Positions 1 through 64,000 of a DNA stretch of 64,000 nt are shown one piece after another (position 1 is the stretch's first letter; the number at the start of each line of letters is the position of its first letter). The position numbers and the translations under genes are program-made. Under the pieces are notes generated by a model. That model was not told the origin of the DNA, did no database searches, and saw only the letters and a list, made by a program, of their open reading frames with translations. This DNA comes from Muribaculaceae bacterium (GTDB lineage Bacteria > Bacteroidota > Bacteroidia > Bacteroidales > Muribaculaceae): NCBI GenBank assembly GCA_017391675.1, contig JAFOXR010000012.1, positions 1 to 64,000 on the forward strand, in the 5' to 3' direction.

Positions 1-26
1 TGGGGGTTCGAGTCCCTTCACACGCA
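1..26 (+). tRNA. 3' end of a tRNA gene (isotype unknown)
   Basis: Only the T arm and the 3' acceptor strand are inside the window. A five-base-pair T stem (positions 2-6 with 14-18) closes a TTCGAGT loop at 7-13. It is followed by seven acceptor bases (19-25) and an A discriminator at 26. CCA does not follow directly, so it would be added after transcription. The 5' half is outside the window and the anticodon cannot be read. A strong terminator follows at 34-70. Confidence 0.8.
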
Positions 27-33
27 CGAAACC

Positions 34-70
34 AAAAGCGGAAGTTCAACAACTTCCGCTTTTCTTTTTT
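34..70 (+). terminator. Rho-independent terminator after the tRNA
   Basis: A perfect 13-base inverted repeat (34-46 with 51-63, loop CAAC) runs into a T-rich tract to position 70. It lies directly behind the tRNA and should end its transcript. Confidence 0.9.
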
Positions 71-273
71 ATATATCCTTATCTAAATCAACAGCCTACG
101 CAAGTTGCTAGAGAGAATTAATGCAAGCATTATGGTCAGAATACCGAAGGCATTGGAATGTATATTAACAGGTCGTGGTGATTCACCACGACCTGTAAGC
201 ATTAAAGAACACACTTATTCCAAACTTATGTTCTTGTGTCTTTTATCCTTAAACCGCAAGATTTACATGATTA
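71..273. other. Intergenic spacer with one perfect hairpin
   Basis: No gene is visible here. The only structure is a perfect 13-base inverted repeat with a 3-base loop (168-180 and 184-196). It lies downstream of the leftward fimbrillin-like gene, so it may end that transcript, but neither side has a good T tract. Confidence 0.5.
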
Positions 274-1821
274 TTAAGGCTCCTGAATACAACGCACATT
301 CTGCCCACGAGAAGCAGAGTAAGCAGCATAATACGCGCCACGTATGCCTTGTAAAAAATACCCATTGTTCAGCTTCGGGTATTCCTTTATATACGATACA
401 TTATCTATAAGACATTCAGCATTACTTGACTGTTGTGTCGCAGTAGTTCCATATCCTATTCCTCTAGCGGATTGCGAAGCGTCACAAGCCTCTGCAGTCC
501 ACATATACCCACGTAAATCAAGGTTATGATCCGATTTAGGTAGTTGCAAAGTAGAACCATTAACACCAGAAGGTGATATATATCCTTGGATAGGGAAATT
601 GATTTGCAAATAATCCGCGGATCCTGAAGTTCTAATTTGAGCTCTAGTATAATGTCTAACCCTATTATTCGGTATTACTCCTACCGAAGAATGAGCGTAA
701 CCATAATATATAAACGGATATGCAACCGTACCATCAGTGCTGACATACACTCCATTATTTGCACACATAAAGTCAAATGTATCATATTTTGGAATACACC
801 AACCCGGAGGGCACGGATCAAACAAAGTCTTTTTACCATTAGTAGCAGTCACTGCCGTTTCCGTATCTGGACTATACCATGGCCTTGTATTCGTATCCTC
901 GGTCCAAGACGCTCCTGTTGTGGCACCATAGCTAAAGAACAACATAGGATTCATTACACCCACATTCATTGGCACTTTGCCTGCAGTGTGAACCCATGGA
1001 GCAACAGTTGTTGTTCCATCTATTTCATATATAGAATATTGGTATCCCGTTTCTTGTTTGCTATGATCAGCACCATGATAAGGGAATGGATCTTTACGAC
1101 CATACTGATAATATAGTCCAAAACCCTCTATAGGATCTTCTGTTAAACCATTATGTGCAGACTGCGCACCAATACTACGATCCATTATCCATTTATTTTT
1201 GTAGATACCATTTGTCCAAATTGCTTCTGATTTAGAGTTCAGAAATGTAGTACTTCCATAGTGCCAGTAATGTTGCACATTTCCTATAAAGCTTTTCGTA
1301 TAAGTACTGCTTGACAAATTCGATTTAAACATATAGCCTTGATAATCCACAACATTCTCACCTGAATAATACAAAGTGGTTTTAGATGTATTAGCGGGCG
1401 CTCCATCTGGGCAATAGTCGGTAACCCACAAGTGCCAGCTCCACAGATAATCACTTTTACCATCGCTTCTTAACCCTCTGTATGTATTATTATCAGAAAA
1501 TGTAACAACATTACCGTTATCGTCAAGGAGTTTCAATCCAATTAGAATATTGCCATAAATATCATTAGTAGTATTATATATTACATTATCTTCCTTCTTC
1601 AGTACCTTGTCATAATTCAATACAAAATAAATCGGATTAAGCCCTTCTCCCTTATATATATCTTTATAAGACACTTTATTCCCTAATTCATCACTAAAAT
1701 ACAAAGCCCTGCCATTGATATCTTGCCATATCACTTCCACTTGCCATTTGCTGTATTTTGTAAGTGTTCGAGAAGGGTCTTTTTTTACAGTTTCCCAATA
1801 TTCATTCACTCGCTCATGCAC
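274..1821 (-). CDS. C-terminal part of a split fimbrillin-like surface protein
   Basis: This is the downstream portion of a gene broken by a stop codon. Reading the frame of the upstream lipoprotein ORF (1882-2976) through its TAA continues without another stop into this ORF, so the GTG at 1819-1821 is probably not a natural start. Just before it the frame encodes a WEIPVHERVNEYW-like stretch of the kind that follows an SNSYMI motif in large Bacteroidales fimbrillin-like proteins. Further on are WSWHLWVTDY and DPCPPGWCIP motifs, the latter common in C-terminal domains of DUF4906/fimbrillin-associated and FISUMP-type proteins. It has no signal peptide of its own, so it would be non-functional if made separately. 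Confidence 0.6.
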   Translation of the reverse strand: MHERVNEYWETVKKDPSRTLTKYSKWQVEVIWQDINGRALYFSDELGNKVSYKDIYKGEGLNPIYFVLNYDKVLKKEDNVIYNTTNDIYGNILIGLKLLDDNGNVVTFSDNNTYRGLRSDGKSDYLWSWHLWVTDYCPDGAPANTSKTTLYYSGENVVDYQGYMFKSNLSSSTYTKSFIGNVQHYWHYGSTTFLNSKSEAIWTNGIYKNKWIMDRSIGAQSAHNGLTEDPIEGFGLYYQYGRKDPFPYHGADHSKQETGYQYSIYEIDGTTTVAPWVHTAGKVPMNVGVMNPMLFFSYGATTGASWTEDTNTRPWYSPDTETAVTATNGKKTLFDPCPPGWCIPKYDTFDFMCANNGVYVSTDGTVAYPFIYYGYAHSSVGVIPNNRVRHYTRAQIRTSGSADYLQINFPIQGYISPSGVNGSTLQLPKSDHNLDLRGYMWTAEACDASQSARGIGYGTTATQQSSNAECLIDNVSYIKEYPKLNNGYFLQGIRGAYYAAYSASRGQNVRCIQEP

Positions 1822-1881
1822 TGGAATTTCCCAAACGGTTCTTCTTATGATATCTCCAGTAGCTTTATTTGTACCGTTGTT

Positions 1882-2976
1882 TTAGCTCTGCGCCTTAGGA
1901 TGAATCATATAGCTATTACTCTTCCCAGGTAATTTCACTTTAAGGCTTGTGTTATAATTATCAGGATAATACCAATTCAAATCCGAGTCTCCAGAATAAG
2001 CTATCCCGTCATCATTAATAGTTACTTCTATACTGTACTGATAATCGGCTATTATATTATAATTCGATAAATAATTGTACTCTTTAATGTTTCCTTCACC
2101 ATCTTTCTCACTAACACCTGGATATATTCTGTATGAAGTACACTGATAGTCAGTCAATCTCAATCCATCTATTTCCAAAAATGTAGAACCCGATGGCACC
2201 AATCCTGCTTCACGAGAATAAGTCTGCCCGCTTACATGTATCGGTTCATTGTGTGGAACATACCACGAATATGTATTGTCACCAACTTTCGACAAGTTCA
2301 TATCCTCCATATCATAGTTTACATATCCACGATTTATTTGCGCCACTGTCGCCTCATTACTATGACCGCTACGATATAGCGCATTCTGAGCATAACGCAT
2401 CTTATTACGCACACGCTTCATTCTCAAGTTAACAACTTGGCTCTCCGATGAATTATCTATGATTTTTACAGTAATTTTAGCCACATTCGGATTCAGCGTA
2501 AAGCCGAGAGTTCGTGTGTCTTGCGCTACATATTGAAATCCGCTCCATGTAAACTCTTCTGCAGAGCTAGGATCATTATCATAATGAGTGACATCATATG
2601 TAATATCATTCAAATCACTCAGTTTGCTACCAAGGGCCAGATTGTCAAAGGCGTCCTCTGGAGCATTGGCTATTAGAATTGCAAGATTAGATTCCGTTCC
2701 GGGGCATTCCAATACAACATTAAATGGCACCGTAGCGGAATAAGTTTTATTAGAAAGCGTTAAGTTTCCATCTTTTTTCACATAATACAGAAATGTGTAA
2801 CCTGTGATCTCAACCTCATCTCCAAGGATGGCACGGCTCTGCGCTCCCGAATATTTTGTTGTGGCATTAACCGAAATTTGCATAGGGTCCCCCTCTGCCA
2901 TAAATTTCATTTCGTCATCGCACGCCGCCATAGCAACGCACAGAACAAGCACTAATAATGCGTTTATATATTTCAT
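1882..2976 (-). CDS. Fimbrillin-like lipoprotein, N-terminal part, ends at a premature stop
   Basis: The 364-residue product starts with a lipoprotein signal peptide (hydrophobic residues 4-17, lipobox ending in AAC at about 19), so it should be exported and lipid-anchored. The body resembles Bacteroidales fimbrillin-like (Mfa-like/DUF4906) surface proteins: a beta-rich domain with an ILIANAP-type motif and a terminal SNSYMI motif. In relatives that motif leads into a further domain rather than ending the protein. Here a TAA at 1882-1884 stops the frame 8 codons after it, and the same frame continues to position 274. The intact gene would encode about 900 residues. Truncated, it may still yield an anchored N-terminal domain. 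Confidence 0.75.
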   Translation of the reverse strand: MKYINALLVLVLCVAMAACDDEMKFMAEGDPMQISVNATTKYSGAQSRAILGDEVEITGYTFLYYVKKDGNLTLSNKTYSATVPFNVVLECPGTESNLAILIANAPEDAFDNLALGSKLSDLNDITYDVTHYDNDPSSAEEFTWSGFQYVAQDTRTLGFTLNPNVAKITVKIIDNSSESQVVNLRMKRVRNKMRYAQNALYRSGHSNEATVAQINRGYVNYDMEDMNLSKVGDNTYSWYVPHNEPIHVSGQTYSREAGLVPSGSTFLEIDGLRLTDYQCTSYRIYPGVSEKDGEGNIKEYNYLSNYNIIADYQYSIEVTINDDGIAYSGDSDLNWYYPDNYNTSLKVKLPGKSNSYMIHPKAQS

Positions 2977-3327
2977 TTATTAGGTAAGATTTTAAGTACA
3001 ATTTCTTCTAATACAAATATTTCAATTTTCAAAACTATAAAAAAGTTTTAATATAATTTATATTTAGATAAAGAAAGTTCAAGCAGTTTGACATTTTTTT
3101 AACTTGCAACTGTCTCATCGATAAAATTTGGAGATTTCCATGCACTTTTTATAAGCATTTTATCCACATAATCCTACAATCTAAACATATAGGGCAGAAT
3201 TCCTAACATACGATCTTTTTCACAACTTCTTAAAGACTTCAGTGAAAATATTTTGTTGCTGATGCAATTAAGCTATCCTTTTCTGCAATTTTTCAAGACA
3301 TTTTCGGCTATTATGGCAAGAAAATAC
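2977..3327. other. A+T-rich divergent intergenic region
   Basis: About 350 bases between the leftward fimbrillin-like gene and the rightward GSCFA gene. No ORF, RNA gene or repeat was recognised. An AATATTTG near 3014 on the minus strand misses the TAnnTTTG consensus by one base and may be part of the fimbrillin promoter. Confidence 0.4.
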
Positions 3328-3335
3328 TATTTTTG
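3328..3335 (+). promoter_or_regulatory. Bacteroidetes -7 element for the GSCFA-murF operon
   Basis: TATTTTTG matches TAnnTTTG and lies 18 bases before the ATG at 3354. No clear -33 TTTG was found at the usual distance. Confidence 0.55.
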
Positions 3336-3353
3336 TAAAACAAAGACCATTCT

Positions 3354-4334
3354 ATGGAATTCAGGACTGTTATACACCAGAATGAACGGCGCGGTGACAT
3401 AAAGCATCATCACCGGATTATGCTCATCGGCTCCTGTTTCTCCGACAATATCGGGAACAGGCTCTGCCGAGCTATGTTCAATGCCGAGGTGAACCCGTTC
3501 GGCACCGTGTATAATCCTGCAAGCATAAAAAGCGAGATAGAACGCATCATCAATGCCGCTCCTATAACCGACGAAGAGATGTTTCTCGCCAACGGCATGT
3601 GGAACCATTTCTCGTTCCACTCGCAATTCTCAAGATGCGACAAGGACGAAGCCGTCAGGCTCATGAACATCAGGCTCAGTTATGCGCATGAGCACTTGAA
3701 ACGATGCGATGAGGTTATTATTACCCTCGGAACAGCCTTTGTATACTGGAATAACGATAGCGGTAACATCGTGAGCAACTGCCATAAGCTTCCTGCAGTC
3801 CAATTCACCCGTTCAATGATGAGCGTAAGCGAGGTGACCGAATGTCTTGATGGCATAGTACAGGCAATAAACAGCTATGCGCCTCAGGCAAAGGTAGTGT
3901 TTACCGTAAGTCCAATAAGGCATCTGGCCGACGGACTGGAGCAGAACCAGCAGAGCAAGAGCACTCTACGGGTAGCCATAGGAGAAACCGTCGCAAAGCA
4001 GCACGAATGCTGCAGCTACTTCCCTGCCTACGAAATAATGATGGACGACTTGAGGGACTACCGTTTCTACGCTGCCGATATGACGCACCCAAGCGATGTG
4101 GCAGTTGAATATATATGGAATGCTTTCAAGGAGGCTTATCTTGACGAAAGAACAATCCAAACTGCAGCGCGCTGCGAACGCATATACAAAAGGCTGGAAC
4201 ATCGCCCGATGACCGACAACAAGGAAGCCATCGCCCGTTTCCGCAACGAAACAGCAGAGATACTCAAGAACCTTATGAATGAATTTCCTTATCTGAAGGA
4301 GATTCCTAAACTAAACGAATACCTTGCGTTATGA
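3354..4334 (+). CDS. GSCFA-domain protein (SGNH-hydrolase clan)
   Basis: This 326-residue protein carries the family signature GSCFS at residues 26-30, with the presumed nucleophilic serine, and a DMTHPS motif near the C-terminal third that could supply the catalytic Asp and His. GSCFA proteins belong to the GDSL/SGNH esterase clan; their substrate is not established. No signal peptide is visible, so it is probably cytoplasmic. Its stop overlaps the start of the MurF-Alr gene by four bases (ATGA), implying translational coupling and a possible link to cell-wall precursor metabolism, which is inference. Confidence 0.85.
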   Translation: MEFRTVIHQNERRGDIKHHHRIMLIGSCFSDNIGNRLCRAMFNAEVNPFGTVYNPASIKSEIERIINAAPITDEEMFLANGMWNHFSFHSQFSRCDKDEAVRLMNIRLSYAHEHLKRCDEVIITLGTAFVYWNNDSGNIVSNCHKLPAVQFTRSMMSVSEVTECLDGIVQAINSYAPQAKVVFTVSPIRHLADGLEQNQQSKSTLRVAIGETVAKQHECCSYFPAYEIMMDDLRDYRFYAADMTHPSDVAVEYIWNAFKEAYLDERTIQTAARCERIYKRLEHRPMTDNKEAIARFRNETAEILKNLMNEFPYLKEIPKLNEYLAL

Positions 4335-6808
4335 AATATTCAATTAAGGAAATAGCTGCAATACTGCACATAAGCGCAGATTGCCTTAACGAGCCTAAAG
4401 CCATAGTGAGCGCATTGCTCACCGACTCACGGTCACTCACCTATCCTGGTGAATCGCTCTTTTTTGCTATCAAGACCAAGAACAACGACGGTCACCACTA
4501 TATCGCCGAACTGTACAAAAAGGGCGTAAAGAACTTCGTTGTGGAATCGGTAGCGGGCATACCGCCCGAATTCAATGATGCCAATTTCCTTAAAGTTGAC
4601 AGTTCGGGGGTAGCACTGCAAGCTATTGCCGCCTACCACCGCAAACGCTTCACCTGCCCAGTGATAGGCATCACCGGCAGCAAGGGGAAAACGACTCTTA
4701 AAGAACGCCTTAACCAGTTGCTTAAAGAGGACTACAGCATAGTGAGAAGTCCGCGCAGCTTCAATTCTCAGATAGGCGTACCTCTATCATTGTGGGAAAT
4801 AGACGACAACACTTCTCTAGGTATTATTGAAGCAGGCATTTCGCAGCCTAACGAGATGAACTTGCTTCAGGACATGATAAGGCCTACGATAGGCGTATGG
4901 ACCAACATAGGCGACGAACATAGCGACGGATTCTTGTCCATCTATCAGAAAGCCAAAGAGAAAGCCAAGCTGCTCACCAATTGCGACACCATCATATATT
5001 GTGCCGACGACAAGCTTATAAGCGAAACGGTAAAGCCTATCCTTAAAGTGGCTCAGGGTATCGGTTGGTCTCAGCACGACACTAATGCTGAACTTTACAT
5101 CTCTCAAATTGACAAGAACGAAAAGACTACCGATATAATCTATCGCTACGGATACAACACAAGCCGAATCACCGTACCGCTCACGCGCGACCGCGACATC
5201 GAAAATGTGATGAATTGCCTGGCAGTCATGCTTTGCCTGGGAATCGACACCGACACGATAGGAGAACGCATGGCGCGACTTACTCCCATTGACACTCGAT
5301 TGAATGTGATAGAAGGGACTAACAACTGCATGGTGATTGCCGACTCCTATACCAGCGACTACAATTCTCTGGCTCCGGCACTTGATTTCATGGCACGAAG
5401 AAGGACACAGGGCAGCGGCATGACAGTGATTCTTTCTGATGTTCAGCATGAGGCTTTCACCACTGCCGAACTGTACCGACTCATTGCCGAACTGATGAAG
5501 AACAAGAATATCACACGATTCATCGGCATAGGTGAGGAAATAGAAGCCAATCAACGGTACTTCGGCATAAATTCGCAATTCTTCCAATCTACCGAAGAGT
5601 TCCTGCAAGAAGTGTCACAAAGCGATTTTGAAGACGAAATTATACTAGTGAAAGGCGCACCAGAATTTGAGTTCAAGCGCATCATTGACATGCTTGAAGC
5701 ACGACAGCATCAAACGGTGCTGCAGGTCAACCTTGACGCCGTGGCAAGCAACTATAATTTTTTCCGGTCAAAGCTTCGCCCCGACACTAAGATCGTGTGC
5801 ATGGTGAAGGCTTCGGGATATGGAGCAGGCTCCGACGAATTGGCTAAAACTCTTCAGGACCGGGGCGCTGCCTATCTTGCCGTTGCCGCTCACGACGAAG
5901 GTGCCGACCTGCGCAAAGCAGGCATCACAATGCCTATAATGGTTCTTAACCCTAAGGTAACCAACTATAAGGCTATGTTTGCCTACAGTCTGGAACCAGA
6001 AGTCTTCAGTCTGGAAGAATGCAAGGAAATAATAAAAGAAGCCGAGAAGTGCGGAATAACCGACTATCCTGTTCACATCAAGATAGAAACCGGAATGAAC
6101 CGCCTCGGATTCCTCAAGGAACAGCTGCCCGAACTAGTGAACTTGCTGCAAAGTCAGGACGCAATAAAACCTGCCAGCGTATTTTCTCATCTTAGCGTTG
6201 CCGATGAACCTCTGCAAGATGAATACACGATGAAGCAGTTCACCTATTTCGAGGAATGCTGCAACATACTGCAAAGCGGATTCAAACACCACATTCTTCG
6301 ACACATTCTCAACACCACAGGCATAATACGCTTCCCCGAATACCAGTATGACATGGTGAGAGTGGGCATAGGGCTTAATGGCATAGCCACCGTTAATGAC
6401 GGTTCAGAAGATGAACTGGAGCCCATTTCATCGCTGCATTCGGTAATAATATCCATCAAGGAGCACCCGGCAGGCACGACAATAGGATACGGCCGCAAAG
6501 GCGTACTTGAACGCAAGTCACGAATCGCTACAATACCTATAGGATATGCCGATGGATTCGCACGATGCTTCAGCAACGGCAAAGCCTGCATGTGGGTGAA
6601 CGGAACATTGTGCCCTACAATAGGCAATGTGTGCATGGATGTGTGTATGATAGATGTAACCGAAGCCGATTGCAAGGTGGGCGACTCGGTGGAAATCTTC
6701 GGTAAGCACATTCCCGTTGAGGCACTTGCCGAGGCTCGCGGTACAATTCCATATGAGATTCTTACTTCAATTTCAAGTCGCGTGAAACGCGTTTATTATC
6801 GTGAATGA
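4331..6808 (+). CDS. murF-alr: Bifunctional MurF ligase / alanine racemase
   Basis: The 825-residue fusion joins two steps of peptidoglycan precursor synthesis. The N-terminal half (about 1-455) is UDP-N-acetylmuramoyl-tripeptide:D-Ala-D-Ala ligase, with the Mur-ligase ATP-binding loop GITGSKGKTT at 113-122. The C-terminal half (about 460-825) is a PLP-dependent alanine racemase: the MVKASGYG motif places the PLP lysine at K493, and a GYADGF motif further on carries the expected catalytic tyrosine. The fusion is a known Bacteroidetes arrangement and the length is about that of the two enzymes added together. It is coupled to the GSCFA gene upstream, and tadA starts two bases after its stop. 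Confidence 0.95.
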   Translation: MKYSIKEIAAILHISADCLNEPKAIVSALLTDSRSLTYPGESLFFAIKTKNNDGHHYIAELYKKGVKNFVVESVAGIPPEFNDANFLKVDSSGVALQAIAAYHRKRFTCPVIGITGSKGKTTLKERLNQLLKEDYSIVRSPRSFNSQIGVPLSLWEIDDNTSLGIIEAGISQPNEMNLLQDMIRPTIGVWTNIGDEHSDGFLSIYQKAKEKAKLLTNCDTIIYCADDKLISETVKPILKVAQGIGWSQHDTNAELYISQIDKNEKTTDIIYRYGYNTSRITVPLTRDRDIENVMNCLAVMLCLGIDTDTIGERMARLTPIDTRLNVIEGTNNCMVIADSYTSDYNSLAPALDFMARRRTQGSGMTVILSDVQHEAFTTAELYRLIAELMKNKNITRFIGIGEEIEANQRYFGINSQFFQSTEEFLQEVSQSDFEDEIILVKGAPEFEFKRIIDMLEARQHQTVLQVNLDAVASNYNFFRSKLRPDTKIVCMVKASGYGAGSDELAKTLQDRGAAYLAVAAHDEGADLRKAGITMPIMVLNPKVTNYKAMFAYSLEPEVFSLEECKEIIKEAEKCGITDYPVHIKIETGMNRLGFLKEQLPELVNLLQSQDAIKPASVFSHLSVADEPLQDEYTMKQFTYFEECCNILQSGFKHHILRHILNTTGIIRFPEYQYDMVRVGIGLNGIATVNDGSEDELEPISSLHSVIISIKEHPAGTTIGYGRKGVLERKSRIATIPIGYADGFARCFSNGKACMWVNGTLCPTIGNVCMDVCMIDVTEADCKVGDSVEIFGKHIPVEALAEARGTIPYEILTSISSRVKRVYYRE

Positions 6809-6809
6809 T

Positions 6810-7262
6810 ATGGAACTGATAGACCAACAAAAACAAGACGAACGATATATGCGCCTTGCACTCGACGAAGCGCACAAGGCTATGGACAGGAACGAAGTGC
6901 CTATCGGGGCTGTTATAGTGGCAGGCAATCAAGTGATTGCGCGCGCCCATAATCTCACCGAAACTCTTACCGATGTGACTGCGCACGCCGAAATGCAGGC
7001 TATCACTTCGGCTGCCGATTATCTCGGGGGGAAATATCTCACCGAATGCACATTGTATGTAACGGTTGAACCTTGCCTGATGTGTGCAGGCGCACTTGGG
7101 TGGAGTCAGATAAAAAGAGTGGTGTATGGCGCAGCCGACGACAAGCGCGGATATCACACCTTCTGCGAAAATCCGTTTCACCCCCGCACCACGATAACCG
7201 GCGGAGTGCTTGCCGAGGAATGCTCAACTCTGGTGTCGACATTTTTTAAGAAGAAAAGATAA
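6810..7262 (+). CDS. tadA: tRNA adenosine(34) deaminase
   Basis: The 150-residue zinc enzyme converts wobble adenosine to inosine in tRNA. With the ATG at 6810 as start, the HAE motif (H59, E61) and the PCLMC motif (C89, C92) give the zinc ligands and catalytic glutamate of the cytidine/deoxycytidylate deaminase fold. An in-frame GTG at 6801 would add three residues but lies inside the preceding gene. The ATG just after the alr stop is the more natural start. Length fits the family. Confidence 0.93.
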   Translation: MELIDQQKQDERYMRLALDEAHKAMDRNEVPIGAVIVAGNQVIARAHNLTETLTDVTAHAEMQAITSAADYLGGKYLTECTLYVTVEPCLMCAGALGWSQIKRVVYGAADDKRGYHTFCENPFHPRTTITGGVLAEECSTLVSTFFKKKR

Positions 7263-7288
7263 AGAAAACAATAAAAACAAAATTGATT

Positions 7289-8158
7289 ATGAAAAAAACA
7301 TCTTTCGTATTAGCATCGTTAATGCTAATTATCTCGTTTGCATTTGCAAGCAAAGCGCAAGCACAAGAATGTGTCAGTCAGGTGGATACAGTGGCTGTAA
7401 CAAGTCAAAAAATGGGACGCGATATCAAGAATGTGGTGATTGTGCCTGCACAATATCACGATATTGATTGGCAGGAAAAGTGTTATCCTGTATTGTATCT
7501 TCTTCATGGTTATGGTGGCACTTATGGCGACTGGATTAAGAAGAAACCCGAATTGCAAGACTTGGCAACCGATTTCGGCCTAATCATCGTTTGTCCCGAT
7601 GGTCAAGACAGTTGGTATCTTGATTCACCTATCGACCCAAACAGTCAATTTGAAACATATATAACCAAGGAACTTGTTGAATATATCGACAGCAATTATC
7701 GCACATTTGACAATCCGGAAAACCGTGCAATAACCGGTTTGAGTATGGGTGGACATGGTGGTATGAGCCTTGGCTTGAAACACCCTGAAATCTATGGTCA
7801 ATGCGGTAGTATGAGTGGTGGCGTAAACATCGTTCCTTTCCCTGAAAAATGGAAAATCAAATTGCGCCTTGGTACTCAAGAAGAAAATCCTGAACTATGG
7901 GAGCAAAACAGCGTTATAAACATTGCAAGAGGTATTGAATCAACAAATCAACGCATCTATATCGATTGCGGTGTGAGCGATTTCTTCTATAAGGTGAATG
8001 AAGACTTGCACGCATTGCTGCTTGAAAAGAAAATCGACCACGAATACACAACCCGCCCCGGTAACCACACTTGGCCATACTGGTGCAACTCAATCGATTT
8101 TCAAGTATTATTCTTCAGCAAGGGCTTTGCCGAAGCAGCTGCAAAAACAGCACATTGA
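7289..8158 (+). CDS. Secreted alpha/beta-hydrolase esterase (esterase D / feruloyl-esterase-like)
   Basis: The 289-residue protein starts with a Sec signal peptide (MKKTSFVLAS, cleavage after AQA near residue 25). The mature part shows the Esterase D/CE1-like pattern: LLHGYGG near the oxyanion hole, GLSMGG with nucleophile S152, an aspartate in the IDCGVSDFF region and NHTW with H260. Such enzymes cut acyl or feruloyl esters from carbohydrates or act on formyl-glutathione-like esters; the signal peptide favours an extracytoplasmic substrate. An in-frame TTG six bases upstream is less likely as start. It lies 26 bases behind tadA and ends before a strong terminator. Confidence 0.85.
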   Translation: MKKTSFVLASLMLIISFAFASKAQAQECVSQVDTVAVTSQKMGRDIKNVVIVPAQYHDIDWQEKCYPVLYLLHGYGGTYGDWIKKKPELQDLATDFGLIIVCPDGQDSWYLDSPIDPNSQFETYITKELVEYIDSNYRTFDNPENRAITGLSMGGHGGMSLGLKHPEIYGQCGSMSGGVNIVPFPEKWKIKLRLGTQEENPELWEQNSVINIARGIESTNQRIYIDCGVSDFFYKVNEDLHALLLEKKIDHEYTTRPGNHTWPYWCNSIDFQVLFFSKGFAEAAAKTAH

Positions 8159-8182
8159 GCAAGGTCGGTATAACTAATGGAC

Positions 8183-8215
8183 AAAGGGTGAGCATGTTTT
8201 ATGACTCACCCTTTT
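8183..8215 (+). terminator. Rho-independent terminator after the esterase gene
   Basis: A ten-base stem (8183-8192 with 8205-8214) closes a 12-base loop and ends in TTTT. It lies 25 bases after the esterase stop, between convergent genes, and may also serve the leftward hydrolase gene. Confidence 0.8.
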
Positions 8216-8263
8216 AAGTTCAAAATAAGACTAGTTCATGCCTAAGCACACTGCCGTTACATA

Positions 8264-9310
8264 TTATTTATCACAAACGGTTTTATACTGTGACTTGCAG
8301 AATGACAGAATGCGGTTAGCCACTTCATAGACCTCAGCTACACTGGCATTGCAGAAACTATGACGGAGTCGCTTGAATCGCATCATCTTTGCCTCGACTC
8401 CACACTTTCTCAACTCCACAAACATCTTGAGCGACTGGTCAATCTTCACCGTCGTATCGGCAGCTCCATGCATTATGAGTGTGGGACAGCAGTCCTTGCT
8501 CACATAATTTATAGGCGAGAACTCACGGCAAAGCATCATCACACGCTTCTTCTGCGTTTCTACATCAAACCCTGTCACGCATTTCAGTTGCCTGTTGCGC
8601 TTCATGATGACTTTGCGAACGCACAATTTGGCGAATGCGGTCATGAAAGGATTCAAGTCGGTGCGGAATAATGTATTCAAGTCAGTAGGACCATAGGTAT
8701 CTACCACATACTTTACCTTAGCCGGGATATTGCTTAGCTCGGGAGAACCTTTGTAACGCTCCTCGCCGGTATAGGCAGTCATCATTGCCAGCTGTCCTCC
8801 TGCCGAAGCTCCCCATATCCCTATATTGCCTGCATCAAGCCCATATTCCTTTCCATGAAAACGCACCCAGCGCACAGCATCTTTACAGTCGGCAATCTGA
8901 TGCTGAATGTGGCTCATGCCATTGTTGGCTAGACGGTAATCAACGCTCACCACAGCAAACCCATTACGATTAAGAGTGCGCAGAACATACTGGCGGAAAG
9001 TGCGCTTGATATTGTTCTTGCTCGCCTCAACCCATGAACCGCCATGAATAAACAGCAGTACTGGTGCCAGGCGTGCCTCGGCATAAGGCTTCTCAGGCAA
9101 ATATATATCGAGATGAAGACGCGTTCCATCAACCGTCTTGTATACAACATTCTTATATGCAGGATAATCCTCGCCAAGTTTAGGCAGCGAACTGGCAGTG
9201 GAAGCATAAGCAGAACCAAGTTTTGACGATGCGTAATAAATTACCATTCCCGCACCCAGTCCCGTTGCTAATAACCACTTTTGCCTTTGCGACAAGCTAA
9301 TGTTTCCCAT
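8264..9310 (-). CDS. Alpha/beta-hydrolase fold esterase/lipase (HSL-like)
   Basis: The 348-residue protein has one N-terminal hydrophobic segment (about 12-30), probably a membrane anchor or uncleaved signal. An esterase domain follows, with the HGGSW oxyanion motif of hormone-sensitive-lipase/BD-FAE-type enzymes, the nucleophile motif GASAGG, and a distal HGAADTTVK (acid) and LRHSF (histidine). The substrate is unknown; acylated sugars or lipids are plausible. It is a single gene with its own well-formed promoter at 9333-9364 on the minus strand. Confidence 0.83.
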   Translation of the reverse strand: MGNISLSQRQKWLLATGLGAGMVIYYASSKLGSAYASTASSLPKLGEDYPAYKNVVYKTVDGTRLHLDIYLPEKPYAEARLAPVLLFIHGGSWVEASKNNIKRTFRQYVLRTLNRNGFAVVSVDYRLANNGMSHIQHQIADCKDAVRWVRFHGKEYGLDAGNIGIWGASAGGQLAMMTAYTGEERYKGSPELSNIPAKVKYVVDTYGPTDLNTLFRTDLNPFMTAFAKLCVRKVIMKRNRQLKCVTGFDVETQKKRVMMLCREFSPINYVSKDCCPTLIMHGAADTTVKIDQSLKMFVELRKCGVEAKMMRFKRLRHSFCNASVAEVYEVANRILSFCKSQYKTVCDK

Positions 9311-9332
9311 AATCCTAATGTTTTATATTATA

Positions 9333-9364
9333 CAAATTTAGTGAGAAATAGTTTTTCTTCCAAA
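9333..9364 (-). promoter_or_regulatory. Near-consensus Bacteroidetes promoter for the lipase gene
   Basis: On the minus strand a TTTG (9361-9364) and a TAAATTTG (9333-9340) are separated by 20 bases, the typical -33/-7 spacing. The start codon is 22 bases downstream of the -7 element. Confidence 0.75.
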
Positions 9365-9414
9365 TTTACATTTTCATATTCCTCTCTATATTATACCAAT
9401 ATGGTAAAAATAGC

Positions 9415-9422
9415 TATATTTG
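9415..9422 (+). promoter_or_regulatory. Bacteroidetes -7 element very close to a start codon
   Basis: TATATTTG ends only four bases before the ATG at 9427. Transcription would begin at or next to the start codon, so the DUF5106 lipoprotein mRNA may be leaderless. Confidence 0.6.
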
Positions 9423-9426
9423 TAAC

Positions 9427-10317
9427 ATGAAAAAGTTACTCCTATTTATCTCGATAATCATAGCCGTTGCTTCTTGCAGCAACTCAGGAAACAAAGCAGG
9501 CAACAGTCATCAAGGAATACAGATACCTGAAGCTGACAAGAAGGCTCATCTCATGAACATGGCCAACGGATTCTGGTATGGAATTGACTTCTCCGACAGT
9601 ACTCTGTTTGAACAGGAACAGCAATTTATGCCTGCATTCGCTCAATGGGCCGACATGGCACTGGCTTTATACTATGAATATGGCGAAATAGTGAGCAAAA
9701 CGCCTGTAGAGCTAACCATGAATAACAGCAAAGCATTGGTTTGGCTGATGAATATAGCCGATGAATGTTTTCGAAATCCTAATTCGCCCTTCCGTTGCGA
9801 AGAGCTGTACATACCCATGCTAGAAGCTGCAATCAACAGCAATGCTGATGATTTATATAAAGAGGTGTACCAGGAGAGACTGGCCAAAGCCCTTAAGAAC
9901 CGCAAAGGTACTGCGGCTGCCGATTTCTCTTATATCACCGAGAACGGCGAAACGGGAACGCTGCACGGCATTCACGCCAAGCATACTATCCTGTATTTCT
10001 TTAACCCCGATTGTCACGACTGCGCAAGAGTGAGCGAAATCATAGGCAATGACTCCACTATTAGGGAAATGGCAGGTTCTAAACAATTAAGCGTTCTTGC
10101 CTTGTACCCCGACAAAGACATGACCGCCTGGAACAAGCACTTCGGAAAGTGGCCTAAAGAATGGATTACAGCCAGATATGCCGACCTGGCAGAAAAAGAG
10201 AAATATGATCTTCCTGCAATCCCGAACATTTATCTGCTTGACGAAAATAAAACCGTTGTGCTGAAGGACGCAGCTATCGAAGAAATCATTGACCACCTGA
10301 ACTCTCGCACAAAATAA
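9427..10317 (+). CDS. DUF5106-type lipoprotein with thioredoxin-like domain
   Basis: The 296-residue protein opens with a lipoprotein signal (hydrophobic residues 3-14, lipobox VASC near 17). The first half is a helical DUF5106-like region. The second half is a thioredoxin-like domain with the redox motif C-H-D-C in FFNPDCHDCAR and a cis-proline-like segment LPAIPNIYLLD. It should work as a membrane-anchored disulfide oxidoreductase in the periplasm, as related TlpA/ResA-like proteins do. The ATG lies directly behind a TATATTTG element. Confidence 0.82.
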   Translation: MKKLLLFISIIIAVASCSNSGNKAGNSHQGIQIPEADKKAHLMNMANGFWYGIDFSDSTLFEQEQQFMPAFAQWADMALALYYEYGEIVSKTPVELTMNNSKALVWLMNIADECFRNPNSPFRCEELYIPMLEAAINSNADDLYKEVYQERLAKALKNRKGTAAADFSYITENGETGTLHGIHAKHTILYFFNPDCHDCARVSEIIGNDSTIREMAGSKQLSVLALYPDKDMTAWNKHFGKWPKEWITARYADLAEKEKYDLPAIPNIYLLDENKTVVLKDAAIEEIIDHLNSRTK

Positions 10318-10318
10318 A

Positions 10319-11005
10319 TCACTTGCAACCCATAGGTACCGGTTCTACAAGCGACATCAAGCGAAGAATCTGCCCTTTTCTCTTTATAATATAGGAAGAA
10401 GGCCGAGCTGAATCAAACTTTAACGGATTGGGAAGAGTTGCGGCTATAAGAGCACATTCGCCACGGCTTAGTTTAGAGGCCTTTTTCCCGAATTTCTCCT
10501 GAGCAACAGCCTCCACACCATAGATGCCGTCACCCATTTCAATGGAATTGAGGTAAATTTCCATTATCCGTTCCTTGCCCCAAAGCAATTCTATAAGTAC
10601 AGTAAAATAGGCTTCCAGACCTTTCCTCACGAAACCTCCGCCATTCCACAAGAATACATTCTTTGCCGTTTGCTGCGAAATGGTACTGGCACCTCTGTTA
10701 CGCTTGCCCCTTTTTGCTTCGTCTATAGCCTTCTCTATCTGGTCCAGATCAAAGCCGTTATGCGACATGAACAAATTATCCTCGCTAGCCACTACCGCTT
10801 GCGGCATGTTATGAGTGATTTCATCTATCGGCACCCATTTGTGTTTCATTCTGTATTCCTCACCAGCATTGTTCTGCTCTACAAGGCGAATGACCATAAG
10901 CGGAGTTATGTACACAGGCACATAACGATATAGAACCACTGCCAGAATAGTGGAGCCAAAAAACAATATGAGTATTTTCTTCAGTATATTCCAGATAAAT
11001 CCCAT
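10319..11005 (-). CDS. mtgA: Monofunctional peptidoglycan glycosyltransferase
   Basis: The 228-residue protein has one N-terminal membrane segment (about 8-30) and a family 51 glycosyltransferase domain. The catalytic glutamate is E75 in the ASEDNLF motif, followed by [12 protein letters not shown] and a [13 protein letters not shown] motif. It polymerises lipid II into glycan strands at the periplasmic face of the inner membrane and lacks a transpeptidase domain. It is the last gene of the leftward RsmI-MBL-MtgA run (18-base gap). Its stop lies one base from the convergent DUF5106 gene stop. Confidence 0.93.
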
Positions 11006-11023
11006 AGCTTGAGATTAAGCAGA

Positions 11024-12055
11024 TTATTCACCGCGACGCAACACAAACCATGGCGAACATTCATAACGAGGTAACGCCATAAGCTGTATATCCTTGCCTC
11101 TATCCTCTAGCGTACCCATAGCATCGCCCACTGTCACGCCGCGCGATTCCAATGCACTGCGCACAGCATCAATAGCCTTTTCGGGGGTATTATTGTCGTT
11201 GCTTAGATGGCACAAGAAAATATTCTTGAGTTTTGAAGTATACATTTCACCCACAAACTTTGCCGTATCGGCATTGTCAAGATGACCGGTAGTTGTCTTT
11301 ATGCGGTTCTTGAGATATTCAGGATAAGTACCGTTTTCCAGCATTTCCAAATCGTAATTAGCCTCTATCATAAGGAAATCGGCTTGTGTCATATAGTGGC
11401 GCGCACGCTCTGTCACCTCACCAAGGTCGGTAGCAATAGCAAATTTATTCTCACCATACTCCACAAAGAATCCTGCATTGTCAAATCCGTCATGAGGCAC
11501 TTCAAAAGCCGTAATCGTCAAATCGCCAAGTTTGAATGGAATTTCCTTAAAAATCGGCTGATGATATTCCTTTATGCGTCGTGACACATTATGGCGTTTC
11601 AGGATTCCATTCAATACGCGGTTTGTGCAATAGATGCGTATGTGCTTATACTTGCGGGCTATTGCATAGGCATAGCGAATGTGATCGCCATGATCGTGGG
11701 TGAGGCACACGCCATAGACCTGATCGGGGCGCACTCCGTTGGCCTTAAGGGTTTCAAACACACTGGCATGGTCCACTCCGGCATCGATAATGATACCGCC
11801 TTTTTCAGTACCCAAATAGGCACAGTTTCCGCTGCTGCCACTCCCGAAACTGATAAAGCGAAACGAGGGTGCAGCTTTTACTGATGTCAATGCCGAGAAC
11901 GCCTGCGCGTCATCTTCGGCTACTTTTTTCTCTTCGGTTGGAGCCTTTGCTGGCTTAACCTCAAAATCGGCAATAACCTCTTTTTCTACAGACTTTTCTT
12001 CTGCGAAAAGATTATATTGCGCTCCTGAATTTATGTTTTTATATCTAGTCATCAT
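11024..12055 (-). CDS. MBL-fold metallohydrolase (YycJ/WalJ-like) with N-terminal extension
   Basis: The 343-residue protein has a metallo-beta-lactamase domain from about residue 66, beginning FGSGSSGNC, with zinc motif HDHGDH at 120-125, then an EANYD and a C-terminal LCHLSNDNN motif. This pattern is typical of YycJ/WalJ-type cytoplasmic hydrolases or nucleases. The first 60 or so residues are a charged, Glu/Lys/Ala-rich extension not found in the core family. It overlaps the RsmI-family gene by four bases (ATGA). A second ATG lies one codon downstream. Confidence 0.85.
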   Translation of the reverse strand: MMTRYKNINSGAQYNLFAEEKSVEKEVIADFEVKPAKAPTEEKKVAEDDAQAFSALTSVKAAPSFRFISFGSGSSGNCAYLGTEKGGIIIDAGVDHASVFETLKANGVRPDQVYGVCLTHDHGDHIRYAYAIARKYKHIRIYCTNRVLNGILKRHNVSRRIKEYHQPIFKEIPFKLGDLTITAFEVPHDGFDNAGFFVEYGENKFAIATDLGEVTERARHYMTQADFLMIEANYDLEMLENGTYPEYLKNRIKTTTGHLDNADTAKFVGEMYTSKLKNIFLCHLSNDNNTPEKAIDAVRSALESRGVTVGDAMGTLEDRGKDIQLMALPRYECSPWFVLRRGE

Positions 12056-12759
12056 TTATAAAGCAAGAAAATAGTGGGAACCTTGTCGTAGTCATACTTT
12101 GCCTTGCCCCACTCTGCCACTCCACGGGTGACGATACTTTCTTGCGCGCCAGTGATGTCGCTTGCCACACACAACTTAAGATGCTTTGGCAATGTGCGCG
12201 CCATCTCGGCTATTAATTTGTTATTGCGGTAAGGTGTCTCGATAAACACCTGAGTCTGGTCGTTAACACGGATATTGAACTCCATGTCCTTGAACTTCTT
12301 TGCCCGAGCCGATGCATCTATTGGCAGATAGCCCAAGAACGCAAAGCTCTGTCCATTAAATCCAGAACCCATTACCGACATAAGAATACTTGATGGTCCA
12401 ACCAACGGCACTACCTTCAGCGACCTGCGCTGTGCTATCGCTACCACATCGGCTCCGGGATCGGCTATTGCAGGACAACCGGCTTCCGAAATCACACCCA
12501 TGGGCAGCCCTTGCTCCAAAGGAGCTAAATAGCCCGATATCTCCTCTGCCTTTGTGTGACGGTTCAGTTCATAGAAAGAGAGCGTGTCTATATCAATATC
12601 ACGGTCACACTTTTTCAAAAATCGGCGCGCCGAACGCACATTTTCCACGATGAAATGCTTGATTTCTTTCACTATTTCAATATTCCGGGCAGGAATCACC
12701 GCGCTGAGTTCTCCTTCACTCAACGGCACTGGAATCAAATATAGTGCAGCCTCTAGCAT
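12052..12759 (-). CDS. RsmI-family SAM-dependent 16S rRNA methyltransferase
   Basis: The 235-residue protein belongs to the tetrapyrrole-methylase fold. Motif SEAGCPAIADPG at 91-102 and the GPSSILMSVMGSGF segment correspond to RsmI, which methylates the ribose of C1402 in 16S rRNA. The N-terminus (LYLIPVPL) lacks the usual LYVVATPIGN and fits the shorter Bacteroidetes variant of the family, so the exact substrate is inferred. It is the first gene of an operon with the MBL hydrolase and MtgA. Confidence 0.8.
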   Translation of the reverse strand: MLEAALYLIPVPLSEGELSAVIPARNIEIVKEIKHFIVENVRSARRFLKKCDRDIDIDTLSFYELNRHTKAEEISGYLAPLEQGLPMGVISEAGCPAIADPGADVVAIAQRRSLKVVPLVGPSSILMSVMGSGFNGQSFAFLGYLPIDASARAKKFKDMEFNIRVNDQTQVFIETPYRNNKLIAEMARTLPKHLKLCVASDITGAQESIVTRGVAEWGKAKYDYDKVPTIFLLYK

Positions 12760-12838
12760 ATTCTATTGTTTTAACGGGAAAATCGGCATTCTGGCCTAGC
12801 ATATGACACCATACACACCTTGTATTCCTAATTTATTA

Positions 12839-12846
12839 CAAAATTA
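12839..12846 (-). promoter_or_regulatory. Probable promoter of the rsmI-like/MBL/mtgA operon
   Basis: Minus-strand TAATTTTG matches TAnnTTTG, with a GTTG (12867-12870) 20 bases upstream as -33 element. The leader would be about 75 bases. Confidence 0.5.
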
Positions 12847-12911
12847 CAACCTTTGAACCAATCATGCAACTTTTTCTTTATGCCGTTCTTTCTTTCTGCG
12901 CACAATATGTG

Positions 12912-12919
12912 TATCTTTG
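12912..12919 (+). promoter_or_regulatory. -7 element of the RsmF-like gene
   Basis: TATCTTTG lies 29 bases before the ATG at 12949. No clear -33 TTTG is visible. Confidence 0.6.
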
Positions 12920-12948
12920 CGTAGAAATAACCGAAGAGATATAACAAT

Positions 12949-14349
12949 ATGGCACTTCCCGAGCTATTCATTAAGCAAATAAACGAGCTTCTTCCCGAGA
13001 ATGAAGCAAAGGACCTCATTTCAGCCCTTGGCGAAAGCGAACCCTCCGTATCGGTTCGTGTCAATGCCGAAAAATGCAATCACACGAAATTGCATTCCAC
13101 CTCCGTGCCATGGTGCAATCTCGGTTTCCACCTGGAAGAACGGCCGCAATTCACATTTGACCCTATGCTGCACAGCGGCTGCTACTATGTACAGGACGCT
13201 TCTTCAATGTTTCTGGCTCATGCCATCGATAAACTGGTTGACAAGTCGGCTCCAGTCAAATATCTCGACCTTTGTGCAGCACCTGGAGGGAAAACAACTA
13301 CAGCTATTGGAGCACTTCCTAAAGGTTCGCTCGTCGTAGCAAACGAAATCATGAGCGGCAGAGCTCAGATTCTTCGCGAGAACATAATCAAATGGGGAAG
13401 TCCTTATTGCGTGGTTACCAACAACGATTCAGCCGCCTATTCCAGACTTACCGAATTCTTCGACATCATTGCTGCCGATGTGCCATGCAGCGGTGAAGGT
13501 ATGATGAGAAAAGACGAGGAAGCTGTTACGCAATGGACTCCGGTGCTCGTAAAAGAATGTGCTGAGCGACAACGAGAAATTGTCGATAACGCATGGCAAG
13601 CACTTCGCCCTGGCGGCATTCTCATTTACAGCACCTGCACTTTCAACCGGCCAGAGAATGAAGACATCATAGAATATCTTGTGAATGAACTTGAAGCTGA
13701 AAGCCTTGACTTGCAAGTGCCAGAAGAATGGAACATATATCCGTCTATCAATTCGGCCACACACGGCTACCATTTCTTCCCTCACCGCACACGAGGGGAA
13801 GGACTTTTCCTCGCTGCAGTAAGAAAACCAGCCACTAGCACTGGAAATGCTCATAAGTTGCTAAACAAGAAAAAGAACAGCAAGAAAGGCAAAGCGTTGC
13901 CCATTCCCGCCGAACTGAAAAAATGGATTTCGGCAGACTGCAGTTTTCAGATAGTTTCCAACGGGGACTCATTCAACGCGATTCCGGCTGAATTTACCGA
14001 TGAAATCGGCTTTTTACAAGAATCTCTTAAAGTGATTTATTGCGGCTGCGACATTGCAAATTCTAAAGGTAAAGACTTGATTCCTGCACATGCGCTAGCT
14101 ATTAGCACATGCATCAACAAAGACTTGTTCCCATGCTACGAAGCCGACTATGCCACAGCTATAGCCTATCTGCGCGGCGAAACGATAACCATTGATGCGC
14201 CTCGCGGTTATGTAATGATAGCATACAATGGGCACACCCTAGGTTTCGTGAAGAATCTCGGCAACAGAGCAAACAACCTCTACCCCAAAGAATGGCGCAT
14301 CAAGAGCACACATATACCCTCAACTCCACCGCAAGTAATAATAAAATAG
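12949..14349 (+). CDS. rRNA cytosine-C5 methyltransferase (RsmF/RsmB-like)
   Basis: The 466-residue protein has an NOL1/NOP2/Sun methyltransferase core. SAM motif LDLCAAPGGKT is at 106-116, motif IV DVPCSGEGMMRK contains C180, and motif VI YSTCTFN contains C230, the catalytic cysteine. A Lys-rich linker (about 300-315) leads to a C-terminal RsmF-type RNA-binding domain with a GYVMIAYNGHTLGF segment. RsmF makes m5C1407 in 16S rRNA; which cytosine this protein modifies cannot be told from sequence. Single gene with its own TATCTTTG promoter. Confidence 0.88.
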   Translation: MALPELFIKQINELLPENEAKDLISALGESEPSVSVRVNAEKCNHTKLHSTSVPWCNLGFHLEERPQFTFDPMLHSGCYYVQDASSMFLAHAIDKLVDKSAPVKYLDLCAAPGGKTTTAIGALPKGSLVVANEIMSGRAQILRENIIKWGSPYCVVTNNDSAAYSRLTEFFDIIAADVPCSGEGMMRKDEEAVTQWTPVLVKECAERQREIVDNAWQALRPGGILIYSTCTFNRPENEDIIEYLVNELEAESLDLQVPEEWNIYPSINSATHGYHFFPHRTRGEGLFLAAVRKPATSTGNAHKLLNKKKNSKKGKALPIPAELKKWISADCSFQIVSNGDSFNAIPAEFTDEIGFLQESLKVIYCGCDIANSKGKDLIPAHALAISTCINKDLFPCYEADYATAIAYLRGETITIDAPRGYVMIAYNGHTLGFVKNLGNRANNLYPKEWRIKSTHIPSTPPQVIIK

Positions 14350-14355
14350 TTGGTG

Positions 14356-16230
14356 CTACAATTTTCGCAATACTAATTTAGAAGAATAGCAATCATTCAT
14401 TGCATTTATAAGAATGTTATATTCATGAACTTTGTTTCTGTCATAAAGACCTGATTTAAGAGTAAATTCATGAATAATAATAATTGAACCATTCGTTTGC
14501 CTAACTTCAGCTTTTATTTTACCAAAAACATTTTCCAACTCAATATTTTTAGGTAATGATTCAATAATTATATTTTCTGGTAATGATAATGAAATTGTAT
14601 CACATTGGCTAAAACCATATTTAACATCAATATCTGAAGTTCTTTCTTTACTAATCCTATTAAATTGATACCTGAATGGATTCGCTTGAACAAAATATCT
14701 ATTACCTGTCTTTGTTCCATACTTATAAGCATCAGCTCCGATATTTATTTTAATTTTCGGACATTTATCTCCAGATTTTTCAACATGAGTATCAGTTATA
14801 ATAATATTCGGGATTGAAACTCGCTTAAGAAACTCATTCTCAATATCGTCATTATTCAACCCTGCTATAATATCATATTCTCCCATTGAGCAAGTACGAT
14901 TAATCTCAAAATTTGTGCTACCGTCAGATTTTATTGAAATATTAATAGCTTGACAATCTTTATTTAAACTATCAGGAGATTCAGGCAATGTTTCAACACA
15001 TGTTCTATCACCATCAATTACAACTGCATCATGTCCATTTATTTGATTATGAATAAAACCAAAAGGTAATTCGGAATTGGTACATTCCAACCACAATATT
15101 TCCTTTCCCAAAATCACTTTAAGTATAGCATGATCAGTGGTGGCAAGTGTCACACTGTTTTTGTCCAGTTGTTTGTTTTTAGTACTGATGAAAGCCAGAT
15201 TGGATTTTATTCCGATTTCTTTTAGCATGCTATAAAGAAAAAATGATAAGGCCTTGCAGTCTCCGAATTTAGTGTTATAAACCTCTGTTGCGCTCATTGG
15301 CTGAATGCCACCTATCCCTACTTGAATGCTAACATAACGACAATTCTTGCACATATATTCATATAACAGTTTCACTTTTTCCCTGTTGGATGTTAGGGTA
15401 TCGGTAATCTCGTGCACCTTGTTTTTTAAATCTATCGGCAATACATCTCTCTCTTTAATTATAGAATCAAACCAAATGCCAAAATTACCCCATGTGTCAA
15501 AACATGCTATTTTATTATCATATTCACACTTCATTGGAGTAACATACATTTCGCTGCTTATCTGAGGTATATATCGGTCTGCTATAACAGCAGGCACACC
15601 TTTAATCTCCCATTGATAACTTTCAAGATTTGATTCTGAAGGTATTTTTCTTTTGCTCAACACTCGCCCCTTGTATATAACATCAAAATCAACACCCAAA
15701 GGAACATTAAGGATATAGGACGCATATTGAACCGAGATTCCTCCTTGATTTGGGACAGCATCAAAAACGGGATAACTAGCAATAAAATCTTGTAAGGTCT
15801 TCTTGTATTCATATTCAATTGTACAAGGAAGTGCATATGCTGGTAGTGTTATATAATAATGCGCCACATCTGTTGCAAGATGAGATGATATCTCGCTATA
15901 TTTAAGATCTGATTTCTTAAAACTTCTTATCAATTTACCTTCGCGATCATAAACTCTAGCTGAAAACGATTTTAGTGATTCAAATTTTGATACCGCTGTT
16001 ATAAATGATAGAGCACCAAGCCCATAATCATCTAATACAGTAATTGCTTTTTTATACTCTACTTCAGCTCTAGTCAACGATTTAACCGTAACATCATATT
16101 CCACATGACGCATAACTAAATGACTGCCATGCAGCAATGAATCCGGTATATTAGAGACTGCATACTCTTGTGATAAAGATTTTACAAAAGCACAACATAA
16201 TACAATTACAAATAACAATAATCTTTTCAT
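14356..16230 (-). CDS. Exported DUF3857 + transglutaminase-like protein, active-site type
   Basis: The 624-residue protein has a signal peptide (about 1-20), an N-terminal DUF3857 beta domain (about 25-230) and a transglutaminase-like domain. The catalytic cysteine is present (C325 in FGDCKAL), as is the histidine (H367 in TTDHAILK). The third position is glutamate in WLECTNS rather than the usual aspartate, as often in this subfamily. Function is not established; periplasmic peptide cleavage or crosslinking is possible. It lies 6 bases downstream of a paralogue that lacks the catalytic residues. Confidence 0.82.
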   Translation of the reverse strand: MKRLLLFVIVLCCAFVKSLSQEYAVSNIPDSLLHGSHLVMRHVEYDVTVKSLTRAEVEYKKAITVLDDYGLGALSFITAVSKFESLKSFSARVYDREGKLIRSFKKSDLKYSEISSHLATDVAHYYITLPAYALPCTIEYEYKKTLQDFIASYPVFDAVPNQGGISVQYASYILNVPLGVDFDVIYKGRVLSKRKIPSESNLESYQWEIKGVPAVIADRYIPQISSEMYVTPMKCEYDNKIACFDTWGNFGIWFDSIIKERDVLPIDLKNKVHEITDTLTSNREKVKLLYEYMCKNCRYVSIQVGIGGIQPMSATEVYNTKFGDCKALSFFLYSMLKEIGIKSNLAFISTKNKQLDKNSVTLATTDHAILKVILGKEILWLECTNSELPFGFIHNQINGHDAVVIDGDRTCVETLPESPDSLNKDCQAINISIKSDGSTNFEINRTCSMGEYDIIAGLNNDDIENEFLKRVSIPNIIITDTHVEKSGDKCPKIKINIGADAYKYGTKTGNRYFVQANPFRYQFNRISKERTSDIDVKYGFSQCDTISLSLPENIIIESLPKNIELENVFGKIKAEVRQTNGSIIIIHEFTLKSGLYDRNKVHEYNILINAMNDCYSSKLVLRKL

Positions 16231-16236
16231 ATGCTG

Positions 16237-18189
16237 CTAGATTCGTTTAAATACAATTTGACTTGTAGCAAATTCTGTCAACAAATCAAAGAAGCCACTT
16301 ATATTTGGTATGAAATCTTGATGAATATAAATCTCATTTTCTTGAATGTCCATAATGATTGAGATCTTTCCTTTCCCATCATCTTTTGTATAGTATGATA
16401 AAGACAAGGCTCCATTACAAGCTGTTATTTTACTGTTCTCGGGTGTTTCAACAAGTTTGTAACCATTTGGAATCTCAACTTCAGTAATGAATTTGTATGT
16501 ACCTCGGTAAGGGAACTCTACAGGCATAGTGCGATTACCCCCTTTAAAGGGATTATCAGTCATTATTGGGAATGGGAACGAACTAATATATAGCATACTA
16601 TCGGCAACTATGACATCTTTAGAGAACGATATGATTTCAGAACTTCGTAATGACATACGATTGTGAACATTTATGCTATCAATTTCAACTTCATACTTTT
16701 TTTCAACCGCTTCACAGTATTCCGAATTGTCTTTGCAATTGTCATAATTGGCATTAAATGTATACACAAATTGATTTGAATAAGCATTAGTACAAGTGCC
16801 TTTTAATTTTCCGTCACTTGAAATCTTTGCTTTTACATAACTTGTCATATTGTTTTTCACCAGTTTTGTCAAGTCAATCCATTCCCCCAAGCCATTGGGG
16901 TCGTAAAGTCTTGCTCTATCAACAAGCAAATTAGTAGGCAGCACATTATAATTTGAAAAAATACTAGCCCCATCTAAATAAACATGGGAACCGTTTGGCA
17001 GATTAACTCTAATGATAAATGTTTCTATTTTATCTTGAGAGGCATGAGTGAGAGGCAAACGCCCCTGTTCTCTTGTAGACATCAACACCGCCGACACATT
17101 ATACCCTGCATCTCTCAAAGCCCCGGCTAACACAAAATTCTTATCAGCACTACTACCCGCTCCATCTTTTACCACTTTAGAAATATTCTCCGATAAAAAA
17201 CGACGCGTTCCATCCCATTTTATTTTGTTCTGAACAAGTCTTAATATTTGAGTTATACGCTCTCTGTCATTACCTTCGGTCTTTGCAATAATTTCTGCGA
17301 CCTCAGCTTTATATGGATTTTTTGTTTTGAATTGAGAATTAAACTCACTATTTTTTATTGCATTATTTACATCCGCCCAATCCACCGAGAAATTTTTCTT
17401 ATACATAGGCATGTCAATTGCAGTTATTTCATAATCAATACCTGCACGATGATCATTTATACACCACACATAAGGCTCTTTTTTTAGTGCAGGCATATCT
17501 GAAATAGAAAATTTCATAACCTCATTGGCATAACTTATGTCTGTTCCCGGTATAGTTATATTTTCTACATCTCTTACAAGATTTAGTCTTTCATGCTGCT
17601 TCAGATTGGAGTTAAATCTAAAATACTCTGGAATAGAGACTTCCATATAACTTGATTTTATAGGAATATGGGTTTGAAAATAAAGTACAGGAACATTATA
17701 AATATAATCAGAAGTAATCTTATACTTGTATTCTATCACAGTTCCCGCTTTTACTTGAGGAATAGAGAATTTGCGACGATACCTTGATTCGGACAGTTTC
17801 TCAGTCGTCATGTATTTTTTATCCAATGACGCTTTAACAATTTTTCCATTTTCTATATTATATGATGTAGCATTGAATCCAGAAATATATTCTTTCAAAT
17901 GCGGTGTTTCATAATAATAAAATTCCACATCTCCCCACTCTTTTCCTGCTTCTTTTAAAATTTTTATTTTCCGCGACACCTCTGTTACTAGCTTAAAGTC
18001 ATTAACATTTATGCTATAGTATACCAGAATCTTTTCATTTAACACAACCGCATCGGCCTCAGTGTCTTTATCGTATGTACTCATTTCAATTTCTTCCTTA
18101 GAAACTTTGCCGAACTTATACCCTTGAGCAAAAACATGTAATGGAGTAAGGCCAAATAACAATACCAAAATAGTAACCACTGTTTTCAT
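16237..18189 (-). CDS. Exported DUF3857 protein with degenerate transglutaminase domain
   Basis: Starting at the ATG at 18189 (MKTVVTILVL) gives 650 residues with a clean signal peptide ending at VFAQ. The frame is open to 18291, but that stretch contains the promoter. Domains: DUF3857 (about 50-250), transglutaminase-like (about 290-430) and a C-terminal DUF3858-like beta region. The expected GDCKDK motif reads GSSADK, so the nucleophile position is S347, and the usual histidine motif is replaced by IETFIIRV. It should be a non-catalytic partner or binding protein. First gene of a two-gene operon with the active paralogue downstream. Confidence 0.8.
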   Translation of the reverse strand: MKTVVTILVLLFGLTPLHVFAQGYKFGKVSKEEIEMSTYDKDTEADAVVLNEKILVYYSINVNDFKLVTEVSRKIKILKEAGKEWGDVEFYYYETPHLKEYISGFNATSYNIENGKIVKASLDKKYMTTEKLSESRYRRKFSIPQVKAGTVIEYKYKITSDYIYNVPVLYFQTHIPIKSSYMEVSIPEYFRFNSNLKQHERLNLVRDVENITIPGTDISYANEVMKFSISDMPALKKEPYVWCINDHRAGIDYEITAIDMPMYKKNFSVDWADVNNAIKNSEFNSQFKTKNPYKAEVAEIIAKTEGNDRERITQILRLVQNKIKWDGTRRFLSENISKVVKDGAGSSADKNFVLAGALRDAGYNVSAVLMSTREQGRLPLTHASQDKIETFIIRVNLPNGSHVYLDGASIFSNYNVLPTNLLVDRARLYDPNGLGEWIDLTKLVKNNMTSYVKAKISSDGKLKGTCTNAYSNQFVYTFNANYDNCKDNSEYCEAVEKKYEVEIDSINVHNRMSLRSSEIISFSKDVIVADSMLYISSFPFPIMTDNPFKGGNRTMPVEFPYRGTYKFITEVEIPNGYKLVETPENSKITACNGALSLSYYTKDDGKGKISIIMDIQENEIYIHQDFIPNISGFFDLLTEFATSQIVFKRI

Positions 18190-18219
18190 GTGACTTGAAT
18201 TTATAATGTTAATAATGTA

Positions 18220-18250
18220 CAAATATAAGAATATGCCTAAAAAAAACAAA
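18220..18250 (-). promoter_or_regulatory. Near-consensus promoter of the DUF3857 pair
   Basis: Minus-strand TTTG (18247-18250) and TATATTTG (18220-18227) are 19 bases apart, matching the Bacteroidetes -33/-7 layout. The -7 element lies inside the long open frame and so supports the downstream start at 18189. Confidence 0.75.
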
Positions 18251-18324
18251 GTTTCACACAAAAAATATTCATACGGCAGATTAATACACAACCTTTAATG
18301 AATATGCTGAAATAATCATAATAC

Positions 18325-18352
18325 ATAAAAAAAGCGATGCAATGCATCGCTT
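18325..18352 (-). terminator. Terminator of the branching enzyme gene
   Basis: An eight-base stem AAGCGATG/CATCGCTT (18332-18339 with 18345-18352) is followed, reading leftward, by a run of Ts (A run at 18327-18333 on the plus strand). It lies 22 bases past the glgB stop. Confidence 0.85.
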
Positions 18353-18373
18353 CAATAAACATTATATTTCTTA

Positions 18374-20449
18374 CTATTTCTTTTTCTTTGATGTCGTTTT
18401 GCTTGCCTTCTTGGTGATTGGCTTTGCCGCTGGTTTACGCGCTTTTTTCAAGCGAAGCACCTGGGCTGTGCGGGCAGGAAGGTATAGCTTCAACCAACTT
18501 ACGCCATACTTACTGTACAACTCATCATGCTGAGTGAAATGCTTCACATCGTCACTGATATTTCCATGACCGCCAAACTCTAGTGAATCGGAATTCATAA
18601 CACCCGAATATTCTCCTTCAGGCGCCAAGATTCCATAACCGGTGAATGATTTTACAGGATTGAAATTGAACACGAACACCAAGTCACCACGCTTGAATGC
18701 AAGCACCTGGTCATCGTCTTTTTCCCATAGCTTTTCTACCGGCTGTTTCTGGAAATTACGCTTTCCGCCTATAAGTCCTATCATGGCATTGTCGAACGCA
18801 TTCAAGTATTTATATTTCAAATCCTCTCTGTCAACAAGGTCCCATTGACGGCGAGCATACTTATAGGACCAGCCATTTCCTTCGCGAGGGAAATCAATCC
18901 ATTCGGGATGACCGAATTCATTTCCCATGAAGTTGAGATATCCGCCGTTGATTGTAGCGCATGTCACCAGTCTTATCATCTTGTGAAGCGAGATACCTCT
19001 ATCTACATTCATATTATCATCGCCCACCATCATATGCCAATACATATCGCTGTCTATCAGGCGGAAAATCAATGTCTTGTCACCCACTAGCGCCTGATCG
19101 TGACTTTCGGCATAGCTTATTGTCTTTTCATCGGCACGCCTATTGGTGAGTTCCCAGAAAATAGATGTCGGGTGCCAGTCTTCATCTTTCTTTTCCTTTA
19201 TGGTCTTAATCCAGTAGTCTGGAATACCCATTGCCATACGGTAGTCAAAGCCCATACCTCCCCACTCGAATTTAGTGGCCAGCCCTGGCATACCGCTCAT
19301 TTCTTCGGCAATAGTTATTGCCTTAGGATTCACTTCATGAATCAGTTTGTTGGCAAGCGCAAGATAGGTTATGGCATTAGTGTCCTGACCGCCATTGAAA
19401 TAATCTTCATATCCGCCAAAGGCTTGTCCCAGTCCGTGATTATAGTACAGCATTGATGTGACGCCATCAAAACGGAATCCGTCGAAATGATATTCTTCTA
19501 GCCAGAACTTGCAGTTTGACAGCAAGAAATGCATCACTTCATTCTTACCATAGTCGAAGCACAAAGAATCCCATGCCGGATGCTCTCTGCGATCGTCGCC
19601 ATAGAAATACTGATTATAACTTCCGTCGAAACGGCCTAGACCTTCCACTTCATTCTTAACAGCATGAGAATGAACGATATCCATAATCACGCTTATTCCC
19701 ATTTCGTGAGCGGAATCAATAAGATGCTTAAGTTCTTCAGGTGTACCGAATCGGCTAGAAGCAGCGAAGAAACTGGATACATGGTATCCGAAAGAGCCAT
19801 AATAAGGGTGTTCCTGGATAGCCATTATCTGAATAGCATTGTATCCATCGGCTTTCACGCGAGGAAGCACTTTTTCCCTGAACTCGTCATAAGTTCCCAC
19901 ATCTTCCTTATTCTGCCCCATTCCTATGTGGCATTCATATATAAGCAATGGCGATGTATTAGGTTCAAAACCGGCATCGGTGAATTCATATCCATTATCA
20001 GGCGCCCACACTTGAGCCGAGAAGATATATGTCTTTTCGTCTTGAATGACTCTTGTTGCATAAGACGGGATACGCTCGCCGTCACCGCCGTCCCAATACA
20101 CATGCAGTTTGTACAAGTCGCCGTGCTTTATAGCATCGGCAGGAAGTGACACTTCCCAAACTCCATTATCCTTACGCTCAAGGCTATACTTTTCGCTTTC
20201 AGTCCAACCATTGAAAGTTCCCACCATAACGATTCTGGTAGCATTTGGTGCCCACTCGCGGAACACCCAACCATTTGCATTACGATGAAGACCGAAGAAA
20301 TGATGTCCGTTAGCAAAATCGCTAAGCGTACTTGTCCCTCCCGTTAATTCCTGTTCTTTACGCAACGCATCTTCATGGCGACCTTCTATAGCTTCACGAA
20401 AAGGTTCTAGCCATGGGTCATTTTTCAAAATCTGAAGTTTTCTTTTCAT
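18374..20449 (-). CDS. glgB: 1,4-alpha-glucan (glycogen) branching enzyme
   Basis: The 691-residue protein has an N-terminal CBM48-like beta domain (EWAPNATRIVMVGTFNGW near 70-90), a GH13 catalytic barrel and a C-terminal all-beta domain. The nucleophile is D328 in GFRFDGV, the acid/base is a Glu of AEEMSG (382/383), and the transition-state motif is SHDQAL. It cuts alpha-1,4 chains and rejoins them as alpha-1,6 branches. The layout resembles eukaryote-type branching enzymes (GH13_8). The last 30 residues are a Lys/Ala-rich tail of unknown role. It is transcribed alone. Confidence 0.93.
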   Translation of the reverse strand: MKRKLQILKNDPWLEPFREAIEGRHEDALRKEQELTGGTSTLSDFANGHHFFGLHRNANGWVFREWAPNATRIVMVGTFNGWTESEKYSLERKDNGVWEVSLPADAIKHGDLYKLHVYWDGGDGERIPSYATRVIQDEKTYIFSAQVWAPDNGYEFTDAGFEPNTSPLLIYECHIGMGQNKEDVGTYDEFREKVLPRVKADGYNAIQIMAIQEHPYYGSFGYHVSSFFAASSRFGTPEELKHLIDSAHEMGISVIMDIVHSHAVKNEVEGLGRFDGSYNQYFYGDDRREHPAWDSLCFDYGKNEVMHFLLSNCKFWLEEYHFDGFRFDGVTSMLYYNHGLGQAFGGYEDYFNGGQDTNAITYLALANKLIHEVNPKAITIAEEMSGMPGLATKFEWGGMGFDYRMAMGIPDYWIKTIKEKKDEDWHPTSIFWELTNRRADEKTISYAESHDQALVGDKTLIFRLIDSDMYWHMMVGDDNMNVDRGISLHKMIRLVTCATINGGYLNFMGNEFGHPEWIDFPREGNGWSYKYARRQWDLVDREDLKYKYLNAFDNAMIGLIGGKRNFQKQPVEKLWEKDDDQVLAFKRGDLVFVFNFNPVKSFTGYGILAPEGEYSGVMNSDSLEFGGHGNISDDVKHFTQHDELYSKYGVSWLKLYLPARTAQVLRLKKARKPAAKPITKKASKTTSKKKK

Positions 20450-20572
20450 CTTTTATGGTATTATTCTAAAGCTACCGCCCTCAAAGAGCAAGCAACTTAA
20501 CATTAATCATAAGTTATCAATTAGCGAAATTATATAGAATATTGCACAATTCAAATTTTTAAGGACGCAAGT

Positions 20573-21916
20573 TTATCCTTTCCTGGAAATTTCTTTATAA
20601 AAGCATTGCATAAACAACACACCCGCAACAAATAGCGCAACTGCAAATGACAGATAAATGCCTATTATACCCCCCTTGAACGGAAACGCAAATAAGAATG
20701 CAGCCGGCAGTCCAATAACCACATAGGCTATAAATGCAAATTTCATCACTGGCATAACACACTTTATTCCGCGCAACGCATTAGCATAAGCTACCTGAGT
20801 AGCATCTCCAAACTGATACACTATCCATGGTATAATCAATGAATATGCAATATTCACCACGATTTCATCGGGAGTAAACAAGCCTAATATGCCCTTGCCT
20901 CCTAACAGCACTAGCAATGAAGCAAGAACTGCACTAGCAAGTATGACATGATAGCCAGCAGCAGCACTCCTGCGCACTTGAACTGTATCATTCACCCCAG
21001 AATAGTTTGCCACCATAATGGACAAGCTTGCTCCGAAGCTATAATAAACCATAAAACCAATGGTACCTAAGGCCAATATCACTTGATAGGCAGCCAGGTA
21101 TTCTGCTCCAAGCCACCCCACCAGCACTGTAGCGAATGTGAAAATCGCAGTTTCCATGCCCATCTGCATTGATACAGGCAACGACAACTTGCCTATCAAT
21201 TTTAAATCTTTTAAAGAGACAATTCCTGCGATGAAACCGCGCAAATACTCTTTATAGCGCGAGAATTTCAACAGACACAAGCAATAAGCCACCAGCATAA
21301 GAACTCTTGCTATCAATGTACTCACACCGGCCCCGTACAAGCCCCATTCAGGGCAGCCCCAGTTACCATATATGAGCAACCAGTTGCCAAAAATATTCAG
21401 AGCATTACCACTCAGCAATATAACCATAGCCACTTTCGTATCGGTAATGGCATCGGTAAATTGTCTGAAAACATTCACAATTACAACTGGTAGCATAGAA
21501 AGCAGAATCACAATATAATAGGGGCGCATAAGCGGTAACAGTTCCTCCGGCTGTCCCATTTCATCGAGAAAAACATAGCATAACAGCATAAGTCCCATGC
21601 AGAAAATTCCGAATATAACATTCAGCACCAAACCTGCTTTCACCGCTTCACCTATACGAGCAGTCTCTCCTTTACCATAATATGCGCCTACGATGGGCGT
21701 AAGTCCGTAAGAAAATCCCAGACATACTATATTCATGAGATTGAACAGACTGTTCACAAACGATGCAGCAGCAAGCGCATCGGTCGCATACTGCCCCACC
21801 ATTATAGTATCTACAAATCCTGTGATTATCACCCCCAACTGCCCCAGAAGAATTGGCAGCCCCAGCACAAGCACCTGCTTATAGTATTTTCCGTATTTAG
21901 AAACAGCTACATTCAT
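20573..21916 (-). CDS. MATE family multidrug/cation exporter
   Basis: With the start at 21916 (MNVAVSKYGK) the protein has 447 residues and about 12 membrane segments. Two MATE repeats are visible: the first opens with VLGLPILLGQLGVIITGFVDTIMVG, with the family's substrate-path residues. Such exporters use a Na+ or H+ gradient to expel cationic drugs or metabolites across the inner membrane. The frame is open to 21964, but a minus-strand TATCTTTG at 21923-21930 lies inside that extension, so the shorter start is chosen. Confidence 0.87.
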   Translation of the reverse strand: MNVAVSKYGKYYKQVLVLGLPILLGQLGVIITGFVDTIMVGQYATDALAAASFVNSLFNLMNIVCLGFSYGLTPIVGAYYGKGETARIGEAVKAGLVLNVIFGIFCMGLMLLCYVFLDEMGQPEELLPLMRPYYIVILLSMLPVVIVNVFRQFTDAITDTKVAMVILLSGNALNIFGNWLLIYGNWGCPEWGLYGAGVSTLIARVLMLVAYCLCLLKFSRYKEYLRGFIAGIVSLKDLKLIGKLSLPVSMQMGMETAIFTFATVLVGWLGAEYLAAYQVILALGTIGFMVYYSFGASLSIMVANYSGVNDTVQVRRSAAAGYHVILASAVLASLLVLLGGKGILGLFTPDEIVVNIAYSLIIPWIVYQFGDATQVAYANALRGIKCVMPVMKFAFIAYVVIGLPAAFLFAFPFKGGIIGIYLSFAVALFVAGVLFMQCFYKEISRKG

Positions 21917-21922
21917 ACCCCA

Positions 21923-21930
21923 CAAAGATA
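21923..21930 (-). promoter_or_regulatory. -7 element six bases from the MATE start codon
   Basis: Minus-strand TATCTTTG ends six bases before the ATG at 21916, so the transcript would have almost no leader. No good -33 match was found. Confidence 0.55.
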
Positions 21931-21974
21931 ACAACTTTATTCCATTAAATTCCTCGTATTCCACATTAAATAAC

Positions 21975-21982
21975 TATCTTTG
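21975..21982 (+). promoter_or_regulatory. -7 element of the DUF6377 gene
   Basis: TATCTTTG lies 22 bases before the ATG at 22005. It is divergent from the MATE promoter about 45 bases away. Confidence 0.6.
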
Positions 21983-22004
21983 TAACACTCTCATATAAAA
22001 GAAT

Positions 22005-23576
22005 ATGGCAAAACATATAGTAACATTAATAGCACTTCTTATTTCGGGCATGGCTTCTTTTGCGCAAATGTCGCTCACGCCCAAAGAACTCAACATGCTT
22101 GACGATGAAATTTCGCGCAAGCATATTTATGACAATTCAAAATACAACAGAATAGCTAAACTCTCAGAAGAATCCTATTCATCGGCAAAATACAGCGCCA
22201 GAAGATACCATGCTTCCATTCAGCTTGCCAAAGAATACGAGACATTCAAATCGGACTCTGCGCTATACTATTTCAATCAGGCATACCATATCGCCGAAGA
22301 ACTAAATGATTCATCAAAAATAACTCTGGCAAAACTGGGCAGAATCAAAGTTCTAGCAATCCTAGGATATTTCAAGGAGAGCATGACCGAACTTGATGAA
22401 ATAGAAGCGCAAGGCGTCCCAGAGGAGCTGAAAGCTGAATGGCTTGACACCAGCCGACAGCTTTACGCTTATGTCACAACCTACGCTATCGACAACGAAT
22501 TCCTTTTCAACAGATATCTGAAGAAACTGAACTACTACCGCGATAAGCAACTGGAAATCCTTGACAAGAATTCTCCAGAACACAAGCTATTCCTCGCCGA
22601 GCATTATGCGGTAAACGGAGAAACGACAAAAGCCAAGCTGCTTTTCGGCGAACTAATAAACGAAATACCAGACAGCAGCAACATTTATGCCCGAGCCGCG
22701 CACAACTTGTCAACTATCAAGAGCGTCGAAGGACACGATGATGCCGCAGCCTACTACCTGGCAAAATCGGCCATCTCCGACATCAAATGTTCGGTAAAAG
22801 AAACCTTGTCCATTCAAGAACTGGCTATCTATTTGTACAATATTGGCGACATAGCCCGCGCCTACAAGTACATCTCATCATCACTAGCCGATGCGGTATT
22901 CTGTAACGCACGCTTACGCACAGCCGAAGTGTCTAAAATAATCCCTCTAATAGACGGAGCCTACAAGGATCAGCTTGAGAAACAGCGCAAAACGCTTGTT
23001 GCGACCAACATCTTAGTAGGTTTCCTGTCAATAGGTCTAATTATTATTATAATTGTCGTATTGAGGCAAATGGGCAAGGTGAAACATGCCCGTCAACAGC
23101 TTAAAAAAGCAAACGAAATCAAAGAAGAATACATAGGCCACTTCCTTGACATCTGTTCAATATACATGGACCGTCTTGACAATTTCAGCAAGATTGTTAC
23201 GAGAAAAATCACTGCCGGTCAAGTAGAAGAACTGCTCAAGATGGCTAAAACTTCCAAGTTTACCGAAGGACAGCACCAGCAATTCTACGACAACTTCGAC
23301 GCTACATTCCTTCACATTTACCCAACATTCATTGACGAATTCAATAAACTGCTTCTACCCGAAGAGCAAATTATAATCAAAGAGCCTGGACATCTCACTA
23401 CCGAATTGCGTATATTTGCTTTCTTGAGAATGGGAGTAGAAGACAGCAACAAGATAGCAAGCTTCCTGAACTACTCGGTAAACACAATCTACACTTACAG
23501 GAATCGCATCAAGAGCAAGGCAAAAAATAGGGAAACTTTTGATGATGATATTATGAAAATCGGTTCTTTTTCATAA
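22005..23576 (+). CDS. DUF6377-type membrane regulator with TPR-like sensor region
   Basis: The 523-residue protein has a signal peptide (about 1-20), a helical TPR-like periplasmic region (about 30-325), one membrane segment (about 335-355, rich in Ile/Val/Leu) and a cytoplasmic part starting with a coiled coil. The C-terminal 80 residues contain LTTELRIFAFLRMG and a helix-turn-helix-like stretch (IASFLNYSVNTIYTYRNRIK), matching LuxR-like ends of DUF6377 proteins. It probably senses an envelope signal and binds DNA from the membrane. The target is unknown. Single gene. Confidence 0.8.
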   Translation: MAKHIVTLIALLISGMASFAQMSLTPKELNMLDDEISRKHIYDNSKYNRIAKLSEESYSSAKYSARRYHASIQLAKEYETFKSDSALYYFNQAYHIAEELNDSSKITLAKLGRIKVLAILGYFKESMTELDEIEAQGVPEELKAEWLDTSRQLYAYVTTYAIDNEFLFNRYLKKLNYYRDKQLEILDKNSPEHKLFLAEHYAVNGETTKAKLLFGELINEIPDSSNIYARAAHNLSTIKSVEGHDDAAAYYLAKSAISDIKCSVKETLSIQELAIYLYNIGDIARAYKYISSSLADAVFCNARLRTAEVSKIIPLIDGAYKDQLEKQRKTLVATNILVGFLSIGLIIIIIVVLRQMGKVKHARQQLKKANEIKEEYIGHFLDICSIYMDRLDNFSKIVTRKITAGQVEELLKMAKTSKFTEGQHQQFYDNFDATFLHIYPTFIDEFNKLLLPEEQIIIKEPGHLTTELRIFAFLRMGVEDSNKIASFLNYSVNTIYTYRNRIKSKAKNRETFDDDIMKIGSFS

Positions 23577-23706
23577 TATTCATATTTATATTTCCGCTTA
23601 TAACGATATTTGTTATTTTTTTGAATATCAAATGGATAAATTAAATATATTCTCAAATTAATTTATATTTCATTTATATTCTCATCTCCATCGGGAAAAA
23701 GCTTTA
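23577..23706. other. A+T-rich spacer upstream of a probable RNA gene
   Basis: No gene is visible. The segment separates the DUF6377 stop from the TATATTTG element at 23707 and has no clear terminator for the DUF6377 gene. Confidence 0.5.
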
Positions 23707-23714
23707 TATATTTG
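23707..23714 (+). promoter_or_regulatory. -7 element of a probable ncRNA
   Basis: A consensus TATATTTG with no ORF downstream on its strand before a strong terminator at 23988-24017. No good -33 match was found. Confidence 0.6.
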
Positions 23715-23717
23715 CAT

Positions 23718-24017
23718 TGTCAATGAGACGGAAATGATATTTCAGCACTCATTGATCATCGGATTCCTAACCTAGAATCAGACGGTGAAAAAGAGTTTTC
23801 CCGATCTTCATAACAGAAAGTAAAAGTTTTTTGATTCATTTATATAATAGTTGTTGTTATTATCCGCTGGGTAATCAATAGGTAATAAGTAATGTTTATT
23901 AGTTGTTAGTTTTTTGGGTATAATTTAATTATTGCCCTACAGGTAAAAAAGATTGGTATTTTGAGTTGCGCTACTGCGCAAACAAACAAAAAAGCACTTC
24001 GTGAGAAGTGCTTTTTT
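23718..24017 (+). ncRNA. Putative free-standing structured RNA of about 300 nt
   Basis: Between a consensus promoter and an intrinsic terminator there is no ORF but nested complementarity. TCAATGAG (23720-23727) pairs with CTCATTGA (23748-23755) around an inner GAAAT-GAT-ATTTC hairpin (23731-23743). ATCGG (23758-23762) pairs with CCGAT (23801-23805) and encloses two hairpins: GATTC/GAATC (overlapping at 23762) and GAAAA/TTTTC (23787-23800). A TTGCGC/GCGCAA hairpin (23966-23981) precedes the terminator. The 3' half is less obviously folded. No tmRNA, RNase P or SRP signature was recognised; a divergent 6S-like RNA or an unnamed Bacteroidales RNA are possibilities. Confidence 0.55.
23988..24017. 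terminator. Strong bidirectional intrinsic terminator
   Basis: A 13-base perfect stem (23988-24000 with 24005-24017, loop GTGA) has an A run on the left and a T run on the right, so it can work on both strands. Rightward it ends the putative RNA; leftward it ends ribF. Confidence 0.88.
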
Positions 24018-24049
24018 GTTTTTCTATTGTTACCTGGGGAAGCCGTCCG

Positions 24050-24970
24050 CTAAGACAGTACAGCCTTACATGCTTCCCTATCCACAAAAAGGCGTTGCTT
24101 AAGTTCTTCAAAAGACGAAAACTTCACCTCAGAACGCATAAACTTCACGAATTCTACAGTAAGGACCGAACCGTACAAATCTCCGTCAAAGTCAAATATA
24201 TTAACCTCGATAGTACGAGCTCCCCCTCTTTCTATAGTAGGGCGCACACCGATATTTGCCATTCCGCAATACTTTTCTCCATTCTCCAGCGTCACCTTTA
24301 CGGTATAAACGCCACGATGCGGAACTATAATATGAGAAGGCACATCAAGATTTGCCGTAGGGAATCCTATCTTTCGTCCGTTTTGTTTGCCATACACAAC
24401 GACTCCGCTCAGCTCAAAAGGTCGCGACAAATAGCATTTAGCCAAATCCACCCTGCCTTCCTCTATCATCTTTCGAATAAGCGACGAACTCACAGGGCTA
24501 TACTCGCCCTGATACTCGCGAGCGCGAACGACCTTAAGTCCAAGTTCTTCGCCGTGAGTAACATAATCCTCAAAATATTCGTCTTTATTACAGCCAAACC
24601 TATGATTAAATCCCATAACCAAAGTTCTAACCCCATAATCCTGCATCAGCAGTTTCATGAATTCACGAGATTCCAGAGCAGCCAGTTCCGAAGTGAAATC
24701 CATTACAATCACAGTGTCAACACCGAGTTCTCCGATAATCCGCAGCCGTTCCTCCAAAGTCATTATCATTCGCAAATCTCCGCCTGGACGCAATACACGC
24801 TGGGGGTGATCCCCGAAAGTAATCACCGCCGATCGCAGCCCTTCACTAGAAGCGACTTTACGCAAATCCTCTATCAAGAACTGATGCCCGAGATGAACAC
24901 CGTCAAACATTCCTATAGTCGCCACAAAGCCGCCTTCTTTCAATTGATTATTTCCTTGAAATATCTCCAT
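24050..24970 (-). CDS. ribF: Bifunctional riboflavin kinase / FAD synthetase
   Basis: The 306-residue protein makes FMN and then FAD. The N-terminal nucleotidyltransferase half has IGMFDGVHLGHQ near 19-30 and an SSSLIRK motif near 160. The C-terminal riboflavin kinase half begins around 180 with GRKIGFPTANL and ends with NIGVRPT and an FDGDLYG motif. Length and order fit RibF. It follows the HAD-phosphatase gene by 21 bases in the same direction, so the two are probably one transcript. Confidence 0.93.
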   Translation of the reverse strand: MEIFQGNNQLKEGGFVATIGMFDGVHLGHQFLIEDLRKVASSEGLRSAVITFGDHPQRVLRPGGDLRMIMTLEERLRIIGELGVDTVIVMDFTSELAALESREFMKLLMQDYGVRTLVMGFNHRFGCNKDEYFEDYVTHGEELGLKVVRAREYQGEYSPVSSSLIRKMIEEGRVDLAKCYLSRPFELSGVVVYGKQNGRKIGFPTANLDVPSHIIVPHRGVYTVKVTLENGEKYCGMANIGVRPTIERGGARTIEVNIFDFDGDLYGSVLTVEFVKFMRSEVKFSSFEELKQRLFVDREACKAVLS

Positions 24971-24991
24971 TTCATCGCTGATTTTGGCTGT

Positions 24992-25621
24992 TTATAACGA
25001 TTTTTCCTTTATAATGTCAGCAAACTCCATTCCCGGTTCCACCAGAGCCGTCTTAAACCCGAATTTCGCAGCTGCCTCAAGATTCACACTTGAATCGTCA
25101 AAGAACAATGTCTCCTCTGGATTTATACCCAAATGACTGATTGTATATTCAAATATTTTAGCATCAGGCTTAATCGATTTAGCTTCATAAGACAGCGACA
25201 AGCCATCAAAATAATCATTCATTTCCTTACCGCACACTCTGAAATATTTCTTTATGTCACTTTCCATCATTATAGGATTGGTGTTTGACAACAGATATAT
25301 TCCATAACGGCCACGCAAAGATTCAAGTTCTTGCAATCGGTGAGGCGGTATTCCCAGAAGGAATTTGCAGAAAGCTGAATCTATTTCCTCATCGGTCACT
25401 TCGCGAGAAACATGCTTTCTAATTTCAGCCCGGAACTCGGCAGGCGTAATCGAACCTTCTTCAAGTTCAAGGAAAACACCCTTCTGCGCATACTCACCAA
25501 GCAGAGAATTAGCATCGGCCATTCCCATTTCTTCAAAAGCCTTTACGCAATTAGCCCTCTTAATATCCATTATAACGCCGCCCAAATCAAACAGCAGATT
25601 CTTTATTTCGGTATTCTTCAT
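24992..25621 (-). CDS. HAD-family hydrolase (YihX-like phosphatase)
   Basis: With the ATG at 25621 (MKNTEIKNLL) the protein has 209 residues. HAD motif I reads FDLGGVIMD, motif II is LLSNTN, motif III uses the lysine in KPDAKIFEY and motif IV is FFDDSSVN. These are the residues of a Mg-dependent phosphatase of the YihX/epoxide-hydrolase-N group, which in other bacteria removes phosphate from small sugar phosphates. The frame is open to 25681, but a minus-strand TACCTTTG at 25644-25651 favours the shorter start. Confidence 0.85.
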   Translation of the reverse strand: MKNTEIKNLLFDLGGVIMDIKRANCVKAFEEMGMADANSLLGEYAQKGVFLELEEGSITPAEFRAEIRKHVSREVTDEEIDSAFCKFLLGIPPHRLQELESLRGRYGIYLLSNTNPIMMESDIKKYFRVCGKEMNDYFDGLSLSYEAKSIKPDAKIFEYTISHLGINPEETLFFDDSSVNLEAAAKFGFKTALVEPGMEFADIIKEKSL

Positions 25622-25643
25622 AATCAATGTAATAAATCGGCAA

Positions 25644-25651
25644 CAAAGGTA
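25644..25651 (-). promoter_or_regulatory. -7 element of the HAD-ribF transcript
   Basis: Minus-strand TACCTTTG matches TAnnTTTG and is 22 bases before the ATG at 25621. Confidence 0.55.
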
Positions 25652-25797
25652 GCTATTTATTGCCGATATACAGGCAAGCACTCTTCAAAATTTGTCCTTC
25701 ATGTTATTTTTTCTTAATTTATCATAAATAATCATATTTTTACAAAAAAGTAACATTATTCGAACGCCCGCACATCATTTAAATGATAAATATATCG

Positions 25798-25805
25798 TAT
25801 ATTTG
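25798..25805 (+). promoter_or_regulatory. -7 element of the rimP-nusA-infB operon
   Basis: TATATTTG lies 63 bases before the rimP ATG, leaving a leader of about 55 bases that holds a terminator-like hairpin. Confidence 0.65.
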
Positions 25806-25823
25806 CAAGTGGAATGGAATATG

Positions 25824-25852
25824 GAGGGGGCAGGCAGCTCCCTCGTTTTTTT
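25824..25852 (+). promoter_or_regulatory. Terminator-like hairpin in the rimP-nusA-infB leader
   Basis: GAGGG (25824-25828) pairs with CCCTC (25840-25844). After one G/T mismatch, GC pairs with GC above it, closing a five-base loop. One G and then seven Ts follow (25846-25852). It sits between promoter and first gene and so would act as an attenuator. NusA, encoded in this operon, modulates such termination, and the corresponding E. coli operon is known to be controlled by NusA. Control here is inference. Confidence 0.6.
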
Positions 25853-25868
25853 ATAATAACAGAAATAT

Positions 25869-26336
25869 ATGATTGACAAATCGGAACTTACGGGTGTTAT
25901 CAACGCCGCTTTGGAGAACAGCGAGCTGTTTCTCGTAGATGTGACGGTGAGCCGTGATAACAATATCGTGGTTGAGATTGACTCTATGGACAGTGTGAGC
26001 ATTGACGACTGCGCTCAACTAACAAGAGCCATAGAAAGTCACTTCGACCGCGACAAGGAAGATTACGAACTTGAAGTGGGATCGGCAGGCTTGACTTCGC
26101 CATTCAAGGTAAAGAAACAATATGAAAAATACCTTGACGAAGAAGTGGAAGTGCTCACTAAAGACGGCCGCAAGCTGAAAGGCACGCTAAAAGAGGCAGG
26201 AGAAGAAACCTTTACAATAGGCATAGCCAAGAAGGTGAAGCCCGAGGGAGCAAAGCGTCCGATTGAAGTCATTGAAGACGAAACATTTAATTACAACGAA
26301 ATAAAATATACAAAATACTTAATTCAGTTTAAATAG
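25869..26336 (+). CDS. rimP: Ribosome maturation factor
   Basis: The 155-residue protein assists late assembly of the 30S subunit. It shows the RimP pattern: an N-terminal alpha/beta domain with VTVSRDNNIVVEIDSMDSVSIDDC (near 25-50), then the EVGSAGLTSPFKVKKQYEKY hinge and a C-terminal SH3-like beta domain. It starts the rimP-nusA-infB cluster, a conserved order in many bacteria; nusA begins four bases after its stop. Confidence 0.93.
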   Translation: MIDKSELTGVINAALENSELFLVDVTVSRDNNIVVEIDSMDSVSIDDCAQLTRAIESHFDRDKEDYELEVGSAGLTSPFKVKKQYEKYLDEEVEVLTKDGRKLKGTLKEAGEETFTIGIAKKVKPEGAKRPIEVIEDETFNYNEIKYTKYLIQFK

Positions 26337-26340
26337 AATT

Positions 26341-27606
26341 ATGGCAAAGAAAGAGGAAGTCATCGACATGGTGGACAGATTTTCAGAGTTTAAAGAGCTG
26401 AAAAACATTGACAAGACAACAATGATAAGTGTCCTTGAAGAATCATTCCGTAGCGTGTTGGCAAAAATGTTTGGCAGCGACGAGAATTTTGATGTGATCA
26501 TGAACCCCGACAAGGGCGACTGCGAAATCTATCAGAATCTAGAAGTCGTACCCGACGGAGAAGTTACCGACCCAGTAAAGCAAATAAGCCTTACTGACGC
26601 TCAAAACGACCCTGACGATCCGGATCCAGACTGCGAAGTGGGTGAAGACCACACAAAGAAAATTGATTTCGCCAAGTTTGGCCGTCGCGCTATTCTTAAC
26701 CTTCGTCAAACTCTTGCCAGCAAGATTCTAGACTTGCAGAAGGACGCTATCTATTCTAAGTTCAAAGAAATGGAAGGCGAGCTTGTATCGGGCGAAGTAT
26801 ACCAACTATGGAAAAAGGAAATTCTTTTGCTTGATGATGACAAGAACGAACTTCTGCTTCCAAAAGACCAACAGATTCCAAGCGATTTCTACCGCAAGGG
26901 TGAAACCGTGCGCGCAGTCATCGAACGAGTGGACAACCACAACAACAACCCTAAGATTATCGTTTCACGCACAAGCGAGAACTTGCTACGCCGTCTATTC
27001 GAACTTGAAGTGCCAGAAATCCATGACGGACTTATCGTGATTCGTGCCGTAGCACGCATACCGGGAGAACGCGCTAAGATCGCAGTTGAAAGCTACGACG
27101 ACCGCATCGACCCAGTAGGAGCATGCGTTGGCGTGAAAGGTGCACGCATACATGGTATCGTTCGCGAATTGAGAAACGAAAATATCGATGTTATCAACTA
27201 TACTTCAAATCCACAACTATTCATTCAACGCGCGCTAAGCCCAGCTAAGATTTCTTCAATGAGACTTGATGAAGAAACAAAGCACGCAGAAGTATTCCTT
27301 CGTCCAGAAGAAGTGTCTCTAGCTATCGGTAAAGGCGGTTTGAATATCAAACTTGCTTCTCGCCTAACAGGTTATGAAATTGATGTATTCCGCGATTTAG
27401 ATGAAGAAGGTGAAGAAGATATCTACCTAGACGAATTCAAAGATGAAATAGAATCTTGGATAATTGAAGCATTGAAGGATATGGGTTGCGCTACAGCTAA
27501 GGCTGTGCTTAACACTCCACGCGAAGCACTTATCGAGCAAGCCGACTTGGAAGAAGATACAGTGGACAATGTAATAGCTATCCTTAAGGCTGAATTCGAG
27601 GACTAA
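26341..27606 (+). CDS. nusA: Transcription termination/antitermination factor NusA
   Basis: The 421-residue protein binds RNA polymerase and nascent RNA. An N-terminal polymerase-binding domain (about 1-130) is followed by an S1 domain (about 135-210) and two KH domains, with RIPGERAKIAV and GVKGARI motifs and a second GKGGLNIKLASRL loop. A short acidic C-terminal helical region remains, but the E. coli-type acidic repeats are missing, as is usual outside Proteobacteria. The operon leader contains a possible termination site it could regulate. Confidence 0.95.
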   Translation: MAKKEEVIDMVDRFSEFKELKNIDKTTMISVLEESFRSVLAKMFGSDENFDVIMNPDKGDCEIYQNLEVVPDGEVTDPVKQISLTDAQNDPDDPDPDCEVGEDHTKKIDFAKFGRRAILNLRQTLASKILDLQKDAIYSKFKEMEGELVSGEVYQLWKKEILLLDDDKNELLLPKDQQIPSDFYRKGETVRAVIERVDNHNNNPKIIVSRTSENLLRRLFELEVPEIHDGLIVIRAVARIPGERAKIAVESYDDRIDPVGACVGVKGARIHGIVRELRNENIDVINYTSNPQLFIQRALSPAKISSMRLDEETKHAEVFLRPEEVSLAIGKGGLNIKLASRLTGYEIDVFRDLDEEGEEDIYLDEFKDEIESWIIEALKDMGCATAKAVLNTPREALIEQADLEEDTVDNVIAILKAEFED

Positions 27607-27686
27607 TCCAAGACTACAGAAAATAACGATAGAGCGAAATAATCAAGTCTTTAATAATTCTTTAAAATAAAAACTTATCATAATAT

Positions 27687-30521
27687 ATGCCAGTAAAAAT
27701 AGGTAAAGTTGCAAAAGAATTGAATGTAGGAACTCAATCTATTATAGACTTCCTAAGCAAGAACGGAGTAACTGTCGATTCTAACCCTAACACACGAATT
27801 TCTGACGAGCAATACGAAAAGCTCGTGAAAGCGTTCAAGAGCGACCGTGACACTAAAATCAAGTCGGAAGGTTACCTTAAAGAGCGCCAGAAGGAGAAAA
27901 AGGTTGCAAAAGAAGAAGCTAAGGTAGAAGAGATCAAAACTACTACAGAGCCTGTTCAAGCTCCTAAAGTCTTAGGTAAAATTGACTTGACACAAGCAGG
28001 CAAGCCTCAACCAAAGAAAGAAGCTCCAAAGCAGAAAGTTGAAGAAAAGCCTGCAGTTGAGAAAACTAAGGAAGCGCCAAAGGCCGAAGCTCCAAAACCT
28101 GCTGTAGCAGAAAAGCATAAAGCTACAGAAGAAAAAGCTCCTGTAGCGAAGCCTCAGCCTAATCCTGTCAAGGAAGAACCTAAACCTGTCGTAGCAGTTC
28201 CTGCAGAAAAGAAAGCAGAACCAGCTCCTGCAATAGAGAGCGAAGACAAGGTTTTCACTCTGTCAACCCCTGCACTTCCAAACACTCCAAAAGTGATTGG
28301 AAAGATTGACTTGTCGGCTATCAACCAGCAGACTCGTCCAAAGAAAAAGACTAGAGAAGAAAAACGCAACGAACGCATAGCTAAAGAAAAGTCACTACAA
28401 GCTGCACGCACTGCCGCAAGCGGAGAAACTGGCGACCGCAAGAAGCGCAAGCGTATCGGCAAAGAGAAAATTGACATCGAAAAGAGCGCAAAACAGATAA
28501 GCAACGAACCAACTTCTCGCAAAGAGCAGAAACAGAACAATGCTGCGGCTGCAGGCAATGCACCAGCTGGCAAGCGCAATAAGGACAAAGCTAAGGCTAA
28601 GCGTCCTTTCAAGCCTGAAGTGAGCGAGGAAGATGTACAGAAGCAAGTAAAGGAAACTCTAGCAAGACTTACTTCCAAGCCTAACAAGAAATCGGCTAAA
28701 TGGCGTAAAGAAAAGCGCGATGCAGTGAGCGAACGCGAACGCGAAGCTGCAGAACTTGAAGCAGCAGAAGGAAAAGTGCTTAAGCTTACCGAATTTGTTA
28801 CAGCCAACGACCTTGCTGTAATGATGGATGTACCTATCAACAAGGTAATCGGTACTTGCATGAGTATCGGCGTAATGGTTTCTATCAACCAACGCCTTGA
28901 CGCTGAAACAATCAACATCGTTGCCGAAGAATTCGGTTATCAGACTGAATTCGTAAGTTCAGAAGTGGTAAATGCAATAACCACCGAAGAGGACAAGGAA
29001 GAAGACTTGGAATCTCGTCCACCAGTAGTAACTGTGATGGGACATGTTGACCACGGTAAGACCTCATTGCTTGACTACATCCGTAAGGCGAATGTAATCG
29101 CAGGTGAAGCTGGAGGTATCACTCAGCACATCGGTGCATATAATGTGAAACTAGCCAACGGCCGTCGCATAACATTCCTTGACACCCCTGGTCACGAAGC
29201 ATTTACAGCGATGCGTGCACGCGGTGCTAAGGTTACCGACATCGTTATCGTTATCGTAGCTGCCGACGACAACATCATGCCTCAAACTGTGGAAGCTATC
29301 AACCACGCTTCGGCAGCAGGCGTTCCTATCGTATTTGCAATCAACAAGATAGACAAGCCTACCGCTAATCCTGAAAAGATTAAGGAAGGACTTGCCAACA
29401 TGAACTACCTTGTAGAAGACTGGGGCGGTAAATACCAGTCACAAGATATCTCGGCAAAGAAAGGTATCGGTGTTGACGAACTTATGGAAAAAGTTCTTCT
29501 AGAAGCCGATATGCTTGAGCTAAAAGCAAACCCTAACAGAAAAGCGACAGGTTCTATCATTGAATCTTCACTTGACAAGGGTCGCGGATATGTAGCCACA
29601 GTTCTAGTACAGAACGGTACGCTGAAGATGGGTGATATCCTTCTTGCAGGTACTCACTACGGCAAAATCAAGGCTATGTTCAACGAGCGTAACCAGCGCA
29701 TACAAGAAGCTGGCCCTGCAGCTCCAGTACTTATCCTAGGATTGAACGGTGCTCCTACTGCAGGCGACACATTCAATGTAATGGACACCGACCAGGAAGC
29801 TCGCGAAATCGCAAACAAGCGCGAACAATTGCAACGCGAACTTGGCTTGAGAACTCAGAAGCGTGTTACCCTAGAAGATATAGGCCGCCGTAAGGCTCTT
29901 GGTAGCTTCAACGAACTTAACATCATCGTTAAGGGTGATGTGGACGGTTCTATCGAGGCTTTGACCGATGCACTTATCAAGCTTTCTACACCAGAGGTAC
30001 AAGTGAATGTAATCCACAAGGCCGTGGGTGCAATCACCGAGAGCGATGTTGTTCTTGCTTCGGCTTCAGATGCCTACATCATTGGGTTCCAGGTGCGTCC
30101 GTCACAAGCAGCACGCCGCCTAGCCGAAAACGAAGGTGTGGACATTCGCCTTTACTCTATCATCTATTCAGCAATAGAAGAAGTGAAGAGTGCTATGGAA
30201 GGTATGCTTGAACCAGAAACAAAAGAAGAAATCCTCGGTTCGGCAGAAGTGCTACAAACCTACCGCATCTCAAAGGTTGGTACCATTGCCGGTGCTATCG
30301 TGCGTGAAGGTAAGGTCAAGAGACACTGCAAGGTGCGCGTAATTCGCGACGGTATCGTACGCTATACCGGCGATCTAGGTTCATTGAAACGATTCAAGGA
30401 CGATGTGAAGGAAGTTACTACCGGATTTGATTGCGGTTTGAGCGTTGCAGGATACAACGATATCCAAGAAGGCGACATGATCGAATCATTCGAAGAAGTA
30501 CAAGTTCAAAAGTCTTTATAA
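27687..30521 (+). CDS. infB: Translation initiation factor IF-2
   Basis: The 944-residue GTPase brings initiator tRNA to the 30S subunit. An IF2-N domain ([12 protein letters not shown], residues 3-14) is followed by a long Lys/Glu/Ala/Pro-rich linker (about 60-340) and a second IF2-N-like domain. The G domain has GHVDHGKT at 452-459, DTPGHE starting at 499 and NKID at 553-556. Domains II-IV complete the factor. The linker is low in complexity and produces long spurious antisense frames. A terminator follows 12 bases after the stop. Confidence 0.96.
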
Positions 30522-30533
30522 TCAACAATACCG

Positions 30534-30562
30534 AAAGGGGATTCAACGAATCCCCTTTTTTT
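30534..30562 (+). terminator. Terminator after infB
   Basis: A ten-base perfect stem (30534-30543 with 30549-30558, loop CAACG) runs into seven Ts. It sits just before folK, so folk expression needs readthrough or a promoter not recognised here. Confidence 0.88.
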
Positions 30563-30573
30563 ATTTAATCAGC

Positions 30574-31044
30574 ATGATATTTCACATCAACATAGGTTCC
30601 AACATTGGAGATAAAGAGCAGAACATCAAATCGGCAATAAGCGCAATCGAAGCCGCTCTAGGCAGCAAAGCCTACACGAGCAGTTTTATAGAAACCGAAG
30701 CATGGGGATTTGAAAGCTGCAACACATTTCTCAATGCTGCAATTGCAGTGGAAAGCGGCATTTCTCCACACGAAATGCTTGCTCTGCTACAAGGCATCGA
30801 GCAATCACTCGGAGCGACAAGCCACCGCAATGAAGACGGCTCATACAAAGACCGAAATATAGACATTGACATCATCGCTGCCGATCAGCTCACCGTAAAC
30901 ACCGAGGACCTCACTATACCACACCCCAGAATGCACCTGAGAGAATTTGTACTTAAACCAATGTGCGAACTCGCACCCTACTGGATACACCCTATCCTGC
31001 ACAAAACCGCACAAGAATTACTGAACGAGTTAGGGAATAACTGA
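30574..31044 (+). CDS. folK: HPPK (hydroxymethyldihydropterin pyrophosphokinase)
   Basis: The 156-residue folate-pathway enzyme transfers pyrophosphate from ATP to 6-hydroxymethyl-7,8-dihydropterin. Motifs: NIGSNIGDKEQNI at the N-terminus, a FLNAAIAVES segment, and the signature DRNIDIDIIAADQL, with the magnesium-binding aspartates, followed by IPHPRMHLREFVLKP. Length is standard. No TAnnTTTG element lies between the infB terminator and its start. Confidence 0.93.
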   Translation: MIFHINIGSNIGDKEQNIKSAISAIEAALGSKAYTSSFIETEAWGFESCNTFLNAAIAVESGISPHEMLALLQGIEQSLGATSHRNEDGSYKDRNIDIDIIAADQLTVNTEDLTIPHPRMHLREFVLKPMCELAPYWIHPILHKTAQELLNELGNN

Positions 31045-31107
31045 AAAGCGTGTCTTACCTCATTAATTCATTCTATTCCCGTATTTTTGGTATTTTACCA
31101 TTTTAAA

Positions 31108-31139
31108 TTTGCATTTCGCCAAATATTGTGCTATATTTG
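31108..31139 (+). promoter_or_regulatory. Near-consensus promoter of a small unknown gene
   Basis: TTTG (31108-31111) and TATATTTG (31132-31139) are separated by 20 bases. The ATG of the next gene is 30 bases downstream of the -7 element. Confidence 0.72.
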
Positions 31140-31169
31140 CACTAGATTTAACCAAAGCAACTTAATATT

Positions 31170-31568
31170 ATGGAAAAACACGAGAATGAATTGCGCATTA
31201 TGCGTGACCGAGAACTTATTTATGCCTATAAGAAAATTCTAAAGGATGAATACGCTAAAGGCTGTAAAATCGATCGTAAACGAGTGATAAAACGAGTAAT
31301 CGAAGAATCCAAACCGCATTTTCATGTGAGTTTCGAGCATGCCTATAAAGTTTTGTCATCGGTAAGAAATCACGGAACGGGAAACTTCAAATGCACTCTG
31401 CGGCAACAAATGTGGAATGAACTCATGTCACTGGTAAACCAAGAAATGCAGGACAAGCCTTACCTTAATTTAAGCACAGCTCTCTCAAGAGTACTTGCAT
31501 TCAAGCGAGCCAGCCGATTCTACATTTCACCTGAATACTGCTACAAATACATTTACAAATTTGCCTAA
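31170..31568 (+). CDS. Small basic helical protein of unknown function
   Basis: I do not recognise this 132-residue protein. It is rich in Lys, Arg and Tyr and predicted helical from its composition, with a KRVIKRVIEESKPHFHVSFE segment near 45 and a C-terminal YISPEYCYKYIYKF stretch. There is no signal peptide or membrane segment. A nucleic-acid-binding role would fit the charge but is a guess. The strong promoter in front and the good coding pattern argue it is real. A second unknown gene follows 23 bases after the stop. Confidence 0.65.
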   Translation: MEKHENELRIMRDRELIYAYKKILKDEYAKGCKIDRKRVIKRVIEESKPHFHVSFEHAYKVLSSVRNHGTGNFKCTLRQQMWNELMSLVNQEMQDKPYLNLSTALSRVLAFKRASRFYISPEYCYKYIYKFA

Positions 31569-31591
31569 AATCACACTTAACCAACAATACT

Positions 31592-32038
31592 ATGAACAAC
31601 ACTACATTTACAATCGCACTAAGCATCAAAGCCCTTAAAAATGAAATTGCAGCGCAGACTGCATGGATTGACACGACCAACCTATCGGTTCTCCCACCAA
31701 TAAGCAACCCTGTCACAGCTGGACATAACGATATCGCAGCCATCATCACAGAAAGCTGCTATCACATAGCAACTGCCATTTCAGGATATGTAAAAACCGT
31801 ATCGCACAGCGACGATATCTTTACAATGCAGCTTTGCGTTCCCGCCAATAGTAACCTGAAACTCGCTTCTATCAGGATTCGATTTGAGCAAGCGGCCACA
31901 TACCACACCCTGGCAACTCTGTACTGCACACAGCCACAGGCAGCACACATCACATCACTTTTCAGAGAAAAAGGCGTTGCCGCATTGCGTTCTGTCACAC
32001 ATCTGCTTGCCAGTACACAAAAATTGCAAATTATTTAG
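31592..32038 (+). CDS. Small soluble protein of unknown function
   Basis: This 148-residue protein is not recognised. It is Thr/Ala/Ile-rich, without a signal peptide, and looks mixed alpha/beta ([19 protein letters not shown] near 50-70, then [21 protein letters not shown]). It probably shares a transcript with the small basic protein upstream. Its TAG stop is followed at once by the TATATTTG element of aroQ. Confidence 0.6.
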
Positions 32039-32046
32039 TATATTTG
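32039..32046 (+). promoter_or_regulatory. -7 element of aroQ
   Basis: TATATTTG begins on the base after the preceding stop codon and lies 39 bases before the chosen aroQ start. The in-frame ATG at 32044 lies inside it and cannot be the start from this promoter. Confidence 0.6.
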
Positions 32047-32085
32047 CGACATCTTCTATTATGTATAATCATAACACAAGCAACT

Positions 32086-32517
32086 ATGAAAATAGCTATC
32101 ATCAATGGACCAAACCTCAACTTGCTAGGAGTGAGAGAGCCTTCAATCTATGGCAACGAAGGATTTGAAAGCTATCTCAAGACTCTGAACGAAGTATATG
32201 ACGGCGAAGTGGAATTGACCTATTTCCAGAGCAATCACGAAGGAGCTATCATTGACCAGCTGCACAAGATAGGATTTGAATACGACGGCATCGTGCTTAA
32301 CGCAGGAGCCTACACTCACACATCGGTGGCTATTGCTGATGCTATCAGTGCTATCAAGACTCCAGTTGTAGAAGTTCATATATCCAATGTGCACAAGAGA
32401 GAAGAATTCCGTCATCACTCCATGATTTCAAGAGTATGCCTTGGAGTAATTGCAGGTTTCGGTCTTGACAGCTATCGTCTTGCTCTAGAAGCTATCATAG
32501 CTCACTGCTCAAATTAA
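32086..32517 (+). CDS. aroQ: Type II 3-dehydroquinate dehydratase
   Basis: The 143-residue shikimate-pathway enzyme converts 3-dehydroquinate to 3-dehydroshikimate. Start at the ATG of [15 protein letters not shown], the conserved N-terminus. The catalytic tyrosine lies in REPSIYG, followed by [21 protein letters not shown] and [14 protein letters not shown] with the general histidine. An upstream extension of 14 residues in the open frame is rejected because it overlaps the promoter. Length is standard for a dodecameric type II enzyme. Confidence 0.94.
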
Positions 32518-32532
32518 ATAACTTAGCAGAAT

Positions 32533-33171
32533 ATGCAAGAAGAACTTGAAGAATACATATTATCCCACATCGATGCCGAAGGCGACGCACTAGCAAGGCT
32601 TAACAGAGAAACGCATCTGTTTCATCTCCGCCCACGCATGTGTTCCGGACACCTGCAAGGCCGTCTGCTAAAGATGTTCGTGAGAATGATAAATCCTCAT
32701 AACATTCTGGAACTTGGCACATTTACAGGTTATTCAGCACTATGCCTGGCAGAGGGGCTTATAGCTCCCGATGGCGAGTTGCACACTATCGAGATTGACG
32801 ACGAACTGGAGGATTTCATACGCAATCATTTCGAAGCATCGCCATTTGCCGAACGCATCAATTTGCACATAGGCGATGCGAGAGAGATATTGCCATCACT
32901 GGGCAAGACATTTGACCTAGTGTTCATGGACGCCAACAAGCGTGAATACTGCGAATATTACGACCTTGTATTCCCAATGCTTTCGCCAGGCGGATTCATC
33001 ATAGCCGACAATACCCTATGGGACGGCAAAGTAGTAGACTGGGGGAAGAAACTTGATGCACAGACCGAAGGTATCCTCAAGTTCAACGACTATATCGCAC
33101 AAGATAAACGGGTAGAGAAAGTCATAATACCCCTTCGCGACGGCCTCACAATCATCTACAAGAAACCGTAG
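32533..33171 (+). CDS. Class I SAM-dependent O-methyltransferase
   Basis: The 212-residue protein matches the O-methyltransferase family 3 (COMT/CCoAOMT-like; TrmR-like in some bacteria). SAM motif LELGTFTGYSALCLAEGL is near 58-75, the acidic loop HTIEIDDELEDF follows, and metal-binding residues are FMDANKREYCEYYD and ADNTLWDG. The substrate may be a catechol or a tRNA wobble uridine derivative and cannot be settled here. It lies 15 bases behind aroQ and probably shares its transcript. Confidence 0.87.
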   Translation: MQEELEEYILSHIDAEGDALARLNRETHLFHLRPRMCSGHLQGRLLKMFVRMINPHNILELGTFTGYSALCLAEGLIAPDGELHTIEIDDELEDFIRNHFEASPFAERINLHIGDAREILPSLGKTFDLVFMDANKREYCEYYDLVFPMLSPGGFIIADNTLWDGKVVDWGKKLDAQTEGILKFNDYIAQDKRVEKVIIPLRDGLTIIYKKP

Positions 33172-33181
33172 AATATTTCTG

Positions 33182-33310
33182 TCAAAAATCAAGATATTCT
33201 TCTGGTTTCTTTTGTACAGTTTGCAGTGTACCTTGCAATGAAGCTTTTAGTGAGTTTCGTTTTGAAAGACAAATAGCAACTCTTGTTTCTTCAAGAACAA
33301 ATTTTACCAT
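33182..33310 (-). CDS. 42-residue coupled small ORF at the end of the ATPase-NOV operon
   Basis: The ATG at 33308-33310 overlaps the stop region of the coiled-coil gene (ATGGTAA), a typical translational-coupling arrangement. The 42-residue product begins MVKFVLEETRVAIC and ends KKPEEYLDF; it is soluble, basic in the middle and has a plausible amphipathic helix. I recognise no family. It could be a third component of the islet or the start of a decayed gene. A chance ORF of this length is possible. Confidence 0.45.
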   Translation of the reverse strand: MVKFVLEETRVAICLSKRNSLKASLQGTLQTVQKKPEEYLDF

Positions 33311-34161
33311 TTTGCAATTTTCTCTATCAGATTATCACTTATATTCGTACGCTTTTTTTGAATTTCTTGAAGAGTTTTCTCAATAAGAGTTTTTTCTTCT
33401 TTAATGGTTTGTAAATGCTTGTTAATTTCGGATAAATAAACATGTAGCTTTTCTATCTTTTCGTTTCTTCTTTTTATTTTTAGGTTAAGATTTTTAATTT
33501 CACTTTTATAAGTATTTGATTGAGCGATAAATTTACTTTTATACTCATTATATTCTTTTGCCAAAAGTTCTTTTGAATTTTCTATTTTAATACATTTTTC
33601 TTCAAGAAGATTCATCTCAACATTCTTTTTTGTTAGAGTACCTTGAGTTTTCTTTATTTGACTTTCTAATTTACCCTTCTCTTTTTGAATCTTTTGTATT
33701 TCCGCTTGAAAATGAGTAATAGAACTTTTTAATTCTTCTGTCATTTTTTTGTTGTTTTCTAATTGCAATAATAGATTTAGATTTTCAGATTCAGATATTT
33801 TATATTTATTATCACTTTCACTTTTAGAGGTCTCTAGTATTTCGATTTTCCTATTTAAGTCACTTATTATCCTATCTTTTTCTAGGATTAGCTCTTTATT
33901 CAATTCTCCATCTTCAATCAGTTGCACTAATTTCTCTTCTTGAGTCTTACACTTTGAAGAAACATCCGAAATTTCGTTTTGGGAGACTATTAAATTGCTG
34001 TGTGCGGTCCTATATAATCTACCATATTGTTCCTTTTTCTTCCATATTACCAGCAATATGAAGAAAAGAATAATAAATGCAACGACAACCAATGCAATAA
34101 ACCAATATGGCAAGCGTATGTGACATGTGGCAAGTATCCAATATAAATCCATTATACTCAT
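33304..34161 (-). CDS. Membrane-anchored long coiled-coil protein of the ATPase-NOV islet
   Basis: The 285-residue protein has one strong membrane segment near the N-terminus (about 18-41, then a KKK stop-transfer). From about residue 55 to 275 it is a charged, Lys/Glu/Asn-rich heptad-type coiled coil, with no enzyme motif. It should stand as a cytoplasmic rod on the inner membrane. It begins 12 bases after the stop of the large ATPase gene and so is likely co-transcribed and functionally tied to it, for example as a membrane tether or sensor. Composition is clearly A+T-rich. Confidence 0.75.
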   Translation of the reverse strand: MSIMDLYWILATCHIRLPYWFIALVVVAFIILFFILLVIWKKKEQYGRLYRTAHSNLIVSQNEISDVSSKCKTQEEKLVQLIEDGELNKELILEKDRIISDLNRKIEILETSKSESDNKYKISESENLNLLLQLENNKKMTEELKSSITHFQAEIQKIQKEKGKLESQIKKTQGTLTKKNVEMNLLEEKCIKIENSKELLAKEYNEYKSKFIAQSNTYKSEIKNLNLKIKRRNEKIEKLHVYLSEINKHLQTIKEEKTLIEKTLQEIQKKRTNISDNLIEKIAKW

Positions 34162-34173
34162 AATTATTGTTAT

Positions 34174-37100
34174 TTAAAATAAGTGACCCTTAAACATATA
34201 TATGTCTTGTTGTGGTTTATCAACGCCGAATACTCTGACAATGATATACGATTTGTCATCCGATTCATTATACTTCTCAATCATTGTTAACTCGCGATAA
34301 CTAATTGGGAGATTTTCCTGAAATTGTTTATCCCATGTAGTAGCTTTGACTTCTACATACATTTGTACCCCACTATTAGTCATGAATGATATATCATACT
34401 TCTCATAATTGGGTTTGCAGAAATATGTCTTACCATTTATTGTTATCTCATGCGTATAGTCATCCACTGTAGAAAGAGAAAGACATTCCGGATGATAGCC
34501 CATAGAAATCAACTTTTCATAAACTATTATTTCTCCTTTGAAGCCTGTTATTATATTCCGCTCTTGCGCAGATTCATCTGGATGGTAGTCTATGGTTATG
34601 TTAATGGTTCCACTTCCAGGAACGCTTTCCTCCTCAATTAAGGAGACATCATATCCTTTATCCGCTAAATTCTGCTTAATACCATCAATAGTTTCAATGA
34701 ACATGATGAACATCTCACGCTCTTTACCCTTTATACCCAAATATTTACATAGAGGCCCTAATAATGGTTCTATATTAGCTGGGCGCAAATCACCGATATA
34801 GTAAAACTCGTTCCGACTGCCAAATGTATGTTTCTCGATAACATCATCTGAGTCTCCATATGTCAGCTTAATCCTTTTACAATGGAAGAAATATGTATCG
34901 TCTATCAACTCTACTAATTTACTTTTATTGCTACGATACAACTCCTCATCTGCATTTTCGCCTGATGCTAATAAGGACAATGCTCCCACTTTCTTTCTTA
35001 GAATACTCTTGAGTTCATAACTCTCTTCCTTAGACTCAAATTCCGCATTTACGCTATCCCAAGTGATTATCTTCACACCCATTAGAGAGAGTAATTCAAT
35101 TACTTTCTCTCTGTTTGATGGACTTCCGATATAAACACGATTTTTAGAACTAAATCCATCTAAGGTAATATGACTTAATTCTGCGGGAGAAACAAACTCA
35201 TTCTCTTTTGAAAGTATTCTATTAACTGCTGCCCATTCACGTATCAGGTTTCGTGATTTCTCAGACTCCAAACAGCCAAACTCTATCATTTTTTGATAAA
35301 TAGAACAAATTCTTGTCTTATTATTTTCAACATTCCCCAAATCATCTGAAATTTCAGTTAACAAAAAGAGAAAATCCTCTAATGTTAAATGATTTTTCAG
35401 GTTCAAATATGATTGCCACGCATCGGATATTTCTTCATCAACATCAATAATTGGTAAATATTTACCAGCAATCTCCTTTATTTGAGGGATTGAGTTACTA
35501 TAAGTATCAATAGCCTTTCGACAATCTTTGTTAACTGTAGGCAATATAGGAGAGTTTTCTATGACCCATTTAAAGTGGTTCATATCGCATCCTAAATTGG
35601 ATAGCATATTCTGAGTAATACTCCTTGTTACAAACCCAGTTTTGCCAGTTACATTCTCAACACTCGTGTTAATTTCACTAGGTTCGTATTTTGAAAGAAT
35701 TTCAGAAAATACAAGTTTTGAAAAAAGGTAATTTTCACAATGAACTAAAAATGAAAAAGAACCATATGCAATTTGATTTGCATAGAAATCATATTCACCT
35801 GAATCTAAATTCCAACCATCATATGAAATCCATTTGTATCTTTCTGAGTTTTTCTTAATAATGTCAAAAAATGGCTTATCATAACGGTTGCCATATTCTG
35901 TACCAGAAAAGCCTGATACAATTTCAATTTTATTTGCCACATTTTCGCTTACGCCCATTTTAAGTAAGAACACTTTCCACTCTGCTATGGATGCATTTTC
36001 GCAGTACTTTTCAGAAATGAAAATATCTGCTTCAAGCAATGGCTCAATGTTTACTTCTGGCTTATATTTTGCACTTAAATAGAGCTCGTTGGCAGATTTA
36101 AGTGTACCATTTGCCGTTAAGAAACCGACATTACTAAGTCGATATTGAGATATTTCACCAAATATATCCTCTCTTTGAGAAATATCAAAAATAAACTTAC
36201 CAACTTCAAGAGCATTTTCAGTCGTCACATATCCACTTTTACATAGCACATTTTCAATGAAAGTTAAATCTGACAACTGACCAAGTCCTAATATCGACAA
36301 CCAATTAACAATAGGCTGGTTAGAGGAAATAGCGCCAAAAATATCTGAATTGAGAATTTTGGTATCTTCGGCAAGTGCATTATGTTCCTTATACGACGAA
36401 GGAAAAAATAGTTCATTAGGCATGCATAACACGCCTGATTCATCCAACAAAAAACGGGTGGTTTGCAATACTGAAATTAACTCCTCCTGCTCCGACCTAT
36501 TCTGAAAATAATATTCAAATAAAAATTTAATTAGTTTTGCATTAAACTCAGGGGTTATGCTCTCAAATGCACATTCATCTTCAAACAAGCTCTTGAGTTT
36601 TTGCTCGTCAAAAATAAACACTCCATAGCTGTTTAGTATTCGACTACCTTTCCTGACATTCTCTATCTGGTTATTTGCATCAAATGTTCGAATATATGTT
36701 CTATTAATATGGTAGACTAGCGCATCAACAGATATAGAAGCAGAAATACTCATTCGATCCATAAATGCTTCGGAAGCCAGTAGCTTATCCATGCCATTTT
36801 TTAGGCACGGAATAAATGCGATCTCATTGATTGCTTTCTCCATATTTTCCGTGTATATGGTTTCTAACGCATTGCTCCTACCATAAGATTTTTCAGGCAG
36901 TACTTCCCAATAATTTCGATATACGGACGAAATTTCCTTAATCCAAAGTAGAAATTCTGAAGGAATCTTTGAAAAAATTAATTTATTCCACTCTGAATCC
37001 TTATGCAGCTGCTGACGACCAGCATCAGTAATAAAGTTCGCGTTTACTAAAAACGGAAACCCTTCTGATCCAAAACGGAATGATGTCGGCAGATATGTAT

Positions 37101-38034
37101 AAATAACAGACTCCTCACGCTCCAACCTCTTCAACTTACCATTTTTATCTAATGCAATAGCAAAAGAAAGATCAAAAGTTTTAGCTTCTTTTAGTTTGTC
37201 TGGAGTGCTAATGTCTGCATTTATTAATCCCCTCAAATTTTCGGGAACTAAAACACTTTCATTAGTATGGATAAGCCATCTGCTTTCTTCAACGCCATTA
37301 GCAGAGAGAACCACGACTCCATTATTTTCGGATTTATCTATCCAATATTTAATAGTTCCATTGACAATAAATGACATCCTTATATTCTTGCTTTTCAAAA
37401 ACAGCAAGAACTGGCTATTAGAGAGCAGTGTTGAAATTTTATTCGCCAAATTTGAACTGTCGCCAATCTTAATATAGGTAACGACATTGTAGCCTTCGGA
37501 ATCAACTTGTATTGGGGCATCCGTCTCAATAGGGATTATCTGCCAAGGCATTAGATATCTTTTATCGCTATCTTTTATGCCATATTCATCTTGGTTCCAA
37601 TGAAGATCCCAATAATTGTCCCAATGAGATTTATCAAACTTGAAACAATAACCGCCAGATTCTACAACGACATGATTGGAACGCATAAAAACGGATTTAA
37701 AACCAATACCCTTGTATCCGATTTTCTCCACACCCTTCATCTTGTTGCCATTGCCCACATCACATAAACCCTCTATATCTCGGTCTGTAAATGCATCACC
37801 ATTATGCATGAAGATGAATTGTCCATCTTCTATAATCATCTTAACATCAAGGACGTTTGATTCATCGCTATGAGCATCAACTGCATTTTGCAGTAGCTCA
37901 AAAACGAATCTCTCTTCTTCTGTATAAATACCTGACGACAATAGTATCAAGCTATTTGCCTGACTGGTCGCCTGGTCGGGGTGATTATAATTACAGCGTT
38001 TTTTTTGTAAGGTCTGAATGAAATTAGAAACCAT
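34174..38034 (-). CDS. Hsp90-like ATPase with C-terminal NOV/DUF3883 nuclease-like domain
   Basis: The 1286-residue protein opens with a GHKL/Bergerat ATP-binding domain of the sacsin type: N box ELLQNAVDA with N50, HNGDAF at 77-82, and the glycine loop IGYKGIGFKSVF at 105-116. About 900 middle residues have no motif I recognise. The C-terminus is a NOV_C/DUF3883 domain with PD-(D/E)XK-like residues E1168, D1214 and E1228-x-K1230 (EVKATT). This layout resembles plant NO VEIN and bacterial proteins often seen near defence genes. It is cytoplasmic, A+T-rich and has an unusual Shine-Dalgarno site. An ATP-driven nuclease or DNA-sensing role is inference. Confidence 0.85.
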   Translation of the reverse strand: MVSNFIQTLQKKRCNYNHPDQATSQANSLILLSSGIYTEEERFVFELLQNAVDAHSDESNVLDVKMIIEDGQFIFMHNGDAFTDRDIEGLCDVGNGNKMKGVEKIGYKGIGFKSVFMRSNHVVVESGGYCFKFDKSHWDNYWDLHWNQDEYGIKDSDKRYLMPWQIIPIETDAPIQVDSEGYNVVTYIKIGDSSNLANKISTLLSNSQFLLFLKSKNIRMSFIVNGTIKYWIDKSENNGVVVLSANGVEESRWLIHTNESVLVPENLRGLINADISTPDKLKEAKTFDLSFAIALDKNGKLKRLEREESVIYTYLPTSFRFGSEGFPFLVNANFITDAGRQQLHKDSEWNKLIFSKIPSEFLLWIKEISSVYRNYWEVLPEKSYGRSNALETIYTENMEKAINEIAFIPCLKNGMDKLLASEAFMDRMSISASISVDALVYHINRTYIRTFDANNQIENVRKGSRILNSYGVFIFDEQKLKSLFEDECAFESITPEFNAKLIKFLFEYYFQNRSEQEELISVLQTTRFLLDESGVLCMPNELFFPSSYKEHNALAEDTKILNSDIFGAISSNQPIVNWLSILGLGQLSDLTFIENVLCKSGYVTTENALEVGKFIFDISQREDIFGEISQYRLSNVGFLTANGTLKSANELYLSAKYKPEVNIEPLLEADIFISEKYCENASIAEWKVFLLKMGVSENVANKIEIVSGFSGTEYGNRYDKPFFDIIKKNSERYKWISYDGWNLDSGEYDFYANQIAYGSFSFLVHCENYLFSKLVFSEILSKYEPSEINTSVENVTGKTGFVTRSITQNMLSNLGCDMNHFKWVIENSPILPTVNKDCRKAIDTYSNSIPQIKEIAGKYLPIIDVDEEISDAWQSYLNLKNHLTLEDFLFLLTEISDDLGNVENNKTRICSIYQKMIEFGCLESEKSRNLIREWAAVNRILSKENEFVSPAELSHITLDGFSSKNRVYIGSPSNREKVIELLSLMGVKIITWDSVNAEFESKEESYELKSILRKKVGALSLLASGENADEELYRSNKSKLVELIDDTYFFHCKRIKLTYGDSDDVIEKHTFGSRNEFYYIGDLRPANIEPLLGPLCKYLGIKGKEREMFIMFIETIDGIKQNLADKGYDVSLIEEESVPGSGTINITIDYHPDESAQERNIITGFKGEIIVYEKLISMGYHPECLSLSTVDDYTHEITINGKTYFCKPNYEKYDISFMTNSGVQMYVEVKATTWDKQFQENLPISYRELTMIEKYNESDDKSYIIVRVFGVDKPQQDIYMFKGHLF

Positions 38035-38044
38035 ATTCTTTTTG

Positions 38045-38053
38045 CCTCCTTTT
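38045..38053 (-). promoter_or_regulatory. Strong Shine-Dalgarno site of the ATPase-NOV gene
   Basis: Minus-strand AAAAGGAGG lies ten bases before the ATG at 38034. Other genes in the window mostly have A-rich leaders without such a site, so it stands out and may reflect transfer from another lineage. Confidence 0.6.
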
Positions 38054-38064
38054 GTCAGAATATT

Positions 38065-38077
38065 GTATTGTCAATAC
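38065..38077. promoter_or_regulatory. Palindrome in the leader of the ATPase-NOV gene
   Basis: GTATTG and CAATAC flank one central base. The site lies just downstream of the promoter element and could be an operator or a small RNA hairpin. No matching regulator gene is adjacent. Confidence 0.35.
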
Positions 38078-38094
38078 TTGGGCACAAATATATA

Positions 38095-38102
38095 AAAGGG
38101 AT
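38095..38102 (-). promoter_or_regulatory. -7 element of the ATPase-NOV operon
   Basis: Minus-strand TATATTTG matches the consensus and would give a leader of about 55 bases that contains the palindrome and the Shine-Dalgarno site. Confidence 0.6.
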
Positions 38103-38212
38103 TGCAGTTTCACGAAGAAATCTCCTAAATTATGTAATTTTCTTGTGAAGTTTTACACAACTTTTAGGGTTCTCTTCATTTTTAGGTAAAGCCTATTTGT
38201 TGTATCTTTGCA

Positions 38213-38220
38213 AAAAATAT
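38213..38220 (+). promoter_or_regulatory. -7 element of rbfA
   Basis: TATCTTTG lies 11 bases before the ATG at 38232, and the open frame's earlier start (38208) is upstream of it, which fixes the rbfA start. Confidence 0.65.
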
Positions 38221-38231
38221 TGAATACAAGA

Positions 38232-38573
38232 ATGGAAAGTACTAGACAACAAAAAATAGCTCGCTTGCTACAAAAGGAGTTAAGCGAAATTTTCCGCCAG
38301 GAGACTGCCAAGGTGGGCAATGTGATTGTAAGCGTTAGCGCTGTGCGTGTATCGCCCGACTTGAGTATCGCTCGCGCCTACTTGAGCATTTTCCCTTCCG
38401 ACAAGGCGCAAGTTCTGCTAGAAAGCATCAACAAGAGTGCAAAGACGATACGCTACGACCTTGCTCAAAAGGTTCGCTACCAGTTGCGCAAGACTCCTGA
38501 GCTGTTCTTCCATATAGACGACTCGCTTGACTACATTGAGCATATCGACAACCTGTTGCAACAAAAAGGCTAA
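38232..38573 (+). CDS. rbfA: 30S ribosome-binding factor RbfA
   Basis: The 113-residue KH-type protein helps mature the 5' end of 16S rRNA and cold adaptation. It starts MESTRQQKIARLLQKELSEIF and has the RbfA core VSVSAVRVSPDLSIARAYLSIF and RYQLRKTPELFFHIDDSLDYIEHI. The LolC/E-type permease begins 11 bases after its stop, a gene order common in Bacteroidetes, so they probably form one transcript. Confidence 0.93.
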   Translation: MESTRQQKIARLLQKELSEIFRQETAKVGNVIVSVSAVRVSPDLSIARAYLSIFPSDKAQVLLESINKSAKTIRYDLAQKVRYQLRKTPELFFHIDDSLDYIEHIDNLLQQKG

Positions 38574-38584
38574 CAGAATATCCT

Positions 38585-39814
38585 ATGGGGGTGGTTCTGA
38601 AAATAGCTTTGCGCTACTTCAAGGCAAAGAAAACTCATAGTGCGGTAAACATTATTTCGCTGATTTCAATCTGTGGAGTAATGCTTGCCTCGGCAGCCTT
38701 GGTGTGCGTTCTGTCTGTTTTCAATGGATTTTCTTCTCTTATGGGAGAGAAACTGGCGAAGCTGGACCCTCAGATAAGCATTTCTCCTGCAACAGGAAAA
38801 ACAATAAACAATTCCGACAGCCTTCTGGATATCATCGGTGGCATTGAAGGCGTGAAACTTGCCATGCCCACGATTCAGGAGCAAGCTCTAGCCGTATACC
38901 ACGACAAGCAGATGCCTGTGATGCTGAAAGGTGTGCCCGATAATTTCCATGAGCTTACCGACATTCAAGATGTTATCCTTTATGGTGAATACACCCTCAA
39001 GGACAGCACCGAAAACTACTCTATTCTGAGCATTGGCGCTGCTGCCGGATTACAATCCTCAACAGGATTCTACGACAAGATGCACATCTATGCTCCCAAA
39101 CGAATTGGCAGAGTAAACATCGCCAACCCCGCAGGAGCATTCCGCAGCGACTCCCTATACATTTCGGCAATATATCAGGTGGACCAGAGTTCCTACGACC
39201 GCGACATGGTATATATCCCCATAGATGTTGCACGCAAGCTGTTTGATTACCCCACACAGACCACAAGCATTGAGATAAAGCTGGAGGCCGATGCCGACGA
39301 AGCAGCAACACTCAAGCTGCTTCAGTCATCAGTTGGCCCGCAATACATCGCAAAGAACAGAATAATGCAGCAAGCATCGGTCTATAAAATGGTGAATATG
39401 GAAAAGTGGATTACATTCGTGCTGCTCACATTCATTCTTATAATTGCCGCATTCAATGTTATAAGTTCGTTATCGCTTCTCATAATAGAAAAGAACGATA
39501 GTATCCACACATTCAGAAATTTTGGAGCAAGTGACCAGCAGATAAGCCGCATTTTCATTACCGAAGGTATACTCATTTCTCTGGCAGGAGCTGTAGCGGG
39601 CATAATAATAGGTATAATCCTTTGTTTTCTTCAACAGGAATTCGGAATCATCAAACTTTCGGGGAATCCCAATGCCGTAATTGTACAGAGCTACCCAGTG
39701 CGCCTTTTATGGAGCGACATCGTTGTTGTCTTCGGACTAGTTTCGGTTGTAGGCCTGCTCACTTCACTTGTGACGGCTGTTCTTATGCGTTCAAGGCTTA
39801 AACGCCAGTCTTGA
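38585..39814 (+). CDS. LolC/LolE-type ABC transporter permease
   Basis: The 409-residue protein has the FtsX/MacB-type plan: an N-terminal membrane helix (about 20-45), a large periplasmic domain (about 50-265) and three C-terminal helices (about 270-400). The N-terminal FKAKKTHSAVNIISLISICGVM and IEKNDSIHTFRNFGAS are characteristic of LolC/E, which extract lipoproteins from the inner membrane with the LolD ATPase. No LolD gene is adjacent. Its 3' end overlaps the convergent SDR gene by 17 bases. Confidence 0.88.
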   Translation: MGVVLKIALRYFKAKKTHSAVNIISLISICGVMLASAALVCVLSVFNGFSSLMGEKLAKLDPQISISPATGKTINNSDSLLDIIGGIEGVKLAMPTIQEQALAVYHDKQMPVMLKGVPDNFHELTDIQDVILYGEYTLKDSTENYSILSIGAAAGLQSSTGFYDKMHIYAPKRIGRVNIANPAGAFRSDSLYISAIYQVDQSSYDRDMVYIPIDVARKLFDYPTQTTSIEIKLEADADEAATLKLLQSSVGPQYIAKNRIMQQASVYKMVNMEKWITFVLLTFILIIAAFNVISSLSLLIIEKNDSIHTFRNFGASDQQISRIFITEGILISLAGAVAGIIIGIILCFLQQEFGIIKLSGNPNAVIVQSYPVRLLWSDIVVVFGLVSVVGLLTSLVTAVLMRSRLKRQS

Positions 39815-40619
39815 TTATTTCAGCTATTTTATCGGCTATCCTATCAGAGTCTTCCTCTATTGTTGCCGAAGGCTTCAACACTCTGCCATGATGGAAAACC
39901 ATGCCAGTAAGTTCCGATTTCAGGGCGTTCAGCGCCGAAGAAGCGCCTTTCTCCGGGCTGCTTATGAATGGACGAAAGAATATATTCGCTAACGGATCGA
40001 ACCACCGCTGCATCGTTATCATTCCCGTATCAACCACTCCAGGATCGGCACAATTAACTCTTATCCTACGAGGCACGAGTTTTTTTGCTAGCCACACTGC
40101 AAACATCGTTATCGCGCGCTTGCTTCTTCCGTAAGTAGCAAGTTGTCCGAAATTCCTGTCTACTGGAAACGATTCGGAAAGATTCCACACATTGCGAGTT
40201 ACCGATGTAGTAAACACTACCGATGCTCCTTCAATCATCAGCGGAACAATATTCATCGTAAGAAGGGCTGTAGAGAAAGTATTTACTTGATAATCATGCT
40301 CATACCCATTACTTGTCACAGTCGACCTTCTAGACATCACACCGGCATTATTGACAAGAGCTGCCACCTTACGGTTCATTTTTCTTATTTCCTCACAGAA
40401 AGCCTCAACCGATTCAAAAGAATCCAGATCCAGTCTGCAACACCAGATATCCTCGTTCCCAGTCACAGCCTTCAGGCGTTCGCATTGAGCTTTTGCCCTT
40501 TCCATATTGCGGCAGGCAAGTACAACAGGTTTCCCTTCGGCAGCAAGCGTTTCAGCTATCACTGCACCGATACTTCCTGTAGTTCCGGTAACAATATATA
40601 TAGGAGTTTCTCTTCCCAT
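39798..40619 (-). CDS. Short-chain dehydrogenase/reductase (steroid/bile-acid operon, gene 4)
   Basis: The 273-residue Rossmann enzyme has the cofactor motif TGTTGSIG (11-18), NNAGVM, a catalytic Ser in FTTSVTRN and YGRSK as the Tyr-Lys pair. The arrangement resembles retinol-dehydrogenase/protochlorophyllide-reductase-like SDRs. In this operon it is a candidate hydroxysteroid dehydrogenase acting on a ring hydroxyl or ketone. Start and the upstream SDR stop overlap by one base (TAATG). Regiospecificity cannot be read from sequence. Confidence 0.83.
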   Translation of the reverse strand: MGRETPIYIVTGTTGSIGAVIAETLAAEGKPVVLACRNMERAKAQCERLKAVTGNEDIWCCRLDLDSFESVEAFCEEIRKMNRKVAALVNNAGVMSRRSTVTSNGYEHDYQVNTFSTALLTMNIVPLMIEGASVVFTTSVTRNVWNLSESFPVDRNFGQLATYGRSKRAITMFAVWLAKKLVPRRIRVNCADPGVVDTGMITMQRWFDPLANIFFRPFISSPEKGASSALNALKSELTGMVFHHGRVLKPSATIEEDSDRIADKIAEIIKTGV

Positions 40620-41428
40620 TAACGCTTCATTTTGTCAAGTAGCCTATATTTCACTTGCATCTTTACACACACAGGCAACTTAGGCACAATCGCCGATGCC
40701 ATTTTATTAAGCAATCCGTTTACATATTGCGATTTGCGCTTGAACAAGCGTTTTAATGCTCCACGAACAAACTTCTGAGGAGTAGCCAGCACGCCTATCT
40801 TAACAGCAAAATTCTGCAGATTTTTAGGTAAGCCGAACAAGTCGGTTGCTATTCCGCCGGGGCAAGCCACCATCACGCACACTCCGCTATCTCGCAATTC
40901 AAGATTCATAGCACGCGAAAGCACCTGAATGTAGGATTTTGTAGCAGAATACATAGCAATGCCTGGCATCGGCATCCAGCACGACATTGACGACATATTA
41001 AGGATATATCCGCCCCCTCGCTTTTTCATGTCTTCGGCAAATGTACGGCAAAGCTGAGTAACAGCTCTCATATGCAAGTCCACAAAAAGATTAAGATGCT
41101 CAGGACTCATATCCACAACCTCTTTAAACGCAAACACTCCTGCATTATTAACGAGAATGTTCACATCTATTCCGTTTGTTCTGCAATAATCCATGAGAAA
41201 ATCGGCACAATCCTGCTCGCACAGGTCCTTGTAGCAGGCATAGAACTTCTGGTCGGGATATCCTTGTGCCAATTCGGCACACACCCTGTTAAGTTCAGCT
41301 TCCTGATTGCTCACAAGCACTACGCTCGCACCACGCTCAGCCAACTGCCTGGAGAACTCCAACCCTATTCCGCTGGAAGCGCCTGTAACAAGGGCTGTCT
41401 TGCCTATGCAATTACACTTCTGTGCCAT
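40619..41428 (-). CDS. Short-chain dehydrogenase/reductase (steroid/bile-acid operon, gene 3)
   Basis: The 269-residue protein has TGASSGIG (15-22), NNAGVF, a catalytic Ser in NMSSMSCW and YSATK. A hydrophobic or basic C-terminal region (KRLFKRKSQYVNGLLNKMAS) suggests membrane proximity, as in 17-beta-hydroxysteroid and very-long-chain ketoacyl reductases. With a 5-alpha-reductase and an ene-reductase upstream, a 3-hydroxysteroid dehydrogenase role is the leading guess. It overlaps both the OYE gene (17 bases) and the next SDR (1 base). Confidence 0.84.
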   Translation of the reverse strand: MAQKCNCIGKTALVTGASSGIGLEFSRQLAERGASVVLVSNQEAELNRVCAELAQGYPDQKFYACYKDLCEQDCADFLMDYCRTNGIDVNILVNNAGVFAFKEVVDMSPEHLNLFVDLHMRAVTQLCRTFAEDMKKRGGGYILNMSSMSCWMPMPGIAMYSATKSYIQVLSRAMNLELRDSGVCVMVACPGGIATDLFGLPKNLQNFAVKIGVLATPQKFVRGALKRLFKRKSQYVNGLLNKMASAIVPKLPVCVKMQVKYRLLDKMKR

Positions 41429-42650
41429 TCTCGCTCTTTATCCTGTCTATTTCAGCCTTTATATTATCGGGCAAGTCATTCCTGTGCTTATGGCATGCCA
41501 TTTCCAAAGAATACATTCGCGCGATGCAATAATTAACATGATCACAGCCGCACCGTTCCTCCCCATGCCGCATACGATTCACGAAATCGGGCTCATTAAT
41601 AAGCGCACGCCCCATCTGGAACGCTTCAAAACCACTTCTCAGCACCTTTTCAATACCAGTGCGGGAAGAACAGCCTCCCACATATATTAGCGGAATCTGC
41701 ACATTCTTTCTCACTTCCAGTGCATCATCAAGGAAATACAAATCCTTGTAAGGTTCTGTCTTTATCATATATTTGCCCACTGCACGCACACCATACTTCA
41801 GCCACCATTGCTTCATATAGTGAGTCATCGTAGTGATAGGCATTTCACCACGCATCACATACATAGGAGCCTTGCTCACGAATCCTCCGCTAAGCACCAG
41901 TCCGTCGGCACCAAGCTGTTCCAGTTCTTTGGCTATTACAATCCCTTCTTCCAGTCCGTTTCCGCCCTTGAATCCGTCACGCATATTAGTCTTCACGACC
42001 ACTGCGATTTCTCCATTAGCAGCCTCCATTACCTTTTCCATACACATGCGCATGAAGTTCATTCGGTTATCAAGGCTACCGCCATACTTATCGCGGCGGC
42101 GATTGGTATATGGCGACAGGAACTGGCTTATAAGATATCCATGTCCGGCATGAATTTCCACACAATCAAATCCTGCGTCCTTAGCCAAACGGACTGCATA
42201 TCCGAACTTATCGGCCATTTCCATCAGTTCCTCTTCGTTCATTCCTCGCACTATGGTAGGCGAGTACAGGTTAAAACCAGTTGATGCCGAAATAGGGACT
42301 TGTCCAGCAGTGCCTATGTGAGACATATTCCCGCAGTGTCCCAACTGAATCGAAGCCTTAGCACCCACTGAATGCAGGTCATCGGTAAGATCGCGCAACG
42401 ATGACACTATGTCACGGCGCATCCACAACTGATTGTCAAAGGACAGACCGCTTCGGCTCACCGATGCATAAGCAATGGTAGTCATGCCTATCCCTCCTCT
42501 GGCAACCGACATGTGATAGTCATAGAGCATCTGCGACGGCTTATGATCGGGGCACATATTCTCAAATGCGGCCGACCTTATTGAGCGGTTCCTCAATGTC
42601 ACAGGTCCTATCTTTACCGGAGTAAACAGCAATGAATCTTTCAGTTCCAT
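41412..42650 (-). CDS. Old Yellow Enzyme-type NADH:flavin oxidoreductase (short BaiCD-like)
   Basis: The 412-residue FMN barrel has QLGHCGNMSH, the substrate/proton motif HAGHGYL (H167, H170), SPYTNRRRDKYGGSLDNR and a C-terminal phosphate site YVGGCSS. Residues C367, C369, C375 and C386 recall the Fe-S cysteines of 2,4-dienoyl-CoA reductases and BaiCD, but spacing is altered and the C-terminal flavin/NAD domains of BaiCD are absent. It probably reduces a C=C bond conjugated to a 3-keto group, such as a delta-4 steroid (5-beta-reductase-like). It lies three bases after the 5-alpha-reductase-like gene. Confidence 0.82.
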   Translation of the reverse strand: MELKDSLLFTPVKIGPVTLRNRSIRSAAFENMCPDHKPSQMLYDYHMSVARGGIGMTTIAYASVSRSGLSFDNQLWMRRDIVSSLRDLTDDLHSVGAKASIQLGHCGNMSHIGTAGQVPISASTGFNLYSPTIVRGMNEEELMEMADKFGYAVRLAKDAGFDCVEIHAGHGYLISQFLSPYTNRRRDKYGGSLDNRMNFMRMCMEKVMEAANGEIAVVVKTNMRDGFKGGNGLEEGIVIAKELEQLGADGLVLSGGFVSKAPMYVMRGEMPITTMTHYMKQWWLKYGVRAVGKYMIKTEPYKDLYFLDDALEVRKNVQIPLIYVGGCSSRTGIEKVLRSGFEAFQMGRALINEPDFVNRMRHGEERCGCDHVNYCIARMYSLEMACHKHRNDLPDNIKAEIDRIKSENGTEV

Positions 42651-42653
42651 ATA

Positions 42654-43433
42654 TTAATATATAAAAGGGATTATCCTACGCAGATTAAGTTTGGTGAATT
42701 CTTCTCCGAATTCTTGTTCGTAGCGACGATGTATACGCCATGCACGAGGTGCCAGATTGGCAAATGTCCACCAGGCAAACATCAATCCTGCACAAGACCA
42801 TGTCATGACGGCAAAACCCACCCATTCGGTAAACTCGCCCAGATAGTTTGCGCTTGACACATAGCGGAACATTCCTCCTCGAGGAATATAGTGGCGAGTA
42901 TCACCCGGCTTGCGAAGATTTCTGATTATATAGTCGCTATTCAAGTTAATGACCATTCCCACTATGAATATTACAACACCTGCCACAAATTGCGGTGTAT
43001 ACAACCAGTCCATGCCATACATTTCATCGGGAGATACATAGAATATCCAACCGCCTTGCATATAAGCGTTTATCACATTAAACACCATTCCCATAAGAAC
43101 AATGAGGATAGGCATTCGGTTCTTTCCTCGCATTAGCATAGGGAAAATGAATGAACGCTGGAAATAATGCAACTGGAACAGGAGGAAAAACACTAGGGGT
43201 ACAACCTCGGTTCTTCGTTCGGAGTTCCACCATAGCAGGCACATCACGATGAATACCGGTGCTTCCATCAGCACCCAACCAACTTTATTATTGATTGACA
43301 TGCCCCATTTCTTGTTGTACATCATTCCGTAACCTGCGCCTACAAAATATAATGCGACGAACACTATCGCCCCCATTATTGCCATGCACATCAGCACTTT
43401 ATCAAAGAATGAAGCATCAAAAATCCAGTCCAT
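42654..43433 (-). CDS. Steroid 5-alpha-reductase family membrane enzyme (DUF1295)
   Basis: The 259-residue polytopic protein has six to seven membrane helices. It carries the SRD5A-type C-terminal signature: NLRKPGDTRHYIPRGGMFRYVSSANYLGEFTEWVGF, where the Asn, Tyr, Glu and Gly positions match NADPH-binding residues of 3-oxo-5-alpha-steroid 4-dehydrogenases, and a terminal HRRYEQEFGEEF segment. It would reduce the delta-4 bond of a 3-oxo steroid or bile acid to the 5-alpha (allo) form in the inner membrane. It is the first gene of the four-gene operon and has its own promoter. Confidence 0.88.
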   Translation of the reverse strand: MDWIFDASFFDKVLMCMAIMGAIVFVALYFVGAGYGMMYNKKWGMSINNKVGWVLMEAPVFIVMCLLWWNSERRTEVVPLVFFLLFQLHYFQRSFIFPMLMRGKNRMPILIVLMGMVFNVINAYMQGGWIFYVSPDEMYGMDWLYTPQFVAGVVIFIVGMVINLNSDYIIRNLRKPGDTRHYIPRGGMFRYVSSANYLGEFTEWVGFAVMTWSCAGLMFAWWTFANLAPRAWRIHRRYEQEFGEEFTKLNLRRIIPFIY

Positions 43434-43457
43434 AACAATCCATAATTTTTAGACAAT

Positions 43458-43488
43458 CAAAGTTACAAAAAAAGATTTTTCCACAAAA
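43458..43488 (-). promoter_or_regulatory. Promoter of the steroid/bile-acid operon
   Basis: Minus-strand TTTTG (43484-43488) and TAACTTTG (43458-43465) are 18 bases apart. The start codon is 24 bases downstream of the -7 element. Confidence 0.65.
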
Positions 43489-43595
43489 TATTTTTCTCAT
43501 ATACATCAATAATAGGTTCACAACAGCAAATTGTATAGACATTTGAACCACAGAAATAGAATATGCGTTTAATAAAAAACTAAAAAATTTATATT

Positions 43596-45611
43596 ATGAA
43601 CACTAAATCTATAGCCCTTATTCTTCTATGCTCTTTGATTGGAGCAGACTATTGTTTAGCACACGAGCCACAGCGCGACAGCACAATGGCCATGACACTT
43701 AGCGAAATAACCGTTACAAAACAGCTGAATCATCTGAACGGAATAGCCAAAGTGGACTTAACCATGAATCCGGTAAATTCATCTCAGGAAGTGCTGCGAT
43801 ACATTCCAGGACTGTTCATCGCTCAGCATGCGGGAGGCGGGAAGGCAGAACAGATGTTTCTGCGAGGTTTTGACATTGACCACGGAACCGACATTAATAT
43901 CACCGTAGACGGCGTGCCGGTAAACATGGTATCACATGCCCACGGGCAGGGCTATGCCGATTTGCACTTCCTGCAACCCGAAGCCATTGAAACCATCGAC
44001 TTTGACAAAGGGCCTTACAATGCCCAGAAGGGAGACCTCGCAACTGCCGGATATGTTGCATTCAAGACCAAAGACCGTATCGCCAATGAAGCGACAGTTG
44101 AGATAGGTCAATTCAACACTCAACGCTACCACTTGTCTTATTCGCTAATGAACAATCGCGACAATAGTCTTTATGTGAGCAGCAGTTTCCTCAACAGCGA
44201 TGGTTACTTTGATTCTCCGCAGAATTTCAAACGACTCAACCTCATGGCAAAATACTCCCACTGGAGCGACCACTCCCGATTCAATGTCATTCTGTCCCAC
44301 TTCAACAGTTCCTGGGACGCATCGGGACAAATTCCCGACCGAGCTGTGTCACAAGGCCTTATTTCACGATGGGGAGCAATTGATGATACCGAAGGGGGAA
44401 ACACTTCCCGTTCCGACATCAACTTCATTCACTCCCTGACTCTTGACAACGGCGCAACAGTAAAAAGCAACGCTTGGCTATCACATTACAAGTTCAATCT
44501 GTTTTCCAACTTCACATTTTTTCTAAACGACTCGATTAACGGCGACCAGATAAACCAATCGGAAAACCGCATGACAGGAGGTGCCAATACTGAATACAGC
44601 CAGAAAACGCACTGGGGAAACAGCCTGTGGAATATCAATGCAGGTGCAAGTTTCAGATATGATGCCATCGACAATCTTGCCCTTTATCACACCATAAGCC
44701 GAAAACGCATTGGCACCTATGCGCTTGGCGATGTTAATGAAAGTTGCCTATCGGGCTTTGTCAGCGCTGGCATTGAAATAGGCAAATGGTTCATAAATCC
44801 TGCAGCAAGAATAGATTATTTCTCCTTCGCCTATTCCGACAAGACTCAGGACACATATAGCAACAAAGGCATAAGCAAGGCCGTAATAAGCCCTAAATTG
44901 AACTTTATTTACAATGCATCTCCTTCTCTCCAGTTGTTCTGGAAGAACGGAAAAGGATTCCATAGCAACGATGCCAGAGTTGTCGTTGCACAAAACGGGA
45001 AATCCATACTGCCAGCCGGTTATGGTTCCGACTTAGGATTTTTCTGGAAACCTAGACACAATATTGCAATTAATGCTGCAGCATGGTTCCTATGGCTAGA
45101 ACAGGAATTCGTTTATGTAGGCGATGAGGCTGTTGTTGAGCCTAGTGGAAAGAGCCGACGATTAGGATTAGACTTGGGACTTCGCTGGCAATTCCTGAAG
45201 AATTTCTATTTCCAGGCCGACTACACCTACTGTCATGCAAGAAGCATAGGAGAGCCTAACGGTCAGGACTATATCCCGCTCGCTCCTGTTCACACGCTTG
45301 TTGCCGGACTTAACTACCAGAACAAAGGCTTCAATGCCAACCTTCGTTGCCGATACATGAGTGACCGACCTGCCAACGAGGATTATTCTATCACAGCCGA
45401 CGGATACTTTATTGCCGATTTCAACGCTTCCTACCGCTACCGTATGGTTACTATAGGAACTTTCATCGAAAACCTTTTCAATGCAAAGTGGAAAGAAGCG
45501 CAATTTGCAACCGAAACACGACTGCAGAACGAACCTGTGTCAGTTACCGAACTTCACTACACTCCTGGCACTCCGTTCAATGCTAGAGCATATATAACCA
45601 TTCATTTCTAA
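43596..45611 (+). CDS. TonB-dependent outer-membrane receptor, probably for cobalt/nickel
   Basis: The 671-residue protein has a signal peptide (about 1-22), a plug domain (about 40-155) and a 22-strand-type barrel ending in a terminal aromatic residue (ITIHF). The plug is histidine-rich around DIDHGTDINI and VSHAHGQGYADLHF, which fits a metal or metal-chelate ligand. No N-terminal carboxypeptidase-like domain is present, unlike SusC-type receptors. The CbiM-type importer genes begin 14 bases after its stop, so the receptor very likely supplies that system. No TAnnTTTG element or cobalamin-riboswitch-like motif was seen upstream. Confidence 0.88.
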   Translation: MNTKSIALILLCSLIGADYCLAHEPQRDSTMAMTLSEITVTKQLNHLNGIAKVDLTMNPVNSSQEVLRYIPGLFIAQHAGGGKAEQMFLRGFDIDHGTDINITVDGVPVNMVSHAHGQGYADLHFLQPEAIETIDFDKGPYNAQKGDLATAGYVAFKTKDRIANEATVEIGQFNTQRYHLSYSLMNNRDNSLYVSSSFLNSDGYFDSPQNFKRLNLMAKYSHWSDHSRFNVILSHFNSSWDASGQIPDRAVSQGLISRWGAIDDTEGGNTSRSDINFIHSLTLDNGATVKSNAWLSHYKFNLFSNFTFFLNDSINGDQINQSENRMTGGANTEYSQKTHWGNSLWNINAGASFRYDAIDNLALYHTISRKRIGTYALGDVNESCLSGFVSAGIEIGKWFINPAARIDYFSFAYSDKTQDTYSNKGISKAVISPKLNFIYNASPSLQLFWKNGKGFHSNDARVVVAQNGKSILPAGYGSDLGFFWKPRHNIAINAAAWFLWLEQEFVYVGDEAVVEPSGKSRRLGLDLGLRWQFLKNFYFQADYTYCHARSIGEPNGQDYIPLAPVHTLVAGLNYQNKGFNANLRCRYMSDRPANEDYSITADGYFIADFNASYRYRMVTIGTFIENLFNAKWKEAQFATETRLQNEPVSVTELHYTPGTPFNARAYITIHF

Positions 45612-45625
45612 ACACACGACCTATC

Positions 45626-46585
45626 ATGCACATGAACGACGCACTGATTTCTCCTGCAGTTGCAGGGACAATAGGAATCATATCTGCAGCAACGCTTGCG
45701 GTTGCTCTCAAAAAAGTTAAGCACAGCAGTTCCAACGGGATAATACCGCTCATGGGGGTAATGGGAGCCTTTATCTTTGTAGCGCAAATGATAAATTTCG
45801 CTATTCCTGGAACGGGTTCAAGCGGTCATATAATAGGTGCGATAATCCTAGCGGCAATACTAGGACCTTGGGCAGCTATTACGGTACTGTCCACTGTGCT
45901 GATAATCCAATGCCTGCTTTTTGCCGACGGCGGACTGATGGCATTAGGCTGCAACATCTTCAACATGGGCATTCTTCCGTGCCTCATAGCCTACCCTTTA
46001 CTTTTCAAGCCTTTTATCCGATATCCCGTTTCGTTCGCAAAACTTTCGGCAATATCGGTCTTAACCTGTGTTTGCGCTATGGAGCTAGGGGCCTTGGCTC
46101 TAGTTGCAGAAACCACTATATCGGGTATCACTGCCCTGCCTATGGGCAAGTTCCTGCTTTTCATGCTGCCTATACATTTCGTGATAGGAATATGTGAAGG
46201 TATGGCTACTGCCACCATTATATACTACATACAGGAACATCAGCCATCTTTACTGCTTGAGTCCAGTCTTAACGGCTATAAAAGCTCGGTGAAATCATCT
46301 CCCATAAAATCGGCCATCATTTCTGCACTTGCAATCATTATTCTCGGAGCTACGGCTGGTTACTTGGCATCGTCGCTCCCCGACGGGCTGGAATGGTCCA
46401 TTGAGAATGTTACCAACGGCAGTATAATCGGCAGCAGCATTCCGTCTGCCATTACAACAATACAAGATACCACTGCCATAATGCCCGATTACGAATACCC
46501 TCTTTCGGGAATTATAGGAAGCGTATCAGTTGTTGTGATTATATTTATAATCAGCATACTGCTAAAACCAAAGACAAAGCCATGA
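45626..46585 (+). CDS. cbiM: CbiM/NikM-type energy-coupling transporter substrate component with PDGLE domain
   Basis: The 319-residue membrane protein begins MHMNDALISP. The second-residue histidine is the essential metal ligand of the CbiM/NikM family, which fixes this start. Six to seven helices follow, with GGLMALGCNIFNMG and a further conserved stretch. A C-terminal PDGLE domain (SSLPDGLEWSIEN near 250) replaces the separate CbiN/NikL partner. It binds Co2+ or Ni2+ for import. Cobalt versus nickel cannot be decided. It overlaps the next gene by four bases. Confidence 0.92.
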   Translation: MHMNDALISPAVAGTIGIISAATLAVALKKVKHSSSNGIIPLMGVMGAFIFVAQMINFAIPGTGSSGHIIGAIILAAILGPWAAITVLSTVLIIQCLLFADGGLMALGCNIFNMGILPCLIAYPLLFKPFIRYPVSFAKLSAISVLTCVCAMELGALALVAETTISGITALPMGKFLLFMLPIHFVIGICEGMATATIIYYIQEHQPSLLLESSLNGYKSSVKSSPIKSAIISALAIIILGATAGYLASSLPDGLEWSIENVTNGSIIGSSIPSAITTIQDTTAIMPDYEYPLSGIIGSVSVVVIIFIISILLKPKTKP

Positions 46586-47367
46586 GCAAACTTGAATATG
46601 CCATATATGAACTCAACAAGACCGAGCGGCAATCGGGAGTCTCGCAAGCACTGCTCAAAATAGACACTCGGGCAAAGATTCTTGTCACTTTCCTTTTCCT
46701 CATCATGATGCTATCCATGCCATTGCTCGACATTTCAAGGCTAATACTCTTTGCGGTCTTTCCTGTATTATTATCCCCGCTGGCTGGAATAGGATATGCA
46801 TCAATTGCGCACCGGTCGCTCATTGCACTACCCTTTGTGGCGTTCATAGGCATATTCAATCCTCTGCTAGACACAAGGCCGATGTATCATATCGGCAACA
46901 TTACCATATCGGCTGGGTGGGTGAGCTTCATGTCCATCATCTTGCGAGGCTTGCTTGCAACTCAAGCCGTTATACTGCTCATATTATCATCTGGGTTTCA
47001 TAATATCTGCTATGCCTTGAACAGGCTTGGCGTTCCCTCTATATTCACTACTCAGCTGCTTCTTGTGCATCACTACACTTTCATCTTACTGAAAGAAGCA
47101 TTGAGCATGCATCGCGCACGCAGTTCCCGCAGTTTCGGCAAGAGTTCCTACTCCCTCAAGACCTGGGGAGTATTCATCGGACAACTGCTTCTGCGCACCA
47201 TTCGGCATGGCAGCAATGTATACCGAGCCATGACTGCACGAGGATTCACAGGCAGGACAATCCTTGCGGGCAATCGCTTGTCATGGTCTGCCAAAGATAC
47301 CTTATATGCAATCATAGCAAGTACAGCCATAATTCTATTACGATTCACCAATCTTTTCATGTTATGA
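46582..47367 (+). CDS. cbiQ: Energy-coupling factor transmembrane protein (CbiQ/EcfT)
   Basis: The 261-residue protein has four to five membrane helices. The coupling-helix region contains the Ala-Arg-Gly/Ser signatures near MHRARSSRSFG and YRAMTARGFTG, which transmit ATPase movement to CbiM. ATGA overlaps link it to both neighbours, so the three components are made together. Confidence 0.9.
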   Translation: MSKLEYAIYELNKTERQSGVSQALLKIDTRAKILVTFLFLIMMLSMPLLDISRLILFAVFPVLLSPLAGIGYASIAHRSLIALPFVAFIGIFNPLLDTRPMYHIGNITISAGWVSFMSIILRGLLATQAVILLILSSGFHNICYALNRLGVPSIFTTQLLLVHHYTFILLKEALSMHRARSSRSFGKSSYSLKTWGVFIGQLLLRTIRHGSNVYRAMTARGFTGRTILAGNRLSWSAKDTLYAIIASTAIILLRFTNLFML

Positions 47368-48113
47368 GCCACCACTATCTGTCATTTGAAAATGTGAGCT
47401 ATACCTATCCCGACGGGACAGCTGCACTTAAAAGCATAAGTTTTCTCATCAATCACGGAGAGAAAGTTGCCATAATTGGAGCAAATGGAGCCGGTAAATC
47501 CACACTCATAATGCACACCAACGGGCTTCTGCTTCCCGATTCAGGAACTGTGAATGTAGGCAATATTAAAATTACCAAGCAAACTCTGCCTCTCATTCGC
47601 CAATCGGTAGGATTGGTGTTCCAGAATGCCGACGACCAACTGTTCATGCCCACTGTTTATGACGATGTGGCTTTCGGTGTCATTAACATGAATCTGCCTC
47701 AGAGTGAAATCGACAGACGAGTAACACAGGCGCTTAACGACACAAACTCCTATCATCTCAAGGACAAGGCCAGCTATCAGCTATCTGGCGGGCAAAAACG
47801 GAATATCGCCATCGCCACAGTGCTTGCTATGGAACCTAATATTCTGGTAATGGACGAGCCTACAGCAAACCTCGATTCAAAATCTCGGCGGAATCTTATT
47901 AATCTCATTAAATCGTTCTCACACACTTGCATCATTGCCACACACGACCTTGATTTAGCGTGGGAAATATGCCCCCGCACCATTATAATGGCAAACGGAA
48001 GCATAATCGCTGACGGAAGCACAAGAGAACTCCTAACCGACACCAATCTTCTCAACAAAACCGAACTGGAACAGCCCTACCAGGCAAGATATCCTATTAA
48101 CGGCTCAGTGTAA
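47364..48113 (+). CDS. cbiO: Energy-coupling factor ATPase (CbiO)
   Basis: From the ATG at 47364 (MSHHYLSFENVSYTYPDG) the protein has 249 residues: Walker A GANGAGKST (39-47), the Q loop in VFQNADDQLF, the signature LSGGQKRN, Walker B ILVMDEPTANLD and a switch histidine in ATHDLDLA. It powers metal uptake through CbiM-CbiQ. The longer frame from 47283 lies inside cbiQ and is not used, since the ATGA overlap gives the natural start. Confidence 0.93.
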   Translation: MSHHYLSFENVSYTYPDGTAALKSISFLINHGEKVAIIGANGAGKSTLIMHTNGLLLPDSGTVNVGNIKITKQTLPLIRQSVGLVFQNADDQLFMPTVYDDVAFGVINMNLPQSEIDRRVTQALNDTNSYHLKDKASYQLSGGQKRNIAIATVLAMEPNILVMDEPTANLDSKSRRNLINLIKSFSHTCIIATHDLDLAWEICPRTIIMANGSIIADGSTRELLTDTNLLNKTELEQPYQARYPINGSV

Positions 48114-48273
48114 CGCTATTATTTCACTCGCATTCAAGCGATTTATTTAAAAATATAGGAAACTTCATTTTTTTTGACTATCTTCGCCATGTTTTTAGTT
48201 ATATATAAAACCATAAACCTAAAAACACTTAATGAATAAAACTAATATTGATTCACTAATACATTAACACTAC

Positions 48274-50091
48274 ATGAAAAAAATCTACTTCTTAGCGTTA
48301 GCTCTTATATGCACATTTTTAGCTAATGCTGCCGACATTAAGATTTGTGTTAAGCAAAACGACACATTCAACGATTCTAACATCGGAACTTTAAATTTCT
48401 ATTATTGGAATGCTTCTAGCGCATCTGCATCTTGGCCAGGACAAGCATTCAGTTCATCACAGAAAACTACCGTAAACGGAGTTAGCTTCTACTACCACAC
48501 CGTAACTATCGGTTCGGGCGACTGGGGTATGATTTTCAACATTAATGGTGATGACAACAAAACAGGCGACATAAAAGGTCCTAAAGAAGATACTTATTAT
48601 GAAATCACTCTTGACGACAAAGGTAAACTTGCTGTAAATCCAGCTTTTGTCAATGAAAATGCATCAGGTTATTTCATTTATGGAAATGAATTGAACAACT
48701 GGAGCAAAAGTACTGAATACGAGCTTCTTAAAACTGATACAGACAAGGTTTATGAGCTTAAGAATGTTAAGCTTTCAGGATATTTCAAAATCGGTACAGC
48801 CGATTGGAGTGAAAGTTTCGGACCTGCCGACAATAGTACTATGGTTAAGATAGGCGAAGCTACTACTCTTGTCAATAGCTCAGAAAGCAAGAATCTTTTC
48901 CTTGACAACACTTATAACGCCACTGTAACTCTTGACATGACTGGAGAAAATCCTGTTGTCACAATCACTGGCGAGAAAACTGCTTCTGGCGTATATCTTA
49001 AGGGTGAAGTAAATGGCTGGAGCGACAATGCCGACTGGCAATTCACTAGCTTAGGTGCTGGCGTTTACGAACTTGAAAAGACTATGCTTGCTAGCGATGG
49101 CAAGTTCAAGATTACTGCTAACGGTGCTTGGTATGGCGCTGAATCGACTTCTTTCGGAGGTCCTTTTGAAGTAAGCACATCAGGCAACGACATGGCTCTT
49201 CCTGAAAATTCAATAGTATCAAAATTCACTTTCACCATTGCAGAAGACGGCAAGTCTACCCTAAGCATTTCCGAAGGCGTACTGGACAACAACCTGTACT
49301 TGAGAGGTAATGTAACTAACTGGAAAGTGAACGACGCCTACAAATTCACTGAGACTGAAACTGCTGGCATCTATACTCTAGAGAATGTCAAGCTTCAAGG
49401 ATACTTCAAGATTGCAGATTCTCTATGGAAGAACTATAATATAGGTGGAAAAGATGACGGATTCGTTGAAGTTGGCGAAGATGTAATTGTTGCCAATAGC
49501 AATACAAGCGTTAATTTCTATCTTGACGGAACTTACCAATGCAGTCTTATCACACTTGACCTTACTGGCGAAGAACCTGTTCTTACAATTGAAGGAGAGA
49601 CAACCAACTCTGGCATTTTCCTTTACGGAGCATTCAACGAATGGGGTGCAGCCGATGATATGGCAGACTGGGAATTTATAGACAATGGAGAAGGTATCTA
49701 CACTCTAGAAAAAGAAGTGCTTGCTTCCGACGGAGCTTTCTGCATCAATATTAACGGTGAAAATGCCGGAACTTCAACAGCACAAGTAATCATATATGGC
49801 GACACCTACACTCTTGATGGAAAGCAAAACATGACTCTTCCAGTTTCAACTAGAACCGAATCATTTGAACTTCTTATAAGTGATGAAAATGCAGCGTATC
49901 TTACTGTAAACATGGGAGAAGAACCTAGCGGACCAGAACAGGATCCTAGTGCCGTAGAACAAATCAATGCTTCTAGCAACGCGTCTGCCGAGTATTTCAA
50001 CCTTCAAGGCGTAAAGGTTTCGACTGACAAACTATCTAACGGAATCTACATCAAGAAGCAAGGTTCAAAGACAACAAAGGTTATTCTATAA
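48274..50091 (+). CDS. Secreted multidomain starch-binding-like protein with sorting-type tail
   Basis: The 605-residue protein has a signal peptide (about 1-20) and an N-terminal CBM26-like module (FYYWNASS, WPGQAF near 45-60). Then come four SusE/F-like beta modules in the order A-B-A-B: A at about 131-240 and 342-450, B at about 241-335 and 451-555. The two A modules share a KNVKLSGYFKI-type stretch and the B modules a LASDGKFKI-type stretch. The last 45 residues end YFNLQGVKV...GIYIKK, a Por/T9SS-type tail. It probably binds alpha-glucan at the surface or in the medium. No SusC/D or amylase gene is beside it. Confidence 0.8.
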   Translation: MKKIYFLALALICTFLANAADIKICVKQNDTFNDSNIGTLNFYYWNASSASASWPGQAFSSSQKTTVNGVSFYYHTVTIGSGDWGMIFNINGDDNKTGDIKGPKEDTYYEITLDDKGKLAVNPAFVNENASGYFIYGNELNNWSKSTEYELLKTDTDKVYELKNVKLSGYFKIGTADWSESFGPADNSTMVKIGEATTLVNSSESKNLFLDNTYNATVTLDMTGENPVVTITGEKTASGVYLKGEVNGWSDNADWQFTSLGAGVYELEKTMLASDGKFKITANGAWYGAESTSFGGPFEVSTSGNDMALPENSIVSKFTFTIAEDGKSTLSISEGVLDNNLYLRGNVTNWKVNDAYKFTETETAGIYTLENVKLQGYFKIADSLWKNYNIGGKDDGFVEVGEDVIVANSNTSVNFYLDGTYQCSLITLDLTGEEPVLTIEGETTNSGIFLYGAFNEWGAADDMADWEFIDNGEGIYTLEKEVLASDGAFCININGENAGTSTAQVIIYGDTYTLDGKQNMTLPVSTRTESFELLISDENAAYLTVNMGEEPSGPEQDPSAVEQINASSNASAEYFNLQGVKVSTDKLSNGIYIKKQGSKTTKVIL

Positions 50092-50112
50092 TAAGCCTTT
50101 CAGCATATTAAG

Positions 50113-50143
50113 AAAGAACATGGTTATGCCATGTTCTTTTTTT
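50113..50143 (+). terminator. Terminator after the starch-binding-like gene
   Basis: An 11-base perfect stem (50113-50123 with 50129-50139) closes a five-base loop and ends in seven Ts. Confidence 0.88.
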
Positions 50144-50177
50144 GTGCCATAACAGAAAGTACATCTTATTAAACACA

Positions 50178-50209
50178 GAAGAGGCATAGCCTAACAGCTA
50201 TGCCTCTTC
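50178..50209 (-). terminator. Probable terminator of groSL
   Basis: A 13-base perfect stem (50178-50190 with 50197-50209) lies 25 bases past the groL stop. The leftward tail is only weakly T-rich (TGTGTTTAAT), so its efficiency is uncertain. Confidence 0.65.
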
Positions 50210-50233
50210 ATTATCTTGTATTCTATTTAATGA

Positions 50234-51880
<1,647 letters not shown>

Positions 51881-51895
51881 TCAAGATTAAAGTTA

Positions 51896-52168
51896 TTATT
51901 CTACGATAGCAAGAATGTCGCTTTGGCGCATCATCAAGTACTTAACGCCTTCTACTTCAAGTTCTGTTCCTGAATATTTGCCATACAACACTGTATCGCC
52001 CACTTTTACTACCATTTCTTCGTCTTTTGTTCCTGTTCCTACTGCAGTCACTGTACCTTTCAATGGTTTTTCCTTTGCAGAATCTGGAATGATGATACCT
52101 CCCACAGTCACTTCTTCTGCTTCAGCAGGAGTGATTAGCACTCTGTCTGATAATGGTTTGATGTTCAT
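51896..52168 (-). CDS. groS: Co-chaperonin GroES
   Basis: The 90-residue lid of the GroEL chamber. It shows [30 protein letters not shown] with the mobile loop, and the terminal [14 protein letters not shown]. It is the first gene of the operon. No CIRCE-type inverted repeat and no exact TAnnTTTG was found upstream; a minus-strand TATATTAG near 52214-52221 is the closest match. Confidence 0.97.
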
Positions 52169-52306
52169 AATCTTTGTATTTTATTTGTTATTAATTATTT
52201 TCGTTGTTTACTCCTAATATAGCATATTATGTGCCAATCAGCTATTGAAGACTACAATTTGCCATTTTGTCACACTTTATTATAAACGCTGTCACACATC
52301 AGAAAG

Positions 52307-53653
52307 TTAAAGACTACCGTTTATAAATTTCACTATATCTTCCAGCACCTCGGGCGAAAGCGTTTCCGTGATTTTAATATATTCGCCAACCGAACCAGTG
52401 GTGCAGTGCTGAAACAAATGGTTTAATCCAGGATAGGACTTTATCACATCACCTTGCTTTACATTAAGCAATTCTCGCAATGCATCTAGATTGGTTTCTG
52501 CCACAACCTGGCAATCCTTCTCGCCATTAATCGCCATTACGGGACATGTGATATTCTTAATATCCATGGCAGGGTCATAGGCAATAAAATGATTCAGCCA
52601 TGCATTCTGCGACTTCATCAGACCTTCTAGATTGCGACGAAAACCCTCGGGCAGATCTGCTTTAGCTTCGGTAATTGCCATAGTAACCAACAGCTCGGGT
52701 GACATTCCTGGCATTGAGCCATAAGCTAGTTTATATCCATACACTTTTTCTAATGCACGGCAATAATCCTCGGTCATACTCTCAGGCACACCTTTCTCAA
52801 GAAGAATTATACGGTTCTGCTCCACTAATATCCTGTCACCTCGCACGGCTGTTCCCGCCATACTCACAACAAAATCAGTTTTTCCTTTACCGCCTAGAAT
52901 AAATGCAATCAGTCCACCCTCGCTATGTCCTAGGACACCTGCCTTACCGAAACGGCATGTCTCTTTCAAGTATTTCAATCCAGCTTCGGCATCGGTCGCA
53001 AATGTTGCGGTTGTAGCCTCGCTTGCACTACCTGTGGACTTGCCTACCGAGCGGTCATCATATCTCAGCGATGCTATTCCGTTCATAGCTAGATGATGCG
53101 CAATCACGGCGAAAGGACGATGCTGAAAAAGTTCCTCATCACGATTCTGCAAACCGCTGCCACTCACTAGCAATACCACTGGCGTGCGGCCTGGAATGAA
53201 CTTAACAGGATAGGACAGTGTTCCGCTTAATACTGCACTGTCAATCGGATTCACAAAAGTCACCTCTTCCGTTCGATAATCAAACGGGGGTGTCGGCGTT
53301 TGAGGTCGGTAATATACCGGAACTCCAGGTTTTAAATCCAACGGGAAAGAATATCCCATCTGCTTGAATGTTCCCGATATGATTCCGTCTTTCAATTGAC
53401 CCTCATATACTGCCCGCATTTGCGGGGATTCCACTATTAGCGAATCGGCTGTGCAACGCTTCAGTTCCACTGGTATGCCCATTGCTGCCTGATCGGGACT
53501 ATCGAGCGTGCAGCTATCGCCGTTTATGTTAAAAACGATTGTAAGCGATTGCCCACCCATGACAAGTTTCCCGTTCCACGAACCGGTAATCCTTCCTGAT
53601 GCCGCAACCACAAGCGGAAATATCAGCAATAGCGAAAGAACGGCTCTTTTCAT
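52307..53653 (-). CDS. Exported alpha/beta-hydrolase (S33-like)
   Basis: The 448-residue protein has a signal peptide (about 1-18), an N-terminal beta domain (about 20-110, GSWNGKLVMGG) and an alpha/beta-hydrolase domain (about 125-448). The oxyanion region is LLVSGSGLQNRDEEL, the nucleophile motif GHSEGG, the acid lies in AINGEKDCQV and the histidine in YPGLNHLFQ. This plan is common in Bacteroidetes; the substrate is unknown. It is the third gene of the rsmA-mgtE-hydrolase run, six bases after mgtE. Confidence 0.83.
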   Translation of the reverse strand: MKRAVLSLLLIFPLVVAASGRITGSWNGKLVMGGQSLTIVFNINGDSCTLDSPDQAAMGIPVELKRCTADSLIVESPQMRAVYEGQLKDGIISGTFKQMGYSFPLDLKPGVPVYYRPQTPTPPFDYRTEEVTFVNPIDSAVLSGTLSYPVKFIPGRTPVVLLVSGSGLQNRDEELFQHRPFAVIAHHLAMNGIASLRYDDRSVGKSTGSASEATTATFATDAEAGLKYLKETCRFGKAGVLGHSEGGLIAFILGGKGKTDFVVSMAGTAVRGDRILVEQNRIILLEKGVPESMTEDYCRALEKVYGYKLAYGSMPGMSPELLVTMAITEAKADLPEGFRRNLEGLMKSQNAWLNHFIAYDPAMDIKNITCPVMAINGEKDCQVVAETNLDALRELLNVKQGDVIKSYPGLNHLFQHCTTGSVGEYIKITETLSPEVLEDIVKFINGSL

Positions 53654-53659
53654 ATCCCT

Positions 53660-55030
53660 TTATCCGCCAAAAGCTCTAATCAACGATGAACTTACAACCA
53701 TATATATCAACATACCCACGATATCACTTGTAATTGTGATAAACGGACCGGTCGCAAGCGCAGGATCTATCTTGAAACGCTCAAACATTAGCGGAACGAA
53801 TGAGCCAAAAACTGATGCAAACAGTACCACAGCAAACAGCGACAATGTAACAGCCAATGTAACAACATCCATAGCAGGCTCACCACTAATCAAGCGATAC
53901 AGATACACCATCATTGAGATTACCAGGGCATTTACCATGGCAATACTGAATTCCTTGAAAAGCAGTTTCCCTGAATTCTTTATATCAAGACTACCATTAG
54001 CAAGACCTTGTACCACGATAGCCGAAGACTGTGTACCCACATTACCGCCAGTACCACCAATAAGAGGAATAAACAGCGCCATAGCAGGATTGGTAGCAAA
54101 TCCCTTCTCGAATCCGCCCAGAATCCAGGAGTTGGCAATACCACCGAAGATACCTATCAACAGCCAAGGCAAGCGAGCACGGGTTTGAGTCAAAATACTG
54201 TCGTCCACTTCCACATCTTGCGAGATACCGGAAGCCAATTGGTAATCGCGTTCGCTTTGTTCACGCACCGTATCCATGACATCGTCTACCGTAATGCGTC
54301 CCACCAATCGTCCTATCGAGTCAATAACCGGCATCGCCACAAGATTATACTTTTCGAAGTCCAGAGCCACTTCTTCAATCGGAGTATCGGTCTTCACCAC
54401 TGGCGGATCGGTTTCCATCACATGCTTTATCTTTGATACCGAAGGATGCGTAATCATCTTCTGAAGCGGGAACAGACCTTTCAAACGGTTATCGTCATCT
54501 ACAACATAAACATTATATATCTCGTCCATGCCTTCGCTCTCGGCTTGAGTGCGCATTTCCTTCACACACTCCTGCATACTCCAGTTCTCGTTCACGACAA
54601 TCATTTCGGTACCCATAAGACCACCGGCAGTGTCGTCATCATACTTCAACAAGTCTATGATATCACCAGCCTGCTCAACATCTTCAATATGGGCAATGAT
54701 CTCGTCACGGTCCTCCTCATCAAGTTCCTGAATAAGGTCTACGGCGTCATCGGTATCAAGAAGCTCAAGAGTCTCGGCAATTTCCTTTTTAGGCATCTGC
54801 TCAAGCAAACGGCCTCGGTCATCTTCATCCATTTCCATAAGCACCTCGGCCGCCACTTCGCGGTCAAGAAGGCTTTCAAGGAACTCCTCATCTGCAATAT
54901 CCAGTTCCTCGAAGAGTTCAGCAATATCTGCCGGGTGCAGGTCCTTTAGCAGTTTACGGCCTAATTCAACATCTTTCCTTGCAATAATCTCCTGCAAGTC
55001 TTCCATAAACTCTTTTGTATAGTCTTTCAT
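53660..55030 (-). CDS. mgtE: Magnesium transporter MgtE
   Basis: The 456-residue channel has an acidic MgtE N domain (about 30-130, rich in ELLDTDDAVDLIQELDEEDRD motifs), two CBS domains (about 135-255) and five membrane helices (about 285-450) with the pore motif IGGTGGNVGTQSSA. Mg2+ binding to the cytoplasmic part closes the channel, giving homeostasis. It lies between rsmA (15-base gap) and the hydrolase gene, all leftward. Confidence 0.95.
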   Translation of the reverse strand: MKDYTKEFMEDLQEIIARKDVELGRKLLKDLHPADIAELFEELDIADEEFLESLLDREVAAEVLMEMDEDDRGRLLEQMPKKEIAETLELLDTDDAVDLIQELDEEDRDEIIAHIEDVEQAGDIIDLLKYDDDTAGGLMGTEMIVVNENWSMQECVKEMRTQAESEGMDEIYNVYVVDDDNRLKGLFPLQKMITHPSVSKIKHVMETDPPVVKTDTPIEEVALDFEKYNLVAMPVIDSIGRLVGRITVDDVMDTVREQSERDYQLASGISQDVEVDDSILTQTRARLPWLLIGIFGGIANSWILGGFEKGFATNPAMALFIPLIGGTGGNVGTQSSAIVVQGLANGSLDIKNSGKLLFKEFSIAMVNALVISMMVYLYRLISGEPAMDVVTLAVTLSLFAVVLFASVFGSFVPLMFERFKIDPALATGPFITITSDIVGMLIYMVVSSSLIRAFGG

Positions 55031-55045
55031 AACGCCCTGTCTTTA

Positions 55046-55831
55046 TTATTCTGTACGAGTAGTGTCGATAATATTTGTCAATTCTATAAACTGCGCCACG
55101 CTCAGCTGTTCGGGGCGCATTGCAAAAATAGGATTCTGCAGTACCTCTGCATCATTCTGCACCATGCTGCGCAATGAGTTCCTCAATGTCTTTCGTCTTT
55201 GGCCGAACGATGTCTTTACCACGGTCTTGAACAGTTTTTCATCACAACCCAAATCGGTAACGCTGTTTCGGGTGAGCTTGATTACACCGCTCTTGACTTT
55301 TGGCGGCGGATTAAACACATGTTCAGGCACCGTAAACAGATATTCTATATCATACCATGCCTGCAGCAGCACCGACAGTATTCCATAGGTCTTTGACCCT
55401 GGAAGGGCTGCAACGCGTTGTGCCACTTCACGCTGGAACATTCCGCTGCAGCATGGGACTTGATCCTTGTAATCCAGTATCTTAAACAGAATCTGCGATG
55501 AAATGTTGTATGGATAGTTGCCTATTACACAGAATTCCCGATCGCCGAATATTTCGGTCAGATTCAATTTCAAGAAGTCGGCAGAAATGATACGGCCGTC
55601 AAGTTCTGGATAATGCTCATTAAGATACTCCACACTCTCAGTATCCAGTTCCACCACTTTAAGGTCGTGGCCGTCAGCTATAAGATATTGAGTCAGCACA
55701 CCCATTCCCGGGCCTATCTCAAGCACTGGAGTTTCCCTATAATCCAACAATGTATCCGCGATTCTTTGCGCCACCGACAAGTCGGTAAGGAAATGCTGTC
55801 CAAGGTTCTTTTTTGCCTTTACTTGCTGCAT
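55046..55831 (-). CDS. rsmA: 16S rRNA dimethyladenosine transferase
   Basis: The 261-residue enzyme (KsgA) dimethylates A1518 and A1519 of 16S rRNA late in 30S assembly. Motifs: [10 protein letters not shown] near the start, the SAM motif [11 protein letters not shown], and the adenosine-binding [15 protein letters not shown]-terminal helical domain ([12 protein letters not shown]) completes it. First gene of a leftward operon with mgtE. Confidence 0.95.
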
Positions 55832-55922
55832 AAGAAACAGTTTTAATGGTCATTACTGGTATTTTTCTGCCGCTTAACGAAGGAAAATACTCTTTATATT
55901 ACGCAAAACGGATAAAATCACC

Positions 55923-55930
55923 TATCTTTG
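55923..55930 (+). promoter_or_regulatory. -7 element of the flippase-like gene
   Basis: TATCTTTG lies 26 bases before the ATG at 55957 and only seven bases from an opposing TACCTTTG. Confidence 0.6.
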
Positions 55931-55937
55931 CAATATA

Positions 55938-55945
55938 CAAAGGTA
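55938..55945 (-). promoter_or_regulatory. Probable -7 element of the rsmA-mgtE operon
   Basis: Minus-strand TACCTTTG has a CTTG (55965-55968) 19 bases upstream. The leader to rsmA would be about 100 bases. It overlaps the region of the opposing promoter. Confidence 0.5.
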
Positions 55946-55956
55946 CAAAATTTCTT

Positions 55957-57000
55957 ATGCTCCGCAAGATTATATCTTATATTATTCCTTTGCTTATTGG
56001 CGTAGGACTATTTTATTTTTTATGGACTAATGTTGATTCCGAGCAATTGTTCAATTGCTTGCGATACGATGTCAATTACTGGTGGTTCGTGCTGATAGCC
56101 TTTATCAGCATATGGAGCCACATCTTCCGTGCTCTACGATGGAGACTTCAGCTTAGGGCGATAGGAATAGATGCTCCGCTTCATGCTCTTATATGCTCCA
56201 TCTTCGGGACTTATGCCGTTAACCTGATTTTTCCAAGACTCGGCGAAGTGTGGAGATGCGGTTATATCGCCGAAAGGCAGAAGGCTTCGTTCACCAAGGT
56301 AGTAGGCTCTATGGTTGCCGACAGACTGTCCGACACATTGACCGTACTCACGCTCACCGTATTCACATTCTTCCTTGCACAGGAGGCTTTCTACGCATTC
56401 CTGGACACTTATCCCGAGATAAAGGAGAATCTGTGGAACATGATCACCTCTCCTTCAGTGTGGCTTTGCCTTACTGCCGCCATACTGCTTATCGTGTGGC
56501 TATTCCGTTCACATTCAAGCAATAAATGGATTGCGAAGATACGCACTATGGCAACCAACATGTGGCAAGGCTTTATTGCAATTACCAAGATGGAGGGCAA
56601 GTGGCAGTTCCTTTTCTACACCATAATGATTTGGGGCTGCTATTTCGTTCAGTTGTTTCTGGCTAAATATGCATTCACTTTCACGCACGATTTGTCGGTA
56701 ACAGCTATGCTAGTGCTTTTTGTTCTAAGCAGTATCGGCATGGGCGTTCCTACCAACGGTGGACTAGGAGCCTATCATGTAGCTATAATCTTCGGATTAT
56801 CGCTATACGGAGTAGGCGTTTTTGATACATCTAATTTTGACCCGCAGGCTTCGGCATTCGCAATGCTAGAATGGGGAATACAAACTGTTCTGCTTGTGAT
56901 TCTAGGCATATACACTGCAGTATACATTGCAATAGACAAGCACCGCATTTCCACAGGAAAAACAATTGTAAAAACTAGCGGCGACAAAATGAAACTATAA
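55957..57000 (+). CDS. Lysylphosphatidylglycerol synthase-TM/flippase-like membrane protein
   Basis: With the ATG at 55957 (MLRKIISYIIPLLIGVG) the protein has 347 residues and about eight membrane helices of the UPF0104/LPG_synthase_TM family. Recognisable parts are SHIFRALRWRLQL, FPRLGEVWRCGYIA, VADRLSDTLTVL and GVPTNGGLGAYHVAIIFGL. The soluble aminoacyl-transferase domain of MprF is absent, so it may flip or move a lipid. The frame is open to 55846, but the promoter lies inside that part. Confidence 0.85.
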   Translation: MLRKIISYIIPLLIGVGLFYFLWTNVDSEQLFNCLRYDVNYWWFVLIAFISIWSHIFRALRWRLQLRAIGIDAPLHALICSIFGTYAVNLIFPRLGEVWRCGYIAERQKASFTKVVGSMVADRLSDTLTVLTLTVFTFFLAQEAFYAFLDTYPEIKENLWNMITSPSVWLCLTAAILLIVWLFRSHSSNKWIAKIRTMATNMWQGFIAITKMEGKWQFLFYTIMIWGCYFVQLFLAKYAFTFTHDLSVTAMLVLFVLSSIGMGVPTNGGLGAYHVAIIFGLSLYGVGVFDTSNFDPQASAFAMLEWGIQTVLLVILGIYTAVYIAIDKHRISTGKTIVKTSGDKMKL

Positions 57001-57025
57001 AATTCAGCGATTACACTAAAAGATT

Positions 57026-57535
57026 ATGAGCATAAAAGAAAAATACGATTTCTTTGACGATGACGATGATGTTGTAGAGCAAGAACCCGTTGTCATTGAG
57101 ACTCCCGAAGAAAAAGAAGAGAAAGAAATTGCTAATGACACTATCAAGCGAGGCTATAACCGCTTAAGACTCACTCTATACTCTATTGTTGCCGTAGTTT
57201 TCATTTCCCTGTTCACATGGTTATGGCTAAGATATTTCCACCCATATACCGAAATGGCACAGCAAACCGGACGCGTTATGGAGCTGAAGCTCCAAGGCAT
57301 GATTTTCAATACCTATGAGGGCAAACTGCTCTCCGAGAAATTCGTTGATCACCCCGACAAATGGATTGAATACGACTTCCCGTTCTCGGTAGAAAACGAC
57401 TCCATTGCATTGAAGATTATGCATCTGCAAGGTTCAGGTAAAAAAGTGAGACTCACCTACGAAGAGTATCAGGGGACTCTTCCTTGGAGAGGAAACTCAC
57501 ACCGCATCATTACTGGTTACGAAATTCTGGAATAA
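57026..57535 (+). CDS. Single-pass membrane protein of unknown function
   Basis: The 169-residue protein has a very acidic N-terminus (FFDDDDDVVEQEP, residues 9-21), one membrane helix (about 50-70) and a C-terminal periplasmic domain of about 95 residues with a VRLTYEEYQGTLPWRG motif. Relatives are widespread in Bacteroidales without a known role (some carry a misleading dehydrogenase name, as I recall). It lies 25 bases behind the flippase-like gene and is likely in its operon. Confidence 0.75.
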   Translation: MSIKEKYDFFDDDDDVVEQEPVVIETPEEKEEKEIANDTIKRGYNRLRLTLYSIVAVVFISLFTWLWLRYFHPYTEMAQQTGRVMELKLQGMIFNTYEGKLLSEKFVDHPDKWIEYDFPFSVENDSIALKIMHLQGSGKKVRLTYEEYQGTLPWRGNSHRIITGYEILE

Positions 57536-57549
57536 CAGGATTCCCCCGT

Positions 57550-58467
57550 CTACAACGAACAGAAGAATGCAACAAGGAACGGAACACTGAAATCGACCAG
57601 GAATCCGTGAAACATTGACACTAATACAAAATCCTCGCCTAGCGTGCGCATTATCACGGGCAGCGTGGAATCCATGGTCGTAGCTCCTCCTGCCGATATC
57701 GGCGCCAGCTTGCCAAACATTTTCACTAGCAACGGTGCTCCTAGCAGTGTTATGAGTTCGCGCACTATATTTGACAACAGGGCTATCGTTCCGAGTTCTG
57801 CCCCAAGGCTTTGGGATATCATAATACTGCTTAACGAATAGTATCCGAAACCCGAGCCCACAGCCAGTACACTTGCAACAGAATAATCCATAAACATTGA
57901 CAATGCCAGGCATACAATTAGAGTACCCAGTATGGTCGCTAGAGGCAATAATGCCAATCGCGGATTAAGCGTCTTGAACCTGCGCATTATATATGGCTTG
58001 CTACCCAATCCGTACCCTACACAAAACAGCATCACGCACAGAACGGCGTAACTTATATCACGCACATGGGTATCTTCAACAAGACCGAATAAACCCAATA
58101 CAATTCCTGCTATGAAAAACGAGACAATGACCAAGCTTCCTCGCAGTGGCGTCTCGCTCTTTACACGATCTTCCGAAACGCCAGTCTCCTTGTCATGAAA
58201 ATCCTGGCTGCCTTTCACCCATTTCCACAGCAACCAGGCCAGAGAGCAACTGCCCAATGTGCCAGCTACAGCTATGGCTGCACCTGTAATGCCAATCGCA
58301 GGCAGCGATTTCATCAACGAGTCATTAGCGCCCACTTCAATGCCCAGCAACAGCAGCAACGCCCATACAAGCCATGTTATAATAGCCATGGGATTAACCG
58401 CAGTGCATCTTCTCATGAAATACCCGAAGACTCCTCCAGCCAGCATCAATAATACAAATATATACAT
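57550..58467 (-). CDS. LysO-type lysine exporter (DUF340)
   Basis: The 305-residue membrane protein has about eight helices. It combines an N-terminal half with LLLLGIEVGANDSLM and a C-terminal DUF340 half with GSGFGYYSLSSIMI, LGAELGTIALLSNIVRELITLLGAPLL and PISAGGATTMDSTLPVI. These match LysO (YbjE), which exports L-lysine and toxic analogues. It is transcribed alone and ends convergent to the upstream unknown gene. Confidence 0.87.
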   Translation of the reverse strand: MYIFVLLMLAGGVFGYFMRRCTAVNPMAIITWLVWALLLLLGIEVGANDSLMKSLPAIGITGAAIAVAGTLGSCSLAWLLWKWVKGSQDFHDKETGVSEDRVKSETPLRGSLVIVSFFIAGIVLGLFGLVEDTHVRDISYAVLCVMLFCVGYGLGSKPYIMRRFKTLNPRLALLPLATILGTLIVCLALSMFMDYSVASVLAVGSGFGYYSLSSIMISQSLGAELGTIALLSNIVRELITLLGAPLLVKMFGKLAPISAGGATTMDSTLPVIMRTLGEDFVLVSMFHGFLVDFSVPFLVAFFCSL

Positions 58468-58490
58468 TGATTATCTCATTTTTTGCATTG

Positions 58491-58498
58491 CAAAAGTA
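58491..58498 (-). promoter_or_regulatory. -7 element of the lysO-like gene
   Basis: Minus-strand TACTTTTG matches TAnnTTTG and lies 23 bases before the start at 58467. Confidence 0.5.
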
Positions 58499-58518
58499 GT
58501 CTAAAAACACTTATTTCG

Positions 58519-58526
58519 TATCTTTG
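58519..58526 (+). promoter_or_regulatory. -7 element of the metallophosphatase gene
   Basis: TATCTTTG lies 30 bases before the ATG at 58557, divergent from the lysO-like promoter. Confidence 0.6.
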
Positions 58527-58556
58527 TAAGAGAAAAAATATTAATCTGAAAAAATC

Positions 58557-59825
58557 ATGAAAAGAACTTTAGCATTTCTTGTTATCTTAGCCACATTGTT
58601 TACCTTAAATGCAAATGATGCTTATACCGTCATTGCCAATCCAGGAGAAGATGCTTCACGCCAAATCAGGATAAACTGGCACAGCGACAACGACAACGGC
58701 AAGTCACACTGTTTCTACACCATTTCAACCGATACGGCATGGACAAAAGCAAAGAAAGCAAAGGCTAAAAGGGAGCTATGCACTGCCTACGACAGCATGT
58801 ATTCCAAGACACCAGCGGGAGAAAACATCTACGAGAATGCAAAGTTCATTCGCAACACCGTGGAATTGAAGAAACTCAAGCCTGGCACTAAATACATGTA
58901 CAGAATAGGAAATACCGCCAGCGAGGGCGACATTCATTATTTCAAGACCGCTCCATCCGAAGGTCAATGGACAGCTGCAATCATTTCCGATTTCCACGCC
59001 TACACTCCTATCCCGGCACGAGTGGAGTCGGCTATGGCAATGCTCGGCACTCTGCAGCAACAGAACAAAAAAGAATTTGACATCATCCTGCACGCAGGCG
59101 ACATAATTGCATGGGGAGGAAGCTATTCCTTCTGGAAAGACCTTTACAAAGAGTCCTTTTTCAAAAACTATTTGTGGGCTGGCGTAAATGGGAATCATGA
59201 CAACATGGACCGCACCAATAAACGAAACACTAACAAATTCTTCAAATACGCCAACAACAATCCGCTTAACGGCTATAAGGGCGAGAAAGGCGTGTGCTAC
59301 CATTTCACTTATGGCAATGCGCTTTTTATTATGCTCAACAATGAAAGTATGCGTTCCGATGAAGGACTGGCTGCCGCTCAAGAGTGGGTAAGGAAAGTCA
59401 TCAAATCAGAAAAGAATGCTACTTTCGTTATCGTAATGGAACATTACCAATGGTTTTTCGGAACAAGCGGAAAGACTTCAGAATATAAGCGCTGGAAAGA
59501 TTTGTTTGACGAATGCGGCGTGGATTTAGCTATCGGAGCCAATAATCATATCTATGCACGCACCAACGCTCTGCTAGACGGCAAGGAAACCAATGGCGAA
59601 ACAGGTACTGTATATCTGCAGACACCTTCAGCCGACAATGAACGCGGTCAGGAGGCCGACGAATGGACCGACAATAAGGATATCATAAAGTTCCGTTGGA
59701 CCGAAGGAGAAAAGACTGTGGGAGCTCTTCTAATGAAAGCCGATAACGACAACTTGACATTGACCTTGTACGACCGTCACGGGAAAACTATTGATACCGT
59801 CGCAGTTAAAGCAAAGAAGAAATGA
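58557..59825 (+). CDS. Exported purple-acid-phosphatase-like metallophosphoesterase
   Basis: The 422-residue protein has a signal peptide (about 1-20), an N-terminal fibronectin-type domain typical of purple acid phosphatases (about 22-135, ending LKPGTKYMYRIGN) and a metallophosphatase domain. Metal motifs are SDFHAY, HAGDIIAWGG, GVNGNHDN and MEHYQW. The last motif, normally GHxH, reads GANNHIYAR, so one histidine is replaced by asparagine. Activity may be altered. It overlaps the exonuclease gene by four bases. Confidence 0.83.
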   Translation: MKRTLAFLVILATLFTLNANDAYTVIANPGEDASRQIRINWHSDNDNGKSHCFYTISTDTAWTKAKKAKAKRELCTAYDSMYSKTPAGENIYENAKFIRNTVELKKLKPGTKYMYRIGNTASEGDIHYFKTAPSEGQWTAAIISDFHAYTPIPARVESAMAMLGTLQQQNKKEFDIILHAGDIIAWGGSYSFWKDLYKESFFKNYLWAGVNGNHDNMDRTNKRNTNKFFKYANNNPLNGYKGEKGVCYHFTYGNALFIMLNNESMRSDEGLAAAQEWVRKVIKSEKNATFVIVMEHYQWFFGTSGKTSEYKRWKDLFDECGVDLAIGANNHIYARTNALLDGKETNGETGTVYLQTPSADNERGQEADEWTDNKDIIKFRWTEGEKTVGALLMKADNDNLTLTLYDRHGKTIDTVAVKAKKK

Positions 59826-60316
59826 ACGATTTCGCCGCAATAGACTTTGAAACCGCTAATCACCAACCAACAAGCGTGTGCAGCATAGGCATTGTGATTG
59901 TCCGCAACGGCATAGTCACCGACAAATTCTATAGTCTAATTCACCCGGTACCGAACTATTACAATCTCATCAATACACAGATTCACGGTATCACCGAAGC
60001 CGACACCTGCGATGCCCCATTCTTCCCTGAAGTATGGAGCCAGATAGAACCTCATATCCACGACTTGACACTTGTCGCGCACAACAGTCCCTTTGACGAA
60101 CGCTGCCTCAAAGCATCTTTCGAATACTACGACATGCCTTATCCTGGCTATAAATTTCTATGCACCTGCCGTGCATCTCGTCGCATGTTCGGTCGGAGTT
60201 TGCCCAATCACCAGCTACACACTGTCGCATCTCATTGCGGGTACAATCTCAAGGACCACCACCACGCCCTCGCCGATGCCGAAGCCTGCGCCCACATTGC
60301 ACTGAACATACTATAA
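59822..60316 (+). CDS. DEDDh 3'-5' exonuclease (DnaQ-like)
   Basis: The 164-residue single-domain exonuclease has ExoI FAAIDFETAN (Asp and Glu metal ligands), ExoII AHNSPFDERCL and ExoIII HHALADAEA with the H-x4-D pair. It resembles the epsilon subunit without a polymerase-binding tail and so may trim RNA or DNA ends in repair. It overlaps the phosphatase gene by ATGA, although the two act in different compartments. Confidence 0.9.
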   Translation: MNDFAAIDFETANHQPTSVCSIGIVIVRNGIVTDKFYSLIHPVPNYYNLINTQIHGITEADTCDAPFFPEVWSQIEPHIHDLTLVAHNSPFDERCLKASFEYYDMPYPGYKFLCTCRASRRMFGRSLPNHQLHTVASHCGYNLKDHHHALADAEACAHIALNIL

Positions 60317-60318
60317 AA

Positions 60319-60348
60319 AAGTGGCATGCAATTGCTTGCATGCCACTT
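60319..60348 (-). terminator. Terminator of the peptide transporter gene
   Basis: A 13-base perfect stem (60319-60331 with 60336-60348) is followed, reading leftward, by a T run (A run at 60315-60320 on the plus strand). It may also end the exonuclease transcript, with a weaker T tract on that side. Confidence 0.85.
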
Positions 60349-60373
60349 CTGCTTTTAAGGCTATATTTCTATA

Positions 60374-61876
60374 TTATTTAGCTACTCTTTCAAGCCATTT
60401 TACCATACAGAACATTACTGCCATAGAGATGAAACATACTACTGCAAACACACTCCATGTTGCTGCCAAAGAAATGCTTTCATACATCACAGCCCCAAGG
60501 AATAATGAGAAGTTTCCTACAGCAGTTGCTCCAAGCCAGCATCCTTGCATCAATCCCTGCAAATGAGCTGGAGCAACTTTTGACACAAATGACAAGCCTA
60601 GAGGAGAGATGAATAACTCTGCTACTGTCAAAATGAAGTATACTGAGAAAAGAACCCATGGAGTCACACGAGCAGAATCGGCTAGACCTGTCGCCTTGAT
60701 TTCGCTGAACAAAGGCAATCCTAAAGATGCAACTGCCATTACAACATATGCCAACGCAGCGATACCCATACCGATACCGATTTTCTTAGGTGTTGAGGGC
60801 TCTTTTCCTTTCTTTGCCAAAGCACCGAATATCCACATTACCACAGGAGTCAAGAATACAACTACAAATGGATTAATTGACTGGAATATTTCAGCAGAAA
60901 TTGGCATACCGAAGACTTCTAGTAAGGTATAGTCCTTTGCAAACATTGTAAGAGTCAAACCATTCTGATGGAAAGAGAACCAGAAGAAGATAACAATGCC
61001 GAATACTGCAAACAATGCAAGTATGCGTTGCTTGATTTCCTTTGCGTCCTGCTTGATTTCTTCTTTTGAAGGAACAGCTTTCTCCACCTTTTCCTTTGCT
61101 GCAGGATTAGGAAGCACCTTCTTATAAGCCAAGAAAATAACTAAAGATACTAGCATTGCTACAATCGCTACTGAGAATGCATAGTGGAATCCTGTATTAA
61201 ATGCATTCAAATAAGCATCGGCAAACGCTGTCATGTCAGGAGTTACGCCATTTGACACTTGAGTAGCAAGTTCTGTAAAACGGCCATTGAGCACTTCTTG
61301 TGTCATTTCTCCGTTTTTATATTGCCAGCACAATCCTGGGAGATCACTATTATACAAGAATCCTTGTGACTTAACGAAACTGTCGCGCACCCAAGTTGCA
61401 ATAAATGGAGCTACGCAACCGCCAATGTTAATAAACATATAGAAAATCTGGAATCCAGAGTCACGCTTGTCGGCATACTTAGGATTGTCATATAACTGAC
61501 CAACCAACGCTTGCAAGTTACCCTTGAACAAACCGTTACCGAAAGCAATAACCAACAATGCACCTAGTGCAATAACCTTAGTTGTAATAAGTGCCGGAAT
61601 TGCTAGTAACGCATAACCTAGCGACATCACTAGCAGACCTGCAATAATAGTACCTTTATAATTCTTCAAGCGGTCAGCTATAAGACCTCCTACCAATGCA
61701 AGAATATAAATTGCACCATAGAACACAGAATAAAGAGAACCAGCCTCAGTTCCATCAAGACCGAACTTTGACATCAAGAATAATGTCAAAATTGCCATCA
61801 TTACATAAAAACCGAAGCGTTCACCCATATTGGCAAGAGCCGCAGGGATAAGACCTTTAGGATGATTTTTAAACAT
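60374..61876 (-). CDS. POT-family proton-dependent oligopeptide transporter
   Basis: The 500-residue protein has about 12-14 membrane helices. The family motif begins near the N-terminus: ANMGERFGFYVMMAILTLFL resembles the ExxERFxYY signature of POT/PTR2 transporters. GLFKGNLQALVGQLY and FYMFINIGGCVAPF are also typical. It imports di- and tripeptides with protons. It follows sufE by 39 bases in the same direction. Confidence 0.9.
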   Translation of the reverse strand: MFKNHPKGLIPAALANMGERFGFYVMMAILTLFLMSKFGLDGTEAGSLYSVFYGAIYILALVGGLIADRLKNYKGTIIAGLLVMSLGYALLAIPALITTKVIALGALLVIAFGNGLFKGNLQALVGQLYDNPKYADKRDSGFQIFYMFINIGGCVAPFIATWVRDSFVKSQGFLYNSDLPGLCWQYKNGEMTQEVLNGRFTELATQVSNGVTPDMTAFADAYLNAFNTGFHYAFSVAIVAMLVSLVIFLAYKKVLPNPAAKEKVEKAVPSKEEIKQDAKEIKQRILALFAVFGIVIFFWFSFHQNGLTLTMFAKDYTLLEVFGMPISAEIFQSINPFVVVFLTPVVMWIFGALAKKGKEPSTPKKIGIGMGIAALAYVVMAVASLGLPLFSEIKATGLADSARVTPWVLFSVYFILTVAELFISPLGLSFVSKVAPAHLQGLMQGCWLGATAVGNFSLFLGAVMYESISLAATWSVFAVVCFISMAVMFCMVKWLERVAK

Positions 61877-61915
61877 AAGTATAGTATTATTAGTTAATAT
61901 GATTTATTTCCGAGT

Positions 61916-62344
61916 TCAATTAGCCTGCTTTGCCTTATACGCCAATGCATATACGCGCATCTGCTTTATCATCGCAAGCAAGCCGTTGCTTCTTGTAGGC
62001 GACAAATGCTCCTGCAAGCCTATCTCACGCATGAAATACAAGTCAGCATCAAGGATTTCTTGCGGAGTATTTCCTGAAAGCACTCTGATAAGCAACGATA
62101 TCAATCCCTTCACTATAATAGCATCGCTGTCGGCACGGAAATTGATATTCTCGCCGTCTTCCTCAGCTACCAGCCACACACGGCTCTGGCAACCGTCTAT
62201 TATATTATCGGGAGTTTTGTGCTTCTCTTCAAGCGGTTCTACCGCATTACCAAGCTCAATGATGTAGGCATACTTGTCCATCCAGTCACTTAGCCCTGCA
62301 AATTCTTCAATAATCTCGTCTTGTACTTCGTTGATTGCGCTCAT
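61916..62344 (-). CDS. sufE: SufE-family sulfur acceptor
   Basis: The 142-residue protein accepts sulfur from a SufS cysteine desulfurase for Fe-S cluster assembly. The active cysteine is in DGCQSRVW, and the rest of the fold is clear (KYAYIIELGNAVEPLEEKHK and FMREIGLQEHLSPTRSNGL). No other suf gene is adjacent. The promoter is a minus-strand TATTTTTG at 62370-62377. Confidence 0.93.
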   Translation of the reverse strand: MSAINEVQDEIIEEFAGLSDWMDKYAYIIELGNAVEPLEEKHKTPDNIIDGCQSRVWLVAEEDGENINFRADSDAIIVKGLISLLIRVLSGNTPQEILDADLYFMREIGLQEHLSPTRSNGLLAMIKQMRVYALAYKAKQAN

Positions 62345-62369
62345 TTATATGCAATTTTTATTATAATGC

Positions 62370-62377
62370 CAAAAATA
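62370..62377 (-). promoter_or_regulatory. -7 element of sufE
   Basis: Minus-strand TATTTTTG matches TAnnTTTG and lies 25 bases before the start at 62344. Confidence 0.55.
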
Positions 62378-62431
62378 CGCATTTTTTTTGAAATATCCGT
62401 CATCTGCGATTCCTTATACACACCAAATTAA

Positions 62432-62468
62432 AAAAAATGAGGCCGCTTTTATGTAAGCGACCCCATTT
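62432..62468 (-). terminator. Terminator of the PpiD-like gene
   Basis: An interrupted stem (CGCTT with AAGCG, flanked by GG/CC and ATG/CAT) lies about 25 bases past the stop. Reading leftward it enters a run of eight Ts (A run at 62431-62438). Confidence 0.75.
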
Positions 62469-62494
62469 ATAGGTTATTATTCAGTCTTCTTTTA

Positions 62495-64000
62495 TTAGAA
62501 GAACTTGATCATATTGTTTTCAACTTCAGTAGCCTTACGCAAGATAGCATCTGCATTCTGCAATACTGCGCTATTACCGCGAGTTGTTGAGAATTGACGC
62601 TCTACTTCTTGACCAGGAGTGCGTTGAGTGCGTTCGTGCTTGATTACCTTGTAAACATACACTGCGTTATTGCCTTTCACTACACCGTTCAATTCATTTT
62701 CTTTAGCTGAAACTACGCTTGCAACAAAAGCATTTTCGCCCATTCCTAGACCAGGAACGAATGGTTGGCCATAAGTTACAAAAGCAGTATCAACCTTACT
62801 TTCCATAAGTTTAGCATAACCTTCTAGGTCGTTAGCCTTGCCATTGTACTTTTCTACAAGAGCATCACCCTTCTTAGAGTTCATAGCAATCTGAACAAGC
62901 ATAGACTTAACTTGAGAATCGCTAGCTGGCATATATTCGCCATCATATACACCGTCAAGTGCTACAACTACCATCTTGTCCTTATTGTCCTTGTCAAAGA
63001 TTGGAGATACAGAACCCTTTTCAGCACCGAACAGCCATTGAACAGCCTTACGAGTGTTAGCTATACCATTAATTTGAGGAGTAGTGCTGTTAACAACAAC
63101 AGGCATTGGTTGGTAACCTGCAGCTACAGCCTTTGATTCTAGCAATTCGCTTGTATTGTTTTCGTTGATGAATGCTTGTAGGTTATCACGCAAATCATTT
63201 ACAGTCTTTGTGCTAGGAATCACCTTATGAGTGATGAATGCTACATCATACATGTTCTTTGGAGCAACCTTGCTGTTAACCTTTACAAGGTAAGCCATTT
63301 GGTCTCCAGAAGTTAGAGAGAAGTAACCTGTTCCTGCATTCAAGATCTTTGTCTTAACAGAATCTGCAACATTCATTAGAACTTGCCATACATTTTCTTC
63401 TCCACCTACAGTCTTGTTGTCTACAACCTCAGCAAATGCCTTGCCTGAGTTAAGAGCGTTCAAGATAGAATCTTGTGCCTTCTTGTCGCCTTGCACTGTA
63501 ACCATATTGATATTTACAGAGTCAACTTCAAGCTTCTTGCCGTTAAGCTTAGCTATTGTATATACATTTGAAACAAACTTAGGTTCAGAAACATCACCTA
63601 CCTTAGCAGCACCAATGAATTCCTTCATTTGAGCGTCGCGAATGTCGTTCAAACGCATTGTACCTTCTTCAATAACTAGCTCGCTATTGTTACGGATACC
63701 GTCTACGCCAGCAGCTGAACGAAGAACTACCATAGAAGTGTCAATCAAAGCCTTTGAAGCAGCCAAATCTTCAGCAGAAGGAACTACATCAACAGCTATA
63801 ACATGACCCATTCTTTGTTCTTCAGCAAGCTTGAACATGCCTTTCTTCTTTGCATATTCTGCGTTAAGTTCGGCATCGCTCACTTGATAATCTTCATCTT
63901 TCAATGAAGAATAGTCAGCCTTGACATAAGCAACTTGAGATGTTACAGCGTTTTCCTCAAATAGAGCTTTCTTGTCTAGTTCATTTGCTTGGATAGCACC
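62495..64000 (-). CDS. PpiD/SurA-like peptidyl-prolyl isomerase, 5' end outside the window
   Basis: The frame stays open to the window edge, so 501 C-terminal residues are visible and the N-terminus is missing. The TTG at 63902-63904 is not a real start. Parts resemble SurA/PpiD-type folding factors: helical VSDAELNAEYAKKKG segments, a parvulin-like middle (FGAEKGSVSPIFDKDNKDKMVVVALDGVYDGEYMP) and a C-terminal helical tail. In Bacteroidales such proteins are about 700 residues with an N-terminal membrane anchor and assist periplasmic protein folding. Codon use is like its neighbours. Confidence 0.85.
   Translation of the reverse strand, partial: GAIQANELDKKALFEENAVTSQVAYVKADYSSLKDEDYQVSDAELNAEYAKKKGMFKLAEEQRMGHVIAVDVVPSAEDLAASKALIDTSMVVLRSAAGVDGIRNNSELVIEEGTMRLNDIRDAQMKEFIGAAKVGDVSEPKFVSNVYTIAKLNGKKLEVDSVNINMVTVQGDKKAQDSILNALNSGKAFAEVVDNKTVGGEENVWQVLMNVADSVKTKILNAGTGYFSLTSGDQMAYLVKVNSKVAPKNMYDVAFITHKVIPSTKTVNDLRDNLQAFINENNTSELLESKAVAAGYQPMPVVVNSTTPQINGIANTRKAVQWLFGAEKGSVSPIFDKDNKDKMVVVALDGVYDGEYMPASDSQVKSMLVQIAMNSKKGDALVEKYNGKANDLEGYAKLMESKVDTAFVTYGQPFVPGLGMGENAFVASVVSAKENELNGVVKGNNAVYVYKVIKHERTQRTPGQEVERQFSTTRGNSAVLQNADAILRKATEVENNMIKFF

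Follow-up and report, generated by a model that had tools for sequence, protein, structure and literature searches.

An inserted, probably horizontally acquired islet was identified in the window (the whole 64,000-nucleotide stretch of Muribaculaceae DNA analysed here). A profile match spanning nearly the entire protein identifies its largest gene as homologous to TmtA, from the previously named Tiamat system. The initial annotation had proposed a possible new defence-type system: the defence assignment is well supported, but the system is not outright new, as the relationship to TmtA had been missed. We regard the islet as a new variant of Tiamat and not as a new system. It is probable (roughly 55%) that it constitutes a Tiamat-type anti-phage module, in which an ATP-operated clamp with a nuclease domain would be tethered to the membrane by a partner protein. 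The features of the islet, with the evidence used to define them, are as follows.

33172..38207, no strand: whole inserted islet, the interval from the O-methyltransferase gene to rbfA (empty sites in relatives, GC)
34174..38034, minus strand: tmtA-like gene, 1286 aa (ORF, Pfam, PADLOC, conserved residues, regional identities, trees, blastn)
35238..36200, minus strand: segment with ancestry unlike its flanks, codons ~612-932, candidate recognition region (regional identities, trees, blastn)
34174..34557, minus strand: NOV/DUF3883 (PD-(D/E)XK-like) domain, codons ~1160-1286, with E1168, D1214 and E1228-x-K1230, grouping with L012 and not with L019 (Pfam, conserved residues, regional identities, trees)
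33304..34161, minus strand: partner with a membrane helix and coiled coil, 285 aa, ending E-K-I-A-K-W (ORF, periodicity, tail comparison)
33182..33310, minus strand: ORF of 42 aa, probably what is left of a SLFN_AlbA_2/HATPase_c_4/wHTH gene intact in L012 (ORF, match to L012)

Location and insertion of the islet

The islet is bordered by an O-methyltransferase gene, which ends at position 33171, and by rbfA, and contains three ORFs (of 1286, 285 and 42 residues), all oriented leftward. Its GC content is 0.334, whereas pieces of the same size from the remaining window average 0.43; the leftward A+T-rich islet annotated between these two genes is thus confirmed. Inspection of the same site in relatives revealed that the islet is absent from G002, a genome of the same genus (17 bp between the O-methyltransferase and rbfA alignments), and from G007, of the same family (spacing of ~20 bp), a distribution that is not housekeeping-like. 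In G001, a third genome of the genus, the same O-methyltransferase gene is followed by a different gene, encoding 407 aa (L045, 2233-3456); the contig stops there, and this insert is seen only partly. The site therefore takes varied cargo. G001, G002 and G007 yielded no TmtA copy of comparable strength, and among 99 relatives searched only one other genome carries a near full-length homologue of the large protein. The islet is thus an insertion, probably acquired by horizontal transfer.

The TAnnTTTG box is a promoter element of Bacteroidota. The minus-strand DNA located 5′ of the large gene includes TATATTTGTG and the stretch ahead of rbfA includes TATCTTTGCA; since both resemble this box, the islet probably forms a separate transcription unit. 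A sigma-70 promoter scan of the region gave scores not above those of shuffled sequences, and an Rfam search of the region matched no family. Another A+T-rich stretch (GC ~0.34), with two long leftward genes (~624 and ~684 residues), is located at positions 14356-18291 of the window.

The TmtA-like protein and its relatives

The 1286-residue protein matches the PADLOC TmtA profile PDLC03972 along residues 3-1137 (1047 bits, E=0). It is composed of (i) an Hsp90/sacsin-type ATPase (residues 37-142), (ii) a conserved scaffold extending to ~600, (iii) a recombinant middle (~612-932), (iv) a second conserved region (945-1155) and (v) the NOV/DUF3883 domain (~1160-1286). Within the N-terminal part, Pfam recognised SACS (residues 37-117, E 2.8e-10) and NCBIfam a sacsin ATP-binding-like domain, while N50 and most of the loop 105-116 (IGYKGIGFKSVF) of the Bergerat motifs do not vary among relatives with as little as 36% identity. 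Structure models of the two halves, each built from 5 alignment rows, are of low confidence, and the Hsp90-like part alone is usable: although of poor overall quality, the model of residues 1-599 matches structures of Hsp90 (best E 1.7e-4) and of the Grp94 N-domain (E 9.0e-4, prob 1.00). The domain, the conserved motifs and the model bear out the earlier reading of a Bergerat ATPase.

At the C-terminus, Pfam NOV_C was matched at residues 1211-1274 (E 2.7e-5, above the family cut-off), and E1168, D1214, E1228 and K1230 are the same in all five compared sequences, down to 36% identity. DUF3883 was described in an earlier survey as a novel REase domain (PMC3710099). In the model of the C-terminal half (pLDDT ~50) the order of the elements fits a nuclease, and the PD-(D/E)XK matches (RecU, I-Ssp6803I) are not significant. 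The nuclease-like assignment made at first inspection is carried by the motif and the family, which point to a nuclease-like domain with putative activity, while the model is of too low confidence to establish the fold.

Six close TmtA members were found: the protein of the window, L019 (75% identical; from an IMG/VR contig that also encodes a phage terminase), L012 (66%; from the cecum of dairy cattle), L013 (62%; from Segatella baroniae), L014 (54-55%; from an uncultured member of the Bacteroidales) and an incomplete copy in genome G1465 (L055/L056). Two of them have surroundings related to defence or to phages. In L013 the TmtA gene has a reverse transcriptase gene of AbiP2 type (E 2.1e-163) on one side and a Tmn-like gene on the other; this defence island of S. 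baroniae (6321-19785) comprises the reverse transcriptase, TmtA, the coiled-coil partner, an XRE regulator, a Fic-like gene and the Tmn-like gene. The TmtA gene of L019 (3495-7289) resides on a 7.5 kb phage contig, beside terminase large-subunit and head-tail adaptor genes. Searches of viral contigs for more phage-borne copies of TmtA or its partner returned L019 again or nothing, and plasmid and phage records yielded distant partial matches only. Similar small XRE-type regulators, missing from the window, are encoded downstream of the TmtA/coiled-coil pair in L012 (14378-14662) and L013 (12824-13117), and may represent a control gene. In genome G1565 a TmtA relative is split into two frames at approximately residue 176 (L057 and L059) and is probably a decayed copy.

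Comparison of 15 family members, a small sample with no correction for kinship, revealed that the fused NOV domain alternates with a helicase gene beside the TmtA-like gene. Ten members contain a fused NOV domain: the window, L012, L013, L014, L019, L026, L027, L029 and L031 (recognised by Pfam or as close homologues) and L024 (recognised by its motif). No adjacent SF1 helicase gene was found beside these ten in the neighbouring DNA examined; L027 ends at a contig border, so one may be present there. Conversely, in the remaining members (L025, L028, L030, L032 and L033) no NOV match was obtained and the next gene downstream encodes an SF1 helicase, which in L030 and L033 includes a PIN domain. 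At least two switches are needed on the residue 1-560 tree, where two of the five helicase-type members are represented. In this sample the fused NOV domain and the neighbouring helicase appear mutually exclusive, as expected of alternative effectors, and the alternation hints at which part of the system acts as the effector. In L033 three genes stand in a row (8046-13691) behind a 2284-aa sacsin-like gene: a helicase-PIN gene, a reverse-transcriptase-like gene, whose start resembles the reverse transcriptase of L013, and an AlbA-type gene similar to that of L012.

The coiled-coil gene and the 42-residue ORF

The second gene begins 12 bases after the tmtA-like gene. In its 285-aa product a single strong membrane helix precedes a region with a strong 3.5-residue periodicity (24.9, shuffle maximum 17.4), so the reading of this gene as a single membrane helix with a coiled coil is upheld. 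Basic residues following the helix place the coil, by prediction, in the cytoplasm. Matches of the protein to JetC, LmuB, SMC and others in PADLOC and NCBIfam were discarded as coiled-coil background.

A partner gene is located directly downstream (3-12 bases) in four of the six close TmtA members (the window, L012, L013 and G1465), which span three genera. Partner length ranges from 200 to 315 residues, and the three partners found outside the window are 20-52% identical to the one within it. All four retain the N-terminal helix and terminate with NLIEKIAKW, NIIEKLAKW, NPFERLANW or NPFERLVNW, i.e. with the consensus E[KR]-x-[AV]-[KN]-W, despite the varying length of the coil. In the window and L012, but not in L013 and G1465, the codon of the final W shares bases with the start codon of the following ORF; this overlap therefore cannot account for the conservation of the residue. 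In L014 the place of the partner is taken by an acetyltransferase-TPR gene, in L019 the ORF following tmtA lies on the opposite strand, and the partner gene is absent from all distant TmtAs seen. A survey of homologues, suggested at the outset, thus found the coiled-coil gene conserved next to most close members but not next to distant ones, so the family as a whole does not depend on it. No description of a coiled-coil partner of TmtA was found in the literature searched, the original Tiamat paper lying outside that search.

This distribution must be weighed against other explanations. PADLOC and DefenseFinder class Tiamat as a single-gene system, and the TmtA of the islet might likewise act alone, with the coiled-coil gene as an independent accessory sharing the operon in one lineage. 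The members devoid of the partner, including the phage-borne L019, are consistent with this explanation, but across three genera four members keep the position of the partner and both its ends, even where identity of the coil falls to ~20%; we consider this explanation somewhat unlikely. Less likely still is that the coiled-coil protein acts as a membrane effector, with TmtA sensing infection and triggering membrane damage, or as a restraint that keeps TmtA inactive. The fixed order of sensor and membrane protein genes would suit such a role, and membrane effectors are common in abortive infection. However, a single helix with a long coil would make an unusual pore, TmtA has a nuclease-type domain of its own, and the two close relatives without the partner (L014 and L019) argue against an obligatory antitoxin.

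The 42-residue ORF, which overlaps the stop codon of the 285-aa gene, had been considered a possible, coupled third component. L012 has a 554-residue gene in this place, encoding SLFN_AlbA_2, HATPase_c_4 and winged-helix domains, and its start overlaps the stop of the partner gene just as in the window. Both ORFs begin at the same place, and the tail of the short one matches the 3′ part of the L012 gene in the same frame (33/41 bases identical; a score reached by 0/1000 shuffles). From this one short match, the ORF is likely a deletion remnant of a third gene and was set aside as a component; of the proposed pair or trio, the pair is kept.

Mosaic ancestry, proposed mode of action and comparison with known systems

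Regional comparisons of the large gene revealed sharp changes in relatedness along its length. DNA identity between the window and L019 is 82-97% in codons ~80-560, 38-55% in ~640-920 and 87-98% in ~960-1155. Codons 612-932 gave no blastn alignment to L019, L012 or L013, while both sides align. Within residues 680-840, L012, L013 and L019 are mutually 55-67% identical, whereas the window shares 26-29% identity with them. In regional trees the window groups (i) with L019 for residues 1-560 (97/97) and 945-1155 (99/99), (ii) with the distant L024 for residues 680-860 (93/92), where its grouping with L019 (p 0.002) and with the close clade (p 0.021) was rejected, and (iii) with L012 for residues 1155-1286 (98/97), where grouping with L019 was rejected (p 0.017); the groups were picked after the identities had been seen, so these p values are indicative. 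With a wider cut (560-945) the window joins its own clade weakly (55/33) and grouping with L024 is rejected (p 0.0005), and the L024-like piece is therefore probably confined to the core. By these identities and trees the protein is a mosaic, its flanks being mostly nearest to the phage-borne L019, the core of its middle (residues 680-860) grouping with a distant lineage and its NOV domain with a third source. General hypervariability of the middle across TmtAs was not supported, the distant pair L026/L029 having similar branch lengths in the middle and elsewhere. The mosaic ancestry demonstrates recombination, not what the segment recognises; it nevertheless points to a ~320-residue stretch as the candidate specificity region, and we consider this recombinant segment the most useful new observation of the analysis.

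An Hsp90-like stress chaperone with no anti-phage role, which the Hsp90/sacsin-like N-terminal fold might suggest, is very improbable in view of the patchy insertion, the phage- and island-borne relatives, the nuclease-type domain, the membership in the TmtA family and the recombinant middle. Assembly of two strains into a chimera, conceivable for a fragmented metagenomic draft of 86 contigs, is likewise a very improbable explanation of the mosaic, as the reading frame is open across both segment borders, identity of the flanks to L019 is 82-98% and thus short of 100%, and no other record closely matches the middle.

In the favoured model of a membrane-tethered Tiamat-type module, the TmtA-like protein would operate as an ATP-driven clamp. 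A phage-derived cue met by the variable middle (~612-932) would change the shape of the Hsp90-like ATPase and so set free the C-terminal NOV/DUF3883 nuclease, which would then cleave nucleic acid. The coiled-coil protein, encoded on the same transcript, would hold the clamp at the inner membrane by its N-terminal anchor, docking on TmtA through its conserved W-ended tail. The initial idea of an ATP-gated, membrane-tethered nuclease or sensor is thereby kept as a proposal for the pair. If the partner is conserved and membrane-bound, Tiamat-type defence would here be sited at the cell envelope. More tentatively, the islet may represent a two-protein, membrane-tethered Tiamat subtype, in which intragenic recombination exchanges the middle recognition segment of the clamp-like ATPase separately from the nuclease domain, the wider family trading the fused NOV for a separate helicase or helicase-PIN effector.

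Several known systems share features with the islet. In the Shield protein ShdA a long coiled coil adjoins a single transmembrane helix that precedes it (PMC11090510), an arrangement also found in the 285-aa protein; however, the RmuC nuclease domain of ShdA was not matched in the latter by Pfam, and the 285-aa gene adjoins TmtA rather than a Type I RM system. The islet protein shares a sacsin-type ATPase with sacsin and plant NO VEIN, and a C-terminal NOV_C with the latter, but it is bacterial and has an insertion-type distribution; the DnaJ and HEPN domains of sacsin were not matched in a Pfam search of the large protein. The pairs of a sacsin-like ATPase and an SF1 helicase(-PIN) of Bacteroidota (L025, L028, L030, L032 and L033) likewise form a two-gene unit with a related sacsin/TmtA-like protein, but their effector-like part is a separate helicase, in some cases with PIN, instead of a fused NOV domain. 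The closest counterpart is Tiamat itself, a widespread system whose mechanism is given as unknown (PMC10482375, PMC12926258). TmtA shows near full-length homology to the islet protein, including the N-terminal HATPase; the islet clade differs by (i) the adjacent membrane coiled-coil gene, (ii) a NOV domain lying beyond residue 1137, where the profile match ends, and (iii) in the islet protein, a middle segment exchanged by recombination.
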